Assembly: GCA_020249775.1 (NCBI GenBank)
Contig: JADCFA010000036.1
Location: 1 to 59,291 of the forward strand
Source: Roseomonas sp.
GTDB taxonomy: Bacteria; Pseudomonadota; Alphaproteobacteria; Acetobacterales; Acetobacteraceae
DNA length: 59,291 nucleotides
Direction of reading: 5' to 3'
The notes beneath the pieces are model-generated. The model saw nothing but the letters and a program-made list of their open reading frames with translations, had not been told where the DNA came from and searched no databases. A program made the translations under genes and the position numbers. This document shows positions 1 to 59,291 of the stretch, in pieces (the stretch's first letter is position 1; the number at the start of each line of letters is the position of its first letter).

Positions 1-327
1 CAGAAGGTCACGCTGGCCGGCGATAAAGGCTTTGATACGCAGGATTTCGTGGCCGAACTCCGCGAGATCAACGTGACGGCGCATGTAGCGCAGAATACCC
101 ATGGGCGGCGCTCGGCGATTGATGGCCGGACCACGCGCCATGCCGGCTATGCCATCAGCCTGCGTATGCGCAGGCGGATCGAGGAGGCCTTCGGCTGGGC
201 CAAGACGGTGGCGGGCTTACGCAAGGCGCGCCATCGCGGGCTGCCCAAGGTGGGCTGGCGGTTCACCCTGGCAATGGCAGCGTACAAGCTGGTGCGCCTG
301 CCGAAGCTGCTGGTGGTGGCGGCGTGA
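1..327 (+). CDS. IS5-family transposase, C-terminal fragment
   Basis: This frame is open from base 1 and has lost its N-terminus to the window edge. It carries the DDE catalytic core end: GDKGFD (around residue 8), the conserved stretch HVAQNTHGRRSAIDGRTTRH, and the final motif RIEEAFGWAK, whose Arg, Glu and Lys match the IS5 R(3)E(6)K signature with the third acidic catalytic residue. The end KLVRLPKLL is typical of full-length family members, so the 3' end is intact. It acts on its own IS ends, one of which lies 123 bases downstream. Confidence 0.9.
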   Translation, partial: QKVTLAGDKGFDTQDFVAELREINVTAHVAQNTHGRRSAIDGRTTRHAGYAISLRMRRRIEEAFGWAKTVAGLRKARHRGLPKVGWRFTLAMAAYKLVRLPKLLVVAA

Positions 328-449
328 TGCCGGGAGTCTATCCTGAGCGTGCCGACTGGGCCAAGAAAGCACTGAAATTGGCCAGGTTCAGGCGCAGGCG
401 GCGTTGAAAACATCCGCGCGAGACAAAATGACGATGCTCAATGTTAGCT

Positions 450-464
450 TTTCAGCAGCCTGCT
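450..464 (-). repeat. IS5 right terminal inverted repeat
   Basis: Read on the minus strand this is AGCAGGCTGCTGAAA, identical to the plus strand at 58858-58872. The CAGGCTGCTGAAA type of end is familiar from IS5-group elements. The match stops after 15 bases. Confidence 0.85.
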
Positions 465-478
465 CGAATGGAATCGGC

Positions 479-661
479 TCAATCTGACCCATTCCATGTT
501 GCCGTGAAGTCGTTTTCGGATTCGTCTGGCGTGAACCCTTGCGAGGCGTAGCGGATGGCATGCCAGAGCTCTTCGATGGTTTGAGCTGCGGCCTTGCGCA
601 GCAAGGCCTTGAGCTTGGTGAAGGCATCCTCGAGCGGGCTCAGGCCGAGTGAATAGGGCAG
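479..661 (-). pseudogene. IS630-family transposase remnant (C-terminus only)
   Basis: The minus-strand frame encodes about 60 residues beginning PYSLGLSPLEDAFTKLKALL and ending at a TGA at 479-481. This corresponds to the C-terminal YSPxLNPIE...FAKLK...LRKAAA region of IS630/Tc1 transposases, which contains the last catalytic acidic residue. Everything upstream of the Pro-Tyr-Ser motif is missing: the reading breaks at about 661, so it cannot make an active enzyme. It sits 14 bases from the IS5 end, pointing to nested or successive insertions. Confidence 0.75.
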
Positions 662-948
662 CAGTTAAGGACTTGGCCAACTCCGCCCGCCCCCACCCAG
701 CAGACAATATGCATCATATCGCTACCGCGTCGGGGAAGCCATTTCGGCGAGTCGAACCGAGAGGATCGTTCTCTACAAGGCTATTTTCTCGAACCCTCAA
801 GCGCTCCTCCCCGCGTCAAGGGGAGCCGCGGCGTCCGCACGACGAGAGCTTCCTAGGCGAGCGACATTGCTTGACAACCCGGCAAACAGGATTCAAAAAA
901 ATTTCATTGCGTGTCGGGTCAGTGAGCGCAAAACGGGACTATCTTTAG
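662..948. other. Non-coding stretch, no gene recognised
   Basis: About 290 bases between the IS630 remnant and the DMT transporter. A 99-codon open frame spans part of it, but its translation resembles nothing I know and has no convincing ribosome site. The minus strand just past the transporter gene has TTGCG/CGCAA arms followed by a run of T (893-935), a weak candidate terminator. A TTGACA at 871-876 lacks a -10 partner. Confidence 0.5.
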
Positions 949-1854
949 TCACCTACCAAGCAGCACCAGTACCACGCCGGCCACAACGGCAAGCGCACCG
1001 ATGATATCGCTGCGCTTCATTTTTTCTTTCAAGAAAAACTTGCTGAACAGCAGCGTGAACAGAATCTCCACCTGACCAACCGCGCGCACCAGCGCGACCG
1101 GGGCGAGTGCGAAGCCCGTAAACCAGCAGGCAGAACCGCAAGCGGAAAGCGCACCCACCTGGGCCGAAGATCGCCAGGTTGAGAAAACCGTGCGGATGCT
1201 TTCGCGTTCGCGTAGCACAAGCCAACCGCCCTGCATGATGGTTTGCATGACATTGATGACCACCAGGGTTTCCAACGCGCGCAGCACCACATCCGGCCCC
1301 TGCAATTCTTGCGTCGCCGCGCGAATGGCCAGCGCGCAAAGCGCAAAGGCAAAACCAGCACCCAGGCCGCAGAGTGCCGCGGGCTGCACCGTGGCGCGCA
1401 GCATTTCACCAAGTGAACCGACCCGCCCGGCAAGCGAAAGATACAGCGTGCCGCCGACCGAAACCGCAATGCCCGCCCAGGCGAGCGGCGCGAAATTCTC
1501 ACCGAGCAGCAACAGGGCAAGAAAGGCGGCCTGCACCGCTTCGGTCTTGGCGTAAGCCGTGCCAACCGCGAAACCACGATGTGCAAAAGACATGATGAGC
1601 AGATTCGTGCCGATGATCTGCCCCAGCCCGCCGAGTGTGGCATAAAGAAAGAACATCGGTGTCGGCGCCGACAGCGCGCCACCAAAGATCAGCACATAAA
1701 ACCCAACCAGCGCCATGCCGACCGGCACACCGTAAAGATAGCGCACGACGGCAGCCGCATTGACGGAAAGCTGACCGCGCAGCCTTTGCTGCAAAGCGGT
1801 GCGCCAGGTTTGAAACAGCGCAGCGGTAAGGGTAGCAGCAACCCAAAGCGGCAT
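949..1854 (-). CDS. EamA/DMT-family membrane transporter
   Basis: 301 residues, almost entirely hydrophobic, with about ten membrane helices in two five-helix halves, as in the drug/metabolite transporter superfamily. The second half closes with GQVEILFTLLFSKFFLKEKM, matching the EamA pattern in which a Glu-bearing helix is followed by a basic loop and a final helix. It probably moves a small organic solute across the inner membrane; direction and substrate cannot be read. Its ATG overlaps the stop of the upstream enolase-superfamily gene as TGATG. It is the last gene of the 949-6382 operon, so it may import the substrate or export a product of that pathway. Confidence 0.85.
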   Translation of the reverse strand: MPLWVAATLTAALFQTWRTALQQRLRGQLSVNAAAVVRYLYGVPVGMALVGFYVLIFGGALSAPTPMFFLYATLGGLGQIIGTNLLIMSFAHRGFAVGTAYAKTEAVQAAFLALLLLGENFAPLAWAGIAVSVGGTLYLSLAGRVGSLGEMLRATVQPAALCGLGAGFAFALCALAIRAATQELQGPDVVLRALETLVVINVMQTIMQGGWLVLRERESIRTVFSTWRSSAQVGALSACGSACWFTGFALAPVALVRAVGQVEILFTLLFSKFFLKEKMKRSDIIGALAVVAGVVLVLLGR

Positions 1855-3005
1855 CAGCCAAGCCTCGGGTCCAGCCAGGGCTGTGCCATGGGCTGCCAGG
1901 GGGAAAGCCGTGCGCTGGCTTCATCCAAGCCGACGCCAAGGCCCGGTGCTTGCGACAGCCTGGCTGTCCCGTTCTGAAAACGCAGATCGTGGCCAGTGAT
2001 CATGGTGAAGAAACGCTCCGTTTCGCCAAATTGCACTTCCAGCGGCAAAAGATTGGGGATCGTGGCGCAAAGATGCACCGAATGGGCGTGGCAGATCGGC
2101 CCTGTTGGATTATGCGGCGCGATCTCAATCCCCGTAGTATGGGCAAGCGCGGCGATGCGGCGAATTTCCTCATGCCCGCCGGCATATTTGATATCCGGCA
2201 TCAGCACATCATAGCAGCCGGCTTCGATGATACGCCGATAGGCGCCAAGCCCGGCAAGCGTTTCAGCGCCCGCAAGGCGCATCCCGCGATCATTCGCCAT
2301 GCCGCGCAGCCGCACAATGGCAGTGTGATTTGCCTCGGCCACCGGGCATTCAAGCCAGAACAGGTTGAAGGGCGCCACATCACGGATCAGCGCGGCAGCG
2401 CCGCCGGGTGAAAAGCGCCAATGCGCATCCACCATGACGTCAATCGCACTGCCTACCGCATCGCGCACGGCAGCAATGCGCGCGAGACCTTCGGCATAAG
2501 CGGCGCGTTGTGATGCTTCCGCCGCATCTTCCCAGACCATGGGCTCAAAAGGGGCGAGCTTCACCGCACGGAACCCTGCCGCCAATGCGCGCTTCGCAGC
2601 ATCGGCAAAACCTGCCGGCGTGCGGGGTGACGCGCCGCGATTGATATTGGCATAAAGCGGCACGCTTTCACGCAAGGAACCGCCAAGCATCGCGTGGATG
2701 GGCTGGCCTGCTTCCTGCCCCGCCACATCCCAGAGCGCCTGTTCCAGACCGGAGATCACCGTATGCGCAACAAGGCCCGCCGGCGTGTGCGGTAGCAGGC
2801 GCGCCAGGCGATTGCGCGCGCTGGCATCCTGTCCCTTCAGCGCTGCCGATAGCCGCGCAACTTCCGCTTCCAGCAGTGCCTCGTGATCCGATAGAGTGAT
2901 TTCGCCAATACCAGACCGGCCATCTTCCAGGCGCAGCACAACAAAGCACCAATTGGTTTTGGGCGTTACATTGACGCCGAGGAAATCAAGTGCGGCAATG
3001 CGCAT
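1854..3005 (-). CDS. Mandelate racemase/muconate lactonizing enzyme family protein
   Basis: 383 residues of the enolase superfamily: an N-terminal capping domain (about 1-125) and a TIM barrel. Visible are a KLAPFEP strand, the metal-ligand run VDAHWRF with WLECPV, AGAETLAG, and the second-half IKYAGGHEEIRRIAALAH, which precedes IAPHNPTGPICHAHSVH near the barrel end. The family abstracts a proton alpha to a carboxylate with Mg2+ and then racemises, dehydrates or cycloisomerises the substrate. Subgroup and substrate are not clear. Start and stop overlap its neighbours as TGATG on both sides, so it is translationally coupled to the phosphodiesterase and the transporter. Confidence 0.85.
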   Translation of the reverse strand: MRIAALDFLGVNVTPKTNWCFVVLRLEDGRSGIGEITLSDHEALLEAEVARLSAALKGQDASARNRLARLLPHTPAGLVAHTVISGLEQALWDVAGQEAGQPIHAMLGGSLRESVPLYANINRGASPRTPAGFADAAKRALAAGFRAVKLAPFEPMVWEDAAEASQRAAYAEGLARIAAVRDAVGSAIDVMVDAHWRFSPGGAAALIRDVAPFNLFWLECPVAEANHTAIVRLRGMANDRGMRLAGAETLAGLGAYRRIIEAGCYDVLMPDIKYAGGHEEIRRIAALAHTTGIEIAPHNPTGPICHAHSVHLCATIPNLLPLEVQFGETERFFTMITGHDLRFQNGTARLSQAPGLGVGLDEASARLSPWQPMAQPWLDPRLG

Positions 3006-3754
3006 CAGCCGCGCGCCTTTCTGAGTTCAATCGCGAGCGGCGGATCATCGGTGGCAAAAGCATCCATGCTGAGATCAAGCGCCTTTTCAATTTCTGCGCG
3101 GTGATTGGCCGACCAGACGCCGGTGGTGAGACCCGCCTTGCGTGCCGCCGCGATGAAGGCCGGGGTGACATCGCCCATGGAACATTCGCAGCCGGTCACG
3201 CCAAGGCTGCGCGCTGCGGCCATGCAGGCCTCCGGCCCAAGGCTTGCCAGAATGGCGCTATTCACCAGCCAAATCGCCCCGGCCAGGCGCTTTTCCTCAG
3301 CCGCTGCCGCCGCCGTGCCGCCATGAAAGGCGATGATGATGCTGCGCGTGAGCATGCCTTCCGACTCAAGCACGCCTAATACGCGCGGCAGGAAGTCCGG
3401 ATAGGGCTCGTGGTTGCGATCACCCTTCACCTCAACGCGGAGTAGCTTGTCACTTGGCGCAACCAGCCGTGCCAGGGCGGCGAGTGTTGGAATGGTTTCC
3501 CGTGGCGCACCGCGAAACCGTGCCTTGCCAAGTTCAGCAGCGCTGCGCGCCACCAAAGGCCCGGCGAGATCGGTCATGCGTTCAAGCGTGGCATCATGAT
3601 GCACCATGGGCACGCCATCGGCAGAGGGATGCACATCGCATTCCAGAACCTCCACCGGCAAGGTGAGGCTCTGGCGAAAGGCGAGCAGGCTATTCTCAGG
3701 CCAAAGATAGGCGCCGCCGCGATGGGAAATGATCTGCACCTGCTTCATCGCCAT
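3005..3754 (-). CDS. Glycerophosphodiester phosphodiesterase family protein
   Basis: 249 residues, a single GDPD TIM-barrel domain without a signal peptide, hence cytoplasmic. Catalytic and metal residues are all visible: ISHRGG near residue 10, PENS, ECDVH, and VHHDATLERM. The family hydrolyses glycerophosphodiesters to glycerol-3-phosphate and an alcohol (UgpQ type); related members cleave other phosphodiesters. It is coupled by TGATG overlaps to the TPP enzyme upstream and the enolase-superfamily gene downstream. That suggests its substrate belongs to the same pathway rather than to general phospholipid turnover. A second ATG two codons in (3748) is an equally possible start. Confidence 0.87.
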   Translation of the reverse strand: MAMKQVQIISHRGGAYLWPENSLLAFRQSLTLPVEVLECDVHPSADGVPMVHHDATLERMTDLAGPLVARSAAELGKARFRGAPRETIPTLAALARLVAPSDKLLRVEVKGDRNHEPYPDFLPRVLGVLESEGMLTRSIIIAFHGGTAAAAAEEKRLAGAIWLVNSAILASLGPEACMAAARSLGVTGCECSMGDVTPAFIAAARKAGLTTGVWSANHRAEIEKALDLSMDAFATDDPPLAIELRKARG

Positions 3755-5430
3755 CAGCGCGCCGCGCGTTCCGCATGCTTGCCCATAGTGTTGAAGGGTG
3801 CATAGGGCGGGAATGGCCCGATCGCGATCATATCAACCTCCACCAAGGCAGGTCCGGATACCGCGAGCGCCTTTTGCAGCACTTCGGTCACTTCATCGGC
3901 CTTGCTGATGCGAAAGAAGGGCATGCCGGCAAGGGCGGCGAGGCCCTCAAGATTCGGGTTCAGAATATCATCCCCAAAAAGGCGCCCATCGGCGAGCGCA
4001 TCCTGAATGTGACGGATCACGCCATAGCCGCGATCATTCATTACCATGGTGACCAATTCGGCTTTTTCCTGTGTTGCGGCCCAAAGCTCATTCATGCCGA
4101 GCGCGAAGCCGCCATCACCAACCATGGCGATGGTCTTCCGCCCACCCGCACCAAGCGCGGCGCCAATGCCAAGTGCTAGGCCAGGCCCAATCGCCGCACC
4201 CACCGGATGCACGGCATTACGCGGGTCATAGATCGGGAAAATGCGATTGCCCCAGGTGGAATTGGAAATGGTAATGTCACGCACCCAAACCCCATCGCGC
4301 GGTAGGGCCGCGCGCACCGCATCTGGAAAGCCCTGATAGGGGCCGAGCGTTTCGCGATATTCCTGCCCGGCGCGGGATTTCAGCGCCGCGAAATCAGCGG
4401 CGAAACCCGGATCAACGGATATTTTGCCCGCCAGCCGGTTGGCGAGTGCCGCCATGGTCAAACCCGCGTCACCATGCAGGAACAAAGAAGAAGCATAGCC
4501 GCGCCCATTGGCCGCAGCATCGCCATCAACGCGGATCAGCGTCTCAGGCAGCTTCATGTTGAAATCCATCGTCTCATGCCCGCGCAGCCGCGATCCCACA
4601 ACCAGCATGGCATCCACGCTGCCATAAAACTCCTGCACGCGCGGTGATCCATTGCCATGCAGCGCGCCGAGCGTCATGGGGTGGTCTTCAGGGATGATGC
4701 CGCGACCATTCCAGGAAGAAACCGCACCAAAGCCAAGCGCCATCAAGCGCGCCGCTTCAGCGCCCGCCTGCTTCGCGCCATTGCCAAGCCACAGCATTGG
4801 GCGCTTGGCTTTGGACAGGATGGCAACCGCCTCATCCAATTCCGCCGGATTGGGCGGCAAAGGTGCCGTGATGGGCAGCACCAGCGCATCCAACCCGGCG
4901 GGGCGCGGGATGGGCGTGCGTTGCAGATCAATCGGGATTTCGACCGAAACCGGACCGCGCGGCGCTGAGAGCGCTTCCGCCGCCGCGCGCACCAATACGC
5001 CAAAGGCTTCACCGGCGCTGCGCACACGATAGGCGGCCTTGCAAACTGCGGCCAGCGCCTGTGTCTGACCCGGCACATCATGCACCGTGCCGACATCACG
5101 ATCAATAAAGCGCGTCGCGGTCTGGCCGGTGACGTGCAGCACGGGGCTGCCGGCGAAGCGCGCTTCCACGAGGCCAGGGATGGCATTGGCCATGCCCGGG
5201 CCGGTGCTGGTGAAGATCACGCCCAAATGGCCGGTAACGCGCGCATAGGCATCGGCCATATGCGCGCCGCCCATCTCACCACGCGCCTTCACGTAGCGCA
5301 GGCGATTGCGTTGGCCGATTGCATCCAGCATGGGAATATTATGCACGGACACAATACCGAAGACGGTCGAAACACCAATCTGCGGCAGGAATTCCGCCAC
5401 CAGATCAGCGACGGTGTATTTCTCAGCCAT
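3754..5430 (-). CDS. Thiamine pyrophosphate-dependent enzyme (acetolactate synthase-like)
   Basis: 558 residues with three TPP-enzyme domains. The N-terminal Pyr domain has the activating Glu in KARGEMGGAHMADAYAR and STGPGMANAI. The middle domain spans about 190-330. The C-terminal PP domain has the TPP/Mg2+ motif GDGGFALGMNEL followed by MVMNDRGYG. The family decarboxylates 2-keto acids or ligates the resulting carbanion (acetolactate synthase, benzoylformate or sulfopyruvate decarboxylase types); the exact reaction cannot be assigned. A GGGAGG ribosome site lies 7-8 bases before the ATG. It follows the BKACE gene by 25 bases and is coupled to the GDPD gene by TGATG. Confidence 0.87.
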   Translation of the reverse strand: MAEKYTVADLVAEFLPQIGVSTVFGIVSVHNIPMLDAIGQRNRLRYVKARGEMGGAHMADAYARVTGHLGVIFTSTGPGMANAIPGLVEARFAGSPVLHVTGQTATRFIDRDVGTVHDVPGQTQALAAVCKAAYRVRSAGEAFGVLVRAAAEALSAPRGPVSVEIPIDLQRTPIPRPAGLDALVLPITAPLPPNPAELDEAVAILSKAKRPMLWLGNGAKQAGAEAARLMALGFGAVSSWNGRGIIPEDHPMTLGALHGNGSPRVQEFYGSVDAMLVVGSRLRGHETMDFNMKLPETLIRVDGDAAANGRGYASSLFLHGDAGLTMAALANRLAGKISVDPGFAADFAALKSRAGQEYRETLGPYQGFPDAVRAALPRDGVWVRDITISNSTWGNRIFPIYDPRNAVHPVGAAIGPGLALGIGAALGAGGRKTIAMVGDGGFALGMNELWAATQEKAELVTMVMNDRGYGVIRHIQDALADGRLFGDDILNPNLEGLAALAGMPFFRISKADEVTEVLQKALAVSGPALVEVDMIAIGPFPPYAPFNTMGKHAERAAR

Positions 5431-5455
5431 GGCGCAGCCTCCCTAATTTTTTGCT

Positions 5456-6382
5456 TCAGAAACCAACGAGATCGCCGCCCTTGAGCTTCAGCATCTCTCG
5501 CGCTTCCGCGGGTGTGGCGATTTCCAGGCTGAGTTCTTCCAGGATGCGGCGAATTTTCGCGACCTGTTCGGCGTTGGATTTCGCCTGCACACCCTTACCG
5601 AGCCATAGGCTGTCTTCCAGGCCAACGCGCACATTGCCGCCCAGCATGCCGGCCATGGTGGTGAAGGGCATTTGGTTGCGCCCCGCCGCCAGCACGGACC
5701 AGACATAATCCTTGCCGAAAAGCCGATCCGCTGTTTCCTTCATGAACATCAGATTGCGCGGTTCGGCGCCAATCCCACCCAGAATGCCGAAAATGGTTTG
5801 AGTAAAGAGCGGCGGTTCGACAATCTTGCGATCCAGCATATGCGCCAGATTGTACAAATGCCCGACATCGTAACATTCGAATTCAAAGCGCGTTCCATGC
5901 GCCTTGCCAAGCCGTTCCACGACCTGTTCGATATCCTGGAAGGTATTGCGGAAGATGTAATTGGTGGTGCCTTCCAGATAGGGCTTTTCCCAATCATATT
6001 TGAATTTCTTCACCCGCGCTGCCGATGGCGCGATGTTGAAATTCATCGAACCCATATTCAGGCTGCACATTTCAGGCTTGGCCAACAAAGGCGCCGCAAG
6101 CCTTTCATCCAAGGTCATGCCAAGCCCGCCGCCGGTAGTGATATTGATCACCGCATCGGTGGATTGCTTGATCACTGGCAGGAACTGCATGAAGACCTTG
6201 GGGTCAGGCGTGGGTTGGCCATTTTGCGGGTCGCGCGCATGCAAATGGATGATGGAAGCGCCCGCTTCCGCCGCCGCGATGGATTGTTCCGCAATCTCCT
6301 TCGGCGTGATCGGCAGGTAATCCGACATGGAAGGCGTGTGGATGGCACCCGTCACGGCGCAGGTAATGATGACCTTGGTCAT
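5456..6382 (-). CDS. 3-keto-5-aminohexanoate cleavage (BKACE, DUF849) family enzyme
   Basis: 308 residues, the usual BKACE length. The N-terminal strand KVIITCAVTGAIHTPSMSDY is typical, and the Zn2+-binding HLHARDP lies near residue 47. INITTGGG and SLNMGSMNF follow in the order found in the family. BKACE enzymes condense a beta-keto acid with acetyl-CoA to give acetoacetate and a new CoA ester; substrates differ widely (aminohexanoate, dehydrocarnitine and others). This is the first gene of the minus-strand operon, with a GGGGAAAG ribosome site just before its ATG. The operon context points to catabolism of an unidentified carboxylic acid. Confidence 0.9.
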   Translation of the reverse strand: MTKVIITCAVTGAIHTPSMSDYLPITPKEIAEQSIAAAEAGASIIHLHARDPQNGQPTPDPKVFMQFLPVIKQSTDAVINITTGGGLGMTLDERLAAPLLAKPEMCSLNMGSMNFNIAPSAARVKKFKYDWEKPYLEGTTNYIFRNTFQDIEQVVERLGKAHGTRFEFECYDVGHLYNLAHMLDRKIVEPPLFTQTIFGILGGIGAEPRNLMFMKETADRLFGKDYVWSVLAAGRNQMPFTTMAGMLGGNVRVGLEDSLWLGKGVQAKSNAEQVAKIRRILEELSLEIATPAEAREMLKLKGGDLVGF

Positions 6383-6444
6383 GGCTTTCCCCTTGATTGG
6401 CTTCTGGCTGATCCTGCCGCGCGTAGCGCCGGAACGGAAGGGGG

Positions 6445-7722
6445 TTATTCGTGCCTGAGCGCCGTTATCGGGTCCAAATGAGCGGCGCGGCGTGCCGGCC
6501 AGAAGCCGAAGAACAGACCCGTGAGCGCCGAAACCCCAACCGCAATCAGGACCGCATCGGCCCGGACCAGGACTGGCCAGCCCGCCACATCGGCCAGAAT
6601 ATGCGATAGCGCGATCCCCGCCAGCACCCCGGCCGCGCCGCCCAGCAGCGCCAGCATCACCGCTTCCAACAGAAATTGCGCCAGCACATCGCGTCGTCGC
6701 GCCCCAATCGCGAGCCTGAGGCCAATTTCGCGCGTGCGTTCCGTGACACTCACCAGCATGATATTCATCACGCCAATCCCGCCCACCAGCAGCGACACCG
6801 CCGCGACAGAAGCAAGCAAGGTTGAAAGCGTACGCGCCGAGGCATCGCGCGTGGCCTGGATATCGGAAAGATTACGGATGGAAACGCTATCCGGTTCATT
6901 GGCAGCGACGCGATGGCGCTGGCGCATCAGGGCGCGAATGGCGTCTTCCGCCGCGGCCATATTCTCACCTTCATGGACCTTGACGGAAATGACGCCGACC
7001 TGGCGCGCATTGGCGCGCGATGCGCCCATCACACTGCGCCGCGCAGTCCAATAGGGCACGAAAACCGTATCATCCTGATCCTGACCCATAGGGTTCTGGC
7101 CCTTGCGCGCCATGACGCCAATCACTTCGAACGGCGTTTGGCGAATGCGAATCTCACGCCCCACAGGATCTTCTTCGGCGAACAACATTTCGGCCACGGT
7201 CGCGCCCAGGATCACCACCTTGCGCCCGCCAGCAGATTCTTCGGGGGAGAATAGGCGCCCGCTATCGGCGACCCATTCATGCGCGATGAAGTAATCAGGT
7301 TCAGTCGCAAGCACCGTGGTGGACCAGTTCTGATTGCCGGCCACAACTTGAAAGGTCTGGCGAATGGAACCGGCCGCCACCTGCACTTCCGAAATCTCGC
7401 GCGCTATTGCCACCGCATCATCCCAGGAAAGGTTGGAACGCCCACCCGCGCCAAGCCGCACACCCCCCATGGTGGCGCTGCCGCCCCAGACGATCAGCAG
7501 ATTGGCGCCAAGAGATTGGATTTGTGCCAGCACCTGCCGCCGAGCACCCTCCCCAACGGCCACTGTCGCTATTACCGCCGCCACACCGATGAAAATACCG
7601 AGTGCTGTCAGGATGGAGCGCAGAAGATTCGCCGAAAGGGCGGATAGCGCCCCACGCAAGGCTTCCAACACATCAATGCCGCGCCTGGCGGTTGCGGTGA
7701 TGGGGGGCAGGGTCACGCTCAT
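6445..7722 (-). CDS. MacB-type ABC transporter permease (FtsX domain)
   Basis: 425 residues: one N-terminal membrane helix (about 30-55), a large periplasmic MacB_PCD domain (about 60-285), and a C-terminal FtsX domain with three helices and the cytoplasmic motif RTREIGLRLAIGARRRDVL. This is the architecture of MacB/LolC permeases without the fused ATPase. Such proteins couple cytoplasmic ATP hydrolysis to periplasmic movement (mechanotransmission), handing substrates to an adaptor and outer-membrane channel. It overlaps the ATPase gene by four bases (7719-7722). The adaptor gene lies upstream in the same operon; no TolC-like gene is present here. Confidence 0.88.
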   Translation of the reverse strand: MSVTLPPITATARRGIDVLEALRGALSALSANLLRSILTALGIFIGVAAVIATVAVGEGARRQVLAQIQSLGANLLIVWGGSATMGGVRLGAGGRSNLSWDDAVAIAREISEVQVAAGSIRQTFQVVAGNQNWSTTVLATEPDYFIAHEWVADSGRLFSPEESAGGRKVVILGATVAEMLFAEEDPVGREIRIRQTPFEVIGVMARKGQNPMGQDQDDTVFVPYWTARRSVMGASRANARQVGVISVKVHEGENMAAAEDAIRALMRQRHRVAANEPDSVSIRNLSDIQATRDASARTLSTLLASVAAVSLLVGGIGVMNIMLVSVTERTREIGLRLAIGARRRDVLAQFLLEAVMLALLGGAAGVLAGIALSHILADVAGWPVLVRADAVLIAVGVSALTGLFFGFWPARRAAHLDPITALRHE

Positions 7723-8459
7723 GCTGCCGCATCCGATTCCGGCAAGGCAGCAAGTGCCGCTTCAGCATCGGCGGGGGTTTGCGTTTCATCCGCAATCAGC
7801 CGCCCATCACGGAAACGCAGCACGCGTTCGGCAAAGCGCGCGACATCGGGATCATGTGTCACCATCAGAATGCCAACACCATCGCGATTGAGCGCCTGAA
7901 ACAACGCCATGATGGAAAGCCCGGTGCGCGTATCCAAGGCGCCGGTGGGTTCATCGGCCAGAATCAGATCGGGGCTGCCGACGATGGCGCGTGCAATCGC
8001 CACGCGCTGCTGCTGCCCACCGGAAAGCTGCGTGGGGCGATGATGCATGCGATCCGCCAAACCCACCGCAGCAAGCGCCGCCGCCGCGCGTTCGCGCCGC
8101 TGCCGCCTTGGCATGCCGCGATAAATCAGCGGCAATTCGACATTGGCCAGCGCATCGGCACGCGGCAGTAAGTTGAAGGACTGAAAGACGAAACCAAGCC
8201 GCCGACTGCGCAGACCAGCCAGCCGGTCATGCGACAGCGCCTCAACCTCCTCACCCATCAGGCGGTAGCTGCCGCGTGTGGGCCGATCCAGGCAGCCGAT
8301 CAGATTGAGGAAGGTGGATTTGCCGGAACCCGACGGGCCCATGGCAGCGACAAAGCGCCCCGGTGCAATGGCAAGCGATACATCCTGCAGCGCGGCGACC
8401 ACGCCCTCACCGGCCGGGTAGTGCTTGGTAAGGCCAGTGGTTTCAATCAGCGCCGTCAT
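7719..8459 (-). CDS. MacB/LolD-like ABC transporter ATP-binding protein
   Basis: 246 residues from the ATG at 8459, chosen because the reading [16 protein letters not shown] matches the normal family N-terminus and lies four bases past the adaptor stop. An in-frame ATG at 8483 would overlap that gene. Walker A is GPSGSGKST, the signature is [15 protein letters not shown], Walker B is [12 protein letters not shown], and the switch is VTHD. The protein energises the adjacent FtsX permease. The three genes 8464-10074, 7719-8459 and 6445-7722 form a MacA-ATPase-permease export unit. Confidence 0.9.
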
Positions 8460-8463
8460 GGCA

Positions 8464-10074
8464 TCAGAAAAGCCGCCGCGCATTGGATGCAGGCGCAGTG
8501 CCGGCGCGTTCCTGGCCGATAATCACCGCAGCACCTTCGGCGATATCGCCGCTGAGGATTTCCGTGACGCTGCCATCGGAAAGCCCGATGCGCAGTTGGA
8601 CGGCGCGTGGCGGTGCCTCCCCCTCCTGCACCCAAACCGTGCCGGCCTGGCCGGCTGCTGCATTGCCACGCAGTGCGGCAAGGCGCGCGCGTTGATCAGG
8701 TGTCAGCACCGCATTCAAGCGCGCGATCAGGCGTTGGCGCGCGGCTTGCGCCTGTTGGCGCCGGGCATCGGGGTCCTGCGGCAGCGCTGCCATACGGCTG
8801 CGCATTTCCGCACGCGCGGCTTCGATTTCGGTGCGCTGCGCTTCGGTCAAATCCGTGAGCTGTGCCAGCGCCTGATCCATTTGCTGTCCGCCGGCGGGTG
8901 ACTGCGTGACGCCGCCTGAAGTGCCGGCACTGCCCGCCGGGCGCCAGCGCAGCGCGGCATTGGGCACGCGCAGCGTATCATTGCGGATATCAGTGATGAT
9001 GCGTAGAGTTGCCGTCATGCCCGGCAGCAATCGGCCTGAAGCATTGGGCGTATTCACCACCACGGTATAGGTCACCACATTCTGTACCGTGGTCGCGGCC
9101 AGACGGATTTCCTTCACGCGCCCACGCAGGGTTTCATTGGGATAGGCAGCGACGGTGAAGGTCACTTCCTGGCCCGCACGCACGCGGCCGATATCGGCCT
9201 CATCTACCGTCGCATGCACTTCCATCTCATCCAGGCTGGCGGCGATCTGAAACAGAATGGGCGATTGAAAGGAAGCCGCGACGGTTTGCCCTACATCAAT
9301 ATTACGCGATACCACCACGCCTTCAATTGGCGACTTGATGGTGGCATTGCGCAGATCAACCTCCACCTGCCGAAGCTGCGCCACCCGTTGTTCGCGCGCG
9401 GCGATGGCTGCATCCACCTGTGCTTCAGCGGTACGGGCGGCGGCAGCAGCGGCCAAAATTCCGGCATCGGCGCGCGCGATATCAGCCTGGGCTTGCGCCA
9501 CCGCGGCGCGGAGCCGATCGGCCGTGAAGCCCGCGCGCAAGGCTTCACGTTCCGTGCCCACACCTCGGGCACGCAATTCGGCGGTACGTGCGGCTTCAAC
9601 CTCCGCATCACGCAGGCTGGCCTCAGCGCCCAGAAGCGCGGCGCGCGTCGCGTCGATCTGCGCCTTGGCTTGTGCGTGATCCGCGACCGCGCGTTCCGCC
9701 TGCGCGCGGGAGACAGTAATTTGCGCGGCGGCGGCATGGACATCGGCCTCGGCCGCTGCGCGGCGGGCTTCGAGCGTCGCAGTATCCAATTGCGCAATCG
9801 GTTGGTCGGCCCTCACCTGCGAATTGAAATCCGCCAGTAATTCGCGAATTTGGCCGGAAAGCTGGCTGCCCACCTGCACAAGCGTCACCGGATTCACCGT
9901 GCCGGTCGCCGCTACCACGGCAGTGATGGACCCGCGATCAAGCGTTGCAGTCCGAAGCCGAGGCGCACCAGCGCGGCTATCGGCTTCCAGAAAGCCAGAG
10001 CGCGGCATGCCGACGCCCCACCAGGCAGCGCCAGCACCAATCAATAGAACAAGGGCGATCAGCCATTTCCGCAT
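8464..10074 (-). CDS. MacA/HlyD-type periplasmic adaptor with an extra Spy-like helical segment
   Basis: 536 residues from the ATG at 10074, which gives an N-terminal anchor MRKWLIALVLLIGAGAAWWG; an upstream in-frame ATG at 10161 would precede it with unlikely sequence. Next come a biotinyl-lipoyl-like segment (VGSQLSGQIRELLADF), a long Ala/Arg-rich coiled-coil hairpin (about 100-245), the returning lipoyl half (IKSPIEGVVVSRNIDVGQTV), and beta-barrel and membrane-proximal domains. Residues about 406-469 are an added helical stretch with LTEAQR and LTPDQRARL, resembling LTxxQ repeats of Spy/CpxP. It joins the permease-ATPase to an outer-membrane channel. Substrate unknown. Confidence 0.87.
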   Translation of the reverse strand: MRKWLIALVLLIGAGAAWWGVGMPRSGFLEADSRAGAPRLRTATLDRGSITAVVAATGTVNPVTLVQVGSQLSGQIRELLADFNSQVRADQPIAQLDTATLEARRAAAEADVHAAAAQITVSRAQAERAVADHAQAKAQIDATRAALLGAEASLRDAEVEAARTAELRARGVGTEREALRAGFTADRLRAAVAQAQADIARADAGILAAAAAARTAEAQVDAAIAAREQRVAQLRQVEVDLRNATIKSPIEGVVVSRNIDVGQTVAASFQSPILFQIAASLDEMEVHATVDEADIGRVRAGQEVTFTVAAYPNETLRGRVKEIRLAATTVQNVVTYTVVVNTPNASGRLLPGMTATLRIITDIRNDTLRVPNAALRWRPAGSAGTSGGVTQSPAGGQQMDQALAQLTDLTEAQRTEIEAARAEMRSRMAALPQDPDARRQQAQAARQRLIARLNAVLTPDQRARLAALRGNAAAGQAGTVWVQEGEAPPRAVQLRIGLSDGSVTEILSGDIAEGAAVIIGQERAGTAPASNARRLF

Positions 10075-10204
10075 CGGCGCAGCATAGCAGGGATTTTGCA
10101 ACGCGCATGCCCCGAAACTTATCGCTCTGTAACCCCGGGCCGCGCCATTCGCAGCGTGCATGCTTTGGGCTAGGCTTGGCAGCGCTGCGGGTCATGGGGG
10201 TTCG

Positions 10205-11143
10205 ATGCGAATTCTGATTTTAGGAGCGGGCGCCTTGGGCGGTTATTTCGGTGGGCGCCTGCATCAGGCTGGGCTTGATCCCTGCTTTCTGGTGCGCCCC
10301 GGCCGCGCGGCAGCGCTTGCGCATGATGGCTTGAAGATCACAAGCAGCCTTGGCGATTACCGGGCGAAGGTGACCACCCTCACGCCAGAGGCGTTGAACC
10401 GTGGCTGGGATCTGCTGATCTTGACCTGCAAGGCCTATGATCTGGCCGATGCGATTGAAACGATCCGCCCCGCCGTGGATGCACGCACCGCCATTCTGCC
10501 CGTGCTGAACGGCATCAGCCATATTGAGACTCTGCAACGCGCCTTCGGCGCTGAGCGCGTGTTGGGCGGACTTGCGAAAATCCAGGCGAGCCTCGCGCCG
10601 GATGGCACGATCCGACATTTGAATGATTGGCGCTGGCTGACCTTTGGTGAGATAGCGGGCGGCATGAGCCCGCGGGTTGAGCGCATTGCAGCGGCCCTCA
10701 GCGCGGCACCCGGCATGGTGGCGACCGCCGCGCCTGATATCATGGCGCAGATGTGGGAAAAGCTGGTGCATCTTGGCACCAGTGCCAGCTGCACCGTACT
10801 GATGCGCGCCAATGTCGGGGAAATCGCCCGCGCGCCAGGTGGCATTGCCTTCATGCATGGTGTCCTCGAAGCCAATGCGGCCATTGCAGATGCGGAAGGT
10901 TTCCCGGTGAGTGCTGCTTTCATGCAGCAATATCGTGGTGTCTTTGGTGACAGTGCCAGCGCCTATACAGCCTCCATGCTGCGTGATCTGGAAGCGGGTG
11001 GACGGATAGAAGCCGATCACATTCTTGGCTTTTTGCTGGAAGCGGCGCGGCGCCATGGGTTGCCAAGCAGCCTGCACGAAGCGGCATTTTTACATGCCAA
11101 AGCCTATGAACAGCGGCGTGACGCCAAGCGCTTGCCGAAATGA
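10205..11143 (+). CDS. panE: 2-dehydropantoate 2-reductase family protein
   Basis: 312 residues from the ATG at 10205, where the reading MRILILGAGALGGYFGGRL begins with the NADP-binding Rossmann glycine motif; earlier in-frame Met codons precede unrelated sequence. The C-terminal half has the ApbA/PanE pattern with the catalytic Lys in MWEKLVHLGTSASCTVLMR and the late EADHILGFLLEAARRHG. The family reduces ketopantoate to pantoate for CoA synthesis, but many bacteria carry paralogues of unknown substrate, so the pantothenate role is likely rather than proven. It diverges from the adaptor gene across 130 bases and is followed 22 bases later by an SDR. Confidence 0.82.
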   Translation: MRILILGAGALGGYFGGRLHQAGLDPCFLVRPGRAAALAHDGLKITSSLGDYRAKVTTLTPEALNRGWDLLILTCKAYDLADAIETIRPAVDARTAILPVLNGISHIETLQRAFGAERVLGGLAKIQASLAPDGTIRHLNDWRWLTFGEIAGGMSPRVERIAAALSAAPGMVATAAPDIMAQMWEKLVHLGTSASCTVLMRANVGEIARAPGGIAFMHGVLEANAAIADAEGFPVSAAFMQQYRGVFGDSASAYTASMLRDLEAGGRIEADHILGFLLEAARRHGLPSSLHEAAFLHAKAYEQRRDAKRLPK

Positions 11144-11165
11144 GCATCACATTGAGGAGTATGCC

Positions 11166-11915
11166 ATGCGATTGAAGGACAAGATTGCGGTCATTACCGG
11201 CGCAGGTTCCGGTATTGGTCGCGCCACCGCGGTATTATTCGCGCAAGAAGGTGCCAAGCTTGCCTTGGTGGACCGCGATGCGGCGGCAGTTGAGGAAACC
11301 GCAATGCTGGTTGGAGGTGCCATGACCCGGGTTTCCGATGTCGGTGCGCCCGGTTCGGCAGAGGACGATGCGGCGGCCATTCTGCGGCATTATGGGCGCA
11401 TTGATATCCTATTCGCAGCGGCGGGGTTTTCGGTTGGTGGCACGGTGTTGGATACCAAGCCTGAGGATTGGGATGCGGTGTTTCGCGTGCATGTCGGCGG
11501 CACCTGGCTTTGGGCGCGCGCCGTCATTCCCGCCATGAAGCGCCAGGGGGGTGGGGCGATCATCACTACCGGATCGCAACTCGCCATCGCTGGCGGTGCC
11601 GGCAATAGCGCCTATATCGCTGCGAAGGGGGCGATATTGAGCCTTACGCGCGTGATGGCGCTGGATTTCGTGGCTGATGGCATTCGCGTGAATGCGATTG
11701 TGCCCGGCGCCATTGATACGCCCCTGCTCGCGCGCAGCATGGGCCGCCGTGCGGACCCGGAAGCGGCGCGGGCGGCATCGCGTGCACGGCATGCCATGGG
11801 GCGTTTCGGCAGGCCAGAGGAAGTGGCCGATGGCGTTCTCTATCTGGCAAGCGATACCGCAAGTTTCACGACAGGCATTGCGCTGCCGGTAGATGGCGGG
11901 TGGCTGGCGAAATGA
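11166..11915 (+). CDS. SDR-family oxidoreductase
   Basis: 249 residues starting at the ATG at 11166, six bases after a GAGGAG ribosome site (11154-11159). Classical short-chain dehydrogenase: cofactor motif TGAGSGIG near residue 11, an AAAGFSVGG strand in place of NNAG, Ser in TTGSQLAIAGG, and the YIAAKGA catalytic Tyr/Lys. It ends with VDGGWLAK, the common VDGG finish. It reduces or oxidises an alcohol/ketone with NAD(P). Substrate unknown. Position behind the ketopantoate-reductase-like gene suggests co-transcription. Confidence 0.88.
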   Translation: MRLKDKIAVITGAGSGIGRATAVLFAQEGAKLALVDRDAAAVEETAMLVGGAMTRVSDVGAPGSAEDDAAAILRHYGRIDILFAAAGFSVGGTVLDTKPEDWDAVFRVHVGGTWLWARAVIPAMKRQGGGAIITTGSQLAIAGGAGNSAYIAAKGAILSLTRVMALDFVADGIRVNAIVPGAIDTPLLARSMGRRADPEAARAASRARHAMGRFGRPEEVADGVLYLASDTASFTTGIALPVDGGWLAK

Positions 11916-11922
11916 TGCGCGG

Positions 11923-11950
11923 TTGAAAGCAACGGAGACCGATTTATCTT
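11923..11950 (+). promoter_or_regulatory. Candidate sigma-70 promoter for cysD
   Basis: TTGAAA at 11923-11928 and TATCTT at 11945-11950 are separated by 16 bases. Transcription would begin about seven bases later, at or next to the cysD ATG (11957), giving a leaderless or nearly leaderless message. No strong ribosome site lies before the ATG. Judged by eye only. Confidence 0.35.
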
Positions 11951-11956
11951 AGGGCT

Positions 11957-12871
11957 ATGTCGGCCAAACAACGCCTCACACCCCATCTTGCGCGCCTGGA
12001 ATCGGAAGCCATCGGCATTTTGCGCGAAGGGGCTTGCGCCTTCCGCCGCCCGGTGCTGCTCTATTCCATCGGCAAGGATAGCAGCGTGTTGCTGCATTTG
12101 GCACTGAAGGCCTTCTATCCGGGCACGCCACCCTTCCCGCTGCTGCATATTGATACCACCTGGAAGTTCCGGGAAATGATCAGCTTTCGTGATGCCACCG
12201 CGAAGCGTCATGGGTTGGAATTGCTGGTGCATACCAATCAGGAGGGCCTGTCGCGCGGCATCAACCCCATTACCTCAGGCTCCGGGCTGCATACTCAGGT
12301 GATGAAGACCGAAGCGCTGCGCCAGGCCCTGGATCAATACGGCTTTGATGCCGCTTTCGGTGGCGCGCGGCGTGATGAGGAAAAATCACGCGCCAAGGAG
12401 CGCGTCTTTTCCTTCCGGGGCCCTGGCCATGTTTGGGAGCCACGGCTGCAGCGGCCGGAATTATGGTCCCTGTTCAACACGCGCATTCATCCGGGGGAGA
12501 GCATGCGGATTTTCCCGCTTTCCAACTGGACCGAATATGATGTGTGGGATTACATCGCGGCAGAAAACATCCCCGTGGTCCCGCTATATTTTGCAGCGCC
12601 ACGCCCCGTGGTCCGAAGGTCTGGCGGTTGGATCATGGTGGATGATGAACGCCTGCCGCTTGAGGCTGGCGAAACACCGGAAACCAGAATGGTGCGCTTT
12701 CGCACCCTTGGCTGCTACCCGCTTTCCGGCGCCATCGAAAGCATGGCCGCAACCCTGCCTGATATCATCACGGAAATGCGCGCCGCGCGCCGAAGTGAAC
12801 GCGAGGGCCGGCTGATTGATCACGATGGTGAAGCCTCCATGGAACGCAAAAAGCGTGAAGGCTATTTCTGA
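11957..12871 (+). CDS. cysD: Sulfate adenylyltransferase subunit 2 (CysD)
   Basis: 304 residues, normal CysD length. The PP-loop [17 protein letters not shown] near residue 37 binds [36 protein letters not shown] and the C-terminal [20 protein letters not shown] are CysD hallmarks. With CysN it makes adenylyl sulfate (APS) from ATP and sulfate in the cytoplasm, the first step of assimilatory sulfate activation. Its TGA shares a base with the next ATG (TGATG), coupling it to cysNC. No cysH, cysI or sulfate transporter lies in the window. Confidence 0.96.
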
Positions 12872-14721
12872 TGGCAGCGAAACGCGATTTGCTGCGCTTC
12901 ATCACCTGCGGTTCCGTGGATGATGGTAAATCCACGCTGATCGGGCGGTTACTGCATGATTGCGGCCTGATATTTGAAGATACCTACTCCAACCTTAGAA
13001 CCGATAGTCAACGCCACGGCACGAGCGGTGATGCGCTGGACTTCGCGCTGCTGCTGGATGGGCTTGAAGCTGAACGCCAGCAAGGCATCACCATTGATGT
13101 CGCCTATCGCTTTTTCGCAACACCGCAGCGGAGCTTCATTGTCGCCGATACGCCAGGCCATGAACAATATACGCGCAATATGGCAACGGGCGCTTCTACC
13201 GCGTCACTCGCCATCATTTTGGTGGATGCGACAAAGGGGCTTTTGCCGCAAAGTCGGCGGCATTCCATTATTTGCTCATTGCTTGGCATTCGCCATATTG
13301 TGCTGGCCATTAATAAGATGGACCTGGTAGGTTTTGACGCCGCGCGCTTTGGCGCAATTGTTGCCGAATATCGCCACTTTGCCGAAGCACTTGGCTTTCA
13401 GGACATCACCGCCATTCCAATTAGCGCGCGGCGGGGCGATAATATCGCGTCACTTTCAAACAATACGCCCTGGTATCGCGGCCCATATCTGCTTGCGCAT
13501 TCGGAAGCGGTGGATGTGGCGGCGGATCAGGCCGATAAGCCCTTCCGCTTTCCTGTCCAGTGGGTCAATCGGCCCAATGCAAGTTTTCGTGGCTTTGCTG
13601 GTATTGTCGCGTCAGGGCGCATTGCTGCGGGCGATGCGATTATGCTTGCCGTGACCGGCGCGCAAAGCCGCGTCGCGCGCATTGTCACCGCGGCTGGCGA
13701 TCTGGCAGAAGCCGTTGCAGGCCAGGCTGTGACGCTGACGCTTGCTGATGAAATTGATATCGCCCGCGGTGACATGCTGGTGGCGCCAAGCGCGCGGCCT
13801 GAAACGGCTGATCAGTTTGCCGCCGATATGCTTTGGATGGGCCAAGAAGCTTTGCTGCCTGGCCGGGATTACCTGCTGCGCATCGGTCATGCTTGGACTA
13901 CTGCGCGCGTGACGTCGCTCCGCCATCGCCTTGATGTGACGACACGTGAGCACAAAGCCGCGCGACAGCTTGAAATGAATGATATCGGGCTTTGCCACCT
14001 TGCCAGTCTGCAACCGCTCAGCTTCGACCCTTATGCCGAAAATCGTGCCACCGGCGCCTTCATTCTGGTGGATCGCTTTACGCATGAAACGGTCGCTGCC
14101 GGTATGATCCGGCATGGCTTGCGCCGCGCGACCAATATCCATCGCGCCGCATTCAGCATTGACAAGACCGCGCGTTCCGAACGTTACGGCCAGCGCCCCG
14201 TATTGCTCTGGTTCACGGGGCTTTCCGGTTCGGGCAAATCCACCATTGCCAATCTGGTTGAACAGGCGTTGTTCGCCGCTGGGCGGCCTTGCTACAGCCT
14301 GGATGGCGATAATTTACGCCACGGGCTCTGTCGCGACTTGGGCTTTACGGCCGCGGATCGTGTGGAAAACATCCGCCGCGCTGGCGAAGTCGCGAAGCTT
14401 TTCCTGGATGCTGGGCTTATTGTGCTTGCTTCATTCATCTCGCCCTTTCGCGCGGAACGCCAAATGCTGCGGGAATTGATCGGCGCCGAAGATTTCCTGG
14501 AAATCCATGTTGATGCATCGCTTGAAACCTGCATGGCGCGCGACCCCAAGGGGCTTTACGCCAAGGCCAAGGCCGGGCTCATCCCCAATTTTACCGGCAT
14601 CAGCAGTCCTTATGAGGCGCCGGAAAATCCCAACATTCATCTGAAAACGGGCGATTTCACCGCAGAGGCGTGCGCTGAACAGGTACTGCAAGCACTGCGC
14701 GTCAAAGGCATTGCCTGCTGA
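12871..14721 (+). CDS. cysN: Bifunctional sulfate adenylyltransferase subunit 1 / adenylylsulfate kinase (CysN-CysC)
   Basis: 616 residues, a CysN-CysC fusion. The EF-Tu-like GTPase part has GSVDDGKSTLIGRLLHD (P-loop), DTPGHEQYTRN and NKMDLV, followed by two beta-barrel domains to about residue 430. The kinase part starts with LLWFTGLSGSGKSTIANLVE and continues with LDGDNLRHGL, FISPFRAER and DPKGLYAKAKAG. The first domain couples GTP hydrolysis to APS formation by CysD; the second phosphorylates APS to PAPS. The fusion is common in Alphaproteobacteria and channels the intermediate. It ends six bases before the convergent acetyltransferase gene. Confidence 0.96.
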   Translation: MAAKRDLLRFITCGSVDDGKSTLIGRLLHDCGLIFEDTYSNLRTDSQRHGTSGDALDFALLLDGLEAERQQGITIDVAYRFFATPQRSFIVADTPGHEQYTRNMATGASTASLAIILVDATKGLLPQSRRHSIICSLLGIRHIVLAINKMDLVGFDAARFGAIVAEYRHFAEALGFQDITAIPISARRGDNIASLSNNTPWYRGPYLLAHSEAVDVAADQADKPFRFPVQWVNRPNASFRGFAGIVASGRIAAGDAIMLAVTGAQSRVARIVTAAGDLAEAVAGQAVTLTLADEIDIARGDMLVAPSARPETADQFAADMLWMGQEALLPGRDYLLRIGHAWTTARVTSLRHRLDVTTREHKAARQLEMNDIGLCHLASLQPLSFDPYAENRATGAFILVDRFTHETVAAGMIRHGLRRATNIHRAAFSIDKTARSERYGQRPVLLWFTGLSGSGKSTIANLVEQALFAAGRPCYSLDGDNLRHGLCRDLGFTAADRVENIRRAGEVAKLFLDAGLIVLASFISPFRAERQMLRELIGAEDFLEIHVDASLETCMARDPKGLYAKAKAGLIPNFTGISSPYEAPENPNIHLKTGDFTAEACAEQVLQALRVKGIAC

Positions 14722-14727
14722 AACGCA

Positions 14728-15189
14728 TCACAGCGCCAGCTTCATGCCTTCATGGCTCGCGACAAAACCAAGGCTTTCGTAAAAGCGCCGCGCCTCACCC
14801 CTTGTTTTATCCGTGGTGAGCTGCACCAAGCCGCAACCCCGCGCGTGACATTCCGCAATGGCCCAGGCGAACATCTGCCGGCCAAGCCCATCACCGCGCC
14901 TTTCAGCCGCAATGCGCACCCCTTCAATCTGGCCACGCCACATGCCAAGGCGTGACAGCCCTGGGATGAAGCTGAGTTGCAGACAGCCAATCACCTGCCC
15001 GGCATCCTCAACCACCGCCAAATACTGGTTGGCGTCAGCATCAATGGCGGTAAAGGCCGCGATATATGCCGGGTTCGGTGGGTCAGCGGCATCTTCACGC
15101 CCCTGACCCAGTATGTCATCGGCCAGAAGCGCAATGATGGCCGGCAAATCCGCCAGCGTGGCGCGGCGAAAAATCAGCGCCGTGCCCAC
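14728..15189 (-). CDS. GNAT-family N-acetyltransferase
   Basis: 153 residues if begun at the GTG at 15189, five bases after the stop of the ABC solute-binding gene. An ATG at 15243 would overlap that gene by 49 bases and add a Gly-rich, uninformative leader. The domain runs FRRATLADLPAIIALL (beta1-alpha1), QVIGCLQLSF, GVRIAAERRGDGLGRQMF (acetyl-CoA pyrophosphate loop, with Arg and Gly residues of the Q/RxxGxG/A motif), and RRFYESLGFVASHEGMKL. It transfers acetyl from acetyl-CoA to an unknown amine. Last gene of the transporter operon. Confidence 0.82.
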   Translation of the reverse strand: MGTALIFRRATLADLPAIIALLADDILGQGREDAADPPNPAYIAAFTAIDADANQYLAVVEDAGQVIGCLQLSFIPGLSRLGMWRGQIEGVRIAAERRGDGLGRQMFAWAIAECHARGCGLVQLTTDKTRGEARRFYESLGFVASHEGMKLAL

Positions 15190-15194
15190 AATAC

Positions 15195-16154
15195 TCAGAT
15201 CTTCACGCGATCCGCCGCCACCCAGCTCAGCGGATCCTTCCAAATCACCTGATCGGTGGTGACAGGGCGATCCAGCCGGTTCATGCCGCGCAGCTGATCA
15301 ATGGCGCGCTGGATGAAGGAAACGCTGTCACCGGTCAGGTTCATGCGATATTCCACCTTGCCCATCAGTTCGGCGACAAAAGCGCGATCCTGGCGCAGGA
15401 AACGCGCCACCTGCTGCACCGCCTGGTCGCGATTGCTGGCAGCGAATTCGGTCGCCTGCACCAGGGACCGCATGAGCCGTTCCGTGGTGGCGCGATTGGC
15501 TTCCGCCCAGCCCTTATTCAGATAGATGAAATTGCTCTGGATCGCGATCTGATCATTGCTGAGTAGGATCTTGCTGCCCGGGATGGCGCGCATGGCGCGG
15601 GTTGGCCAGGGCTCCCAAACCACGAAAGCGTCAATATTGCCGCGTTCCATGGCGGCGACCATTTCCGGCGCTTCGACATTCACAATGGTGTAATCGGCCT
15701 GATTCAATCCAAGCTTCGCCACCACGGAAAGCCAGAAGGTTTCGCTGCCGGTGCCGCGCGCCACGCCAACGCGCTTGCCCTTCAGCGCTTCCATATTCTC
15801 GACATTGCGGCCCACGACGGAAAGCCAGCGCATCAGCGCCACACCTTCGGCAACAGCCACCACATTGGGGTCACGCACATGGGCGGAAACGCCGGCCTGT
15901 TCGGCGCCATAGGCGGAATTGATTTGATTGCCGATCAGAAAGGCGATCATGGCGCTGCCCGATGGCCCGGTATTCACCGTAACATCAAGGCCATTACGTT
16001 CAAAGAAGCCGCCTTCCTTCGCGATGTAGAATTGCGCGAATGAGGGATCAACGCCGGTGGCGATGGTGATCTTGGTTGGCGACTGCGCGGAAGCCGGCAG
16101 GATATAAGCGCCCGCGGCAGCCGCAGGTAGCGCCAGAAGTGAACGACGAAGCAT
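15195..16154 (-). CDS. ABC transporter substrate-binding protein (NMT1/SsuA-like)
   Basis: 319 residues with a cleavable signal peptide (MLRRSLLALPAAAAGAYILPASA). The mature part has the NMT1/SsuA fold: KITIATGVDPSFAQFYIAKE, GGFFERNGLDVTV, GPSGSAMIAFLIGNQI, ALKGKRVGVARGTGSE and the hinge-side FVVWEPWPTRAM. The family binds sulfonates, nitrate, taurine or pyrimidine-type solutes in the periplasm; the ligand here is unknown. It follows its permease gene by 18 bases, in an ATPase-permease-binding protein order. Confidence 0.87.
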   Translation of the reverse strand: MLRRSLLALPAAAAGAYILPASAQSPTKITIATGVDPSFAQFYIAKEGGFFERNGLDVTVNTGPSGSAMIAFLIGNQINSAYGAEQAGVSAHVRDPNVVAVAEGVALMRWLSVVGRNVENMEALKGKRVGVARGTGSETFWLSVVAKLGLNQADYTIVNVEAPEMVAAMERGNIDAFVVWEPWPTRAMRAIPGSKILLSNDQIAIQSNFIYLNKGWAEANRATTERLMRSLVQATEFAASNRDQAVQQVARFLRQDRAFVAELMGKVEYRMNLTGDSVSFIQRAIDQLRGMNRLDRPVTTDQVIWKDPLSWVAADRVKI

Positions 16155-16172
16155 GGTGAAGTCTCCCTTGTC

Positions 16173-16952
16173 TCAGACGGTTGCGTTGAAGCGCCCCGCA
16201 AAGGCGCGGATCAGAAAGCGAAAACTGCGATCGGTTGCGAAGCCAAGCAGCCCAAGCGCCACCAGGGCCACAAAAATATCCTCGATCTGCATGAAAAGCC
16301 TGGCATCCCAGAGCATCTTGCCAAGCCCATCATTGGAAGCGATCAGCTCCGCCGCCACAATGGTGACAAAGGCATTGGACATCGCAAGCCGCATCCCGGT
16401 CAGAATATAGGGCACGGTTGCCGGCAGCGCGACCAGGCCAAACACCTGCCAACGATTTGCACCCAGGCATTGCGCGGCCCTGATCTTGTCCCGCCCCACC
16501 GCGCCCACACCGGCGGCGGTTGAGATGATCACGACGAAGATGGTCGTATAGGCAATCAGAAAGACCTTGCTTTCCTCGCCAATGCCGAACCAGATCACCG
16601 CGACCGTGATCATGGCGACCGCCGGGATGAAGCGGAAGAATTCCGTCCAGGGTTCCAGCAGCCAACGCACTGGCTTGAAGGACCCAATCGCAAGCCCGAT
16701 CGGGATGCCAATGGCCGAACCCAGCAAAAACCCCTGCGCGATACGCTTCAGCGACGCGATGATCTGTTCCTGCAAAATGCCATCTTCAATCAGCATCCAG
16801 CCGCGTTCCAGCACCGGCAGTGGCGGTGGAAACAGGGTGGAGCGCACCAGGAAACTCGCTGCCAGATGCCAGATCAGGAATAGCAGAGCGAAGCCCGCGA
16901 TATATCCACCAATGGTGGTCAGGCGTTCAGTGCGCACCGTGAATCTCATCAT
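16173..16952 (-). CDS. ABC transporter permease (SsuC/TauC-like)
   Basis: 259 residues from the ATG at 16952 (a second ATG follows at 16949). This overlaps the ATPase gene's end by 26 bases; a longer start at 17036 would overlap by 110 bases and add non-hydrophobic residues. About six membrane helices, with the binding-protein-dependent EAA region recognisable as AAQCLGANRWQVFGLVALPA followed by LAMSNAFVTIVAAELIAS, typical of nitrate/sulfonate/taurine permeases. It forms the inner-membrane channel with the neighbouring ATPase and solute-binding protein. Confidence 0.87.
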   Translation of the reverse strand: MMRFTVRTERLTTIGGYIAGFALLFLIWHLAASFLVRSTLFPPPLPVLERGWMLIEDGILQEQIIASLKRIAQGFLLGSAIGIPIGLAIGSFKPVRWLLEPWTEFFRFIPAVAMITVAVIWFGIGEESKVFLIAYTTIFVVIISTAAGVGAVGRDKIRAAQCLGANRWQVFGLVALPATVPYILTGMRLAMSNAFVTIVAAELIASNDGLGKMLWDARLFMQIEDIFVALVALGLLGFATDRSFRFLIRAFAGRFNATV

Positions 16953-17721
16953 GGATAAGCCCGTGCACCTCGCGGAAGACCCGCATGAAGGCATCCGATG
17001 TGCGTTCGCGCGGGAAGGGCAAATCCACCGGCACAATGGCCTTGAGCGTGCCCCCCGGCCCGCGGCGCATCACGCCGATGCGGGTCGCGAGCGCGCAGGC
17101 CTCTTCGATGTCATGCGTGATGAACAGCACGGTTTTTTTTGTCTCCGCCCAGATGCGGCTGAGTTCGCCTTGCAGCACCGCGCGTGTCATGGCATCCAGC
17201 GCGCCGAAGGGCTCATCCATCAGCAGCATGCGCGGGTCATTCGCCAGGGCGCGCGCAATCTGAATACGCTGCTTCATGCCGCCCGAAAGTTCGGATGGAT
17301 GCTTCGCCCCCTGCCCGGTCAGGCCGACCATGCGCAGGAAATGTTCTGCCTTCTCGCGGCGTTCGGCCTTGCCAATGCCGCGTAGCCGCAAGCCAAAGCC
17401 GATATTATCCAGCGCGGTCAGCCAGTCATACAGGCTATCATGGCCTTGAAACACCACGCCGCGATCAGCGCCCGGGCCTTCCACCGGCGCGCCATCCAGC
17501 AAGATGCTGCCCGCGGTTGGAGCTTCAAACCCCGCCACCATGTTCAACACCGTGGTCTTGCCGCAGCCCGATGTGCCTAAAAGGCAGAAGAACTCGCCCT
17601 CTGCCAGGTCAAGGCTGAAGTCGCGCACGGCTTCCCAGGCGCCGGTTCGGCCCGAAAATGTCTTGCCCACGCCCTGTAGCGATACCAACGCCACTTCTGC
17701 CCCCTGTGTTACGAACTCCAT
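16927..17721 (-). CDS. ABC transporter ATP-binding protein (SsuB/TauB-like)
   Basis: 264 residues. Walker A GTSGCGKTT near residue 50, Q-loop VVFQGHDSLYDWLTALDNI, signature LSGGMKQRIQIARAL, Walker B MLLMDEPFGALDAMT, switch FITHD. The Q-loop/LxxWLTALDN arrangement is typical of nitrate/sulfonate/taurine importers. A run of eight T (on the plus strand, about 17132) encodes part of the Lys-Lys in ETKKTVLF and leaves the frame intact. First gene of the transporter operon; it diverges from the 17814 SDR gene across 92 bases holding two palindromes. Confidence 0.9.
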   Translation of the reverse strand: MEFVTQGAEVALVSLQGVGKTFSGRTGAWEAVRDFSLDLAEGEFFCLLGTSGCGKTTVLNMVAGFEAPTAGSILLDGAPVEGPGADRGVVFQGHDSLYDWLTALDNIGFGLRLRGIGKAERREKAEHFLRMVGLTGQGAKHPSELSGGMKQRIQIARALANDPRMLLMDEPFGALDAMTRAVLQGELSRIWAETKKTVLFITHDIEEACALATRIGVMRRGPGGTLKAIVPVDLPFPRERTSDAFMRVFREVHGLIHDEIHGAH

Positions 17722-17724
17722 CTA

Positions 17725-17776
17725 GGCGCCGGCGCCCAAACCAGCAACCCGGCTTCACGACCCGGCAAGCCGGGTC
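17725..17776. promoter_or_regulatory. Two palindromes in a divergent intergenic region
   Basis: A perfect 12-base palindrome GGCGCCGGCGCC (17725-17736) and a dyad with 8-base arms around AA, GACCCGGC and GCCGGGTC (17759-17776). They lie between the ABC ATPase (start 17721, minus) and the SDR gene (start 17814, plus). They may be operator sites or RNA hairpins in the leaders. No regulator gene adjoins them. Confidence 0.4.
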
Positions 17777-17813
17777 TAGTCTCCGGCCGGTGTAGAAGCA
17801 GGAGGAATGCCAG

Positions 17814-18728
17814 ATGCCAAATATGCTTGAAGGTAAGGTTGCCATCGTCACCGGGGCCGGGAACGGGATTGGCCGGGAAATCGCCATTATGATGGCGGGC
17901 CAGGGAGCCAAGGTGATCATCAATGATGTCGGCGCATCGCTGTCCGGTGAAGGCCAGGATGCGACGCCGGCGCAGCAAACCAAGGCAATCATTGCCCAAA
18001 ATGGCGGCACATCAGAAATCTGCACCGATAGTGTGGCAACCTGGGCCAGCGCGCAAAAGATCGTGCAATCGGCCATGGATCATTTCGGGCGCATTGATAT
18101 CGTTGTGAATAATGCGGGCATTCTGCGCGATCAGATTTTTCATCGCATGACGCCGGAAGAATGGGATGCGGTGATTGCTGTGCATCTTTCCGGATCCTTT
18201 TATGTCTCCCGCGCCGCGGCGACGCATTTCCGCGCGCAGCAATCGGGCGCTTATGTGCATATGTCATCCACCTCTGGCCTGATTGGCAATTTCGGCCAGG
18301 CGAATTACTCGGCGGCCAAACTTGGCATTGTGGCGCTGTCCAAATCCATCGCTCTCGATATGGCGCGGTTTGGCGTGCGGTCCAATTGCATCGCCCCCTT
18401 CGCCTGGAGCCGCATGACAGGCTCGATCCCTGCTGAAACGCCGGAACAAAAGCGCCGCGTGGAACGCATCATGCGCATGACGCCGGACAAGAATGCGCCG
18501 CTTGCGGTATTCCTCGCCTCCGATGCCGCGAAGGATGTGACGGGGCAAATCTTCTCGCCACGCATGAATGAGATCTTCATCTACAGCCAATCCCGCCCGA
18601 TCCGCGGCATTCATCGCGGCGAAGGCTGGACCCCGGAAATGATCGAAGAATATGCGCTACCGGCGCTGAAGCCCGCCTTTTCGGCGCTTGAGCGTTCCGG
18701 CGATGTTTTCTGCTGGGACCCGGTCTGA
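17814..18728 (+). CDS. SDR-family oxidoreductase (3-hydroxyacyl-CoA dehydrogenase-like)
   Basis: 304 residues, with a perfect GGAGGA ribosome site seven bases before the ATG. Cofactor motif VTGAGNGIGREIA, NNAGILRD, Ser in MSSTSG and YSAAKLGIVALSKSIALDMA give a classical SDR. The extra C-terminal 50 residues and the NAGILRDQIFHRMTPEEWDAV stretch recall the dehydrogenase domain of multifunctional beta-oxidation enzymes. The neighbourhood (acyl-CoA synthetase 460 bases downstream) fits acyl-CoA metabolism, but the substrate is unproven. Its TGA overlaps a CTG-initiated reading frame for a small exported protein. Confidence 0.86.
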   Translation: MPNMLEGKVAIVTGAGNGIGREIAIMMAGQGAKVIINDVGASLSGEGQDATPAQQTKAIIAQNGGTSEICTDSVATWASAQKIVQSAMDHFGRIDIVVNNAGILRDQIFHRMTPEEWDAVIAVHLSGSFYVSRAAATHFRAQQSGAYVHMSSTSGLIGNFGQANYSAAKLGIVALSKSIALDMARFGVRSNCIAPFAWSRMTGSIPAETPEQKRRVERIMRMTPDKNAPLAVFLASDAAKDVTGQIFSPRMNEIFIYSQSRPIRGIHRGEGWTPEMIEEYALPALKPAFSALERSGDVFCWDPV

Positions 18729-19180
18729 AGCCCTACCTTCTTGCCGCGCTGGCGCTGCTCGTCCTGGGATCAGGGCGCGCAGCCGCCTCCACGCCGGAGC
18801 TTGTCGCGGCGGCGCAGCGCTTGGCACCAAGTGCCTCGTTGGAAGCGATTGATAGCGCGGCGGATTGTGCCTTCGCGCCCAATGCACGCCATCTTGGCCC
18901 TTTGCCCGTGCGGCGTGCCTGGTCACGCCCGGCGGTGGTGGTGGTCTTTGGCGGGCTGGCCGGCGTGCCGGAAGGCGAACGCGCCATCCTGCTGCGCCCA
19001 ACGCGGGAATTGCTTGCGCGCCACGCCGTGCGCGAACGGATCCAAGCCGGGCGCCTTTCGCTGCATGATCATGACCTGAAAACCCTGCCTGAAACCGCGC
19101 AAGAAATCGCCTTCATGGCACTGCATGTCGCGCGGCCTGAAGCACGACCCGAGGGCTGTGTGGCCCCCGCCTTGAATTGA
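18725..19180 (+). CDS. Small predicted exported protein, possible CTG start
   Basis: The frame is open from an upstream stop at 18689-18691 to the TGA at 19178-19180. It has no ATG, GTG or TTG before a clear signal-peptide-like stretch KPYLLAALALLVLGSGRAAA. A CTG at 18725 overlaps the SDR stop (CTGA) and would give Met-Lys-Pro-Tyr at the right place for a signal peptide, with a 151-residue product. Otherwise translation would have to begin inside the mature region. The mature part has two Cys residues (AADCAF and EGCVAP), which could form a disulfide. I do not recognise the family. It sits between an SDR and an acyl-CoA synthetase on the same strand. Confidence 0.6.
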   Translation: MKPYLLAALALLVLGSGRAAASTPELVAAAQRLAPSASLEAIDSAADCAFAPNARHLGPLPVRRAWSRPAVVVVFGGLAGVPEGERAILLRPTRELLARHAVRERIQAGRLSLHDHDLKTLPETAQEIAFMALHVARPEARPEGCVAPALN

Positions 19181-19192
19181 TGGATTGACGTT

Positions 19193-21250
19193 ATGGATCG
19201 CCTTGCCTCTGCCCTGCTTAACCCGCGCCGCATTGCGCTGATTGGTGGATCATCGGACCCGAAGCGCCTGACCGCGCGCGCGCAGGTTTATTTGCGCAAG
19301 CACGGTTTCACCGGAGAGCTTTTCCCGATCAATCCGAGTGCCGAGACCATTCTTGGCGAACGCGCCTATCCGCGCTTGGCCGATGTGCCGGGGGAGATTG
19401 ATCTGGCCTATCTGCTGCTTGGCACGCAGCATGTGGAAGGCCAGATTGCGGCGGTGGCGGAAAAGCGCATTCCGGTGGCCGCCATTCTGGCCGATGGCTT
19501 TGCCGAAGCCGGGCCGGAAGGCCGCGCCTTGCCGGAAAGATTGCTGGCGACTGCGAAAGCAGCGGGTGTGCGGTTGCTGGGGCCGAATTCCATGGGCCTG
19601 GTCAATCTGAACGCGCGCACCGCCTGTTCGGTGAATGCCGCGCTGGAAGCCGAAAGCCTGCCCGCCGGGCGCATCGCCTTGGTTTCGCAATCCGGTTCCA
19701 TGATGGGTGCCATCATGGCGCGCGGTGCACCGCGCGGGATCGGCTTTTCGCATTTGATCGGCACTGGCAATGAAGCCGATCTGACCGCGAGTGAAATCGC
19801 CGGCATGCTGGTGGAAGACCCGGGCGTTGATGCGGTGCTGCTGTTTCTGGAGGCGATTCGCGCGCCGGAAAAACTCGCCGCGGCGGCGCGCCGTGCCCAT
19901 GCGCTGGGCAAACCGATCATTGCCTTCAAGCTTGGCCGTTCAAGCTTTGGCGCGGAGCTGGCCGGCAGCCATACCGGCGCGCTGGCGGGTTCGGACGCGG
20001 CAGCGGATGCCTTCTTCCGTGCCCATGGCATTGCGCGCGTGACGATGATTGAAGCGCTATTGGAAGCGCCCGCCTTGTTCATTGGCCGCAAACCCTTGGC
20101 GAAGCCACGCCGCACGATATCTGTGATGACCACCACCGGTGGCGGTGGTGCCATGGCCGTGGATGCCTTGGGCGTTGTCGGCATAGAAACCTGCCCGCCC
20201 GATTCCGCCGCCGTCGCCGGGCTGGAAGCCGCTGGCCTGCCGCATCATGGGCGAATGATTGATGTGACGCTCGCCGGCACGCGCGCCGATAAGGTGGAAG
20301 CGGCCCTTTCGGCGCTCGCCGCCGATGCGGGCACGGATATGGTGCTTTCTGTTGTTGGTTCTTCCGCGCAATTCCGCCCGCATGATGCGGTGGCGGGGAT
20401 TACCGGCGCGGTCAAGGCAGGGCTTGGCAAGCCCATCGCGGCCTTTCTGGTGCCGCAGGCCGATGCGTCGCTGCGGTTGCTGGGCGAGGCCGGCATCCCC
20501 GCCTTCCGCACCCCAGAATCCTGCGCCGATGTGATCCGCGCCTTTTTCGAGTGGCGCGCGCCACGGGCCGAGACGCCAGCGCCTTCCATCAGCCATTCCA
20601 TCCCCGCCGGACCGGATGAGGCTGATGCGCGGCGGCTTTTCGCGGCTTTCGGCCTGGATAGCCCCTTTGCGGTGATGGAGGCACCCGATGCCGTGCCGGG
20701 GGGGCTGCGTTATCCCGCCGCGCTCAAAATCCTCTCGCCCGATCTCGCGCATAAGACGGAAGTGGGCGGTGTGGCGCTGAATATCGCCGATGCGGCGGCG
20801 CTGAAAGCGGAAGCAACTGCAATGCTGGCACGCGTCAGGGCCCGCGCCCCGGCAGCGCGCATCACTGGCTTTTTGGTGCAGCCCATGGTGAAGGGCCTGG
20901 CCGAGGCGATTATCGGCTTCCGGCGGGACCCGGAGGCAGGGCCGGTGATCCTGGTTGGTGCTGGTGGCATCATGGCGGAATTGCACCGCGATACCGCGCT
21001 GCGCATCGCCCCGGTGAATGAGGCAGAGTCGCGCGCTATGATCGCCGAAGTGAAGGGGCTGAAGCTGCTGGCCGGCTGGCGCGGCCTGCCACGCGGAGAT
21101 TTGGATGCCTTGGCAAAGGCGGTGGTGGCGGCGTCACGTTTGGCGGCGCTGCCAGGCGTGGCCGAGGCGGAGATCAACCCGCTGATCATCCATGCCGAAG
21201 GCCAGGGCGTGACCGTGGCGGATGCCTGGCTGGTGCCCGCTTCCCCTTGA
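19193..21250 (+). CDS. Acetate--CoA ligase (ADP-forming) family protein
   Basis: 685 residues combining all ACD/NDP-forming acyl-CoA synthetase parts on one chain. The CoA-binding domain (1-130) has RRIALIGGSSDPKR and LLGPNSMGLVN. The succinyl-CoA-ligase-like domains include the phospho-His region GSHTGALAGSD (about 260). A C-terminal ATP-grasp domain follows from about 470 (LKILSPDLAHKTEVGGVALN, VGAGGIMAELHRDTALRIAP). The family interconverts acyl-CoA + ADP + Pi with acid + CoA + ATP, or works in the activating direction; substrate unknown. It could supply or discharge the thioester used by nearby acyl-CoA-type enzymes. Confidence 0.9.
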   Translation: MDRLASALLNPRRIALIGGSSDPKRLTARAQVYLRKHGFTGELFPINPSAETILGERAYPRLADVPGEIDLAYLLLGTQHVEGQIAAVAEKRIPVAAILADGFAEAGPEGRALPERLLATAKAAGVRLLGPNSMGLVNLNARTACSVNAALEAESLPAGRIALVSQSGSMMGAIMARGAPRGIGFSHLIGTGNEADLTASEIAGMLVEDPGVDAVLLFLEAIRAPEKLAAAARRAHALGKPIIAFKLGRSSFGAELAGSHTGALAGSDAAADAFFRAHGIARVTMIEALLEAPALFIGRKPLAKPRRTISVMTTTGGGGAMAVDALGVVGIETCPPDSAAVAGLEAAGLPHHGRMIDVTLAGTRADKVEAALSALAADAGTDMVLSVVGSSAQFRPHDAVAGITGAVKAGLGKPIAAFLVPQADASLRLLGEAGIPAFRTPESCADVIRAFFEWRAPRAETPAPSISHSIPAGPDEADARRLFAAFGLDSPFAVMEAPDAVPGGLRYPAALKILSPDLAHKTEVGGVALNIADAAALKAEATAMLARVRARAPAARITGFLVQPMVKGLAEAIIGFRRDPEAGPVILVGAGGIMAELHRDTALRIAPVNEAESRAMIAEVKGLKLLAGWRGLPRGDLDALAKAVVAASRLAALPGVAEAEINPLIIHAEGQGVTVADAWLVPASP

Positions 21251-21275
21251 TGGCTTGCGGTGCCAGTTTGTGGCC

Positions 21276-22088
21276 ATGACGCCTGAAGATTTGATCCGCG
21301 CCCGCTACGGCGCCCTGCCCTTCACCCCGCCTGAGGCGATTCCACCCGCGCTTGCGGCGCTATTGAATCGGCGCGTGACGCGCCGCTACAGCGCTGAGGC
21401 CGTAGATGAGGCGCTATTGGATACGGTATTGGCGGCGGCGCAATCCGCGCCCTCCAAATCCGATTTGCAGCAATATTCCATCATCGTGACGCGTGATCCG
21501 GTGAAGATTGGGAAAGTGGCGGATTGGATCGGCACCATGCCCTGGATCAAGGATGCGCCGGTGCTGCTGATTTTCTGCGGCGATATGCGGCGCGGCCAGG
21601 CGGCTTGTGCGCTTCATGGCCGCGAGCATGCCAACAACAATATGGACACTTTCTTGAATACGGCGGTGGATGCGGCGCTGGCCTTGGGGGCGACGATTGC
21701 GGCGGCCGAGGCAGCCGGGCTTGGCACCTGCCCCATATCCTATGTGCGCAGCCATATCGAAAAAGTCGCACCGCTTTTTGCGCTGCCCAAGGGGGTTTAT
21801 CCCGTGGCCGGGCTTTCGCTTGGTTGGCCCGTGGCGCGTAATGAGGTGACACCGCGCTTGCCGCCATCCGTGGTTGTTCATCGCGAAGCCTATTCGAGCG
21901 CAGCAGAGACGGAAGCGATTGCCGCTTATGATGCGCTGCGTCCCCGGCAAAAGCCGCGCTATCCAGAAATTCATGGCCCTGCGCCGGAAGGCTGTACCTG
22001 GTCCGAAAACGCCGCGCGCCAGTTATCGGTGCCGGAGCGCTTCGGGTTCCGCGCCTGGTTGCGCAGCAGGGGGTTTGACCTTGACTGA
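21276..22088 (+). CDS. Nitroreductase family protein
   Basis: 270 residues from the ATG at 21276, which starts TPEDLIRARYGALPF; an ATG at 21222 would overlap the preceding gene. Flavin-reductase features: NRRVTRRYSAEAVDEALL (FMN phosphate Arg cluster), SAPSKSDLQQYSIIV, the long central helix with NAVDAALALGATIAAAEAAGLGTCPI, and GLSLGWPV. The family uses FMN and NAD(P)H to reduce nitro groups, quinones or enones. It is coupled to the NUDIX gene by an eight-base overlap. Confidence 0.88.
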   Translation: MTPEDLIRARYGALPFTPPEAIPPALAALLNRRVTRRYSAEAVDEALLDTVLAAAQSAPSKSDLQQYSIIVTRDPVKIGKVADWIGTMPWIKDAPVLLIFCGDMRRGQAACALHGREHANNNMDTFLNTAVDAALALGATIAAAEAAGLGTCPISYVRSHIEKVAPLFALPKGVYPVAGLSLGWPVARNEVTPRLPPSVVVHREAYSSAAETEAIAAYDALRPRQKPRYPEIHGPAPEGCTWSENAARQLSVPERFGFRAWLRSRGFDLD

Positions 22089-22779
22089 CCGCCCCCACCG
22101 CGAAGACCCGACCGCCGATAATCCCGGTGGCGCCGATGTTGAAGGCAAGCGCAGCCCGCGCGCCCGCACTGCGCGCCCGCGCGATGCCGCCAGCCTGATT
22201 GTGTGGCGCCAAAGCCGCAAAGGCCCGGAATTGCTGATGGGCAAGCGCCATGCCGGGCATCGCTTCATGCCCGATGTCATGGTGTTTCCTGGTGGCCGCG
22301 TGGACCCCGATGATCATCGCGGTCCTGCCATCAGTGAATTACGCGCAGAGCCGCAGCGCTTGCTGGAACGGCGCGCGACGCCGGCGCGGGCGCGCGCCTT
22401 GGGCATTGCAGCAGCGCGGGAGTTATTTGAGGAAACCGGGCTTGTCTTGGGCGAAAAGCGCGGCGATGGCGTGGCGGCGGCGCTTGGTGCGTTGGACTAT
22501 CTCTGCCGTGCCATCACGCCCACCGGCCGGCCGATTCGCTTTCATGCGCGGTTTCTGGTGGCACCAGCGGAAGCCGTGCATGGCGCCATACAAGGTTCGG
22601 GTGAATTGGAGAAGCTTGGCTGGTACAGCCCGGAAGCGGCGCATGCCAATAATGTTGCAACCATCACGGCGCGGGTGATGGGGGAGTTTTTGGCCTGGCT
22701 TGCACTGCCCGAAGCGGCGCGCGCTGAGCGAGACTTGATCGTGTTTCGCGGCATGGATGATCGGCGGGCGGAGCGCTGA
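22081..22779 (+). CDS. NUDIX hydrolase
   Basis: 232 residues if begun at the TTG at 22081, which overlaps the nitroreductase stop. No ATG or GTG lies at a sensible position, and upstream codons run antiparallel to family expectation. The catalytic box is visible as AARELFEETGLVLG (REUxEExGU) near residue 120, after VFPGGRVDPDDH. The insertion between the glycine and REL halves is the pattern of the DUF4743/CoA-type or 'NUDIX with long loop' proteins. It hydrolyses a nucleoside diphosphate linked to another moiety. Its TGA directly abuts the ATG of the TPR-glycosyltransferase. Confidence 0.8.
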   Translation: MTDRPHREDPTADNPGGADVEGKRSPRARTARPRDAASLIVWRQSRKGPELLMGKRHAGHRFMPDVMVFPGGRVDPDDHRGPAISELRAEPQRLLERRATPARARALGIAAARELFEETGLVLGEKRGDGVAAALGALDYLCRAITPTGRPIRFHARFLVAPAEAVHGAIQGSGELEKLGWYSPEAAHANNVATITARVMGEFLAWLALPEAARAERDLIVFRGMDDRRAER

Positions 22780-24918
22780 ATGGCAACCGATCCTCATGCT
22801 GCCATGCTGCAAGCCGCACTGGCCCTGCAACAGCAAGGCAATTTCAAGGAAGCGCGTCGCAAATATGAAAGCATCATCGCCCGCGATCCGCGAAATTTCA
22901 ACGCATTGCAGCTTTGCGGCGTGGTGGCCATCCAGCAGGAAGCCTATCGCGATGCGGTCAAGCTGATCCGGCGCGCCTTGGCATTGCGCAGCAATGACGC
23001 GCCGGTACTGACAAATCTTGGTGTCGCCCATCACAAATTAGGTCAAATCGCCGAAGCCCTGGACTGCTTCGACAAGGCCATTACCGTCAAGCCGGATTTC
23101 GCCAGCGCCCATCACAATCGCGCGAATTTGCTGCGCGAAGCCAAACGCCATGCAGAGGCCCGAAAGAGCTATGATCAAGCTCTTGCTTTGCAGCCAGACA
23201 ACGCGCTGATCCATGCCAATTACGCTTCCTTGCTGTATGATCTGCATGAATATCAAGCTGCGTTGCAGGCTTTGCACAAGGCCTTGGCGCTACGGCCGGA
23301 TTACCACCCCGCTTATTTTCGCAAGGGTGAGATTCTCCTCGAATTGAACAGGCCGGAAAATGCGCGGACGGCGTTTGAAAACGCCCTCGCTCTCCGCCCG
23401 GATGACACACAGGCACAAAACCTTCTGGCACAAGCCCTGGGGGCACTTGGCCGACGGAAGGAAGCGGATATCGCGCTCAGGCGGGCCATCACGCTAATGA
23501 CCGGCACGGATAAAAAGGCTGAAATCATCCAGGCAACCTGCGCTGCAGTGAATAAGGCAAATCTGCTGCCTGCCGTTTATCAAACTGAAGCAGAGATATG
23601 CGAAAGGCGCGCGGAGCTTCTGGCTGATCTGCACCAGGCCCACGCCATGCTGATTGAAGCCGCCCCGCACAGCGCCACCGCCTCTGCCGCCTTCAAGACT
23701 GTCGCCTATGGTACAACTGGCTTCTACATCGCCTATCAGCAGGAAAATGATCTTCAGCCGAACAGGCTTCTTTCCGAATGCCTAACACACATGCTGGCCA
23801 TCCCTGATCGCCCAGCACGAGAGGGGCCGCGCAAGCCAGGCCCCATCCGTTTCGGTATCGCTTCAGAAAATCTCTATCGCCATAATGGTGCAAGTTGGGC
23901 ACTGCCCTGGATGAGGCAGCTGCCACCCGATTATCAATTTTTCTCCTATGCGTTTCACGGCATTCATGATGACGTCTCTGAGGGTTTTGCCGCGCTAGGG
24001 ATGCAGCGCCGCCTGTCCTTCGATACAACCGCGCTTTCAAAGACGATCGCCACCATCCACGCTGATGATTTGGATTTTCTGATGCTGCCCGATATTGGCA
24101 TGACACCTTCAAGCCGCATTCTTTCGCTGCATCGCATCGCGCCTGTTCAATTCTCTGCCTGGGGCCATCCCGTCACCAGCGGTTCGCCAGTGATGGATTT
24201 CTATCTGTCGAGTGATCTGATGGAACAGGATGATGCCGCTTCGCATTACTCGGAAACACTGATCCGCCTGCCCAATCTGGCGCTCTACCTCGAACCGGCA
24301 AGCACCATACCGCCGGCCAAGGATTTTCCGCTGCCCGAAGGGCGCGTACTTTATGGCTGCCTGCAATCACTGTTCAAATACCTGCCGCGCTATGATGACA
24401 TTCTGCCGCGCATCGCGGCCGAGGTACCAAGGGCACTATTCGTCTTCATTGAGGGCATGTCGCCTCATATGACAGGCATCACCCGCGCCAGGCTGGAGAC
24501 CGGCTTTGCCAAGGCAGGGCTATCGGCAGCCGAACATGTCGTGTTCCTGCCACGCATGAGTGGCGCGGAATTCGATGCACTCACGCGCCGCATGGATATT
24601 CTGGTGGATTCGCTCGGTTGGAGCGGCGGGAATTCCACGCTCGGCGCCATTGAAGCGGGCGTGCCACTGATCACCTGTCCCGGCGCCTTTATGCGGGGGC
24701 GGCACAGCTATGCCATGTTCCGCATGATGGACATGCCATCGGCCATCGCGCGCGATACGGATGAAATGGTGCGCAAACTTGTGGCCCTGGGTCAGGAGCC
24801 AGACCGCCGCCGGGCCATGCGGGAAGAATTGGGGCAGCGGAAGGAAGCGCTTTACGCGGATAAAAGCCTGATCGCCGCCTTGGATGGCTTTCTGAAGGAT
24901 CAATTCGCCAAATTATAA
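22780..24918 (+). CDS. TPR protein with SPINDLY/GT41-like C-terminal domain
   Basis: 712 residues. The N-terminal half is an array of TPRs (about residues 5-240; for example VLTNLGVAHHKLGQIAEALD and YASLLYDLHEYQAALQALHK). The C-terminal half (about 350-705) resembles the GT41 O-GlcNAc/O-fucosyl transferase fold: IAPVQFSAWGHPVTSGSPVM, SLFKYLPRYDDILPRI and DSLGWSGGNSTLGAIEAGVP. The usual catalytic-His region is altered to LYRHNGASWALP. Such proteins glycosylate proteins or surface structures with a nucleotide sugar; donor and acceptor are unknown. The ATG follows the NUDIX TGA with no gap. Confidence 0.82.
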   Translation: MATDPHAAMLQAALALQQQGNFKEARRKYESIIARDPRNFNALQLCGVVAIQQEAYRDAVKLIRRALALRSNDAPVLTNLGVAHHKLGQIAEALDCFDKAITVKPDFASAHHNRANLLREAKRHAEARKSYDQALALQPDNALIHANYASLLYDLHEYQAALQALHKALALRPDYHPAYFRKGEILLELNRPENARTAFENALALRPDDTQAQNLLAQALGALGRRKEADIALRRAITLMTGTDKKAEIIQATCAAVNKANLLPAVYQTEAEICERRAELLADLHQAHAMLIEAAPHSATASAAFKTVAYGTTGFYIAYQQENDLQPNRLLSECLTHMLAIPDRPAREGPRKPGPIRFGIASENLYRHNGASWALPWMRQLPPDYQFFSYAFHGIHDDVSEGFAALGMQRRLSFDTTALSKTIATIHADDLDFLMLPDIGMTPSSRILSLHRIAPVQFSAWGHPVTSGSPVMDFYLSSDLMEQDDAASHYSETLIRLPNLALYLEPASTIPPAKDFPLPEGRVLYGCLQSLFKYLPRYDDILPRIAAEVPRALFVFIEGMSPHMTGITRARLETGFAKAGLSAAEHVVFLPRMSGAEFDALTRRMDILVDSLGWSGGNSTLGAIEAGVPLITCPGAFMRGRHSYAMFRMMDMPSAIARDTDEMVRKLVALGQEPDRRRAMREELGQRKEALYADKSLIAALDGFLKDQFAKL

Positions 24919-24930
24919 AGCGGGGCGGCT

Positions 24931-25116
24931 TCACCCCACCCGGCGGCGCGGCTCCAAAATCATCATCCCACCAAGCTTGAGCGCACCGCCGCCAAGCGCC
25001 AGCAGTGCCACCGCCGCATGCGAAAACCGTGCTGGCGCAGTGGCATCGCCCAGCAAAAGCGCCACCAACACCAGATCACACAGCACACCAGCACCAATCA
25101 AGATAAGGGCAAACAT
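24931..25116 (-). CDS. Small two-helix membrane protein, unknown
   Basis: 61 residues with two predicted membrane segments (MFALILIGAGVLCDLVLVAL and about 33-50) and a basic tail EPRRRVG. An AGG-type ribosome site precedes the ATG by about four bases. It lies convergent to the TPR-glycosyltransferase, 12 bases from its stop. I do not recognise a family; composition and helix spacing support a real gene over chance. Confidence 0.55.
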   Translation of the reverse strand: MFALILIGAGVLCDLVLVALLLGDATAPARFSHAAVALLALGGGALKLGGMMILEPRRRVG

Positions 25117-25269
25117 TTACCTGCTCACGCTTCGTTCAGCGCTCCTTTAAGCTGCCCAGCGCGGCAGCAGCGCGACCAGAGAAAGGCAGTTTCGTGGCAA
25201 GACACCATGGACAGAAGCCCTCGCATCTGAGACTGTTCCGGTCATGGACCGTGTAAAAGGAGTTCCCCC

Positions 25270-26106
25270 ATGCGCCGTTTTCTGGCTGCCGCGCTGCTTT
25301 CCGCAGCCCTCGCCGGGCCTGCCTTGGCCCAAGGCCAACCGCCGCTTCGCTGCGGCGTGGATGGCACTTTTGCCCCCCATGCCTTCCCCTCACTGCAAGG
25401 CGGCGTGCAGGGCTTTCAGATTGACCTGTTTCGCGAAGTCGCCAAGCGCATGGGGCGGGAGATTGTGATCGAAAGCGCGTCCTTCTCCGGCCTTATTCCG
25501 GCCATGAATGCGGGGCGCTATGATTTCCTCTGCGCGCCCACCACGGTTACACGCGAACGCGCCGAAGCGCTGCTGTTCACGGAAGGCTATATTTGGACCG
25601 AATTGCAATTCGGTATCCGCCGCGGCACGCCGCCGATCAAGTCCGAGGAAGATCTCCGCGGCAAGACCATCAGCGTCAATAAGGGCACGCCCTATGAAAA
25701 CTGGGTCACGGCCAATGCGGCGCGCCTCAATCTGACGCTGCTTGCCTTTGATACCCAGCCCGATGCGGTGCAGGCCGTGATCCAGGGCCGCGCCTATGCC
25801 AACCTGTCCGGTAATACGGTGGTGCGCTATTCGGCGTCTCGGACACCGCAATATGTTGCGGATTTCGTGCTGCCCGGCACACGCATGCATTGGGGCACGC
25901 CCTTCCGTAAGGATAGCGCCGCCATGCGCAATCAGGTGGAAGATGTGCTCACCTGCATGAAGCGCGATGGCACCATCGCGACGCTTTCCGAAAAATGGTT
26001 CGGCAATCGCCCCGGGCCCGATCAGGCCGAGGTGATCGAATTCCCGGGTTATGGCCCGCCGGATTTGCCCGGCTACGACCCCACACCGCAGAACCCGCGC
26101 TGCTGA
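25270..26106 (+). CDS. Amino-acid ABC transporter substrate-binding protein
   Basis: 278 residues with a signal peptide MRRFLAAALLSAALAGPALA and an AAGGAG ribosome site. Family-3 solute-binding fold: RCGVDGTFAPHAF, GFQIDLFREVAKRMGREIVI, SGLIPAMNAGRYDFLCAPTT, the hinge DLRGKTISVNKGTPYENWVT, and MKRDGTIATLSEKWFG. Three Cys may include one disulfide. It binds a polar amino acid or opine in the periplasm and delivers it to the permease pair encoded downstream. Specificity is not readable. Confidence 0.9.
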   Translation: MRRFLAAALLSAALAGPALAQGQPPLRCGVDGTFAPHAFPSLQGGVQGFQIDLFREVAKRMGREIVIESASFSGLIPAMNAGRYDFLCAPTTVTRERAEALLFTEGYIWTELQFGIRRGTPPIKSEEDLRGKTISVNKGTPYENWVTANAARLNLTLLAFDTQPDAVQAVIQGRAYANLSGNTVVRYSASRTPQYVADFVLPGTRMHWGTPFRKDSAAMRNQVEDVLTCMKRDGTIATLSEKWFGNRPGPDQAEVIEFPGYGPPDLPGYDPTPQNPRC

Positions 26107-26134
26107 TGCGGTTTAACGGAAGGGCGCGGCGGGC

Positions 26135-26881
26135 ATGACCCCCGCCCGCCCTATTGTAGAAGCGCGTGCCATCCACAAGCATTTCGGCGCCCTGCATGTG
26201 TTGCGTGGCGTGGATTTCACCGTGGAAGAACGCCAGCTTGTCTTTGTGATCGGGCCATCCGGGTCCGGCAAATCCACCCTGCTGCGTTGCCTGAACCGGT
26301 TGGAGGAACCCTCCAGCGGTTCCATCATCGTGGATGGCATAGACATGCTGGCTCCGCGGACGGATATCAACAAGGCGCGGCAGCGGATTGGCATGGTGTT
26401 CCAATCCTTCAACCTCTATCCGCATATGACCGCGCTTGGGAATGTGATGCTGGCGCTGCGCAAGGTGCAGGGGCTCGACAAGACGGAAGCCGAAGCCCGC
26501 GCCCAGCGCGCTTTGGATCGCGTGCATTTGGCCGATCGCGCGGATCACTACCCAAGCCAGCTTTCCGGCGGGCAGCAGCAACGCGTTGCCATTGCGCGCT
26601 CCATCGCGCTTGAACCGCGTGTGATGCTGTTTGATGAACCCACCAGCGCGCTTGATCCCGAATTGGTCGGCGGCGTGCTCGCTGTGATGCGGGAATTGCG
26701 TGAAGACGGCATGACGATGGTCGTCGTCAGTCATGAAATGAGCTTTGCCCGCGCGGCGGCAGATCGCGTGGTCTTCATGGCGGATGGCGAAATACTGGAA
26801 CAAGGCCCGCCTTCTGAGCTGTTCAGCGCGCCGCGCCACGAAAGGCTGCGCGCCTTCATCAGCCAGATCGAGCGTCACTGA
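26135..26881 (+). CDS. Polar amino-acid ABC transporter ATP-binding protein (GlnQ-like)
   Basis: 248 residues. Walker [10 protein letters not shown] near residue 40, Q-loop [20 protein letters not shown], signature [17 protein letters not shown], Walker [21 protein letters not shown], switch [18 protein letters not shown]; all are the standard GlnQ/HisP/GltL pattern. It lies 28 bases after the binding-protein gene and 6 before the first permease. Confidence 0.93.
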
Positions 26882-26887
26882 TCTGCC

Positions 26888-27568
26888 ATGACAGGCTGGG
26901 ATCGCTTTACCGACAGCTTCTTCAATGCGCGCGTCATGGCGCAATATCTGCCAAAGATCGTTGAAGGCTTTGGGCTGACCATTGTGCTCGCACTTTGCAT
27001 CATCGCGGCTGGGCTGATCGCGGGGCTAATTCTTGCGGTACTGCGCGCCATGGGGATACGCCCGCTCAATTGGCTGATCATTTTCGTGGTGGATTTGTTC
27101 CGCGCCCTGCCGCCGCTGGTCATCATCGTGCTGCTGTTCTTCGGCCTGCCCAGCATGGGGATGGAGCTATCAGGCTTCGCTTCCGCTTGGCTTGCGCTGA
27201 CGCTGGTGCTGATGGCGTTTTCGGAGGAAATCTTCTGGGCCGGCATTACCAGCGTGCCGAAGGGGCAATGGGAAGCGGCGCGCTCCACGGGGCTCAATTT
27301 CCTGCAAGCGCTGGGCTATGTGGTGCTGCCGCAGGCCTTGCGCCTAACCATCCCGCCGCTGACGAACCGCACCATCGCCATCACCAAGGGCACCGCACTC
27401 GCTTCCGTGGTGGCGGTGCCGGATATTCTGGGCGCGGCGAGTTCCGGGCTTTCCCATTCCTTCAACCCATCGCCGCTCACGCTTGGGGCACTGGCCTATC
27501 TGGTGCTGTTCTTTCCCGTGGTCCTGCTGGGCCGCTGGATTGAAACGCGCTTTGCCTGGAAGCGCTGA
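26888..27568 (+). CDS. Amino-acid ABC transporter permease (HisM/GlnP type), first subunit
   Basis: 226 residues, about five membrane helices. The HEQRos-type permease core is seen as DLFRALPPLVIIVLLFFGLP and the EAA loop GQWEAARSTGLNFLQALGYV followed by LPQALRLTIPPLTNRTIAIT. It pairs with the second permease, whose gene starts three bases after its stop, to form the heterodimeric channel. Confidence 0.92.
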   Translation: MTGWDRFTDSFFNARVMAQYLPKIVEGFGLTIVLALCIIAAGLIAGLILAVLRAMGIRPLNWLIIFVVDLFRALPPLVIIVLLFFGLPSMGMELSGFASAWLALTLVLMAFSEEIFWAGITSVPKGQWEAARSTGLNFLQALGYVVLPQALRLTIPPLTNRTIAITKGTALASVVAVPDILGAASSGLSHSFNPSPLTLGALAYLVLFFPVVLLGRWIETRFAWKR

Positions 27569-27570
27569 AC

Positions 27571-28245
27571 ATGCAGGATTTCCTTGAAGCCTTCCTGAAT
27601 TGGGAAATCATGCGCGAAGCCTCGCCCATTCTCTGGCAAGGGCTCAGCGCCACGCTATTGCTTTCGCTGCTGGTGGTGCCGCTTGGGCTTGTGGGGGGCA
27701 TCATTCTGGCGGTGCTGTCCACCTTGCCTTCCCCCTGGCTGCGCTGGCCACTGCGCATTTGGGTGGATACTTTCCGCGCCCTGCCGCCCCTGGTGTTGCT
27801 GATTTTCATCTTTGCCGGACTGCCCTTTCTTGGCCTGGAAATCAGCGCCTGGGGTGCGGTGGCGATTGGGTTTTTCCTCAATACCGGCGCCTATTACGGC
27901 GAGATCTTGCGCGCTGGCATTGAAAGCGTCCCCCGCGGCCAGGTGGAAGCCGCGCGCAGCACGGGGCTGACCTCAGCCCAGACCATGCGCTTCATCGTGC
28001 TGCCCCAGGCGGTGCGCAATGTGCTACCCGATCTTATTTCCAATACGCTGGAGGTGGTGAAGCTCACTTCCATCGCCTCCGTCGTCGCTTTGCCCGAATT
28101 GCTATTCCAGGCACGGCAGGCGCAGAGCGTGACCTATAACGCATCGCCCATCGTCGCGGCGGCGATTATTTATTTCATCCTGCTCTGGCCCGTGGTGCGG
28201 TTGCTGAGCAGGCTTGAAAACAAGCAATTGGCGGCGCGGCGCTGA
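27571..28245 (+). CDS. Amino-acid ABC transporter permease, second subunit
   Basis: 224 residues, about five helices, clearly paralogous to the upstream permease: DTFRALPPLVLLIFIFAGLP, then GQVEAARSTGLTSAQTMRFI and LPQAVRNVLPDLISNTLEVV. It completes the importer binding protein-ATPase-permease-permease set, which appears to be a stand-alone operon. Its stop lies in the left half of a hairpin ending at 28256. Confidence 0.92.
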   Translation: MQDFLEAFLNWEIMREASPILWQGLSATLLLSLLVVPLGLVGGIILAVLSTLPSPWLRWPLRIWVDTFRALPPLVLLIFIFAGLPFLGLEISAWGAVAIGFFLNTGAYYGEILRAGIESVPRGQVEAARSTGLTSAQTMRFIVLPQAVRNVLPDLISNTLEVVKLTSIASVVALPELLFQARQAQSVTYNASPIVAAAIIYFILLWPVVRLLSRLENKQLAARR

Positions 28246-28256
28246 ACAAGCGCCGC
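28236..28256. terminator. Hairpin between convergent permease and DUF3237 genes
   Basis: Arms GCGGCGCT (28236-28243) and AGCGCCGC (28249-28256) with loop GAACA form an 8-base GC-rich stem that includes the permease stop and touches the DUF3237 stop. The following T-run is weak (TTACTT on the plus strand), so it may stall or protect transcripts rather than end them efficiently. Confidence 0.5.
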
Positions 28257-28724
28257 TTACTTCACCGCATAGACGTCATAGCAAGGCCCGCTTGGCGGGC
28301 GCTGGCCCACGCCCACCGCGACGATCTTGTTCATCCAGGCAAGATCAGCCGCGCCGGTTTCAAAGCGGATCAGCGTGCGGAAATAGATCTCTGACGGGTC
28401 AAGCGTCTCTCCGGCGGCGAGTTTCGCCAGCGCAGCCGGCGAGCCATGGCGAATGCCATTATAGGCGGCATACACCATGCTGCCTGAAGCGGCCCGAATA
28501 GTGAGCCTGACATCAATCTGTGCCGATCCATCCGGGTCAACGCGCAGCCAATCTGCCGCCGATCCTGGCATGATTTCCCCATTCAGCTTCGGGCCAAGGA
28601 CGGAGCCGCCCGTCACCGGCACAATGCGAAGCTCCCCATTGCGGGTCGCGCCGATCATTTGTGGCGTTCCCACACCCAACGTCATGCGGAACAGATATTC
28701 GGATTGCAGAGGCAATGGTGTCAT
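28257..28724 (-). CDS. DUF3237 family protein
   Basis: 155 residues from the ATG at 28724, six bases after a GGAGA ribosome site; a longer start at 28847 is unsupported. The sequence follows the DUF3237 pattern: EYLFRMTLGVGTPQMIGAT, RIVPVTGGSVLGPKLNGEIM, and ADWLRVDPDGSAQIDVRLTI, all beta-rich, ending with the aromatic strand IYFRTLIRFETG. The family has a small barrel fold without an established reaction. The gene runs 35 bases behind the rhodanese gene on the same strand, probably one unit. Confidence 0.82.
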   Translation of the reverse strand: MTPLPLQSEYLFRMTLGVGTPQMIGATRNGELRIVPVTGGSVLGPKLNGEIMPGSAADWLRVDPDGSAQIDVRLTIRAASGSMVYAAYNGIRHGSPAALAKLAAGETLDPSEIYFRTLIRFETGAADLAWMNKIVAVGVGQRPPSGPCYDVYAVK

Positions 28725-28758
28725 GGGCGTTCTCCTTATGCCGCCAGCATGGCCCGGC

Positions 28759-29175
28759 TTAACGCTGCCGCCAAGGCAGGCCGGAGGCCTTCCACCCGGC
28801 AGCACTTCCCCGATGTCCTGCGCCATCCACCGGACCTTCAAACCCATCCGCTACATTGAAGGCATGTGGAAAGCCCGCCGCCTGCGCTGCTTGCCCGGCG
28901 GATTGAGACCGCGCGCCAGACCGGCAGATGAAGTAAAGCTTCTGCCCTGGCGTCAGCCCCGCCGCCTGCAAATCCTCGGCAAAACCGACATTGACCTGCA
29001 TCGAGGGATACATTTGCCAAGGGATCAGCACCACCTGCTTGCCGAGTGCCGCGAGTTCCGGCAGGCCCACGAAATTCCATTCCGCATCGGTGCGCACATC
29101 AATCAGCACGGCATCCTTATCGGCGGCCAAAGCCTCCCAGGTATCCTTGGGGCTGATATCGGGGACTGGGGGCAT
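28759..29175 (-). CDS. Rhodanese-like domain protein
   Basis: 138 residues from the ATG at 29175, eight bases after an AGGAGA ribosome site. One rhodanese fold: VLIDVRTDAEWNFVGLPEL, then the active loop ICRSGARSQSAG with Cys near residue 87, then FNVADGFEG. The loop Cys-Arg-Ser-Gly-Ala-Arg-Ser is intact, so sulfur transfer via a persulfide is possible. No signal peptide, so cytoplasmic. It diverges from the acyl-CoA ligase gene across 112 bases. Confidence 0.9.
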   Translation of the reverse strand: MPPVPDISPKDTWEALAADKDAVLIDVRTDAEWNFVGLPELAALGKQVVLIPWQMYPSMQVNVGFAEDLQAAGLTPGQKLYFICRSGARSQSAGQAAQAAGFPHAFNVADGFEGPVDGAGHRGSAAGWKASGLPWRQR

Positions 29176-29287
29176 GATGCGTTCTCCTGTTGAGGGAATA
29201 CCTGGTATCTTGCCACAGACTGGGGCTTTGCGTGTAGGGTTTCCTGGGAAGCCTGGGCGAAGCAGGTCCAGAAAAAAGGGGGAAGCC

Positions 29288-30919
29288 ATGTTGGGATTGA
29301 TGCAGGATTGGCCCTTATTAATGCATAAGGTGCTGGACCACGCCGCCATACAGCACCCAGGGCGGGAGATCATCAGCCGGTCCGTCGAAGGCCCCTTCCA
29401 TCACACCAATTACCGCGGCGTGCGGGGCCGGGCGCTGCGGGTGGCGCAGCGCCTTCAACGTGATGGCATCAAGCTTGGTGATCGGGTTGCCACACTCGCC
29501 TGGAATACCTGGCGGCATGTGGAAGCCTGGTATGGCATCACCGGCATTGGCGCCATCTATCACACCGTCAATCCGCGGCTTTTTCCGGATCAGATCGTCT
29601 GGATCCTGAACCATGCCGGTTCGCGTGTGCTGATGCTGGACCTGACTTTCATCCCCTTGATCCAGCAATTGGCGCCGAAGCTTCAGCATATTGAACGCTT
29701 CATCATCCTGACCGATGGCGCCCATCTGCCCGAAACAGGTCTGCACAATGTGGTCGCTTATGAAGATTGGCTCGCCGAAGCCGATGGCGATTTCGCCTGG
29801 GCCAGCTTTGATGAAAGAACCGCTGCCGGGCTTTGCTATACCTCCGGCACCACGGGCGATCCCAAGGGCGTGCTTTATTCGCATCGGTCCAATATTCTGC
29901 ATGCGCTGGCCGCCAATCAGGTGGATTGCCTGGGGCTAGGTGTTGCTGATCGCGTCATGCCCGTGGTGCCGATGTTCCATGCCAATGGCTGGTCCTTGCC
30001 CATTTCCGCCCCCATGGCCGGCGCGGCGCTGATCCTGCCTGGCGCCAAGCTGGATGGTGCTTCGGTGCATGAAATCATCACCGAAGCACGGGTGAATTTC
30101 TCCGCCGCCGTGCCCACGGTTTGGATGATGCTGCTGCAACATATGGAAGCAACGGGGACGCGCATTGATATACTCAAGCGTGTGGTGATTGGCGGTTCCG
30201 CCTGCCCTGCCGCCATCACGAAAACCTATCAGGAAAAATACGGCGTGCGCGTCATCCATGCCTGGGGCATGACGGAAATGTCGCCTGTCGGCACCACCTA
30301 TCAGCGCAAGCCCGAAATCAGCGGGCTTGATCCCGAAGCGGCGCTTGCGCTGCAAGCCAAGCAAGGCTGCCCGCCCTTCACGGTGGAGATGAAGATCACC
30401 GATGATAGTGGTAACGATCTGCCCTGGAATGGCGAGGTTTTCGGCCGCCTCAAGGTCCGCGGCCCGGCGATTACGCGCAATTACTTCCGGCGCGAAGATG
30501 AACCCGTTTTGGATGATGATGGCTTTTTCGATACTGGCGATGTCGCAACCATTGACACCCATGGCTTCATGGAAGTGACCGACCGATCAAAAGACGTGAT
30601 CAAATCAGGTGGTGAGTGGATTTCCTCTATCGCGCTGGAAAACGCCGCGGTTGGTTATCCCGGTGTCGCGGAAGCAGCTGTTGTCGCCATGCATGACCCA
30701 AAATGGGATGAACGCCCGCTGATGATCCTGGTGATGAAGCCGGGTGCCGCCGCGCCGGACCTTGCCGCCATGAATGGCTTCCTGGCTGATAAGGTCGCGA
30801 AATGGTGGCTGCCGGATGATCTGGTGGTGGTGGATGAAATCCCCCATACCGCGACAGGCAAGATCCTGAAGACGAAGCTCCGCGAAACCTTCAAGGATCG
30901 CCGCCCTGGCGGCAGATAG
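29288..30919 (+). CDS. AMP-binding acyl-CoA ligase (fatty acid/DmdB-like)
   Basis: 543 residues from the ATG at 29288, preceded by GGGGGAAG. Adenylate-forming enzyme: [20 protein letters not shown], the P-loop-like [57 protein letters not shown], and the C-terminal catalytic Lys in [13 protein letters not shown]. The N-terminus [20 protein letters not shown] closely resembles the medium/long-chain ligase group that includes methylthiopropionate-CoA ligase (DmdB). It activates a carboxylic acid to its CoA ester via an acyl-AMP. Chain length is uncertain. Confidence 0.9.
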
Positions 30920-30932
30920 GCCGAAGCCGGAT

Positions 30933-30956
30933 CGCGCAGGCCATGGCGCCTGCGCG
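30933..30956. terminator. Hairpin between the convergent ligase and fabI genes
   Basis: Arms CGCGCAGGC (30933-30941) and GCCTGCGCG (30948-30956), loop CATGGC, give a 9-base perfect stem in the 47-base gap between the two convergent stops. On the plus strand GTTTCC follows; no long T-run on either side. Confidence 0.55.
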
Positions 30957-30966
30957 GTTTCCAAGA

Positions 30967-31803
30967 TCACACCGTGGAAATATCCGGCGCGTCCGGGTTC
31001 TTCATCCCGACAATGTGATAACCGCTATCCACGTGATGCACTTCACCGGTGACACCAGCGGAAAGCTCGGACAACAAATACAGGCCCGCCCCACCCACTT
31101 CTTCGATCGTCACATTGCGGCGCAGTGGCGAATTATACTGGTTCCACTTAAGGATGTAGCGGAAATCGCCAATGCCACTCGCCGCCAAAGTCTTGATGGG
31201 GCCGGCGCTGATGGCATTCACGCGAATGCCGGCCTCTCCCAAATCGGTCGCCATGTAACGCACGCTCGCTTCCAAAGCGGCCTTGGCGATACCCATCACA
31301 TTGTAATGCGGTGTCACGCGTTCGGCGCCCAGATAGGAAAGGGTCAACTGAGCACCGCCCCGCTTCATCAGCGCGGCAGCGCGGCGGCCAACGGCCACGA
31401 AGGAATAGCAGGAAATATCCATTGCCTGCAGAAATGCCTCGCGCGGCGTGTCCAGATAGCGCCCGCGCAGATACTGCTTATCGGCAAAGCCAATGGCATG
31501 GACCAGGAAATCCATCCCGCCCCAGGCCTGTTCCACCGCGCCGAAAGCGCTATCCATGCTGGCATCTTCCGCCACATCGCAAGGCAGCACCAGGCTTGAC
31601 CCCAGGCTTTCCGCTAGCGGGCGCACGCGCTTTTCAAGCGCCTCACCCTGATAGGTGAAGGCAACCTCGCCTCCCTGGGCGGCGATTGCCTGCGCAATGC
31701 CCCAGGCGATGGAACGGTCATTCGCCACCCCCATGATCAGGCCGCGCTTGCCGGCCATAAGAGTGCCTTTGGGGATGCTGGGTGCTGGTTCCGCGTCGTT
31801 CAT
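30967..31803 (-). CDS. fabI: Enoyl-[acyl-carrier-protein] reductase (NADH) FabI
   Basis: 278 residues from the ATG at 31803 (MNDAEPAPS, then TLMAGKRGLIMGVANDRSIA); an ATG at 31758 would give a shorter form. FabI-specific SDR motifs: GVANDRSIAWGIA, the catalytic Tyr pair in LSYLGAERV and HYNVMGIAKAALEASVRY (Tyr-x6-Lys), AGPIKTLAASGI, and VDSGYHIVGM. It reduces trans-2-enoyl-ACP to acyl-ACP, the last step of each fatty-acid elongation cycle, and is the target of triclosan-type inhibitors. It diverges from pdxH. A TATAGT box lies 25 bases upstream. Confidence 0.95.
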   Translation of the reverse strand: MNDAEPAPSIPKGTLMAGKRGLIMGVANDRSIAWGIAQAIAAQGGEVAFTYQGEALEKRVRPLAESLGSSLVLPCDVAEDASMDSAFGAVEQAWGGMDFLVHAIGFADKQYLRGRYLDTPREAFLQAMDISCYSFVAVGRRAAALMKRGGAQLTLSYLGAERVTPHYNVMGIAKAALEASVRYMATDLGEAGIRVNAISAGPIKTLAASGIGDFRYILKWNQYNSPLRRNVTIEEVGGAGLYLLSELSAGVTGEVHHVDSGYHIVGMKNPDAPDISTV

Positions 31804-31827
31804 CGGGTGATGGACCATCCGGCTTAA

Positions 31828-31878
31828 ACTATATGCGCCCTCTGCCATGGCACAGGATGTCGGGCAAGGGCCTTGCCC
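31828..31878. promoter_or_regulatory. fabI/pdxH divergent control region
   Basis: On the minus strand TATAGT (31828-31833) is a good -10 box for fabI, with no clear -35 at 17 bases. A near-perfect palindrome GGGCAAGG-G-CCTTGCCC (31862-31878) lies midway between the two genes and could bind a dimeric regulator or form a hairpin in the pdxH leader. Confidence 0.4.
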
Positions 31879-31921
31879 TTTCGCAAAGCGTCCCGATACA
31901 GGGCATGACAAGGAGAATACC

Positions 31922-32518
31922 ATGGACGGCACCGCGACCACCACCGAAGACCCCTTCGCCCTGTTCCAGGATTGGATGGCCGAAGCCACCAAGGGTGAGA
32001 TCAATGACCCGAATGCCGTGTGCCTGGCCACCGCCACGCCGGATGGCAGGCCCTCGGCCCGCATGGTGCTCCTGAAGGGCGTGGATGCGCGGGGCTTTGT
32101 TTTCTACACCAATCTGGATAGCCGCAAGGGCGGCGAATTGGCCACCAATCCCTTCGCCGCGCTGTGTTTCCACTGGAAGACGCTTCAGCGCAGCATTCGC
32201 GTTGAAGGCCAGGTGGAACAGGTCTCGGATGCTGAGGCGGATGCCTATTATGCCTCCCGCGCGCGCACATCGCGGCTGGGGGCTTGGGCATCCAAGCAAT
32301 CCCGCCCGCTGGAAAGCCGTTTTGCGCTGGAAAAGGCAGTGGCCGAATATGGGCTGAAATATGCGGTGGGCGAGATCCCGCGCCCGCCCTTCTGGTCCGG
32401 CTTTCGCGTGTTGCCGGCGCGGATTGAATTCTGGCGCGACATGCCCTTCCGGCTCCATGAACGCCGGGTCTTTCATCGCGATGGCGCGGGGTGGCGGCTG
32501 GAAACCCTCTACCCGTGA
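31922..32518 (+). CDS. pdxH: Pyridoxamine 5'-phosphate oxidase
   Basis: 198 residues from the ATG at 31922, six bases after AGGAG; an ATG at 31847 is in frame but lacks a ribosome site. PdxH signature: [40 protein letters not shown] (FMN and substrate phosphate binding), [27 protein letters not shown] and the C-terminal [16 protein letters not shown]. It oxidises pyridoxine or pyridoxamine phosphate to pyridoxal phosphate with FMN and O2. Its stop overlaps the GTG of the next gene (GTGA). Confidence 0.94.
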
Positions 32519-33996
32519 CGCTTGCGGCCAGCATTCCCGAAAGCCAGGCGGAAGTGGCCACCTTCCTGGCGGGGCTGGCCGGCACCCCGCCCATCCAAAC
32601 GCATATTTCGGCGATTTTCGTGGGGCGCAACAGCGCCTGGAAAATGAAGAAGGCCGTCGCGCTGGGGTTTCTGGATTTCAGCACCCTGGCAGCGCGGGAG
32701 CATTTCTGCTGGCGAGAATTGGAGTTGAACCAGCCCACCGCGCCCGGGATTTACCGCGATGTGGTGCCCATCACCCGCGCCCAGGATGGCAGCTTGCAGG
32801 AAGGCGGCGATGGGGAGGCAGTGGAATGGGTGCTCCGCATGGCGCCGATCCCGGCTGGCGATTTCCTGGATGCGGTCGCGGCGCGGGGCGCGCTGAGGCC
32901 AGAAATCCTGGATGGCTTGGGCGATGCGGTTTTTGCCCTGCATCAAGCAGCACCCCTGGTAGCGGGCCTGGATGCGCCGGCGGCGATGGCGGAAGTGCTG
33001 GCCGGCAATCTGCGCGCTGCCCGTGCTTCGGGTTTGCCGGAAGCGACCCTTGCGCCTTTGGCGGCGCAGTTTCAGGCAGCACTGGAAGGCGCGGCACCGA
33101 TGCTTGCCGGCCGCGCCGCGGAAGGGCGCATCCGGCGCTGCCATGGCGATCTGCATTTGGGGAATCTCTGCCTGTGGCAGGGCAAGCCCACCCCCTTTGA
33201 CGCTTTGGAATTTGATGAGGCCTTGGCGCGGATTGATACGGGCTATGACCTTGCCTTCCTGCTGATGGATCTGGACCGGCAGGCAGGGCGCGCGGCGGCG
33301 AATCGCGTATTCAACCGCTATGTGGCGCGGTCGGGTGATTATGGGGTGCTTGGGCTTTTGCCGTTCTGGCTTGGGCTCCGCGCCCTGGTGCGTGCGCATG
33401 TGGAAGCAGCGCGCGGGCGGGATGGCGTGCCGCTGCTGCGCGCCGCTACGGATTATCTGGCGCCTCCGCCGCCACGGCTGATTGCGGTGGGCGGGCTGCA
33501 AGGCACAGGCAAATCCACCCTGGCGCGCGGTCTGGCGCCCGCACTGGGCGCCGCGCCAGGTGCTGTGCTGCTGCGAACGGATGAACTCCGCAAACGCCGT
33601 TTCGGCCTTACACCGGAGGCACCGCTACCGCCCGACGCCTATACCGAGGCCATCAGCGCAGCCATACATGAAGAATTATTCATGATTGCAGAGGCCGCGC
33701 TGCGCCAGGGCCATGCGGTGGCACTGGATGCGATGTTTTTGGATGCGCGCCATCGGCGCGAAGCTGCGGCAATGGCGGCGCGTGTGGGCGCGCCCTTTCA
33801 GGGTTTTTGGCTTGAAGCGCCTATGGAAATCCTGAAATCGCGCATCCTGGCGCGGCGCGGCGATGCCTCTGACGCGACCATCGCCGTTTTGGAACGCGCC
33901 GCACAGGCCGAACCGGGGCCGATTGATTGGCTGAGGCTGGATGCGGCCGGCGATGCGCTGGCAGCCGCATGCAAGGCCCTTGGCGTGGCGGGCTGA
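32515..33996 (+). CDS. Aminoglycoside phosphotransferase-like / P-loop kinase fusion
   Basis: 493 residues from the GTG at 32515, which overlaps the pdxH stop as GTGA. Residues about 1-320 are APH/choline-kinase-like: the Brenner loop [10 protein letters not shown], then the metal-binding [20 protein letters not shown]. Residues about 320-490 are a nucleotide kinase fold with Walker [17 protein letters not shown] and [14 protein letters not shown]. This two-domain arrangement is widespread in Proteobacteria and usually labelled 'bifunctional aminoglycoside phosphotransferase/ATP-binding protein'; its substrate is unknown and resistance is not implied. Coupling to pdxH may hint at a B6-related or housekeeping phosphorylation. 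Confidence 0.87.
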
Positions 33997-34064
33997 AAAT
34001 GCGCTAATCCGTCCCATATCTGGGAAGACGTAAATCAAGATCAAAACACTGAGGAGGCATGGCC

Positions 34065-34943
34065 ATGGCCTATCGCCGTCTATTGCTGCCGCTGACCGGC
34101 ACCGCTGCGGGTGAATCCGCGCTTGGCACCGCTTTGATCGCCGCGCGCATTTGGGGTGCGCATGTGCATTGCCTGCATGTGCGCGTGGATGCGCGGGATG
34201 TCGCGCCGCTCGCCGGGGAAGGGCTCTCCGGCGCGATGATTGAGGAAATGATGGCCGCCACCGAACGCGAAAGCGGTGAAAGGGCGGATCGGGTCAAAAG
34301 CCTGTTCCAGAAATTCACCGCCAATCTGGGCGATGTGACGCTGGCCGATAATCCCGATACCGCGGCGAAAACCGCGGGGCCCACGCTTTCCTTCGAATCC
34401 ATGGTGGGTCGGGAAGAAGATATCGTCGCGCAGCAATCGCGGCTTTACGATCTGGCCGTGGTGCCGCACCCCGAAGCGGGTGAGGATGTCTCCAGCAGCG
34501 ATGCTTTGCACGCCATCCTGTTCGATTCGGGCCGGCCCGTGCTGATTGCGCCGCGCACGCCGCCGTCGGCGATTGGCACGCGGATTTGCGTGGCCTGGAA
34601 CGGCACGGCGGAAAGTGCGGCGGCGGTGGCGGCAGCACTCCCTTGGCTGCATCAGGCCAAGGCGGTGCGCATTCTCTGCGCCGATGAATATCAGCGCCGC
34701 GGCCCGAAGGCCGAGGGCATTCAGGCCTATCTCCGCTGGCACGGCATTGATGCGGAAATAGCGCCCTTCAAGCCGCAAACCCGCGATGTGGGCGCGGGGC
34801 TTTTGGGCGCGGTGCGCGATTTCGGCGCCGATATGCTTTCCATGGGCGCCTATAGCCATTCGCGCCTGCGGCAATTGATCCTGGGTGGTGTGACGCGCCA
34901 TGTGCTGGAGAATGCGGAAATTCCCGTGCTGATGTGTCGTTGA
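34065..34943 (+). CDS. Universal stress protein (tandem UspA-like)
   Basis: 292 residues from the second ATG (34065), seven bases after a perfect GAGGAGG; the first ATG (34059) is only one base from it. Two UspA-like halves: RRLLLPLTGTAAGESALGTA (diverged N-half), and from about 160 the better-kept RICVAWNGTAESAAAVAAAL ... DMLSMGAYSHSRLRQLILGG, with the C-terminal G-x(9)-GSVT-like nucleotide loop as GAYSHSRLRQLILGGVTRHV. Small cytoplasmic proteins of this family respond to stress and bind ATP/AMP; function is not more specific. Confidence 0.85.
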   Translation: MAYRRLLLPLTGTAAGESALGTALIAARIWGAHVHCLHVRVDARDVAPLAGEGLSGAMIEEMMAATERESGERADRVKSLFQKFTANLGDVTLADNPDTAAKTAGPTLSFESMVGREEDIVAQQSRLYDLAVVPHPEAGEDVSSSDALHAILFDSGRPVLIAPRTPPSAIGTRICVAWNGTAESAAAVAAALPWLHQAKAVRILCADEYQRRGPKAEGIQAYLRWHGIDAEIAPFKPQTRDVGAGLLGAVRDFGADMLSMGAYSHSRLRQLILGGVTRHVLENAEIPVLMCR

Positions 34944-35046
34944 GGTTTTGGTCTGCGCATAGCAGTCTTGCGCGGGCGGTATGGCGCCGCCCGCCGCGCG
35001 CCCCCATCTCATGGGGCAAGGCCACAAGCGGCCACTCGGAAAAACC

Positions 35047-35757
35047 ATGATCGAATTGCGTTCCTTCGAAAGCCTGAGCAAGGCCAATTTCGGTTGGCTC
35101 AATGCCAATCACCATTTCTCCTTCGGGCATTATCGCGATGCCGGCCGCATGAATTGGGGGCGGCTTCGGGTTTGGAATGATGATGAAATCGCGCCGGGCA
35201 AGGGGTTTGACCCGCACCCGCATCGGGATATGGAAATCATCACCTATGTCCGCCAAGGCGCCATCACCCATAAGGACAGCATGGGCAATGAAGGCCGCAC
35301 CGAAGCCGGTGATGTGCAGGTCATGAGTGCCGGGACCGGCGTGGTGCATTCCGAATATAATCTGGAACCAGGTGTGACCACGCTGTTTCAGATTTGGATC
35401 ATGCCGGACCGCACCGGCCTGCCGCCATCCTGGGGGGCGAAGAAATTCCCCAAGGAAAGGCGCGAGGCAGGGTTTGAGGTTTTGGCTTCTGGTCGGCCGG
35501 CCGATGCGGGCTTGGGGGCGCTGCCCATCAATGTGGATGGTGCGGTAATGGCGGCCACCCTCGGCAAGGGGCAAAGCCTGACGCAGCCCTTGGCGGAAGG
35601 CCGTGCGGCCTATCTGGTGCTGGCGCGCGGTGCGGCGCGTGTGAATGGCGTGGAAGCGCGTGCGCGCGATGGGATCGCCGTTCGGGCAGAGGATGCCATC
35701 ACCATCACCGCCAGCGAAGATGCTGAATTAGTGATGGTGGAAGTGGCGGATGCTTGA
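35047..35757 (+). CDS. Pirin family protein (YhhW-like bicupin)
   Basis: 236 residues from the ATG at 35047. Two cupin barrels: the N-terminal one has the metal-site pattern GFDPHPHRDMEIITYV with His residues and HSEYNLEPG, then FQIWIMPDRTGLPPSW; the C-terminal one is ALPINVDGAVMAAT onward, without metal ligands. YhhW-type pirins bind Fe(II) and can oxidise flavonoids such as quercetin; most have no fixed role. It ends 10 bases before a hairpin repeat and converges on the TRAP genes. Confidence 0.9.
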   Translation: MIELRSFESLSKANFGWLNANHHFSFGHYRDAGRMNWGRLRVWNDDEIAPGKGFDPHPHRDMEIITYVRQGAITHKDSMGNEGRTEAGDVQVMSAGTGVVHSEYNLEPGVTTLFQIWIMPDRTGLPPSWGAKKFPKERREAGFEVLASGRPADAGLGALPINVDGAVMAATLGKGQSLTQPLAEGRAAYLVLARGAARVNGVEARARDGIAVRAEDAITITASEDAELVMVEVADA

Positions 35758-35767
35758 TTGGGCCGGA

Positions 35768-35811
35768 GCATTTTCAAGCCAAGTGACTTCACTTGGCGAC
35801 TCGGAAAATGC
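35768..35811. repeat. Nested inverted-repeat element
   Basis: Outer arms GCATTTTC (35768-35775) and GAAAATGC (35804-35811) enclose perfect 9-base inner arms GCCAAGTGA (35778-35786) and TCACTTGGC (35789-35797) around a CT loop. The outline (GAGCATTTTCAAGC...GAAAATGCGACCA followed by an A-rich, TTAG-containing tail) resembles a dispersed hairpin repeat I know from many Alphaproteobacteria, but I see only this copy here. Confidence 0.6.
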
Positions 35812-35816
35812 GACCA

Positions 35817-35873
35817 CACTAAAAACCTTAGTGCGTGTCCGGTGAACGCATGTGAACCGACCCCGCACTAAGG
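35817..35873 (-). terminator. Terminator-like hairpin after the TRAP genes
   Basis: On the minus strand CCTTAGTGCG (35873-35864) can pair with CGCACTAAGG (35835-35826), followed by TTTTTAG; this is a Rho-independent layout ending the dctQM transcript and includes the dctM stop codon. The loop is 28 bases. A CACTAA at 35817-35822 can pair with part of the same stem, offering an alternative hairpin. Confidence 0.55.
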
Positions 35874-37175
35874 CCCGAAGCTGATCCGGGGTAGCCACAG
35901 CGCCATTTCCGGAAAGGCAATCAGCAGCGCGGTCATCACCACCATGGCGATAAAGAAAGGCACGGTGCCCTGGAATACCTCGGCAATCGTGCCTTCGCGC
36001 CTGACCGCCTGAATGACGCAAAGCGTCATGCCAACAGGCGGCGAAATGAGTGAGATTTCGCACATCAGCACAATGAAAACGCCGAACCAGACCGGGTCAA
36101 TGCCAGCCGCGACAATCACCGGAAAGACCACCGGCACGGTGCCCACCAGCATGGGCAGGGTTTCGAAGAAAATGCCGAGCAGCAAATAGAATATGGTAAG
36201 CGCGATAATCAGCTCCAGCGGGCTTGCGCCAATGCTCGTCGCAAAAGCGCCAAGCGCCGGCGTGACCCCGAGCAATCCCATGACGAAATTCAGGTAGAAG
36301 GCAACGGCCAGGATCAGCAGGCTCATCGCCGTCAGATTGGCGGTCGCAATGAAGCATTCATGCAGCATGCGAATGGAAAGCCGCCCATACAGCGCGGCAA
36401 TCGGCAGCGCCACCACTACGGCAAGTGCGGCGCTTTCCGTCACGGTCGCCCAGCCCGTGTAGATGGAGCCCATGATGATGCCAAAAATCACCAAGGGCGG
36501 CATCAAATCCACCAGCCGCTTCAGCCTTTCGCGCAGGGGATCGGCCACTTCCTTCTGCCGCACCAGATCGGGCTTCACCAGCGCGATCAGGATGATGGTG
36601 CCCATGAACAGCACCGTCATCACAATCCCAGGAATAACAGCGGCGGCGTAAAGCTGCCCGACCGAGGTATTGGTCATGGCGCCATAGACAATCAGGGCAA
36701 TGCCAGGTGGGATCAGATTGCCAAGCGAAGCGCCCGCCGCAATGGACCCCAATACCAGGCGCGTATCATAACGCCGCTTGCGGAAGGAAGGCAGCGCCAC
36801 CGTTGAAATCGTTGCAGCTGTGGCAACGGAAGAACCGGATACGGCGGAAAATACGGCGGATGCGCCGATATTGGTGTGCAGCAAGCCGCCGGGCAGAATA
36901 TTCAACCAATCCGCCAGTGAGCGATAGAGCCGATCCGTCGAACCTGAGCGCACCAGAATCTCGCCGAGCAGAATGTAAAGCGGGATGGAGAGCAGCACAT
37001 AATCTTCCATCGCCCCCCAAAGCTGCGTGCCAAAGGCAGCGACCAAGGGCGGGCCGAGATAAAGCGCCGCCCCCAGCAGAGCGATCAGAAACATCGCCAC
37101 CGCCACATGCAGACCCAAAAACAGAAAGGCGATCAGCAGCAGAAAGCCAATGCTAGCTTCGGTAACGCCGATCAT
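35868..37175 (-). CDS. dctM: TRAP transporter large permease (DctM)
   Basis: 435 residues, about 12 membrane helices. DctM hallmarks: the N-terminal VAVAMFLIALLGAALYLGPP, the Gly/Ser-rich NIGASAVFSAVSGSSVATAA, LGNLIPPGIALIVYGAMTN, and late FVIL...SLISPPVGMTLCVIQAV. It is the ion-coupled transporter subunit (Na+ symport in studied members). It overlaps dctQ by four bases and is transcribed away from the dctP gene. Stop codon sits in a hairpin. Confidence 0.93.
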   Translation of the reverse strand: MIGVTEASIGFLLLIAFLFLGLHVAVAMFLIALLGAALYLGPPLVAAFGTQLWGAMEDYVLLSIPLYILLGEILVRSGSTDRLYRSLADWLNILPGGLLHTNIGASAVFSAVSGSSVATAATISTVALPSFRKRRYDTRLVLGSIAAGASLGNLIPPGIALIVYGAMTNTSVGQLYAAAVIPGIVMTVLFMGTIILIALVKPDLVRQKEVADPLRERLKRLVDLMPPLVIFGIIMGSIYTGWATVTESAALAVVVALPIAALYGRLSIRMLHECFIATANLTAMSLLILAVAFYLNFVMGLLGVTPALGAFATSIGASPLELIIALTIFYLLLGIFFETLPMLVGTVPVVFPVIVAAGIDPVWFGVFIVLMCEISLISPPVGMTLCVIQAVRREGTIAEVFQGTVPFFIAMVVMTALLIAFPEMALWLPRISFGP

Positions 37176-37774
37176 GGCTGTTTGCCTTCGCGTTCAAGGA
37201 TGGTGCCCATTTCGGCCTCGATCTCCTCATCGAGCGTCAGCGGGCCGTAGAACAGATTGAGCTTCCGGCGATCTGACAGCAGCAACCAGAAGGCATGCGC
37301 AGCCATGGCGCCGGCTGAAAGCGCAAACAGCAAAAGCCCGATAAACCAGGCGCCCTGCGGCAACCAAAGCGGCGTTTGCAGCGGCGAATTGGCATGCGCC
37401 TGGAATTCGATGCTCTCTTCCAAAACAGACCAACCACGCCAGGCGCCATAAATCGCCATGGCCGCGAGCAAGCCGTAAGCGAGCGTATTCAACACCGCGC
37501 GCAGCAAGGCCGGCATGCGCCCCAGCAGAAAATCCACGCGCGTATGCGCCTTCACCGTTAGCGCACAGGCAAAGCCGAAAGCCGAGACAATGGCGGTGGT
37601 ATAGCCGCCGATTTCGTCCACCCCTTGCAGGGATACGGAAAAGAATTTGCGCAGCAGGATTTCCGCCACCGTCAGGAAGGACAGCGCAAGCAGCCACCAG
37701 CCGGACAGAATGGCGAGAAATCGGGCAGGTGGCGCGAAAAAGCGGCTGACCGGGTTGGGATCTTTCGGGGTCAT
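37172..37774 (-). CDS. dctQ: TRAP transporter small permease (DctQ)
   Basis: 200 residues from the ATG at 37774 (MTPKDPNPVSRFF); the longer frame to 37882 adds a polar leader. Four membrane helices: WLLALSFLTVAEILLRK, the TTAIVSAFGFACALTVKAHT stretch with HTRVDFLL, LAYGLLAAMAIYGAWRGW, and the last at LFALSAGAMAAHAFWLL. The KAHTRVDFL motif is typical. It stabilises and assists the DctM subunit, with the solute-binding protein encoded divergently 160 bases away. Confidence 0.88.
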   Translation of the reverse strand: MTPKDPNPVSRFFAPPARFLAILSGWWLLALSFLTVAEILLRKFFSVSLQGVDEIGGYTTAIVSAFGFACALTVKAHTRVDFLLGRMPALLRAVLNTLAYGLLAAMAIYGAWRGWSVLEESIEFQAHANSPLQTPLWLPQGAWFIGLLLFALSAGAMAAHAFWLLLSDRRKLNLFYGPLTLDEEIEAEMGTILEREGKQP

Positions 37775-37934
37775 GGGCGGCGGGGCCTTGTTCAAAACGC
37801 TACGGCCCGCCTTGGCGCGCCGGTTGCTTGGCAAATCGGACGCCGTGTTGCACAGAGACCGCAGACTGGCAAAACTCGTCACTCATGGCGGCAGGGTTCG
37901 CAAAATCCATGCCGCCCTTTCGGGAGAAGAATTG

Positions 37935-38984
37935 ATGCGCACCCCCCTTTCCCTGCTCGGCGCGGCCTTTGGCGCCTTGCTCGCCGCTACCCCGGCCCTG
38001 GCGCAAAGCCCCATTCAGCTTCGCGTGGCGGGCCATTTCACCTCCAACTCCCGCCATACGGAAGGCATTGAACGGCCTTTCTTCACCGGATTGGGGCAGG
38101 CCACGGGCATCAACCTTGCCATTACCTTCAACCCAATGGACCAGGTGGGTGCCGCTGCGCCTGATGCGCTGCGGCATCTCCGCAATGGCACCTTTGATGT
38201 CATGAGCGTGCTGATCGGCCAGACCGCGCGCGATGAGCCCTTTATCGATTCGCTTGATCTGATGGGGGTTTCGACCACGCTCGAAGAAACGCAGCAGGCC
38301 ATTGCCGGCGGGCGCGAGGCGCTCGATCGGCGCTTGCAGGAACGCTTCAATGCCAAGGTCATGACGCTCTGGCCCTTCGGTGCGCAGATGTTCTTCTGCA
38401 ATCGCCCCGTCGCTTCCATGGGCGATCTGCGTGGCTTGAAGGTGCGGTCCTATACGCCGACCATGTCGGCGCTGCTGCAATCCTTGGGCGCCACTCCCGT
38501 GACCTTGCAGCTTTCTGAGACCTATCAGGCTTTGCAGCGCGGCACGGTGGAATGCGGCATCACCTCGGCCACATCGGCCTATACCGCGAATTGGGGCGAG
38601 GTTATCCGCACCATCCTGCCGGTATCGCTTGCATCAGGCGTGCAGGGGCATTTCATGTCGCTGGCGGCGTGGCGCCGTTTCAACCCGGAACAGCAAGCGG
38701 CACTCACGCGCGCCTTTGCTGATTTGGAAAAGCAAATGTGGGATCTGGCACGCACCGCCAGCAATGAGGCCTTTGCCTGCTTCCAGGGCCAGGATGCCTG
38801 CACCACGCGCAAATTCAATGTGCAGGTGGTGACGCCGCCGGCGGAAGATGAACGCCGCGTGCGTGAAGCCGTGACGGCGGTGGTGCTGCCAAGCTTCCGC
38901 GATAGCTGCAACCGCGTCTGGGCGGATTGCGCGCGGGTTTGGAATGACAGCGTCGGCAAGGCGCGCGGCTATACCATTCCCTGA
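37935..38984 (+). CDS. dctP: TRAP transporter substrate-binding protein (DctP)
   Basis: 349 residues from the ATG at 37935 with a GGGAGAAG ribosome site and a signal peptide MRTPLSLLGAAFGALLAATP ending ALA-QS. DctP fold: LRVAGHFTSNSRHTEG, LRNGTFDVMSVLIGQTARDE, NRPVASMGDLRGLKVRSYTP (with the conserved substrate-carboxylate Arg) and ETYQALQRGTVECGITSATS. Two Cys pairs in the C-terminus (CFQGQDAC and CNRVWADC) may form disulfides, unusual for DctP. It binds an organic acid in the periplasm; ligand unknown. Confidence 0.9.
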   Translation: MRTPLSLLGAAFGALLAATPALAQSPIQLRVAGHFTSNSRHTEGIERPFFTGLGQATGINLAITFNPMDQVGAAAPDALRHLRNGTFDVMSVLIGQTARDEPFIDSLDLMGVSTTLEETQQAIAGGREALDRRLQERFNAKVMTLWPFGAQMFFCNRPVASMGDLRGLKVRSYTPTMSALLQSLGATPVTLQLSETYQALQRGTVECGITSATSAYTANWGEVIRTILPVSLASGVQGHFMSLAAWRRFNPEQQAALTRAFADLEKQMWDLARTASNEAFACFQGQDACTTRKFNVQVVTPPAEDERRVREAVTAVVLPSFRDSCNRVWADCARVWNDSVGKARGYTIP

Positions 38985-38985
38985 T

Positions 38986-39801
38986 ATGGCAGCCGGTTTC
39001 ACCATGCCGCGCCTCGGGCAAGGGACCTGGGGCATGGGGGAAGATCGCACGAAGCGCGCGGCAGAAGCCGATGCGCTGCGTGCGGGGCTCGATCTTGGCG
39101 TGTCCTTGATTGATACGGCCGAGATGTATGGCGAAGGCGGAGCCGAGGAAGTGGTTGGCGATGCCATCGCCGGGCGGCGCGATGAGGTTTTCATCGTCTC
39201 CAAGGTTTATCCGCATAATGCGTCGCGCCGCGGCGTGGTGGCAGCCTGTGAGCGCAGCCTGAAGCGCCTCAAAATCGAGACCATCGACGTTTATCTGCTG
39301 CATTGGCGCGGTTCCGTGCCGCTTTCGGAAACAGTCGCCGGGTTTGAAGCGCTGCGCGAGGCCGGCAAGATCAGGCGCTGGGGCGTTTCCAATCTTGATC
39401 AGGATGATCTGGAGGAATTGGGCGCGTCGCTTTCCGATTGCGCGACGGATCAGGTGCTCTACAGCCTTGAACATCGCGGCGCCGAGTTTGATCTGCTGCC
39501 CTTTTGCGCCAAGCGCTCCATGCCGGTGATGGCCTATTCGCCAGTGGGCCAGGGCGGGCGAATGCTGCGCAATCCGGCGCTGGCAGCGGTGGCGGCGCGG
39601 CATGGCAAAAGCCCCGCGCAAATCGCCATTGCCTGGACGCTGCGCCAGCCTGGCATCGTCAGCATCCCCAAGGCAGCGAAGCTTGCCCATGTGCGGGAAA
39701 ACGCGGCGGCGCGGGAAATTGTGCTGAGCGCGGATGATCTGGCCGCGCTGGATGAAGCATTTCCGCCGCCACGCCGCAAGCGGCCCTTGGCGATGCTTTG
39801 A
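38986..39801 (+). CDS. Aldo/keto reductase
   Basis: 271 residues from the ATG at 38986, directly after the dctP stop; an earlier ATG overlaps dctP. AKR barrel with the full tetrad: Asp and Tyr in LIDTAEMYGEGGAEE, Lys in IVSKVYPHNAS, His in YLLHWRG; cofactor end motifs are GVSNLDQDDLEE, QVLYSLEHRGAE, YSPVGQGG and SIPKAAKLAHVREN. It reduces carbonyls with NADPH. Close linkage (1 base) to dctP suggests it acts on the compound taken up by the TRAP system. Confidence 0.88.
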   Translation: MAAGFTMPRLGQGTWGMGEDRTKRAAEADALRAGLDLGVSLIDTAEMYGEGGAEEVVGDAIAGRRDEVFIVSKVYPHNASRRGVVAACERSLKRLKIETIDVYLLHWRGSVPLSETVAGFEALREAGKIRRWGVSNLDQDDLEELGASLSDCATDQVLYSLEHRGAEFDLLPFCAKRSMPVMAYSPVGQGGRMLRNPALAAVAARHGKSPAQIAIAWTLRQPGIVSIPKAAKLAHVRENAAAREIVLSADDLAALDEAFPPPRRKRPLAML

Positions 39802-39879
39802 ACCGCGTGCCGCCACGGTGATTCCCCCAAAGGGGCAAGTGGACTAGCCTTCGCATATGCAAGGCAGCGATTCCGAGTC

Positions 39880-41901
39880 GTGCTGATCGCCCTCGCCCTC
39901 ATCTTGGTGGTGCTGGCGATGCTTTCGTTGGCGGCGCCCTTGCTGGCGCGGGCGGCGCTTGGCGTCAGGGCGCTTTATGTGGGCGCAGCCTTGGCTTCTT
40001 TGGTGTTCGCGCTTGGTGGAATAGTCGGGCTCATGGCCACGCCCAGTGCGCTCGCTTTACCCTTCGGCCCACCTTGGGGGGCGATGCGACTCGCGCTTGA
40101 TCCGCTTTCCGCCTGGTTCCTGCTCATCCTCGGGCTTTGCGGCCTGGCCGCTTCCGCCTTCGCCTTCGGCCATGTGAAGGGGCCAGAGGCGCCGCGCCGC
40201 CTAGTGCCCTATCCGCTGTTTCTCGCCGGCATGGCGCTGAGCTTGCTCGCCGCCGATGGCTTTACCCTGGTGTTTGGGTTTGAACTCATGTCCTTCGCGT
40301 CCTGGGTGCTGGTGGCACATGACCATGAAGATGCGGAAAATCGCCGCGCCGCGCGGTTGTATCTAGGCTTTGCGGCTTTGGGTGGGGCGGCGCTGATCCT
40401 GTGCTTTGGCCTGCTGGCTGCCGGCGCTTCGGCGGGGGCGGGTTTCGCCGCGCTGCGCGCGGCGCCGCCGGATGGGTGGCGCGCGCTTGCGATCTTGCTG
40501 CTGGTGGTGGTGGGGGCCGGGTCCAAGGCCGGGCTGGTGCCTTTGCATGTCTGGCTGCCCTTGGCGCATCCCGCCGCGCCGAGCCATGTGAGTGCGCTGA
40601 TGTCAGCCGCCATGACCAAGGTGGCGCTTTATGTGCTGGCGCGCGTGGTGTTTGATCTGGCTGGCCCGGCGCAGCCGCTATTTTGGGGCGCGGTGCTGAT
40701 GGCGCTTGGCATCGCCTCCGCCATCATGGGCGCTTTGCGCGCCGCCTTGGAGGAAGACACCAAAACGCTTCTCGCCTGTTCCACCATTGAGAATATCGGG
40801 CTGATCACTTTGGGGCTTGGCTTGGCGCTGGCGTTTCGCGCGGCGGATTTGGGCGCGCTGGCTGCGGTTGCGGCGGGGGCTGCGCTACTGCATGCGCTGA
40901 ACCACGCCATGTTCAAGACCCTGCTGTTTTTGGGCGCCGGTGAGGTGCTTTACGGCGCGGCATCGCGGCGCATGGATCGGCTGGGCGGCTTGATCCATGC
41001 CATGCCTTGGACGGCCGGCTTGGTATTGCTGGGCGCTGCCGCTGCTGCGGCACTGCCGCCACTGTCGGGCTTTGCCTCCGAATGGTTGCTGTTGCAGGCG
41101 CTGATTGCCGCTTGGCGCGTCGGCGATCTGGCCTTTCAGATTGGCGCGGCAGCAGCCACGGCCTTGGCGGCTTTGGCGGTCGCGCTCGCCGCTGCGGCGA
41201 TGCTGCGGTTTTACGGCATGGTGTTTCTGGGTCGCCCCCGCAGCCCACGCGCCGCAGGTGCTACTGAGCTTTCTGGCATGGCGCGTGCCGCATTGATCCT
41301 GCCTGCCGCGCTGACAGTGATCTTTGGCCTGATGCCCGGGCATTTGCTGGAACTCGCCGCGCCGGCGCTGCGGCTGCTGACCGGTGCTGGCGCGGGACTA
41401 TCTGCGCTTGGTGGCGTCACGGTGACGGTTTCCGAAGGCGGCGCGGGTTATGCACCGCTGATCGTTTTTGTGTTGTTCTTGCTACTTGGCGGCGGCGTTG
41501 TGTGGTTCGCGCGGCGACAAGCGCCAGGCATTACGCGCGGCCCCGCCTGGGATTGCGGCTTCATCGCACCGCCGCATCACCTGCCCTTTGGTGATCCCGC
41601 AACGCAAGTCTCGGCTGCCGGCATGGCGCAGCCGCTACGCCGCATGCTGGGCAAGACATTACTGGCGGCGCGAGAGCGCGTGGAAATGCCGCCCCCAGGC
41701 AACACCGCGCCCGCGCGTTTGCAGGCAGGGTTTCATGATCCCGTGCTGGCGCTGATCACCGGACCCCTGCCCCGCGCGCGTGACAGGTTGGCGGCGCTCG
41801 CGGAACGTTTGCGGGATTTCTCGCTCCGGCAATGTCTCGGGCTTGGCTTTGCGGTGCTGCTGGCGCTGATGGCGCTGCTGTTATGGCTGGAACGGGCATG
41901 A
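39880..41901 (+). CDS. hyfB: Hydrogenase-4 component B-like ion-translocating membrane subunit
   Basis: 673 residues starting at a GTG, 15 or more membrane helices. It belongs to the NuoL/M/N-Mrp antiporter family: the channel core GAGSKAGLVPLHVWLPLAHP followed by SALMSAAMTKVALYVLARVV, and an earlier ELMSFASWVLVAHDHEDAEN. The HAMF...ALLHALNHAMFKTLLFLGAG helix carries the usual His/Lys. The C-terminal 130 residues carry the extra HyfB-type module ending in a single hydrophobic helix. In the family the half-channels move H+ or Na+ coupled to electron transfer. It opens the hyf-like operon; the next gene overlaps its stop (ATGA). Confidence 0.9.
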   Translation: MLIALALILVVLAMLSLAAPLLARAALGVRALYVGAALASLVFALGGIVGLMATPSALALPFGPPWGAMRLALDPLSAWFLLILGLCGLAASAFAFGHVKGPEAPRRLVPYPLFLAGMALSLLAADGFTLVFGFELMSFASWVLVAHDHEDAENRRAARLYLGFAALGGAALILCFGLLAAGASAGAGFAALRAAPPDGWRALAILLLVVVGAGSKAGLVPLHVWLPLAHPAAPSHVSALMSAAMTKVALYVLARVVFDLAGPAQPLFWGAVLMALGIASAIMGALRAALEEDTKTLLACSTIENIGLITLGLGLALAFRAADLGALAAVAAGAALLHALNHAMFKTLLFLGAGEVLYGAASRRMDRLGGLIHAMPWTAGLVLLGAAAAAALPPLSGFASEWLLLQALIAAWRVGDLAFQIGAAAATALAALAVALAAAAMLRFYGMVFLGRPRSPRAAGATELSGMARAALILPAALTVIFGLMPGHLLELAAPALRLLTGAGAGLSALGGVTVTVSEGGAGYAPLIVFVLFLLLGGGVVWFARRQAPGITRGPAWDCGFIAPPHHLPFGDPATQVSAAGMAQPLRRMLGKTLLAARERVEMPPPGNTAPARLQAGFHDPVLALITGPLPRARDRLAALAERLRDFSLRQCLGLGFAVLLALMALLLWLERA

Positions 41902-42857
41902 GTATCCTCACCAGCCTTGTCACGCAGCTTCTGCATCTGGCGCTGATGCTGGCGCTGGCGCCGGTGCTGACGGGGTGTGTGCGCTGGCTGAAGGCGCGGC
42001 TGATGGGCAGGCGCGGGCCGCATCCCTTGCAGCCTTGGCGTGACTTGCTGAAGCTATTGAAAAAGCGCCCGGTGCTGGCGGAAAACGCCTCCGTCATTTC
42101 GCGCGCCGCACCTTATGTGGCGGTCGCTTCGGCCCTGCTGGCGACGGCGCTGGTGCCGAGTTTTGCGCGCGGTATGGTCTTCGCCCCCTTTGCGGATTTG
42201 CTGCTGATTGCTGGGCTTTTGGCGCTGGGGCGCTTTGCCATGGCGCTGGCGGGGATGGATGTCGGCACCGCCTTTGGCGGTATTGGCGCGACGCGCGAAA
42301 TGGCCTTCGCCGCGCTTGCGGAACCTGCCTTGGTTTTGGCGGCGCTGATCTTCGCCATCCTGGCCGGTACGACGAATCTGGATGTGATTATCGGCATTTT
42401 TCAGGAGGGCTCACTTGGGCTTCGTGTATCGCTTGGCTTCGCCGCGGTGGCGCTGCTGGCGGTGGCGTTGGCAGAGAATGCGCGCATCCCGGTGGATAAT
42501 CCCGCCACGCATCTGGAACTGACCATGGTGCATGAGGCAATGATCCTGGAAGCATCCGGTCGGCATTTGGCGCTATGGGATTTTCAGGCATCCTTGCGCC
42601 TCACGCTTTGGTTGGCGCTGCTGGCGGCGGTGTTTTTGCCCTTCGGGATGGCGCCGCCGGCCGCGGGACCGATCGCTTGGGTGATGGGGCTTGTGGTGTT
42701 TATCGCGAAAATGGCAGCGCTCGGCTTGGCGCTCGCGGTATTTGAATCCGCCATTGCCAAGATGCGCGTCTTTCGCGTGCCGGAGTTTCTGGGCGCGGCG
42801 CTGCTGCTTGGATTGTTGGGTGCCGTGTTCCTGTTTGTCTCAACGGGGCTGTCATGA
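41898..42857 (+). CDS. hyfC: Hydrogenase-4/FHL membrane subunit (HyfC/HycD, NuoH-like)
   Basis: 319 residues from the ATG overlapping the hyfB stop. About eight helices in the NuoH/HycD pattern: RWLKARLMGRRGPHPLQPWR near the N-terminus with DLLKLLKKRPV, then IGATREMAFAALAEPALVLA and the quinone/coupling loop NARIPVDNPATHLELTMVHE (conserved Glu and Asp-Asn-Pro), then MILEASGRHLALWDF. This subunit anchors the hydrophilic arm to the membrane arm and passes the conformational signal. Its stop overlaps hyfE by four bases. Confidence 0.93.
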   Translation: MSILTSLVTQLLHLALMLALAPVLTGCVRWLKARLMGRRGPHPLQPWRDLLKLLKKRPVLAENASVISRAAPYVAVASALLATALVPSFARGMVFAPFADLLLIAGLLALGRFAMALAGMDVGTAFGGIGATREMAFAALAEPALVLAALIFAILAGTTNLDVIIGIFQEGSLGLRVSLGFAAVALLAVALAENARIPVDNPATHLELTMVHEAMILEASGRHLALWDFQASLRLTLWLALLAAVFLPFGMAPPAAGPIAWVMGLVVFIAKMAALGLALAVFESAIAKMRVFRVPEFLGAALLLGLLGAVFLFVSTGLS

Positions 42858-43522
42858 GTTTCGGGCAGCTTCCCTATGATCTGGCGCATCTTTTGGGAGG
42901 GGCAGTGCTGCTGCTGTCCTTTGTGCTGCTCTATCAGCGGCGCATTGCCGCCGTGATCAATGCCTTCGCTACACAAGGCGCGCTATTGGCTCTCGCGGCT
43001 GCTTGGCAGGGCTATGTCCAGGGCGCCGCCGGGCTTTACGTAACGGCGGCGATTGCCTTCGGCGCCAAGGCTGTTCTGATTCCCCTAGCGCTGCATCGGC
43101 TGGTGCGGCGCTTCAATTTGCAGCGCGGCGTTGATCCTGCGCTTGGCATTGGCGTTTCGCTGGTTGCCGGCGTCGCTTTGGCGGGCTTCGCCATGCTGGT
43201 GGTGCTGCCGGCCACCGCCGGGCAGCGCGCCTTGGCGCGAGAAGATTTGGCGCTGGCACTTTCCGTTGTGCTGCTGGGCGGCTTGATGATGATCACGCGG
43301 CGCAATCTGATTAGTCAGGTGATCGGGTTGCTCAGCCTGGAAAACGGGCTGATCCTGGCGGCCGTGGGTGTCGCCGGCATGCCGCTGGTGGTGGAACTTT
43401 CCACCGCCGCTTTGGTACTGATGCTGGCGGTGATCGCCGGCGTTTTTGCGCTGCAAATGGGCGAGAGCTTCCAAAGCCTCGATACTGAAAGCCTTGAATC
43501 GCACCGGGGGGAAGGCGAATGA
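42854..43522 (+). CDS. hyfE: Hydrogenase-4 membrane component E-like
   Basis: 222 residues, about six or seven helices, resembling HyfE (NuoK-like plus extra helices): LLYQRRIAAVINAFATQGAL, AIAFGAKAVLIPLALHRLVR, NLISQVIGLLSLENGLILAA (the NuoK-like Glu in LLSLENG) and the final LMLAVIAGVFALQMGE. Overlaps both neighbours by four bases (ATGA). The subunit belongs to the proton-pathway part of the membrane arm; no active-site role. Confidence 0.88.
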   Translation: MSFGQLPYDLAHLLGGAVLLLSFVLLYQRRIAAVINAFATQGALLALAAAWQGYVQGAAGLYVTAAIAFGAKAVLIPLALHRLVRRFNLQRGVDPALGIGVSLVAGVALAGFAMLVVLPATAGQRALAREDLALALSVVLLGGLMMITRRNLISQVIGLLSLENGLILAAVGVAGMPLVVELSTAALVLMLAVIAGVFALQMGESFQSLDTESLESHRGEGE

Positions 43523-44949
43523 TGCCGCTACCCTGGATGATGGTTTTTTTTCCCTGGGTGGGCGCATTGATCTTGCTTGCCTTGCCAAGGCTCCGCATCG
43601 CGGCGGCGGTGAATATCGGCTGTGCGGGCATTTCCTTTCTGCTGGCGCTCGCACTATTCACTCTGCCGCATGGCGAACAAGGTTGGACGCGCATTGATGC
43701 GCTGAACCTGCCCTTTGTGCTGCTGGCTTCCTTTGTGGCTTTGACCACCGCTATTTTTTCGGCTGCGATGCTTGCGGCGGAGGGTTTTGATCACTGGCGC
43801 ATCCGTGCCTATCACGGTGCCTTTCAGGTGTTTCTCGGCGCGCAATACCTCGCGTTGCTATCTGATAATCTCGGCGTATTGTGGGTCGCGATTGAAATCG
43901 CCACCCTCGCCAGCGTGCTGATGGTGGCGGTGCATCGCACGCCGGCAGCGATGGAAGCAGCGTGGAAATTCTTCATGCTGTGCGGCTTTGGCATCGCGCT
44001 GGCACTATTTGGCACCATCCTGCTTTATTCCGCTGCGCAAGCCTTGCTGGATGCTGAAAGCGGCCTTTCCTGGGCAGCGCTGCGGCGTGTGGCCGCGCGC
44101 TGTGATGCGGATACGCTGAACCTGGCGTTCGTTTTTCTCTTGGTAGGCTATGGCACCAAGGCTGGCTTGGTACCGCTGCATTCCTGGCTGCCCGACGCGC
44201 ATGCGGAAGGCCCGATTGCGATATCCGCCGTGCTATCGGGGCTTTTGCTGAATGCTGCCATGCTCGCGGTGCTGCGCGCAAAAGCCATTGTCGGCGCGCA
44301 TCCCGGTACCATTGCAGTCGGGCCTTTGCTGATGGCGCTGGGGCTTGCTTCCGTGCTGCTGGCATCGCTGGCGCTTTGGCGGCGACGTGACGGGCGGCGC
44401 TTTTTCGGCTGGAGCTCCATCGAACATATGGGCATTGCCGCTTTTGCCTTTGGTGTTGGTGGCCCGGCGGCGACTCTCGCGGGCTTGCTGCATATGATCG
44501 GCCACTCATTGGTGAAAAGCGCGATCTTCTTTGGCATTGGCCGTGCGGCGCAGCAGAAGGGCAGCCAGAAGCTCGCGGATATTTCAGGGCTGGTGACGAG
44601 TGATCCGTGGCTTGGTTGGGGACTTGCCTTGGCAGTTGGCGCCATTGCCGGGCTGCCGCCCTTTCTGCTGTTTGCATCCGAATATGCCGTGCTGACTGCC
44701 GCCATGGCGGCGCAGCCTTGGCTTACTGCCGCATTCGCGCTTGGTCTGGTGCTGGCGATGACGGCGCTGATCCATACGCTGCAAGCGCTTTGTTTTGGGA
44801 CGGCAACACCTGATATGGCGGTTGCTGGGCATGGGCTTGCGGTGCTGGTGCCGCTTTGGCTGCATCTGGCGGTGGCGCTTCTGCTGGGGCTTGCGATGCC
44901 ATCCGTATTCAGCAGTTTCCTCAAGGCCGCAGCGGGGATGATCGGATGA
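43519..44949 (+). CDS. hyfF: Hydrogenase-4 component F-like ion-translocating subunit
   Basis: 476 residues, about 14 helices, a second antiporter-type subunit. VGYGTKAGLVPLHSWLPDAH (Lys and His of the channel) and AEGPIAISAVLSGLLLNAAM are typical of HyfF; WVAIEIATLASVLMVAVHR carries the TM5-like Glu; FFGWSSIEHMGIAAFAFGVG and HMIGHSLVKSAIFFGIGRAA hold the later Lys/His. A run of eight T near the start (about 43541) encodes MVFFP in frame. With HyfB it gives the complex two ion channels. Its stop overlaps hyfG (ATGA). Confidence 0.9.
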   Translation: MMPLPWMMVFFPWVGALILLALPRLRIAAAVNIGCAGISFLLALALFTLPHGEQGWTRIDALNLPFVLLASFVALTTAIFSAAMLAAEGFDHWRIRAYHGAFQVFLGAQYLALLSDNLGVLWVAIEIATLASVLMVAVHRTPAAMEAAWKFFMLCGFGIALALFGTILLYSAAQALLDAESGLSWAALRRVAARCDADTLNLAFVFLLVGYGTKAGLVPLHSWLPDAHAEGPIAISAVLSGLLLNAAMLAVLRAKAIVGAHPGTIAVGPLLMALGLASVLLASLALWRRRDGRRFFGWSSIEHMGIAAFAFGVGGPAATLAGLLHMIGHSLVKSAIFFGIGRAAQQKGSQKLADISGLVTSDPWLGWGLALAVGAIAGLPPFLLFASEYAVLTAAMAAQPWLTAAFALGLVLAMTALIHTLQALCFGTATPDMAVAGHGLAVLVPLWLHLAVALLLGLAMPSVFSSFLKAAAGMIG

Positions 44950-46460
44950 TGGGGCCGGCTTCCAGCCTGATCCGCAGCGGCAATCCGCAAGGTGCCAAGC
45001 CCTATGAGCGGTTTTTGCTCTCGCCCACCGCTTGGGGGCAATTGCCGGCGGCCTTGCGGCAGGAAGCAGACTTGGCGCTGCTTGGGCTTTGGGCCGATGC
45101 AACGCAGGTGCATGCCTGCTTCCTGCATGAACCAAGCAACGAAGCCGCGTTGGCTTCAACCCCGGCGGCAGGCTGGAACTACGCGGCGCTTTCCCCCGCG
45201 CGCCCCGGCGCGGTGCGGTTTGAACGCATGATCCTGGAATTGTGGGGCCATCACGCTGAAGGTGCGGTGGATTTGCGCCCTTGGCTCGATCACGGCCGCT
45301 GGCCCTTGCGCCACCCGCTCGCCGCCAAGACCATCCCCTTTGCAGGAGAAGCGCCGCAGATAGAATTCCTGCCCACCGAAGGTGAGGGCATTCACCAAAT
45401 CCCGGTCGGCCCGATCCATGCCGGCGTGATTGAACCAGGGCATTTCCGCTTTTCCGTGCAGGGGGAATCCGTGGTGCGGCTGGAACAGCGGCTTGGCTAT
45501 AAGCATAAGGGCACGCTTTCGCTGATGCTTGGCACATCACCGCGCACGGCGGTGCGTTATGCTGCGCGGCTTTCGGGCGATACCACGGTTGCGCATTCCT
45601 GGGCATTTTCCGCAGCGGCGGAAGCGGCACTTGGCGTGACACCGCCGCCACGCGCGCTGCATTTGCGCGCATTGATGCTGGAACTGGAACGCATCCATAA
45701 TCATCTGAATGATTGGGGCTTTGTCTGCAATGACGCAGCCTTTGCCTTCCCCCATGCACGCTGCGGCTTTCTGCGCGAAGGTGTGCTGCGCGCCATAGCC
45801 GCCGCCTTTGGGCATAGGTTGATGATGGACCGCGTTTTGCCCGGCGGTGTTGCACCCGATATCGCGCCGCGCGGGGCGGAGGCGATTCTGGCCGCGCTGG
45901 ACGCAGTGGAAGCGGAAATCCCCGCGCTGATGCAGATTTATGAGGCCCATGCCAGCTTGCAGGATCGCGTGGTGACCACGGGATATTTGCGCCCCGATTT
46001 GGCGCGCGCCTTCGCCGCCGGCGGACATGTGGGCCGCGCTTCTGGTCGCGGTTTTGATGCGCGCCGCCTGCCGCAAAACCTGCCTTATTCAACGCTTGCT
46101 TTCGATGTAGCGGTGCTGGAGGCGGGTGATGTGGATGCGCGGGTGCGGATCCGTGTGACCGAACTCGGCCAATCCATCGCGCTTGTGCGGCAAATCCTGG
46201 CCAGCCTTCCAACCGGTGAGCTGATGGCGCCATTGCCCGTGCGGGCAGGCGAAGGGATAGCGATGATTGAAGGCTTTCGCGGTGAATGCCTGCATTGGAT
46301 TGCCCTTGATGATGGCGGGCTGATCCGCGCGCTTTTCCCGCGCGATCCTTCCTGGCTGCAATGGCCACTTCTGGAAGCAGCGGTCGAAGACAACATCGTC
46401 GCCGATTTCCCGCTCTGCAATAAATCCTTCAATTGTTCCTATAGCGGGGTGGATTTGTGA
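44946..46460 (+). CDS. hyfG: Hydrogenase large-subunit homologue lacking the NiFe ligands (Ehr type)
   Basis: 504 residues: a NuoC-like N-terminal region (about 1-145) fused to a 49-kDa/NuoD-like domain, as in HyfG/HycE. IPVGPIHAGVIEPGHFRFSV, GYKHKG, LELERIHNHLNDWGF and GRASGRGFDARRLPQNLPYS are conserved. The N-terminal Ni-binding RxCGxC of HycE appears here as ARLSGDTTVAHS (Ser210 and Thr213 in the Cys positions). The C-terminal DPCxxC is replaced by PLCNKSFNCSYSGVDL (Cys491, Cys497, six residues apart). It therefore cannot hold a normal NiFe centre. It fits the energy-converting hydrogenase-related (Ehr) group, whose reaction is not established. No maturation genes or C-terminal processing tail are present. 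Confidence 0.88.
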   Translation: MMGPASSLIRSGNPQGAKPYERFLLSPTAWGQLPAALRQEADLALLGLWADATQVHACFLHEPSNEAALASTPAAGWNYAALSPARPGAVRFERMILELWGHHAEGAVDLRPWLDHGRWPLRHPLAAKTIPFAGEAPQIEFLPTEGEGIHQIPVGPIHAGVIEPGHFRFSVQGESVVRLEQRLGYKHKGTLSLMLGTSPRTAVRYAARLSGDTTVAHSWAFSAAAEAALGVTPPPRALHLRALMLELERIHNHLNDWGFVCNDAAFAFPHARCGFLREGVLRAIAAAFGHRLMMDRVLPGGVAPDIAPRGAEAILAALDAVEAEIPALMQIYEAHASLQDRVVTTGYLRPDLARAFAAGGHVGRASGRGFDARRLPQNLPYSTLAFDVAVLEAGDVDARVRIRVTELGQSIALVRQILASLPTGELMAPLPVRAGEGIAMIEGFRGECLHWIALDDGGLIRALFPRDPSWLQWPLLEAAVEDNIVADFPLCNKSFNCSYSGVDL

Positions 46461-46987
46461 TGCTGTGGCCGAAGCTCGCCCGTGCGCTATTCGCGAAACC
46501 CCTCACGGATAATGCGCCGCTGGTGCCGCGTGAGACCATTCAGGCGCTCGGCGAAAGGCTGGCCGCCAGCAGCCGCGCGCGTTTGGGGCGTAGCCTTGCG
46601 ATCAGGGAGGTGGATAGCGGTTCCTGCAATGGCTGTGAGCTGGAAGTGAATGCGCTGCAGAATGTCGCCTATGATCTGGAACGCTTCGGGCTGCGCTTTG
46701 TCGCCTCACCCAAACATGCCGATGTATTGTTGGTGACAGGTCCCGCCTGCCTCAATATCCGTGAAGCCCTGGAACGCGCGCTGGCCAGCACGCCAGAACC
46801 GCGCTGGGTGGTGGCGGTTGGCGATTGCGCCGTGGATGGCGGCGTCTTCAAGGGTTCCTATGCGGTGGAAAACGGCATCGCTTCCGTACTACCGGTAGAT
46901 TTGCTGATCCCCGGCTGCCCGCCTTCGCCCGCGCAATTACTTGAAGGGCTGCTTGCCCTGCTGGAAGCAGAGTCTGCAAAAAAATAG
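46460..46987 (+). CDS. hyfI: Hydrogenase small-subunit/NuoB-like Fe-S protein
   Basis: 175 residues from the ATG at 46460; a GTG at 46457 overlapping the hyfG stop is an alternative. NuoB/HycG-like: VDSGSCNGCELEVNALQN (Cys56, Cys59), VTGPACLNI (extra Cys97), AVGDCAVDGGVFKGSY (Cys123) and IPGCPPSPAQL (Cys153). Four of these match the ligands of the proximal [4Fe-4S] (N2-like) cluster, so the electron-transfer side of the complex is intact while the partner's NiFe site is lost. Last gene of the operon; its stop lies in the T-run of a minus-strand terminator. Confidence 0.92.
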   Translation: MLWPKLARALFAKPLTDNAPLVPRETIQALGERLAASSRARLGRSLAIREVDSGSCNGCELEVNALQNVAYDLERFGLRFVASPKHADVLLVTGPACLNIREALERALASTPEPRWVVAVGDCAVDGGVFKGSYAVENGIASVLPVDLLIPGCPPSPAQLLEGLLALLEAESAKK

Positions 46988-47014
46988 GGCCGGCCGGATT
47001 AAACCAGCCAGCCC
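46978..47014 (-). terminator. Rho-independent terminator of the DUF1489 gene
   Basis: On the minus strand GGGCTGGCTGG (47014-47004) pairs with CCGGCCGGCCC (46997-46987) through 11 pairs, two of them G-U, with loop TTTAAT, followed by TATTTTTTTG. This is a strong intrinsic terminator for minus-strand transcription. It overlaps the end of hyfI on the other strand. Confidence 0.8.
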
Positions 47015-47151
47015 AAAAGACCCATCCGAGGACGGACCAGTTGCGGCGCGGCATGCCGGGAATGAGCCGCGCAACATCGACAATGTTGCAGCCCTCACCT
47101 CTCGGCACCGTGAGCACCAGCTTAATTTTTATCAAGAATGGCGGGGGTGGC

Positions 47152-47577
47152 TCAGATCAGACAAAGCTCGGCCAAATCGCGCCGGAGCTTGGGCGGTAGG
47201 GCATCCAGGCCGCGTGTCGGCGGGCGGGCTTGGTTCACATCCGCCGGCGCTTCTTCCGGCTTCAGATAGCGCCAGCCTTGGAAGGGCTTCATGGGGCGCG
47301 CGTCCACCAGAACCAGCGTCGGGTCCAGCACCAGGGCGGCGCAGGGGGTCTGGTCGTCCCATTCCTCCTCACGGATTTCCAGGATGCGCTGGCGCACCCG
47401 CACAAAGCCGCCAATCACCCAATAGATCGAACCGCCATTGCAGAGTTCTTCCACGCGCTTCGGGAACATGCGCGTCCAGGCGCGGAGCGGCGGGTCTTCC
47501 TTGAGGCGGAGCGCCTGCAAGGCCGCAAGCGCCGCGACATCCTTGGGCCCGACCGAGAGTTTAATGAGGTTCAGCAC
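47152..47577 (-). CDS. DUF1489 family protein
   Basis: 141 residues from a GTG at 47577, preceded by GGAAG, which gives MLNLIKLSVG, the usual DUF1489 beginning; an ATG at 47613 would add twelve residues. Typical later parts are RMFPKRVEELCNGGSIYWVI, GFVRVRQRILEIREEEWDDQ, AALVLDPTLVLVDARPMKPF and QGWRYLKPEEAPAD. The family is confined mainly to Alphaproteobacteria, has a conserved Cys (ELCNGGS) and no known function. It follows purD on the minus strand and ends at the 46978-47014 terminator. Confidence 0.87.
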   Translation of the reverse strand: MLNLIKLSVGPKDVAALAALQALRLKEDPPLRAWTRMFPKRVEELCNGGSIYWVIGGFVRVRQRILEIREEEWDDQTPCAALVLDPTLVLVDARPMKPFQGWRYLKPEEAPADVNQARPPTRGLDALPPKLRRDLAELCLI

Positions 47578-47620
47578 AAGGCTTCCATGGCCGGAACCGC
47601 CCCGAGTCGGCAAGAGGGCC

Positions 47621-48892
47621 TTATTTTAACGCCCGCCAACCAATATCCCGCCGGCAAAACCCGCCCGGCCAATCAAGCCGGTCCACCGCGGCATAGGCTG
47701 CATCGCGCGCTTCGTGCAGCGTCTTGCCTATCGCCGAAATACCCAGCACGCGGCCACCGGTTGCGATCAGCGCGCCATCATCACGCCGCGCCGTGCCGGC
47801 ATGAAATACCTGCACGCCTGGCACCTGCCCTGCCGCTTCCAGGCCACCGATTTCGCTCCCCTTCGCGTAGCTGCCGGGGTAGCCGCGCGCCGCCATCACC
47901 ACCACCATGGCATGCAAGGCTTCCCAGCGCAGATCAAACCGCGCCAATTCGCCATCACAGGCCGCAAGCAAAGCGGGCAGCAAATCGGATTTCAAGCGCA
48001 GCATCAGCACCTGGCATTCCGGATCGCCAAAACGCACATTGAATTCAATAAGCTTCGGGCCTTGCGCCGTCATCATCAGCCCCGAGAAAAGCACGCCTTT
48101 GAAGGGCGCACCGCGCCGCGCCATTTCGGCCAGCACCGGGCGGATGATGCGCGCCATGACAGTTTCCTGAAGTGTCTCAGTGAATATCGGCGGGGGGGAA
48201 TAGGCACCCATGCCGCCGGTATTGGGGCCGGTATCGCCATCACCGACGCGCTTATGGTCCTGCGCAGCACCGAGCGGCAAGGCGGTGGTGCCATCGCAGA
48301 GCGCGAAGAAGCTGATTTCCTCACCCACCAGACATTCCTCGATCACCACGGAGGCGCCCGCTGCGCCATGGACACGGTCTTCCATGATATCGGCGATGGC
48401 GGCTTCAGCCTCAGCGATGGTCGCGGCCACCACCACACCCTTGCCGGCGGCAAGCCCATCGGCCTTCACCACAATCGGTGCGCCCTTTTCGCGGATATAG
48501 GCGCGGGCGGCGGCAGCATCGGTGAAGCGCGTCCAGGCAGCGGTCGGCGCGCCGGCGGCATCCGCCACTTCCTTGGTAAAGGTCTTGCTGCCTTCCAAGC
48601 GTGCGGCAGCGGCAGAAGGGCCGAAGCATTTCAGGCCAGCGGCGGCGCAGGCATCGGCCAAGCCAAGCGTCAGCGGCGCTTCTGGCCCAACAACCACCAA
48701 GTCAATGGCATTGTCCTTGGCGAAGGCAACAAGGCCGGAGATATCCTCGGCGCCAATCGCCACACATTCCGCCACTTCAGCAATGCCGGCATTGCCCGGC
48801 GCGCAGAAAAGCTTGGTCAGCAGCGGCGATGCCGCCAAGGCCCAGCAGAGCGCATGTTCGCGGCCACCGCCACCCACTACCAGAACGCGCAT
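47621..48892 (-). CDS. purD: Phosphoribosylamine--glycine ligase
   Basis: 423 residues, full length. [20 protein letters not shown] at the N-terminus, [18 protein letters not shown], the ATP-grasp parts [18 protein letters not shown] and [40 protein letters not shown], and [20 protein letters not shown] are all GARS hallmarks. It makes glycinamide ribonucleotide from phosphoribosylamine, glycine and ATP, step two of purine synthesis. It is transcribed in the same direction as the pst-pho genes upstream (68 bases away) but probably separately. Confidence 0.97.
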
Positions 48893-48960
48893 CGCACCCC
48901 TCGCCGATCAATTCGCGGGGCGTTGATTACGCCTTGCGCTGCGTGACGCCAAGGTGGCGC

Positions 48961-49695
48961 TTAACCAAGCCCGTCCGGGTCCGAATCCAAGGCATAGCCG
49001 GCAGAACGCACGGTGCGGATCAGGTCAATCTCATTGCCTTGGTTGATCGCCTTGCGCAAGCGGCGGATATGCACATCCACCGTGCGCGGTTCCACATGGA
49101 TATCGCGGCCCCACACGGCATCCAGCAATTGTTCGCGCGCAAATACGCGGCCCGGATGCTGGAGGAAGAATTCAAGCAGCCGATATTCCGTCGGCCCCAG
49201 ATGCAAGGGCCGCCCGCCGCGTGTCACGCGATGTGCATCCTGATCCATGGCAAGATCCGCATAGGCAAGGGTGCCCTTGGACGCGACACGCCCGGACCGG
49301 CGCAGCAGGGCGCGGATGCGTGCGATTACATGTTCAATGGCGAAGGGCTTGGCGATGTAATCATCCGCGCCGATATCAAGCGCGCGCACCGCATCCTGGT
49401 CTTCCGTGCGCGCTGTCACCATGATGATGGGCAGGTCGCGCGTTTCGGCACGGCGACGAAGCTGGCGGCAAACCTCAATGCCGGAAAGCGACGGCAGCAT
49501 CCAATCCAGCAGCATGACATCAGGCCGCGCTTCCGCCACGCGCAGCAGCGCTTCCTGGCCATCCGCTGCTTCATCCACGCGGAAGCCCTGTTTTTCGAGA
49601 TTGTAGCGCAGCAGAGTCAGCAGCGGCGCCTCATCTTCCACGATCAGCACCGTGGGCTTGGCAAGGCTACCGTAGTTTTCAGCCATCATCGCCAT
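48961..49695 (-). CDS. phoB: Phosphate regulon response regulator PhoB
   Basis: 244 residues. The receiver domain has VLIVEDEAPLLTLLRYNLEK, the phosphorylation Asp in VMLLDWMLPSLSG (about 60), MVTARTEDQ and KPF; the OmpR-type winged helix has GPTEYRLLEFFLQHPGRVFA, REQLLDAVWG and VDVHIRRLRKAI. Its place directly after phoU (2 bases) and the DWMLP motif identify PhoB. When phosphorylated it binds PHO boxes such as the one before pstS. The ATG at 49695 is followed by other Met codons, so the exact start is uncertain. The kinase gene phoR is not in the window. Confidence 0.94.
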   Translation of the reverse strand: MAMMAENYGSLAKPTVLIVEDEAPLLTLLRYNLEKQGFRVDEAADGQEALLRVAEARPDVMLLDWMLPSLSGIEVCRQLRRRAETRDLPIIMVTARTEDQDAVRALDIGADDYIAKPFAIEHVIARIRALLRRSGRVASKGTLAYADLAMDQDAHRVTRGGRPLHLGPTEYRLLEFFLQHPGRVFAREQLLDAVWGRDIHVEPRTVDVHIRRLRKAINQGNEIDLIRTVRSAGYALDSDPDGLG

Positions 49696-49697
49696 GA

Positions 49698-50414
49698 CTA
49701 ATCGCCCGGCGCGCGCACCACAGCGAATGCCGAGGTATCGCCCTTCGGCCGGTCCTCCGGCAGGGTTTCACCGCGCACGGCGAAGTGAATACGCTCTGCG
49801 ATATTCGTGGTATGATCGCCAATGCGTTCCAGGTTTTTGGCGATAAAGAGCATATGGGTCGCGGCGGTAATATTGCGCGGGTCTTCCATCATATGCGTCA
49901 GCATTTCGCGGAAAATGCCGTTATAGATCTCATCCACCGGTTCATCCGCGGCCCAGACGCGTTCGGCTGCATCGGCATCGCTTTGCACCAGCGCATCCAT
50001 GGCGGCCTTCAGATTTTCCTGCACCAGATGCGCCATGCGTTCAAAACCATTCATGCTGCCAAGCCCAGGCAGGGATGCAAGCACAATAGACCGCTTGGCT
50101 GCATTTGCCGCGTAATCGCCAATGCGTTCCAGATCATTGGAAACCTTCATGCAGGCGATGATGAGCCGCAAATCCGCGGCCATAGGCTGACGTAGCGCAA
50201 GAAGGCGGACGCAAAACGCCTCAATTTCGCGTTCAAGCTGGTCAATCTGCACGTCGCGCTGCACCACTTCACCGGCCAAATCACTATCCCGGCGCACCAA
50301 AGCGCGCGTGGCATCAGCCACCTGGCGCTCCACCAGCCCGCCCATGCGCGCGATCATGTCGCGCAGCTTGCGCAAATCCTCATCATAGCTGCGGACGATA
50401 TGTTCTGTGGGCAT
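49698..50414 (-). CDS. phoU: Phosphate signalling regulator PhoU
   Basis: 238 residues, two three-helix bundles. VRSYDEDLRKLRDMIARMGG at the start, LALRQPMAADLRLIIACMKV and the metal-binding DLERIGDYAANAAKRS in the first half, and NLERIGDHTTNIAERIHF in the second are PhoU motifs. It links the Pst transporter to the PhoR kinase and keeps PhoB inactive when phosphate is plentiful. It lies 20 bases after pstB. Confidence 0.96.
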   Translation of the reverse strand: MPTEHIVRSYDEDLRKLRDMIARMGGLVERQVADATRALVRRDSDLAGEVVQRDVQIDQLEREIEAFCVRLLALRQPMAADLRLIIACMKVSNDLERIGDYAANAAKRSIVLASLPGLGSMNGFERMAHLVQENLKAAMDALVQSDADAAERVWAADEPVDEIYNGIFREMLTHMMEDPRNITAATHMLFIAKNLERIGDHTTNIAERIHFAVRGETLPEDRPKGDTSAFAVVRAPGD

Positions 50415-50434
50415 TTATCTTGCTCCTGCCTGGC

Positions 50435-51274
50435 TCAGCCAAACCGGCCGGTGATGTATTCTTGCGTCTTCGGATGCTTGGGCGCGGTGAATAGCTGCGC
50501 CGCCGGCGCCACCTCAATCAATTCACCCAGATAGAAGAACGCCACCTGATCCGCGCAGCGTGCCGCCTGCTGCATGTTATGCGTGACGATGGCGATGGTG
50601 AAATCGCGCTTCAGCTCGTCAATCAGCTCCTCGATCTTAAGCGTGCTGATGGGATCAAGGGCGGAGGTTGGTTCGTCAAACAGGATCACCTCAGGCCGCA
50701 CGGCGATGGTGCGGGCGATGCAAAGCCGCTGCTGCTGGCCACCAGAGAGCCCAAGGGCGGAACGATCGAGCCTATCCTTCACTTCATTCCAAAGGGCGGC
50801 GCGGGTCAGCGCCCATTCAATGCGTTCGCCCATTTCGGATTTGGAGAGTTTTTCATGCAGGCGAATACCGAAGGCGATGTTTTCATAAATCGTCATCGGA
50901 AAAGGGGTCGGCTTCTGGAACACCATGCCTACCTTGGCGCGGAGCGTATTCAAATCTACGGAATCGGAGATGATGTTTTCGCCATCCATCATCACCTCAC
51001 CAGTCGCGCGCTGGCCGGAATAAAGGCTATACATGCGATTGAGCACGCGCAGCAGCGTGGATTTACCGCAGCCGGAAGGTCCGATCATGCCGGTGACTTG
51101 CCGATCTGGCAGGTCAAGATTGATCCCCTTCAACGCACGGTTGTCGCCATAGAAGAAATCCAAATTACGAATGGCAATACGCGCATCATTCAGCACGGCT
51201 TCAGAACGCGCCTGCATGCCGCCGAAGCTTTTCGCTCCACCCGCCAGGCTTGTCGTTTCGGTGGAAAGGCTCAT
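50435..51274 (-). CDS. pstB: Phosphate ABC transporter ATP-binding protein PstB
   Basis: 279 residues from the ATG at 51274 (AAGGA ribosome site); a longer frame to 51346 would overlap pst[21 protein letters not shown], Walker [38 protein letters not shown], signature [16 protein letters not shown] and [20 protein letters not shown] are diagnostic of PstB. It powers high-affinity phosphate import. The gene starts 17 bases after the pstA stop. Confidence 0.97.
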
Positions 51275-51290
51275 GGTTCCGTCCTTCCGG

Positions 51291-52184
51291 TCAGATGCGG
51301 CTGCGCAGCAGCGTGCGCGCGAGGATATTGAGGGCGAGAACACCAAGCGTGATCAGCAGAGCGCCGGCCCAGGCGAGCGCAATCCAATCCTCAAACGGTG
51401 AACCGGCGAAGGAATAGATGGTCACTGGCAGGCTCGACATCGGTTTCGAGAGATCGGTGGACCAGGCATTGTTGCCGAGTGAGGTAAATAGCAACGGGGC
51501 GGTTTCACCGGCCACGCGCGCGATGGCCAGCAGCACGCCGGTGATGATGCCCGCCATGGCGGAGCGCCAGCAGATCAGCGTAATCATTTTCCATTTCGGC
51601 GCACCAAGCCCCATGACCGCTTCGCGCAGCGTATTCGGGATCAATTGCAGCATGTCTTCCGTGGTGCGGACCACAATCGGGATGACGATGATGGCAAGTG
51701 CAGCAACACCGGCCCAACCAGAAAACCCACCGAAAGGCAGCACCAGGATTTGATAAACGAAAAGCCCGATCAGGATGGAAGGCGCGGAAAGCAGAATATC
51801 TGAGACAAAGCGCACCGCATTACCCAACCAGGAATCCTTGGCGTATTCAGCCAAGTAAGTTCCAACCAGCATGCCGATAGGCGTGCCAATCGCGGTGCCA
51901 AGCAGGGATTGGATCAGGCTGCCCACAATGGCGTTCAGCAAGCCACCTTCAGACCCGGGCGGCGCCGTGATCTGCGTGAAGACGCGCAGCGACATGGCTT
52001 CAAAGCCGCGGTAGAAAAGTGTCGCCAGAATGGAAGCCAGCAGCACCAGCCCGATCACCGTGGCCGCGATGCAGAGCGTGCGGATGAAGCGATCCTTGCG
52101 CTGGCGGCTGCGGCCGAGCCTGGCGGCCATGGCAGCATCCTTACGCGGGCCGGGATGGGGCAGAGAGGAAAGTGCGACCGACAT
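51291..52184 (-). CDS. pstA: Phosphate ABC transporter permease PstA
   Basis: 297 residues with six membrane helices. The EAA loop region appears as [20 protein letters not shown] followed by [20 protein letters not shown], then [20 protein letters not shown]; the early [20 protein letters not shown] is typical PstA. A helical, basic N-terminus ([16 protein letters not shown]) precedes helix one. It forms the phosphate channel with PstC, whose gene ends four bases upstream. Confidence 0.95.
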
Positions 52185-52187
52185 GGT

Positions 52188-53147
52188 TCAGACCTTGAGC
52201 CGAGAGCGCAGTAAATAGCGCGAGGTCGCCAGCACCGCGAAGGAGAGCAGGAACAGGATAAAGCCAAGCGCGAGCAAAGATGCCAGCTTCAGGCTGCCAA
52301 TTTCACTTTCGCCAAATTCCAGCGCCACCAGTGATGCAATCGTATTGCCTGGCCCGAAAAGCGAGGTGGAAATGCGGTTCGCATTGCCGATCACAAACGT
52401 CACCGCCATGGTCTCACCCAGGGCGCGCCCAAGGCCCAGCATGATGCCACCCGCTACGGAAACCCGCGTATATGGAATGACAACGCCCTTCATGACTTCC
52501 CAGGTGGTGGCGCCTAGGCCATAGGCACTCTCCTTGAACACAGGTGGCACTTGTTCAAACACATCGCGCATGGTGGCGGCGATAAAGGGCAGGATCATGA
52601 TGGCCAGAATGAAGGCTGCGGTGAATAGCCCGGTGCCGAAGGGCGCGCCCTGAAACAGAAAGCCGATCAGCGGCCATTCACCGATGTTATCAATGATCCA
52701 GGGCTGGATATTTTGTGCAAAGGCGGGCGCGATGACGAAGAAGCCCCACATGCCATAAATAATGGAAGGCACCGCGGCCAAAAGCTCAATCGCGGTGCCG
52801 ACCGGCCGGCGCATCCATGGCGGCGCCAATTCGGTCAGGAAAAACGCCACGCCAAAGGCCAAGGGCACCGCCAGAATAATGGCGAGCACCGCGGTGACAA
52901 TGGTGCCATAAATGGAAACGCCGGCGCCGAAAGCCTCACGCACCGGGTCCCAATCTGTGGAGGTGATGAAGGCAAGACCAAAGGCGCGAAAGGCCGGCAG
53001 GCCCGCGATGAAGAGTTCAATGATCAGCGCGCCCAATAGGATCAGCACAAAAATACCGGCGGCCTGACAAACCAGGGCAAAGACCCTATCGCCCAGGCTG
53101 CTGGAACGCCGCGCGGCTTTCGGGGGCATTACGCTTTCTGACGCCAA
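52188..53147 (-). CDS. pstC: Phosphate ABC transporter permease PstC
   Basis: 319 residues if begun at the TTG at 53147, five bases after a GGGGGTGA ribosome-like run; the ATG at 53129 is the alternative start and gives six residues fewer. Six helices; PstC features include VSIYGTIVTAVLAIILAVPL, AVPSIIYGMWGFFVIAPAFA, and the EAA region ESAYGLGATTWEVMKGVVIP with LGRALGETMAVTFVIGN. It pairs with PstA as the inner-membrane phosphate channel. A 12-base palindrome lies in the ribosome-site region (53153-53164). Confidence 0.93.
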   Translation of the reverse strand: MASESVMPPKAARRSSSLGDRVFALVCQAAGIFVLILLGALIIELFIAGLPAFRAFGLAFITSTDWDPVREAFGAGVSIYGTIVTAVLAIILAVPLAFGVAFFLTELAPPWMRRPVGTAIELLAAVPSIIYGMWGFFVIAPAFAQNIQPWIIDNIGEWPLIGFLFQGAPFGTGLFTAAFILAIMILPFIAATMRDVFEQVPPVFKESAYGLGATTWEVMKGVVIPYTRVSVAGGIMLGLGRALGETMAVTFVIGNANRISTSLFGPGNTIASLVALEFGESEIGSLKLASLLALGFILFLLSFAVLATSRYLLRSRLKV

Positions 53148-53152
53148 GGATC

Positions 53153-53164
53153 ACCCCCGGGGGT
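53153..53164. promoter_or_regulatory. Palindrome over the pstC ribosome-binding region
   Basis: ACCCCCGGGGGT is a perfect 12-base palindrome six bases from the TTG start of pstC. In the pstS-pstC message it places the GGGGGTGA run in a possible self-complementary element, which could lower pstC translation relative to pstS. Confidence 0.4.
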
Positions 53165-53215
53165 TAGGAGGAAATGGCCGCCCGCAAGCCGCAAATGACC
53201 TGCAGGCAAGGGCCT

Positions 53216-54235
53216 TCAGGCGCCAAAGCTTTGCCGCCAGGAAGCCCTGATGGCGTTATGCACCGATTCGGGCAGCGGGATATACTCAAGATCAGCTGCC
53301 AATTGGCTGCCATTGGCAAAGCACCAATCAAAGAAGCGACGCACATTGGCATTGCGCGCGGCATCCGTTGGGTTGGTCGGCAGCAGAATGAAAGTGGGCG
53401 CCACAATCGGCCAGGATTCCGGGCCAGCCTGGTCAATCACATTGGCAGCGAAGCCCGGCACGGACCAATCGGCGGCGGATGCCGCGGCGATGAAGGATTT
53501 ATGATCGGGCTTCACGAAATTGCCGGCCTTGTTCCGGATTTGCGTGGAAACCAACTTGTTGGTGATGGCATAGGCGTTTTCCACATAGCCAATCGCGCCG
53601 CGCACATTGCGCACGGTGCCGGCGACACCTTCATTGCCGCGCGCGCCGGTACCGGCCGGGAAGCGCACAGAAGTGCCAACGCCTACTTTTTCCTTCCATT
53701 CCTGCGATACCGCCGCAAGGTAGGAAACCCATACGAAGGTCGTGCCGGAGCCATCCGCGCGATAGGCCGGCGCAATGGCCAGATTCGGCAGCGGAAGCCC
53801 TGGGTTGATCGCAACAATCGCCGGGTCATTCCAGCGCGTGATCTTGCCAAGATAAATATCGGCCAGAATCGGCCCAGTCAGGCGCAGCTGATCATCAGTG
53901 ATACCCGGGATGTTAACAATCGCTACCAACGATCCCATGACAGTCGGGAATTGCAGCAGATTGCCTTCGGTCAATTGCTGGGCATTCAGCGGCGCATCAG
54001 TGGCGCCAAAATCCACCGTGCGGTTGCGGATCTGGTTGATGCCCGCGCCCGAGCCCACGGATTGGTAATTCACCTGAACACCAATCGCGCCACGCGCCGC
54101 TTCCGCCCATTTCTGATAGATAGGGTTAGGGAAGGTCGCCCCCGCGCCAGTGATTTGCGCGCCTTGGGCCTGGGCACCAAGGGCGGGAAAAGTAAGGGCG
54201 GCGCTGGCGCCGAGAAGGAAGGATCGCCTATCCAC
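53216..54235 (-). CDS. pstS: Phosphate-binding protein PstS with a twin-arginine signal
   Basis: 339 residues from the GTG at 54235, seven bases after GGAG; the frame runs on to 54373 but no other start has a ribosome site. The signal MDRRSFLLGASAALTFPALG has a twin-arginine (RRSFLL) motif, hinting at Tat export. Mature features are those of PstS: ITGAGATFPNPIYQKW, SVGSGAGINQIRNRTVDFGA, RADGSGTTFVWVSYLA (phosphate-contacting Ser/Gly/Thr). It captures phosphate for PstCAB. It leads the operon and is preceded by a candidate PHO box. Confidence 0.94.
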   Translation of the reverse strand: MDRRSFLLGASAALTFPALGAQAQGAQITGAGATFPNPIYQKWAEAARGAIGVQVNYQSVGSGAGINQIRNRTVDFGATDAPLNAQQLTEGNLLQFPTVMGSLVAIVNIPGITDDQLRLTGPILADIYLGKITRWNDPAIVAINPGLPLPNLAIAPAYRADGSGTTFVWVSYLAAVSQEWKEKVGVGTSVRFPAGTGARGNEGVAGTVRNVRGAIGYVENAYAITNKLVSTQIRNKAGNFVKPDHKSFIAAASAADWSVPGFAANVIDQAGPESWPIVAPTFILLPTNPTDAARNANVRRFFDWCFANGSQLAADLEYIPLPESVHNAIRASWRQSFGA

Positions 54236-54326
54236 GGGAATGCTCCGAATGCTGGAACCTTGCCGCCCCGAAAAGGACAGCGCCTGGGTTCTAGATGGCG
54301 TACTGCGACGCCTCGATTGCAGTTCG

Positions 54327-54344
54327 ATGAAGCTTTTGTGACAA
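54327..54344 (-). promoter_or_regulatory. Candidate PHO box upstream of pstS
   Basis: On the minus strand TTGTCAC-AAAA-GCTTCAT reads as two 7-base units at an 11-base period. The first unit matches the CTGTCAT consensus at six of seven positions if C/T at the end is allowed; the second at four of seven. It lies about 90 bases before the pstS start, the position expected for PhoB activation of the pst operon. Confidence 0.5.
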
Positions 54345-54377
54345 GCACCCGGACAAGTCAGGGCGTTATCCACAGGC

Positions 54378-55172
54378 CTATTGATACCAGCCCGGCCGGC
54401 GCTTGGCCTGGAAAGCGGCCAGACCCGCCCGGCCCTCCGGCGCGGCGCGCTGCATCCAGCCTTCCTGCGCCAATTGCGCGACCTGGCGGGGGGAAAGCGT
54501 CAGGCCATTGGCTTCCAGGAAGGAGGTTTTGGTGACCGCAATCGCGGAGGGCGCGGAAAGCATCATCTGGTCAATGATATGCGCGAGCCTTGCTTCGATG
54601 GCCTCAGCCGCCACAACCTCATGCACCAAGCCGATGCGCAGCGCCTCGGCCGCGTCAAAGCGCTCACCGGTGATGGCGTAGCGGCGGGTTTGCCGAAGGC
54701 CCAGCGCATCCACCATATGCGTGCTGATCGGCGTTGGGGCGACGCCGACGCGCACCTCGGTAATGCCGAATTGCGCAGCCGGGGCGGCCAGCGCTACGTC
54801 CACACAGCAGGCAATGCCGACACCGCCGCCAAAGCACGCACCCTGGATCACGGCGAAGGTTGGTTTGGGGAATTCATTCAGCTTGCGCATCGCCTCGGTA
54901 GTGGCCAGCGATGCAGCGAATGCGGGCTCCGGCGGATAGGCCGCCACTTCCGCCAGCCAATCAATATCCGCACCCGCTTGGAAATGCGCCCCGGCGCCGC
55001 GGATCACGAGGCCGCGAATCGCGGCATCGGGGCGGAGCTGATCAAGCCCCGCAATGAGCCCTTCCAGCATGGCGGCGTTATACGCATTGCCCTTATGCGG
55101 GCGATTGAGCGTGGCGGTCGCAATGCCGCGCGCATCTATGGTGAGTAGGACGGGCTTTTCGGTTTCGGTCAT
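54378..55172 (-). CDS. Enoyl-CoA hydratase/isomerase family protein
   Basis: 264 residues from the ATG at 55172, eight bases after GGAAG. Crotonase fold: NRPHKGNAYNAAMLEGLIAG, RGAGAHFQAGADIDWLAE (oxyanion-hole Ala-Gly-Ala-Asp), IQGACFGGGVGIACCVDVAL and FGITEVRVGVAPTPISTHMV with the catalytic-region Glu. It hydrates or isomerises enoyl-CoAs in an unknown acyl-CoA route. It is divergent from the GGT gene and unconnected with the pst operon, from which it is separated by the PHO-box region. Confidence 0.9.
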   Translation of the reverse strand: MTETEKPVLLTIDARGIATATLNRPHKGNAYNAAMLEGLIAGLDQLRPDAAIRGLVIRGAGAHFQAGADIDWLAEVAAYPPEPAFAASLATTEAMRKLNEFPKPTFAVIQGACFGGGVGIACCVDVALAAPAAQFGITEVRVGVAPTPISTHMVDALGLRQTRRYAITGERFDAAEALRIGLVHEVVAAEAIEARLAHIIDQMMLSAPSAIAVTKTSFLEANGLTLSPRQVAQLAQEGWMQRAAPEGRAGLAAFQAKRRPGWYQ

Positions 55173-55272
55173 CGCAGTGCTTCCTGGGCTTTGGCGCATT
55201 CTCTCCCCATGCGGGCGTTGACGCCAGACCCGGGCGGGCTAAGGGTTGCAACCGTATCCGCGGAGATCAGCC

Positions 55273-56973
55273 ATGCCCGCTTCCCGTCCCACGCTCAGTG
55301 GCCCGCGCCATGCGATTTCAGCGGGGCATTATCTGGCGGCTTCCGCCGGCTACGCGGTGCTGGAAGCCGGCGGCAATGCGGTGGATGCGGGGTGCGCCGC
55401 AGGGATTGCGCTTGGTGTGCTGCTGCCGGATTTGGTGAATGTGGCGGGTGTGGCACCCATCATGATCCGGCTGGCCAATGGCCAGGTGGAAACCATCGCG
55501 GGGCTTGGCCATTGGCCGGCGTCTCTGCCGGCTGATATTTTCATGCGTGAACATGGCGGGAAGATTCCGCAAGGCGTGCGCCGCACCGTAGTACCGGCCG
55601 CGCCGGATGCCTGGATCACGGCATTGGAGCGCCATGGCACCATGGGCTTCGGCGATGTGGCGCAATATGCCATTCGCTACGCAGCGGAAGGCTTCGCGGT
55701 TTATCCGCTACTGGCGGAAAGCGTTTCCGCGCATGTGGCGGAATATGCGCGCTGGCCATCCAATGCGGCGATTTTCCTGCCAGGCGGCGCGCCGCCCAAA
55801 ATTGGCGAACGCTTCTTCCAAAGAGATCTGGCGCGCAGCCTCAGCTATATGGTGGATGAGGAAAAGCGCGCAGCGGGTAAAGGCAGGCTTGCGGGGCTTG
55901 CCGCCGCGCATGCGGCCTTTTATCGCGGCGATATCGCGCGAGAGATCGTAGCCTTTCAGCAGCGCGAAGGCGGCTTCCTGACCATGGCGGACATGGCGGG
56001 TTTCCATTCTCGGCTGGAACCCGCCATCACGCGCCGCTGGCGTGGGCATGAGGTGATTACCTGCGGCCCTTGGTGCCAAGGCCCGGCGCTTTTGGAAGCG
56101 CTGCTGCTGTTGGAACGCGCCGGTCTGGATGGGCTGGAACATAATTCGCCTGAATATCTGCACCTTTTTACCGAATGTGTGAAAGCGGCCATGGCGGATC
56201 GCGAGTATCATTTTGGTGATCCCGCCTTCATTGATGTGCCGCTAGATCAGCTGTTGTCGGATGCGCATTTGGCGGCACGCGTGGCGGAAATGGACCCGGT
56301 GCGGGCGCATCCTGCCATGTATCCGCCCTTGCTCGGCGCGGGGCGCGCAGCGGATGGGCCGGTGCGGCGCGATCTGCCGACGATTGAAGCCGATACATCC
56401 TATGTCGCGGTGGTGGATCGTTGGGGCAATGCCTTCAGCGCCACACCTTCCGATGGGTCCTGGAATTCGCCCGTGGTGCCGGGGCTTGGTCTGATCCCTT
56501 CCAATCGTGGCAGTCAGAGCCGACCGGATCCTTCGCACCCGGCCGGCGTGGCCCCAGGCAAGCGCCCGCGGCTGACACCCAACCCCGCCATGGTGGTGAC
56601 GCGTGGCGGTGGTGTGATGCCTTTCGGCACACCGGGCGGTGATGTACAAATCCAGGCCATGTTACAGGTGATATTGAACGTCTTGCATTTTGGGATGGAA
56701 TTACAGGAAGCGATCGAAGCGCCGCGCGTTTCATCCTATGCCTTCCCATCATCCTTCGCGCCGTTTGATTATTTCCCGCGCCGGCTTGCCGTGGAAACAC
56801 GCATTCCGGAGGAAACGCGCAATGCGCTTGCCGGACGCGGGCATGACATCAAGGAATGGCCGGATATGACTTGGCTTGCGGGCAGTGTTGAGGCGGTGAT
56901 GTCCGACCCCGCGGCAGGCCTGGTACGCGCCGGAGCCGATCCACGCCGACCCGCTTATGCGATTGCAGGATGA
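55273..56973 (+). CDS. Gamma-glutamyltranspeptidase family protein
   Basis: 566 residues from the ATG at 55273 with GGAG upstream. Ntn-hydrolase GGT family: AGHYLAASAGYAVLEAGGNA near the start, the autoprocessing nucleophile Thr in EADTSYVAVVDRWGNAFSAT (about residue 376), and the small-subunit TPNPAMVVTRGGGVMPFGTP. No signal peptide is visible, so it is probably cytoplasmic, unlike periplasmic glutathione-degrading GGTs; substrate could be a gamma-glutamyl amide or related acyl compound. Its stop overlaps the start of the TPR-glycosyltransferase (ATGA). Confidence 0.88.
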   Translation: MPASRPTLSGPRHAISAGHYLAASAGYAVLEAGGNAVDAGCAAGIALGVLLPDLVNVAGVAPIMIRLANGQVETIAGLGHWPASLPADIFMREHGGKIPQGVRRTVVPAAPDAWITALERHGTMGFGDVAQYAIRYAAEGFAVYPLLAESVSAHVAEYARWPSNAAIFLPGGAPPKIGERFFQRDLARSLSYMVDEEKRAAGKGRLAGLAAAHAAFYRGDIAREIVAFQQREGGFLTMADMAGFHSRLEPAITRRWRGHEVITCGPWCQGPALLEALLLLERAGLDGLEHNSPEYLHLFTECVKAAMADREYHFGDPAFIDVPLDQLLSDAHLAARVAEMDPVRAHPAMYPPLLGAGRAADGPVRRDLPTIEADTSYVAVVDRWGNAFSATPSDGSWNSPVVPGLGLIPSNRGSQSRPDPSHPAGVAPGKRPRLTPNPAMVVTRGGGVMPFGTPGGDVQIQAMLQVILNVLHFGMELQEAIEAPRVSSYAFPSSFAPFDYFPRRLAVETRIPEETRNALAGRGHDIKEWPDMTWLAGSVEAVMSDPAAGLVRAGADPRRPAYAIAG

Positions 56974-58859
56974 GCGCCGCTTCTGCAACGCCCGATCGCG
57001 GAACGCTGCTTGATCAGGCTATGGCGCGCCTGCAGGCGCGGGATTTTCGCGCCGCCGCCACGCTGTTCAACCGCGCCATTACTCTTGGGCGCGATGCACC
57101 AGAAATTCGCAATAATCTTGGCAATGCCTTGCGCCATGCTGGTGACAAGGCGGGGGCTGAGGCCGCGTTTCGTGAAGCGCTCAGCCAGCGCCCTGCTTAT
57201 GTGCGCGCCGTTGTCAATTTGGTGGAGATGCTGCTGCCCGCGCGCGCTGATGCCGCAGCTGAGATCATCGCCGCCGCACTTGCCGCAGGCGCGGGGGAAG
57301 CGTTGCACCGCAGCGTTGCACGGGTTTGGCGCGATGCCGGGCGGCCCGACCGCGCCATAGTCCATTTGCAGGCCCTACTTGAAACAGCGCCAGGCGATAC
57401 CTTGATGCGCAGTGAATTGGGCACAACTCTGATGGGTCTTGGGCAGCCTAGTGCGGCCATTCCGCATCTGGCGCGTGTAGCGGCTGAGATGCCGGATCGC
57501 GCCGATGCCAAGGTGAATTATGGCCTGGCCCTGCAACAATCGGGCGATATTAGCGCAGCCATGGCCGTGCAGCGCCGCGCCATTGCGCAAGACCCGCTCT
57601 GCCGCCCGGCCTGGCAGAATCTTCTGCTCGGGTTGAATTACATGCCGGGCATTACGGCAGAGGAAGTGGCGGCAGCGCATCGTGCCTATGCCGCGCGCTT
57701 TGCCCGCCCTGCCCCGGCACCCTTCGCCAATACGCCAGACACAGAAAGGCGACTACGCATCGGCATGCTGTCGGGCGATTTTCGCCAGCATCCCGTTGGG
57801 TATTTTTTGGAAGCGGCCATTGCTCAGCATCGGCGCGCAGGCTTTCATTTTACCGCCTATGACGTCGGCAAGCGCGCCGATGCCGCTACGGCCAGGCTGC
57901 GCGGCGTTTTCGATGCTTGGCGATCCGTGGGTGCGCTGGAAGATGAAGCGATTGTCGCGCAAATTCGCGCCGATGCGATTGATATTCTGGTGGATCTGAC
58001 AGGCCATACCGAAGCGAGCCGCATTGGTGTGATGGAATATCGCCCTGCACCGGTGCAGGTAAGCTGGATTGGCTATGCCAATACCAATGGTGTCGCGGCG
58101 ATGGATTGGATCATTGCCGATGATGTGGTGCTGCCAACGGAAGATGAGCCGCTCTATATCGAAAAGCCGCTTCGCCTGCCTGGCTGCTATTTGTGTTACA
58201 CCGCGCCGCGCAGGCCCGCGGCGCCAAGCCCGCCGCCCATGCTGCGCCAGGGCCATGTGACCTTTGGGTGCTTCAATAATCTCGCGAAAATCAATGACGA
58301 GGTTTTGACCGCTTGGGCTAGGATTCTGCCGCGCCTGCCTGACGCCCGGCTTTTGCTGAAGACGGCCGTGCTGGGCGAGGCCGCAACAGCGCAAAAACTT
58401 CGCGCGCGTTTTATCGCGGTTGGCGGCGATGCCGCGCGGCTTGACCTTGAAGGCCATAGCCCGCGCGCGGATTACTTCGCGCGCTACGCCACGGTGGATT
58501 TCATGCTTGACCCCTTTCCCTTCCCGGGCGGTACCACGACAGCCGAGGCAATCCTGGCCGGCGTGCCAACCCTGACGCGGTGCGGGCGCGGCGGCATGAT
58601 CAGCCGTAATGGCGAAACCCTGCTGAGCGCGGTTGGGCTGCAGGACTGGATCGCAGCGGATACGGATGCCTATATCGAAAAGGCCGTGACTTTTGCACGG
58701 GACGCCGGCGTCTTGGCGGCGCTAAGGGCGCAGCTTTCGCCTGGGCCGCTTATTGATGCTGCAACCTATGCCCGGGGCCTAGAGGCCGGCTGGCGATTTA
58801 TCTGGCGCGATTGGTGCGCACGGCAGGGGGCGATTTCACCGAAGGCGGAAAAGGTCTAG
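56970..58859 (+). CDS. TPR protein O-GlcNAc-transferase (GT41/SPINDLY-like)
   Basis: 629 residues. TPR repeats occupy about 10-220 (for example IRNNLGNALRHAGDKAGAEA and VNYGLALQQSGDISAAMAV). The catalytic part (about 265-610) keeps bacterial OGT/SPY motifs: RIGMLSGDFRQHPVGYFLEA (catalytic-site His), DILVDLTGHTEASRIGVMEY, RPAPVQVSWIGYANTNGVAA, FGCFNNLAKINDEVLTAWAR (conserved Lys), and MLDPFPFPGGTTTAEAILAG. It likely adds a sugar from UDP-GlcNAc or GDP-fucose to Ser/Thr of a protein. Coupled to the GGT-like gene; its TAG stop touches the right-hand IS end. Confidence 0.88.
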   Translation: MSAASATPDRGTLLDQAMARLQARDFRAAATLFNRAITLGRDAPEIRNNLGNALRHAGDKAGAEAAFREALSQRPAYVRAVVNLVEMLLPARADAAAEIIAAALAAGAGEALHRSVARVWRDAGRPDRAIVHLQALLETAPGDTLMRSELGTTLMGLGQPSAAIPHLARVAAEMPDRADAKVNYGLALQQSGDISAAMAVQRRAIAQDPLCRPAWQNLLLGLNYMPGITAEEVAAAHRAYAARFARPAPAPFANTPDTERRLRIGMLSGDFRQHPVGYFLEAAIAQHRRAGFHFTAYDVGKRADAATARLRGVFDAWRSVGALEDEAIVAQIRADAIDILVDLTGHTEASRIGVMEYRPAPVQVSWIGYANTNGVAAMDWIIADDVVLPTEDEPLYIEKPLRLPGCYLCYTAPRRPAAPSPPPMLRQGHVTFGCFNNLAKINDEVLTAWARILPRLPDARLLLKTAVLGEAATAQKLRARFIAVGGDAARLDLEGHSPRADYFARYATVDFMLDPFPFPGGTTTAEAILAGVPTLTRCGRGGMISRNGETLLSAVGLQDWIAADTDAYIEKAVTFARDAGVLAALRAQLSPGPLIDAATYARGLEAGWRFIWRDWCARQGAISPKAEKV

Positions 58860-58872
58860 CAGGCTGCTGAAA
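58858..58872 (+). repeat. IS5 left terminal inverted repeat
   Basis: 15 bases, exact inverted copy of 450-464 at the other end of the window. The match with the right end stops after the AAA. Confidence 0.85.
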
Positions 58873-58948
58873 TTCGTAGCCTGATCTCCGCACTTATGAT
58901 TCACTGCCCTCGCATTTGATCGAGGTTGCAATACGTGGCAATGACGCG

Positions 58949-59291
58949 ATGCCGGGTTCCCGGTTCAGCTATGTTGATCTTGAAATGCGGGTCCGTCCTG
59001 ACCATCCGCTGCGCGTTATTCGCGGCCTGGTGAATAGTGCATTAGCTGATCTTTCTTCAGCCTTCGACGCGCTCCATTCGCCATTCGGTCGTGAATCCAT
59101 CCCGCCGGAGCGGCTGATCCGCGCCCTGTTTTTGCAGGCGTTCTATTCGATCCGTTCGGAGCGCCAATTGGTCGAACGCATCGAGTTTGACCTTCTGTTT
59201 CGCTGGTTCGTCGGCCTCGGCGTTGATGACCCTCTATGGGATGCTGCGACCTTCACCAAAAACCGCGACCGCCTGTTGCAAGGCGACGTGG
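58949..59291 (+). CDS. IS5-family transposase, N-terminal fragment
   Basis: 114 residues to the window edge from the ATG at 58949 (MPGSRFSYVDLEMRVRPDHP). The rest, RVIRGLVNSALADLSSAFDA, SPFGRESIPPERLIRALFLQ and FYSIRSERQLVERIEFDLLF, is the DUF772 N-terminal domain of IS5 transposases. The family usually starts six residues earlier (Met-Arg-Gly-Asn-Asp-Ala). Here the corresponding codon is ATA at 58931, five bases after GAGG, so either ATA or the later ATG is used. It belongs to the same protein type as the C-terminal fragment at 1-327. Confidence 0.9.
   Translation, partial: MPGSRFSYVDLEMRVRPDHPLRVIRGLVNSALADLSSAFDALHSPFGRESIPPERLIRALFLQAFYSIRSERQLVERIEFDLLFRWFVGLGVDDPLWDAATFTKNRDRLLQGDV

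Follow-up and report, generated by a model that had tools for sequence, protein, structure and literature searches.

The operon and its products

What can a hydrogenase-like membrane complex do once both pairs of [NiFe] ligands have gone from its large subunit? The question is raised by an operon in a 59,291-nucleotide contig of Roseomonas sp. (JADCFA010000036.1; this whole stretch is referred to as the window). The gene order is hyfB-C-E-F-G-I, six genes only and all on the plus strand; the genes are intact, and all five junctions between them are 4-base overlaps. The features are as follows.

39880..41901, +, hyfB-like antiporter-type membrane subunit; 673 aa; PF00361 E=5e-42; top NCBIfam match hydrogenase 4 subunit B, under the model's cut-off
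41898..42857, +, hyfC-like NuoH-type membrane anchor; about 319 aa from ATG 41898; PF00146 E=2e-34
42854..43522, +, hyfE-like membrane subunit (extended NuoK type); 222 aa; NCBIfam hydrogenase 4 membrane subunit E=5.7e-18, under the cut-off
43519..44949, +, hyfF-like antiporter-type membrane subunit; 476 aa; PF00361 E=2e-46; hydrogenase 4 subunit F E=5e-158, under the cut-off
44946..46460, +, hyfG/hycE-like large subunit (NuoC-like plus NuoD-like) without [NiFe] ligands; 504 aa, open ORF; HycE match E=4e-45
45567..45584, +, remodeled RxCGxC, Arg208-Leu-Ser210-Gly-Asp212-Thr213; from alignment columns of homologues
46416..46457, +, remodeled DPCxxC region, Cys491-Asn-Lys-Ser-Phe-Asn-Cys497-Ser498-Tyr-Ser-Gly501-Val-Asp-Leu504; extreme C-terminus of the large subunit
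46457..46987, +, hyfI-like small subunit (NuoB type); 176 aa, GTG start; PF01058 E=1e-31; top PDB match MbhJ E=8e-34
46625..46918, +, N2-type cluster ligands Cys57, Cys60 (CNGC), Cys124, and Cys154 of HyfI; from conservation in the family alignment

The hyfC start shares an ATGA with the hyfB stop; the earliest in-frame ATG of its ORF is at 41832. The original prediction spoke of an otherwise complete membrane complex. The membrane arm (HyfB, HyfC, HyfE, and HyfF) is indeed present, but because the operon is limited to hyfB-C-E-F-G-I, with HyfA, HyfD, and the HyfH electron-input subunit absent, that description does not hold for the complex as a whole.

Remodeling of the former [NiFe] pocket

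The predicted replacement of RxCGxC by Arg-Leu-Ser-Gly-Asp-Thr at residues 208-213 was borne out in the translated ORF. Aligned with E. coli HycE, ligands C241, C244, C531, and C534 become S210, T213, S498, and G501 of HyfG, and neither RxCGxC nor DPCxxC occurs in the chain. HyfG homologues from 120 loci were aligned; with four outgroup loci (L084-L087) left out and identical rows merged, 112 unique homologues remained. It had been allowed that the true ligand cysteines might lie elsewhere in the protein, but none was found among its six (residues 58, 261, 273, 448, 491, and 497). As candidate displaced ligands, C58, C273, and C448 were rejected, being kept in only 6, 82, and 21 of the 112 rows, respectively; C261 is kept in 106/112 but aligns to a non-ligand Cys of HycE. 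Judged from these alignments, a [NiFe] site in HyfG is excluded.

The replacement of the ligands is more than chance, because S210 (111/112), D212 (112/112), and G501 (112/112) are near-invariant; a single row (L126) has Cys at position 210. Position 213 is Ser in 100 rows, Thr in six, and Ala in six. Toward the C-terminus, N492, K493, S494, N496, Y499, and D503, like G501, are each found in all 112 rows, and S498 in 109. The chain ends three residues past G501 in all 92 rows of less than 65% identity, and by sequence the C-terminal maturation peptide is absent from HyfG.

The original prediction also placed Leu-Cys-(6)-Cys near residues 491-497 and suggested a new metal or redox site there. 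The cysteines are present, but their spacing is Cys491-x5-Cys497, not six residues. In the ungapped comparison with HycE, Cys497 falls opposite Pro530 and Cys491 opposite an Ile, and it is Ser498 and Gly501 that occupy the ligand columns; by this alignment, the two are not displaced ligands. Conservation does not support a new site either, as the pair is dispensable in relatives: C491 occurs in 107/112 rows and C497 in 103/112 (both in 102, 491 alone missing in one, 497 alone missing in five, and neither present in four). Among Allomeiothermus large-subunit relatives, all 117 rows with a residue at position 497 have Leu, and at position 491 Cys is found in 67 and Val or Ile in 50. Cys497 is also present in proteobacterial rows beyond Alphaproteobacteria (L204, L209, L210, L216-L218, and L220). 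Joint loss of the two exceeds chance (Fisher p 1e-4, uncorrected for relatedness), so Cys491 and Cys497 may pack against each other.

Five HycE residues, E193, H284, R395, E437, and R478, are named as proton path or canopy in PMC9474812. They correspond to E163, H253, R364, E406, and R445 of HyfG, each in 112/112 rows, and the hydrogenase proton path of HycE is thus, as far as alignment can tell, retained. E. coli HycE (7z0s_E, TMq 0.81) is the closest match to the predicted HyfG fold. The helical core of the model is confident, but pLDDT falls below 50 at 137-188 and 477-504, which is much of the pocket, and no pocket distances were therefore taken from the model.

Small subunit and membrane arm

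The N2-like cysteine quartet predicted for the small subunit is kept, but its numbering (56/59/123/153) was one too low; the correct residues are 57/60/124/154. Over 106 unique HyfI rows (L084-L087 again left out), C57, C60, and C124 are invariant and C154 is found in 104 (L076 has Ala and L124 a gap). The fifth cysteine, Cys98, is kept in just 14/106. A domain search found no ferredoxin domain in the Roseomonas HyfI, and the best explanation of the pattern is that a putative N2-type [4Fe-4S] site in HyfI is the sole redox center of the complex. Some small subunits from other phyla carry an N-terminal ferredoxin-type stretch; this was counted as indirect evidence for a ferredoxin link, yet the stretch is missing from the Roseomonas HyfI.

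In the membrane arm, E135, K216, K247, K295, H338, K346, and E401 of HyfB are each conserved in at least 99% of 92 rows (at least 38% identity and at least 80% coverage), and E156, E164, E215, D222, E229, E235, E240, and E305 of HyfC (numbered from 41832) in at least 98% of 99. K72, E163, and E181 of HyfE are conserved across 105 rows, and E126, K150, K214, H329, K333, and E388 of HyfF in at least 99% of 108. The predicted ion-path residues are, on this conservation, retained in all four membrane subunits.

Maturation, neighbors, and the search for a donor

Annotated genes in and around the operon include none of HyfD, HyfH, HycH, HycI, or FdhD, and a HyfH/HycF-type ferredoxin subunit was sought in the operon and is absent. 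Two genuine alphaproteobacterial Hyf loci have all five annotated, and one also has HyfA. The Hyp machinery was judged on HypD alone, which was not found in the host genome (G000, 99% complete), in 33/34 other genomes of the genus (34/35 with the host), or in 18/23 other alphaproteobacterial genomes with the complex.

Annotated neighbors in the window include no formate dehydrogenase or iron-sulfur partner, and none recurs beside the operon in relatives. Neighboring genes were called with a codon-based caller and clustered at 40 + 80 loci (L081 and L084-L087 gave no calls). Beyond the six operon genes, no family lay near the operon in more than 8/80 loci, and no donor or acceptor gene is encoded beside it. 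A TRAP transporter (DctP/Q/M) did recur, mainly in relatives of the window and three other loci of the class; we regard its proximity as fortuitous or a local feature. When the surroundings of the operon were scanned for ferredoxin-type ORFs, with CxxCxxCxxxC as the only pattern, so that other spacings would be missed, 12/120 loci were positive; about four look real, and two of those are outgroups. The 2-oxoacid:ferredoxin oxidoreductase domain PF01558 occurred in 23/23 genomes with the complex vs. 16/23 without it (Fisher p 0.009), in hand-picked sets unmatched for size or kinship and with the positive genome G204 left out; the domain is common anyway (11/14 control genomes).

Comparison with known systems

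The large subunit is of the group 4/NuoD kind without CxxC motifs, and a NuoB-type small subunit and NuoH-, HyfE-, and antiporter-type membrane subunits share its operon. By sequence the complex fits the known, widespread, and unexplained energy-converting hydrogenase-related (Ehr) family. To our knowledge, no substrate has been agreed for these complexes, widespread as they are. Published Ehr complexes likewise pair group 4 hydrogenase-like subunits, devoid of [NiFe] ligands, with membrane subunits of the antiporter, NuoH-like, and HyfE-like types, and in Sulfobacillus six syntenic genes lie close to the catalytic subunit. Compared with those descriptions, the Roseomonas small subunit differs in having N2 only, and no formate dehydrogenase is seen nearby. 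The Mycobacterium tuberculosis locus Rv0082-Rv0087 is called hycDPQE in PMC6901956. Its Rhodococcus plasmid counterpart (L222) has the six subunit kinds, RISGDT and NKSFNLSYAGNDL, and a CNGC small subunit, a likeness seen in the Rhodococcus sequence only; in these loci, unlike Roseomonas, the small-subunit gene is first.

Hyf (formate hydrogenlyase-2/hydrogenase-4) and E. coli FHL-1 (HycE, 7z0s) have homologous B, C, E, F, G, and I subunits and the conserved proton path, but the Roseomonas locus lacks HyfD, HyfH, HycH, HycI, and FdhD beside the operon, the ligands, and the C-terminal maturation peptide. Rhodovastum HyfG has a long tail past the last ligand column, vs. three residues in Roseomonas. 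The locus thus departs from group 4 [NiFe] hydrogenases in its ligands, in the maturation peptide and HypD, and in the HyfH/HycF-type subunit. It shares its fold and membrane coupling elements with respiratory complex I (NuoB/D/H/L/M), but NuoE/F/G/I are missing from the operon, and CNGC replaces the tandem Cys of N2 in the small subunit. Nqo4 His38 and Tyr87, which we take to be the quinone-headgroup positions of complex I, align with Ile162 and Gly211 of HyfG, so NuoD His38/Tyr87 and the tandem Cys both separate the locus from complex I.

Distribution and selection

The complex is present in 35/35 genomes of the genus. Of 24 alphaproteobacterial loci of the window's type, in 20 the full set of six genes is found with order and strand unchanged; two of the remaining four are cut by contig ends, and two from one genus (L079 and L080) lack hyfI behind hyfG. 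BLAST over 120 loci, a set that includes four outgroups and many contig-cut loci and in which HyfB/HyfF cross-hits are possible, recovered HyfB in 115, HyfC in 109, HyfE in 110, HyfF in 117, HyfG in 120, and HyfI in 114. In G019 and G006, HyfB has moved to another contig yet is kept at 94 and 91% identity. Against three close relatives, dN/dS was 0.067-0.084 for HyfG and 0.025-0.18 across all six; the HyfB comparisons with L095 and L088, which had hit a wrong gene at 31% identity, were excluded.

The host also encodes a separate NuoD (30% identity). In a tree whose root is arbitrary, whose long branches meet, and whose rows include no author-named Ehr sequence, one branch (100/99) splits seven genuine Hyf, group 4, and NuoD rows from 30 others, and the window's HyfG falls in a 13-row alphaproteobacterial clade (100/99).

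Variant forms in relatives

Thermales-type small subunits lack the N2 Cys in 44/44 cases and have a ferredoxin-type stretch in place of N2; N2 is thus not always needed. The corresponding large subunits keep N492, K493, S494, S498, and Y499 in the 47/47 rows with residues there (of 50), and pump residues are kept in the single Thermales-type operon examined. Derived Acetobacteraceae, 17 loci chosen from the low-scoring end and not at random, retain N2 in 15 of the 16 small subunits found; their large subunits lack Asn-Lys, Asn496, and Tyr499, and pump residues are lost where the membrane subunits align. From these forms there is a hint that some of the pocket motif is tied to the pump and not to the N2 cluster. 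However, the derived Acetobacteraceae loci could be decaying fast throughout instead of losing coupling specifically, because the derived membrane subunits show only 17-25% identity or no alignment, Ser498 and Gly501 are mostly kept, Asp212 survives in the three least derived loci (L254-L256), and just 10/17 have an intact HRER proton-path set. A strict motif-pump link is also hard to square with Rhodococcus, where several ion-path residues of HyfF and HyfE are gone but N2 and the motif remain. In the literature covered, mostly outside subscription papers and hardly targeted at these hosts, we recognized no description of N2-less or pump-less Ehr forms.

Possible mechanisms

Our preferred reading, plausible but somewhat short of probable, is that the locus encodes a six-subunit Ehr-type, complex-I-like, redox-driven ion pump, with N2 as its sole redox center, fed by a soluble carrier; the role left for the old [NiFe] pocket would be in coupling or in binding an acceptor. 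Ferredoxin is the likeliest such carrier, a one-electron donor that would dock on HyfI and reduce N2 directly. The HyfI/HyfG electron step would protonate or move the pocket (Ser210, Asp212, Ser/Thr213, Lys493, Asn496, Ser498, and Tyr499) jointly with the retained proton path (Glu163, His253, Arg364, Glu406, and Arg445), and this change would drive H+ or Na+ across HyfC, HyfE, HyfF, and HyfB. The acceptor might be a membrane quinone or another organic acceptor, bound at the pocket without the classical headgroup ligands; in reverse, an ion gradient might be spent to lower the carrier potential. The originally proposed coupling of an unknown donor's oxidation to ion movement in an Ehr complex is the most economical account; a quinone acceptor is possible, but the classical headgroup residues are changed.

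That the complex is a quinone oxidoreductase with ferredoxin or another low-potential carrier as donor, in effect an alternative complex I whose rebuilt polar pocket binds quinone, seems doubtful to us. Such a role would suit the NuoD-type fold and NuoH-type anchor, and since the host has NuoD, quinone is presumably available. Canopy residue S283 of HycE is Asn252 in HyfG (108/112), as N185 is in complex I NDUFS2, but Asp529 of the same canopy, strictly conserved in complex I, is Asn496 in 112/112 rows (complex I residues as in PMC9474812); His38 and Tyr87 are, as noted, replaced. Loss of both the [NiFe] ligand pairs and the headgroup positions, with no acceptor site identified, could instead point to a redox-gated ion transporter, in which nothing turns over at the old pocket and N2 only reads out the redox state of a soluble carrier, opening or closing the antiporter-like subunits to H+/Na+ exchange. 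Thermales-type forms, with the pump and most of the pocket motif and without N2, are in its favor. It is nevertheless unlikely: the alphaproteobacterial set keeps the N2 ligands (104-106/106) and proton path (112/112), and derived Acetobacteraceae keep N2 despite their lost pump residues, a pattern that points to selection on electron transfer itself.

Feeding of N2 by a trans-encoded formate dehydrogenase would follow from homology to formate hydrogenlyase, and a formate link is proposed for other Ehr complexes in PMC6349859 (FDH-Ehr) and PMC7894505 (Geobacter). We judge it very improbable here, given the want of any annotated formate dehydrogenase or iron-sulfur partner in the window or recurring beside the operon, and the difference from genuine Hyf loci, which carry FdhD, HycH, and HycI. 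Loss of all metal ligands, and further decay in derived Acetobacteraceae, might of course also mark a non-functional hydrogenase remnant; this is barely credible for six intact genes with 4-base overlaps at five junctions, present in 35/35 genus genomes, with dN/dS mostly below 0.2 and a replacement motif conserved across phyla, the evidence of selection already making it unlikely.

Within the preferred ion-pump reading, a more specific proposal is that the former [NiFe] pocket is a coupling element and not catalytic, its motif SGD[ST] ... NKSxNxSYxGxD tracking the ion-conducting residues and not N2, above all through Asn-Lys, Asn496, and Tyr499; the Roseomonas complex would then be a coupled, ferredoxin-driven, single-cluster ion pump. 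We consider this proposal rather unlikely, not least since the derived forms still have Ser498, Gly501, and (at three loci) Asp212, and Rhodococcus does not follow the pattern.

Implications

The Roseomonas locus offers a clean, minimal Ehr case: six genes and one cluster, with HypD not found in the host, and the complex present in every genus genome examined. Natural variants that separate cluster, pocket, and pump make the Ehr mechanism testable by short comparisons, and they are relevant to the coupling of electron transfer and ion movement in complex I. If the pocket is a coupling element, the Thermales-type and derived Acetobacteraceae forms would be both halves of a natural experiment.

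Genomic Context and Conservation

The host genome (4.07 Mb, 56 contigs, 99% complete) encodes the complex in a single six-gene operon, named by homology, whose five gene junctions all overlap by four bases, given a hyfC start at 41898. The features of the window are:

35868-38984, TRAP transporter upstream of the operon: dctM and dctQ (-), dctP (+)
upstream of the operon, aldo/keto reductase
39880-46987 (+), operon hyfB, hyfC, hyfE, hyfF, hyfG, hyfI
downstream of the operon, opposite strand, DUF1489 and purD
12871-14721, 22780-24918 and 56970-58859, a GTPase-APS kinase fusion (CysN/C type) and two TPR proteins matching glycosyltransferase family 41

The dctM/Q/P genes recur beside the complex in many relatives and at three more distant loci. 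The closest named loci are from Roseomonas MAGs and other Acetobacteraceae. NCBIfam scores of the operon proteins fell under the model cut-offs, the exception being the small subunit against the general NuoB model. Many close homologues in public records are labelled "hydrogenase expression protein HypE" or "nickel-dependent hydrogenase large subunit", and both labels mislead, since the subunit has no nickel ligands.

Among 35 genomes of the genus, the large subunit was present in all (in pieces in two) and HyfB, at the chosen cut-off, in 33, the misses being one 78% complete assembly and one of 670 contigs. The hyfB gene has been relocated in several close relatives with over 90% identity kept; in G019 and G006 it lies outside the operon on a separate contig, at 94 and 91% identity. 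Relative to three close relatives, dN/dS was 0.025-0.18 across the six genes. HypD, which is required for [NiFe] cofactor assembly, was not found in 34 of the 35 genus genomes, the host among them, nor in 18 of the 23 other genomes of the class that carry the complex.

Coppi and co-workers are cited as an early source on Ehr complexes, and Marreiros 2013 is said to belong to the same literature. In the points tested, the window agrees with the Ehr complexes as described in PMC6349859, PMC10284858, PMC4378227, PMC7894505, PMC10432482, and PMC7304191, which give Ehr function as unknown or hypothetical. The locus is therefore placed in this already known kind, of which its sequence would make it a member by the match in those points.

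The Former [NiFe] Site

HycE numbering follows PMC9474812; PDB chain 7z0s has twelve additional N-terminal residues. The original prediction that both NiFe ligand pairs had been lost was borne out by alignment to HycE, in which C241, C244, C531, and C534 correspond to S210, T213, S498, and G501 of the window protein. The canopy residues R478, D529, and S283 align with R445, N496, and N252, the proton-path residues E193, H284, E437, and R395 with E163, H253, E406, and R364, and HycE P530 with C497. Across the 112 unique homologues (from 120 loci, minus outgroups L084-L087, identical rows collapsed), E163, D212, H253, R364, E406, R445, N492, K493, S494, N496, Y499, G501, and D503 were invariant; S210 was found in 111, S498 in 109, and N252 in 108, and residue 213 was Ser in 100, Thr in six, and Ala in six. 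Cys491 occurred in 107 and Cys497 in 103, one of the pair being missing in six rows and both in four. Only three residues follow the last ligand column in the 92 rows below 65% identity, and there is therefore no maturation peptide.

As read from sequence, the metal site is lost and the N2 ligands, the hydrogenase proton path, and the membrane ion-path residues are retained; N2-type ligands in the small subunit had likewise been predicted and are counted among the steps shown by sequence.

Distribution and Phylogeny

In an even draw from the class, 28 of 289 genomes matched at E<=1e-35; four are outgroups (two derived forms and two large subunits whose ligand motifs are intact), and therefore 24 are window-type, host counted. 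The phylum draw gave 79 matches in 398 genomes at 1e-50, of which those near 1e-78 were taken for genuine Hyc/Hyf; the two weakest (near 1e-51) are probably NuoD. Plasmid records at at least 35% identity add Rhizobium, Azospirillum, Burkholderia, Cupriavidus, Variovorax, Rhodococcus, and Allomeiothermus, and the C-terminal motif is shared by large subunits named Binatia, Planctomycetes, Blastocatellia, Methanoperedens, and Anaeromyxobacter. In a 37-row tree, one branch (100/99) separates seven genuine Hyf/group 4/NuoD rows from the other 30; the window falls inside a 13-row alphaproteobacterial clade (100/99) that includes the fast-evolving L084 and L085. The program gave a long-branch warning for this tree. 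The outgroup loci L086 and L087, from alphaproteobacterial genomes of 1.2-1.4 Mb, encode group 4-type hydrogenase large subunits in which RVCGIC and DPCISC are both intact, beside ferredoxin-type ORFs.

Variants Lacking the Motif, the Pump Residues, or N2

Within the window's family, 71 of 120 genomes matched at 1e-100 or better. The derived set of 17 loci, of the six-gene type, comprises L084, L085, and 15 non-randomly chosen loci (L243-L257), three of the 15 from genomes scoring 1e-110 to 1e-138, and was aligned by two methods. Asn-Lys at 492-493, Asn496, and Tyr499 were present in none of the 17 (six C-termini do not align in the second method), and HyfB E135, K216, K247, K346, and E401 in none of the eight HyfB proteins detectable, several of the first three positions being unaligned; L256 kept H338. 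The HyfB profile found no match in nine of the 17 loci, among which L084 and L085 still have ORFs of fitting size and order, and HyfC and HyfF ion-path residues are likewise missing where alignable. The four N2 cysteines are intact in 15 of the 16 derived small subunits found, L254 having one of four. No small subunit was found in L257, a derived second copy whose genome encodes a typical large subunit as well (G748:C1, E 6e-243). Ser498 and Gly501 are mostly retained, D212 is retained in L254-L256, the His253/Arg364/Glu406/Arg445 proton-path set is complete in ten of 17, and the reading frames are open. From sequence, these loci are possibly an uncoupled form; general decay is the alternative to a link between motif and pump. 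Deranged bc1 complexes in acetous and acidophilic taxa are described in PMC10715153, and our guess is that the derived genomes belong to the taxa named there.

The Thermales-type forms show the other combination. Cysteine is absent from the four N2 positions in all 44 small subunits, some of these positions being gaps in P0163-P0165. Of the 50 large-subunit rows, 47 have residues at the C-terminal motif, and all 47 keep N492, K493, S494, S498, and Y499; position 496 is Asp, and the SGD[ST] stretch is shorter by one residue and contains Glu. Membrane ion-path residues are retained in the single operon compared, HyfC E240 being Asp. These small subunits (P0122-P0165 and L223:3960-11135, from Thermus, Meiothermus, Allomeiothermus, and kin) usually have a ferredoxin-type stretch with four cysteines at the N-terminus. 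All four N2 cysteines are also lost in 27 further rows, some named Gaiellaceae.

From the two variants together, part of the pocket motif therefore appears to go with the pump, and the cluster may go with either or be replaced. This association, our main new point, is a hint drawn from distant alignments and non-randomly chosen loci. Rhodococcus is an exception, with N2 and motif kept and HyfF and HyfE ion-path residues lost. In the actinobacterial six-gene complex on its plasmid pRZP3 (L222:6536-8734), HyfF lacks E126, K214, and E388, and HyfE lacks K72, E163, and E181; its HyfB keeps most ion-path residues, with K247 replaced by Asn.

Electron Input and Proposed Mechanism

Two genuine alphaproteobacterial Hyf loci have HyfD, a HyfH-type iron-sulphur subunit, HycH, HycI, FdhD, and Hyp genes. 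The annotations of the window-type Rhizobium, Azospirillum, Variovorax, Rhodococcus, and Allomeiothermus loci, whose plasmid gene tables are incomplete, list none of them. The Variovorax locus has a 4Fe-4S protein ~3.4 kb upstream. By Pfam, the window small subunit consists of PF01058 alone. The N2 cysteine quartet is complete in 46 of 120 relatives of the Allomeiothermus small subunit and entirely missing from 71, the other three having one or three of the cysteines; the seven relatives scanned gave N-terminal ferredoxin-type matches, mostly under the curated cut-off. PF01558 was present in all 23 complex-bearing genomes compared and in 16 of 23 that lack the complex, in hand-picked, unmatched sets excluding the positive genome G204, and this distribution is weak support for a ferredoxin step.

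In the mechanism we propose, a soluble carrier, with ferredoxin as first candidate, would reduce N2 directly, and a final electron acceptor step would follow. The former [NiFe] pocket may serve as the coupling element through which the complex would move ions.
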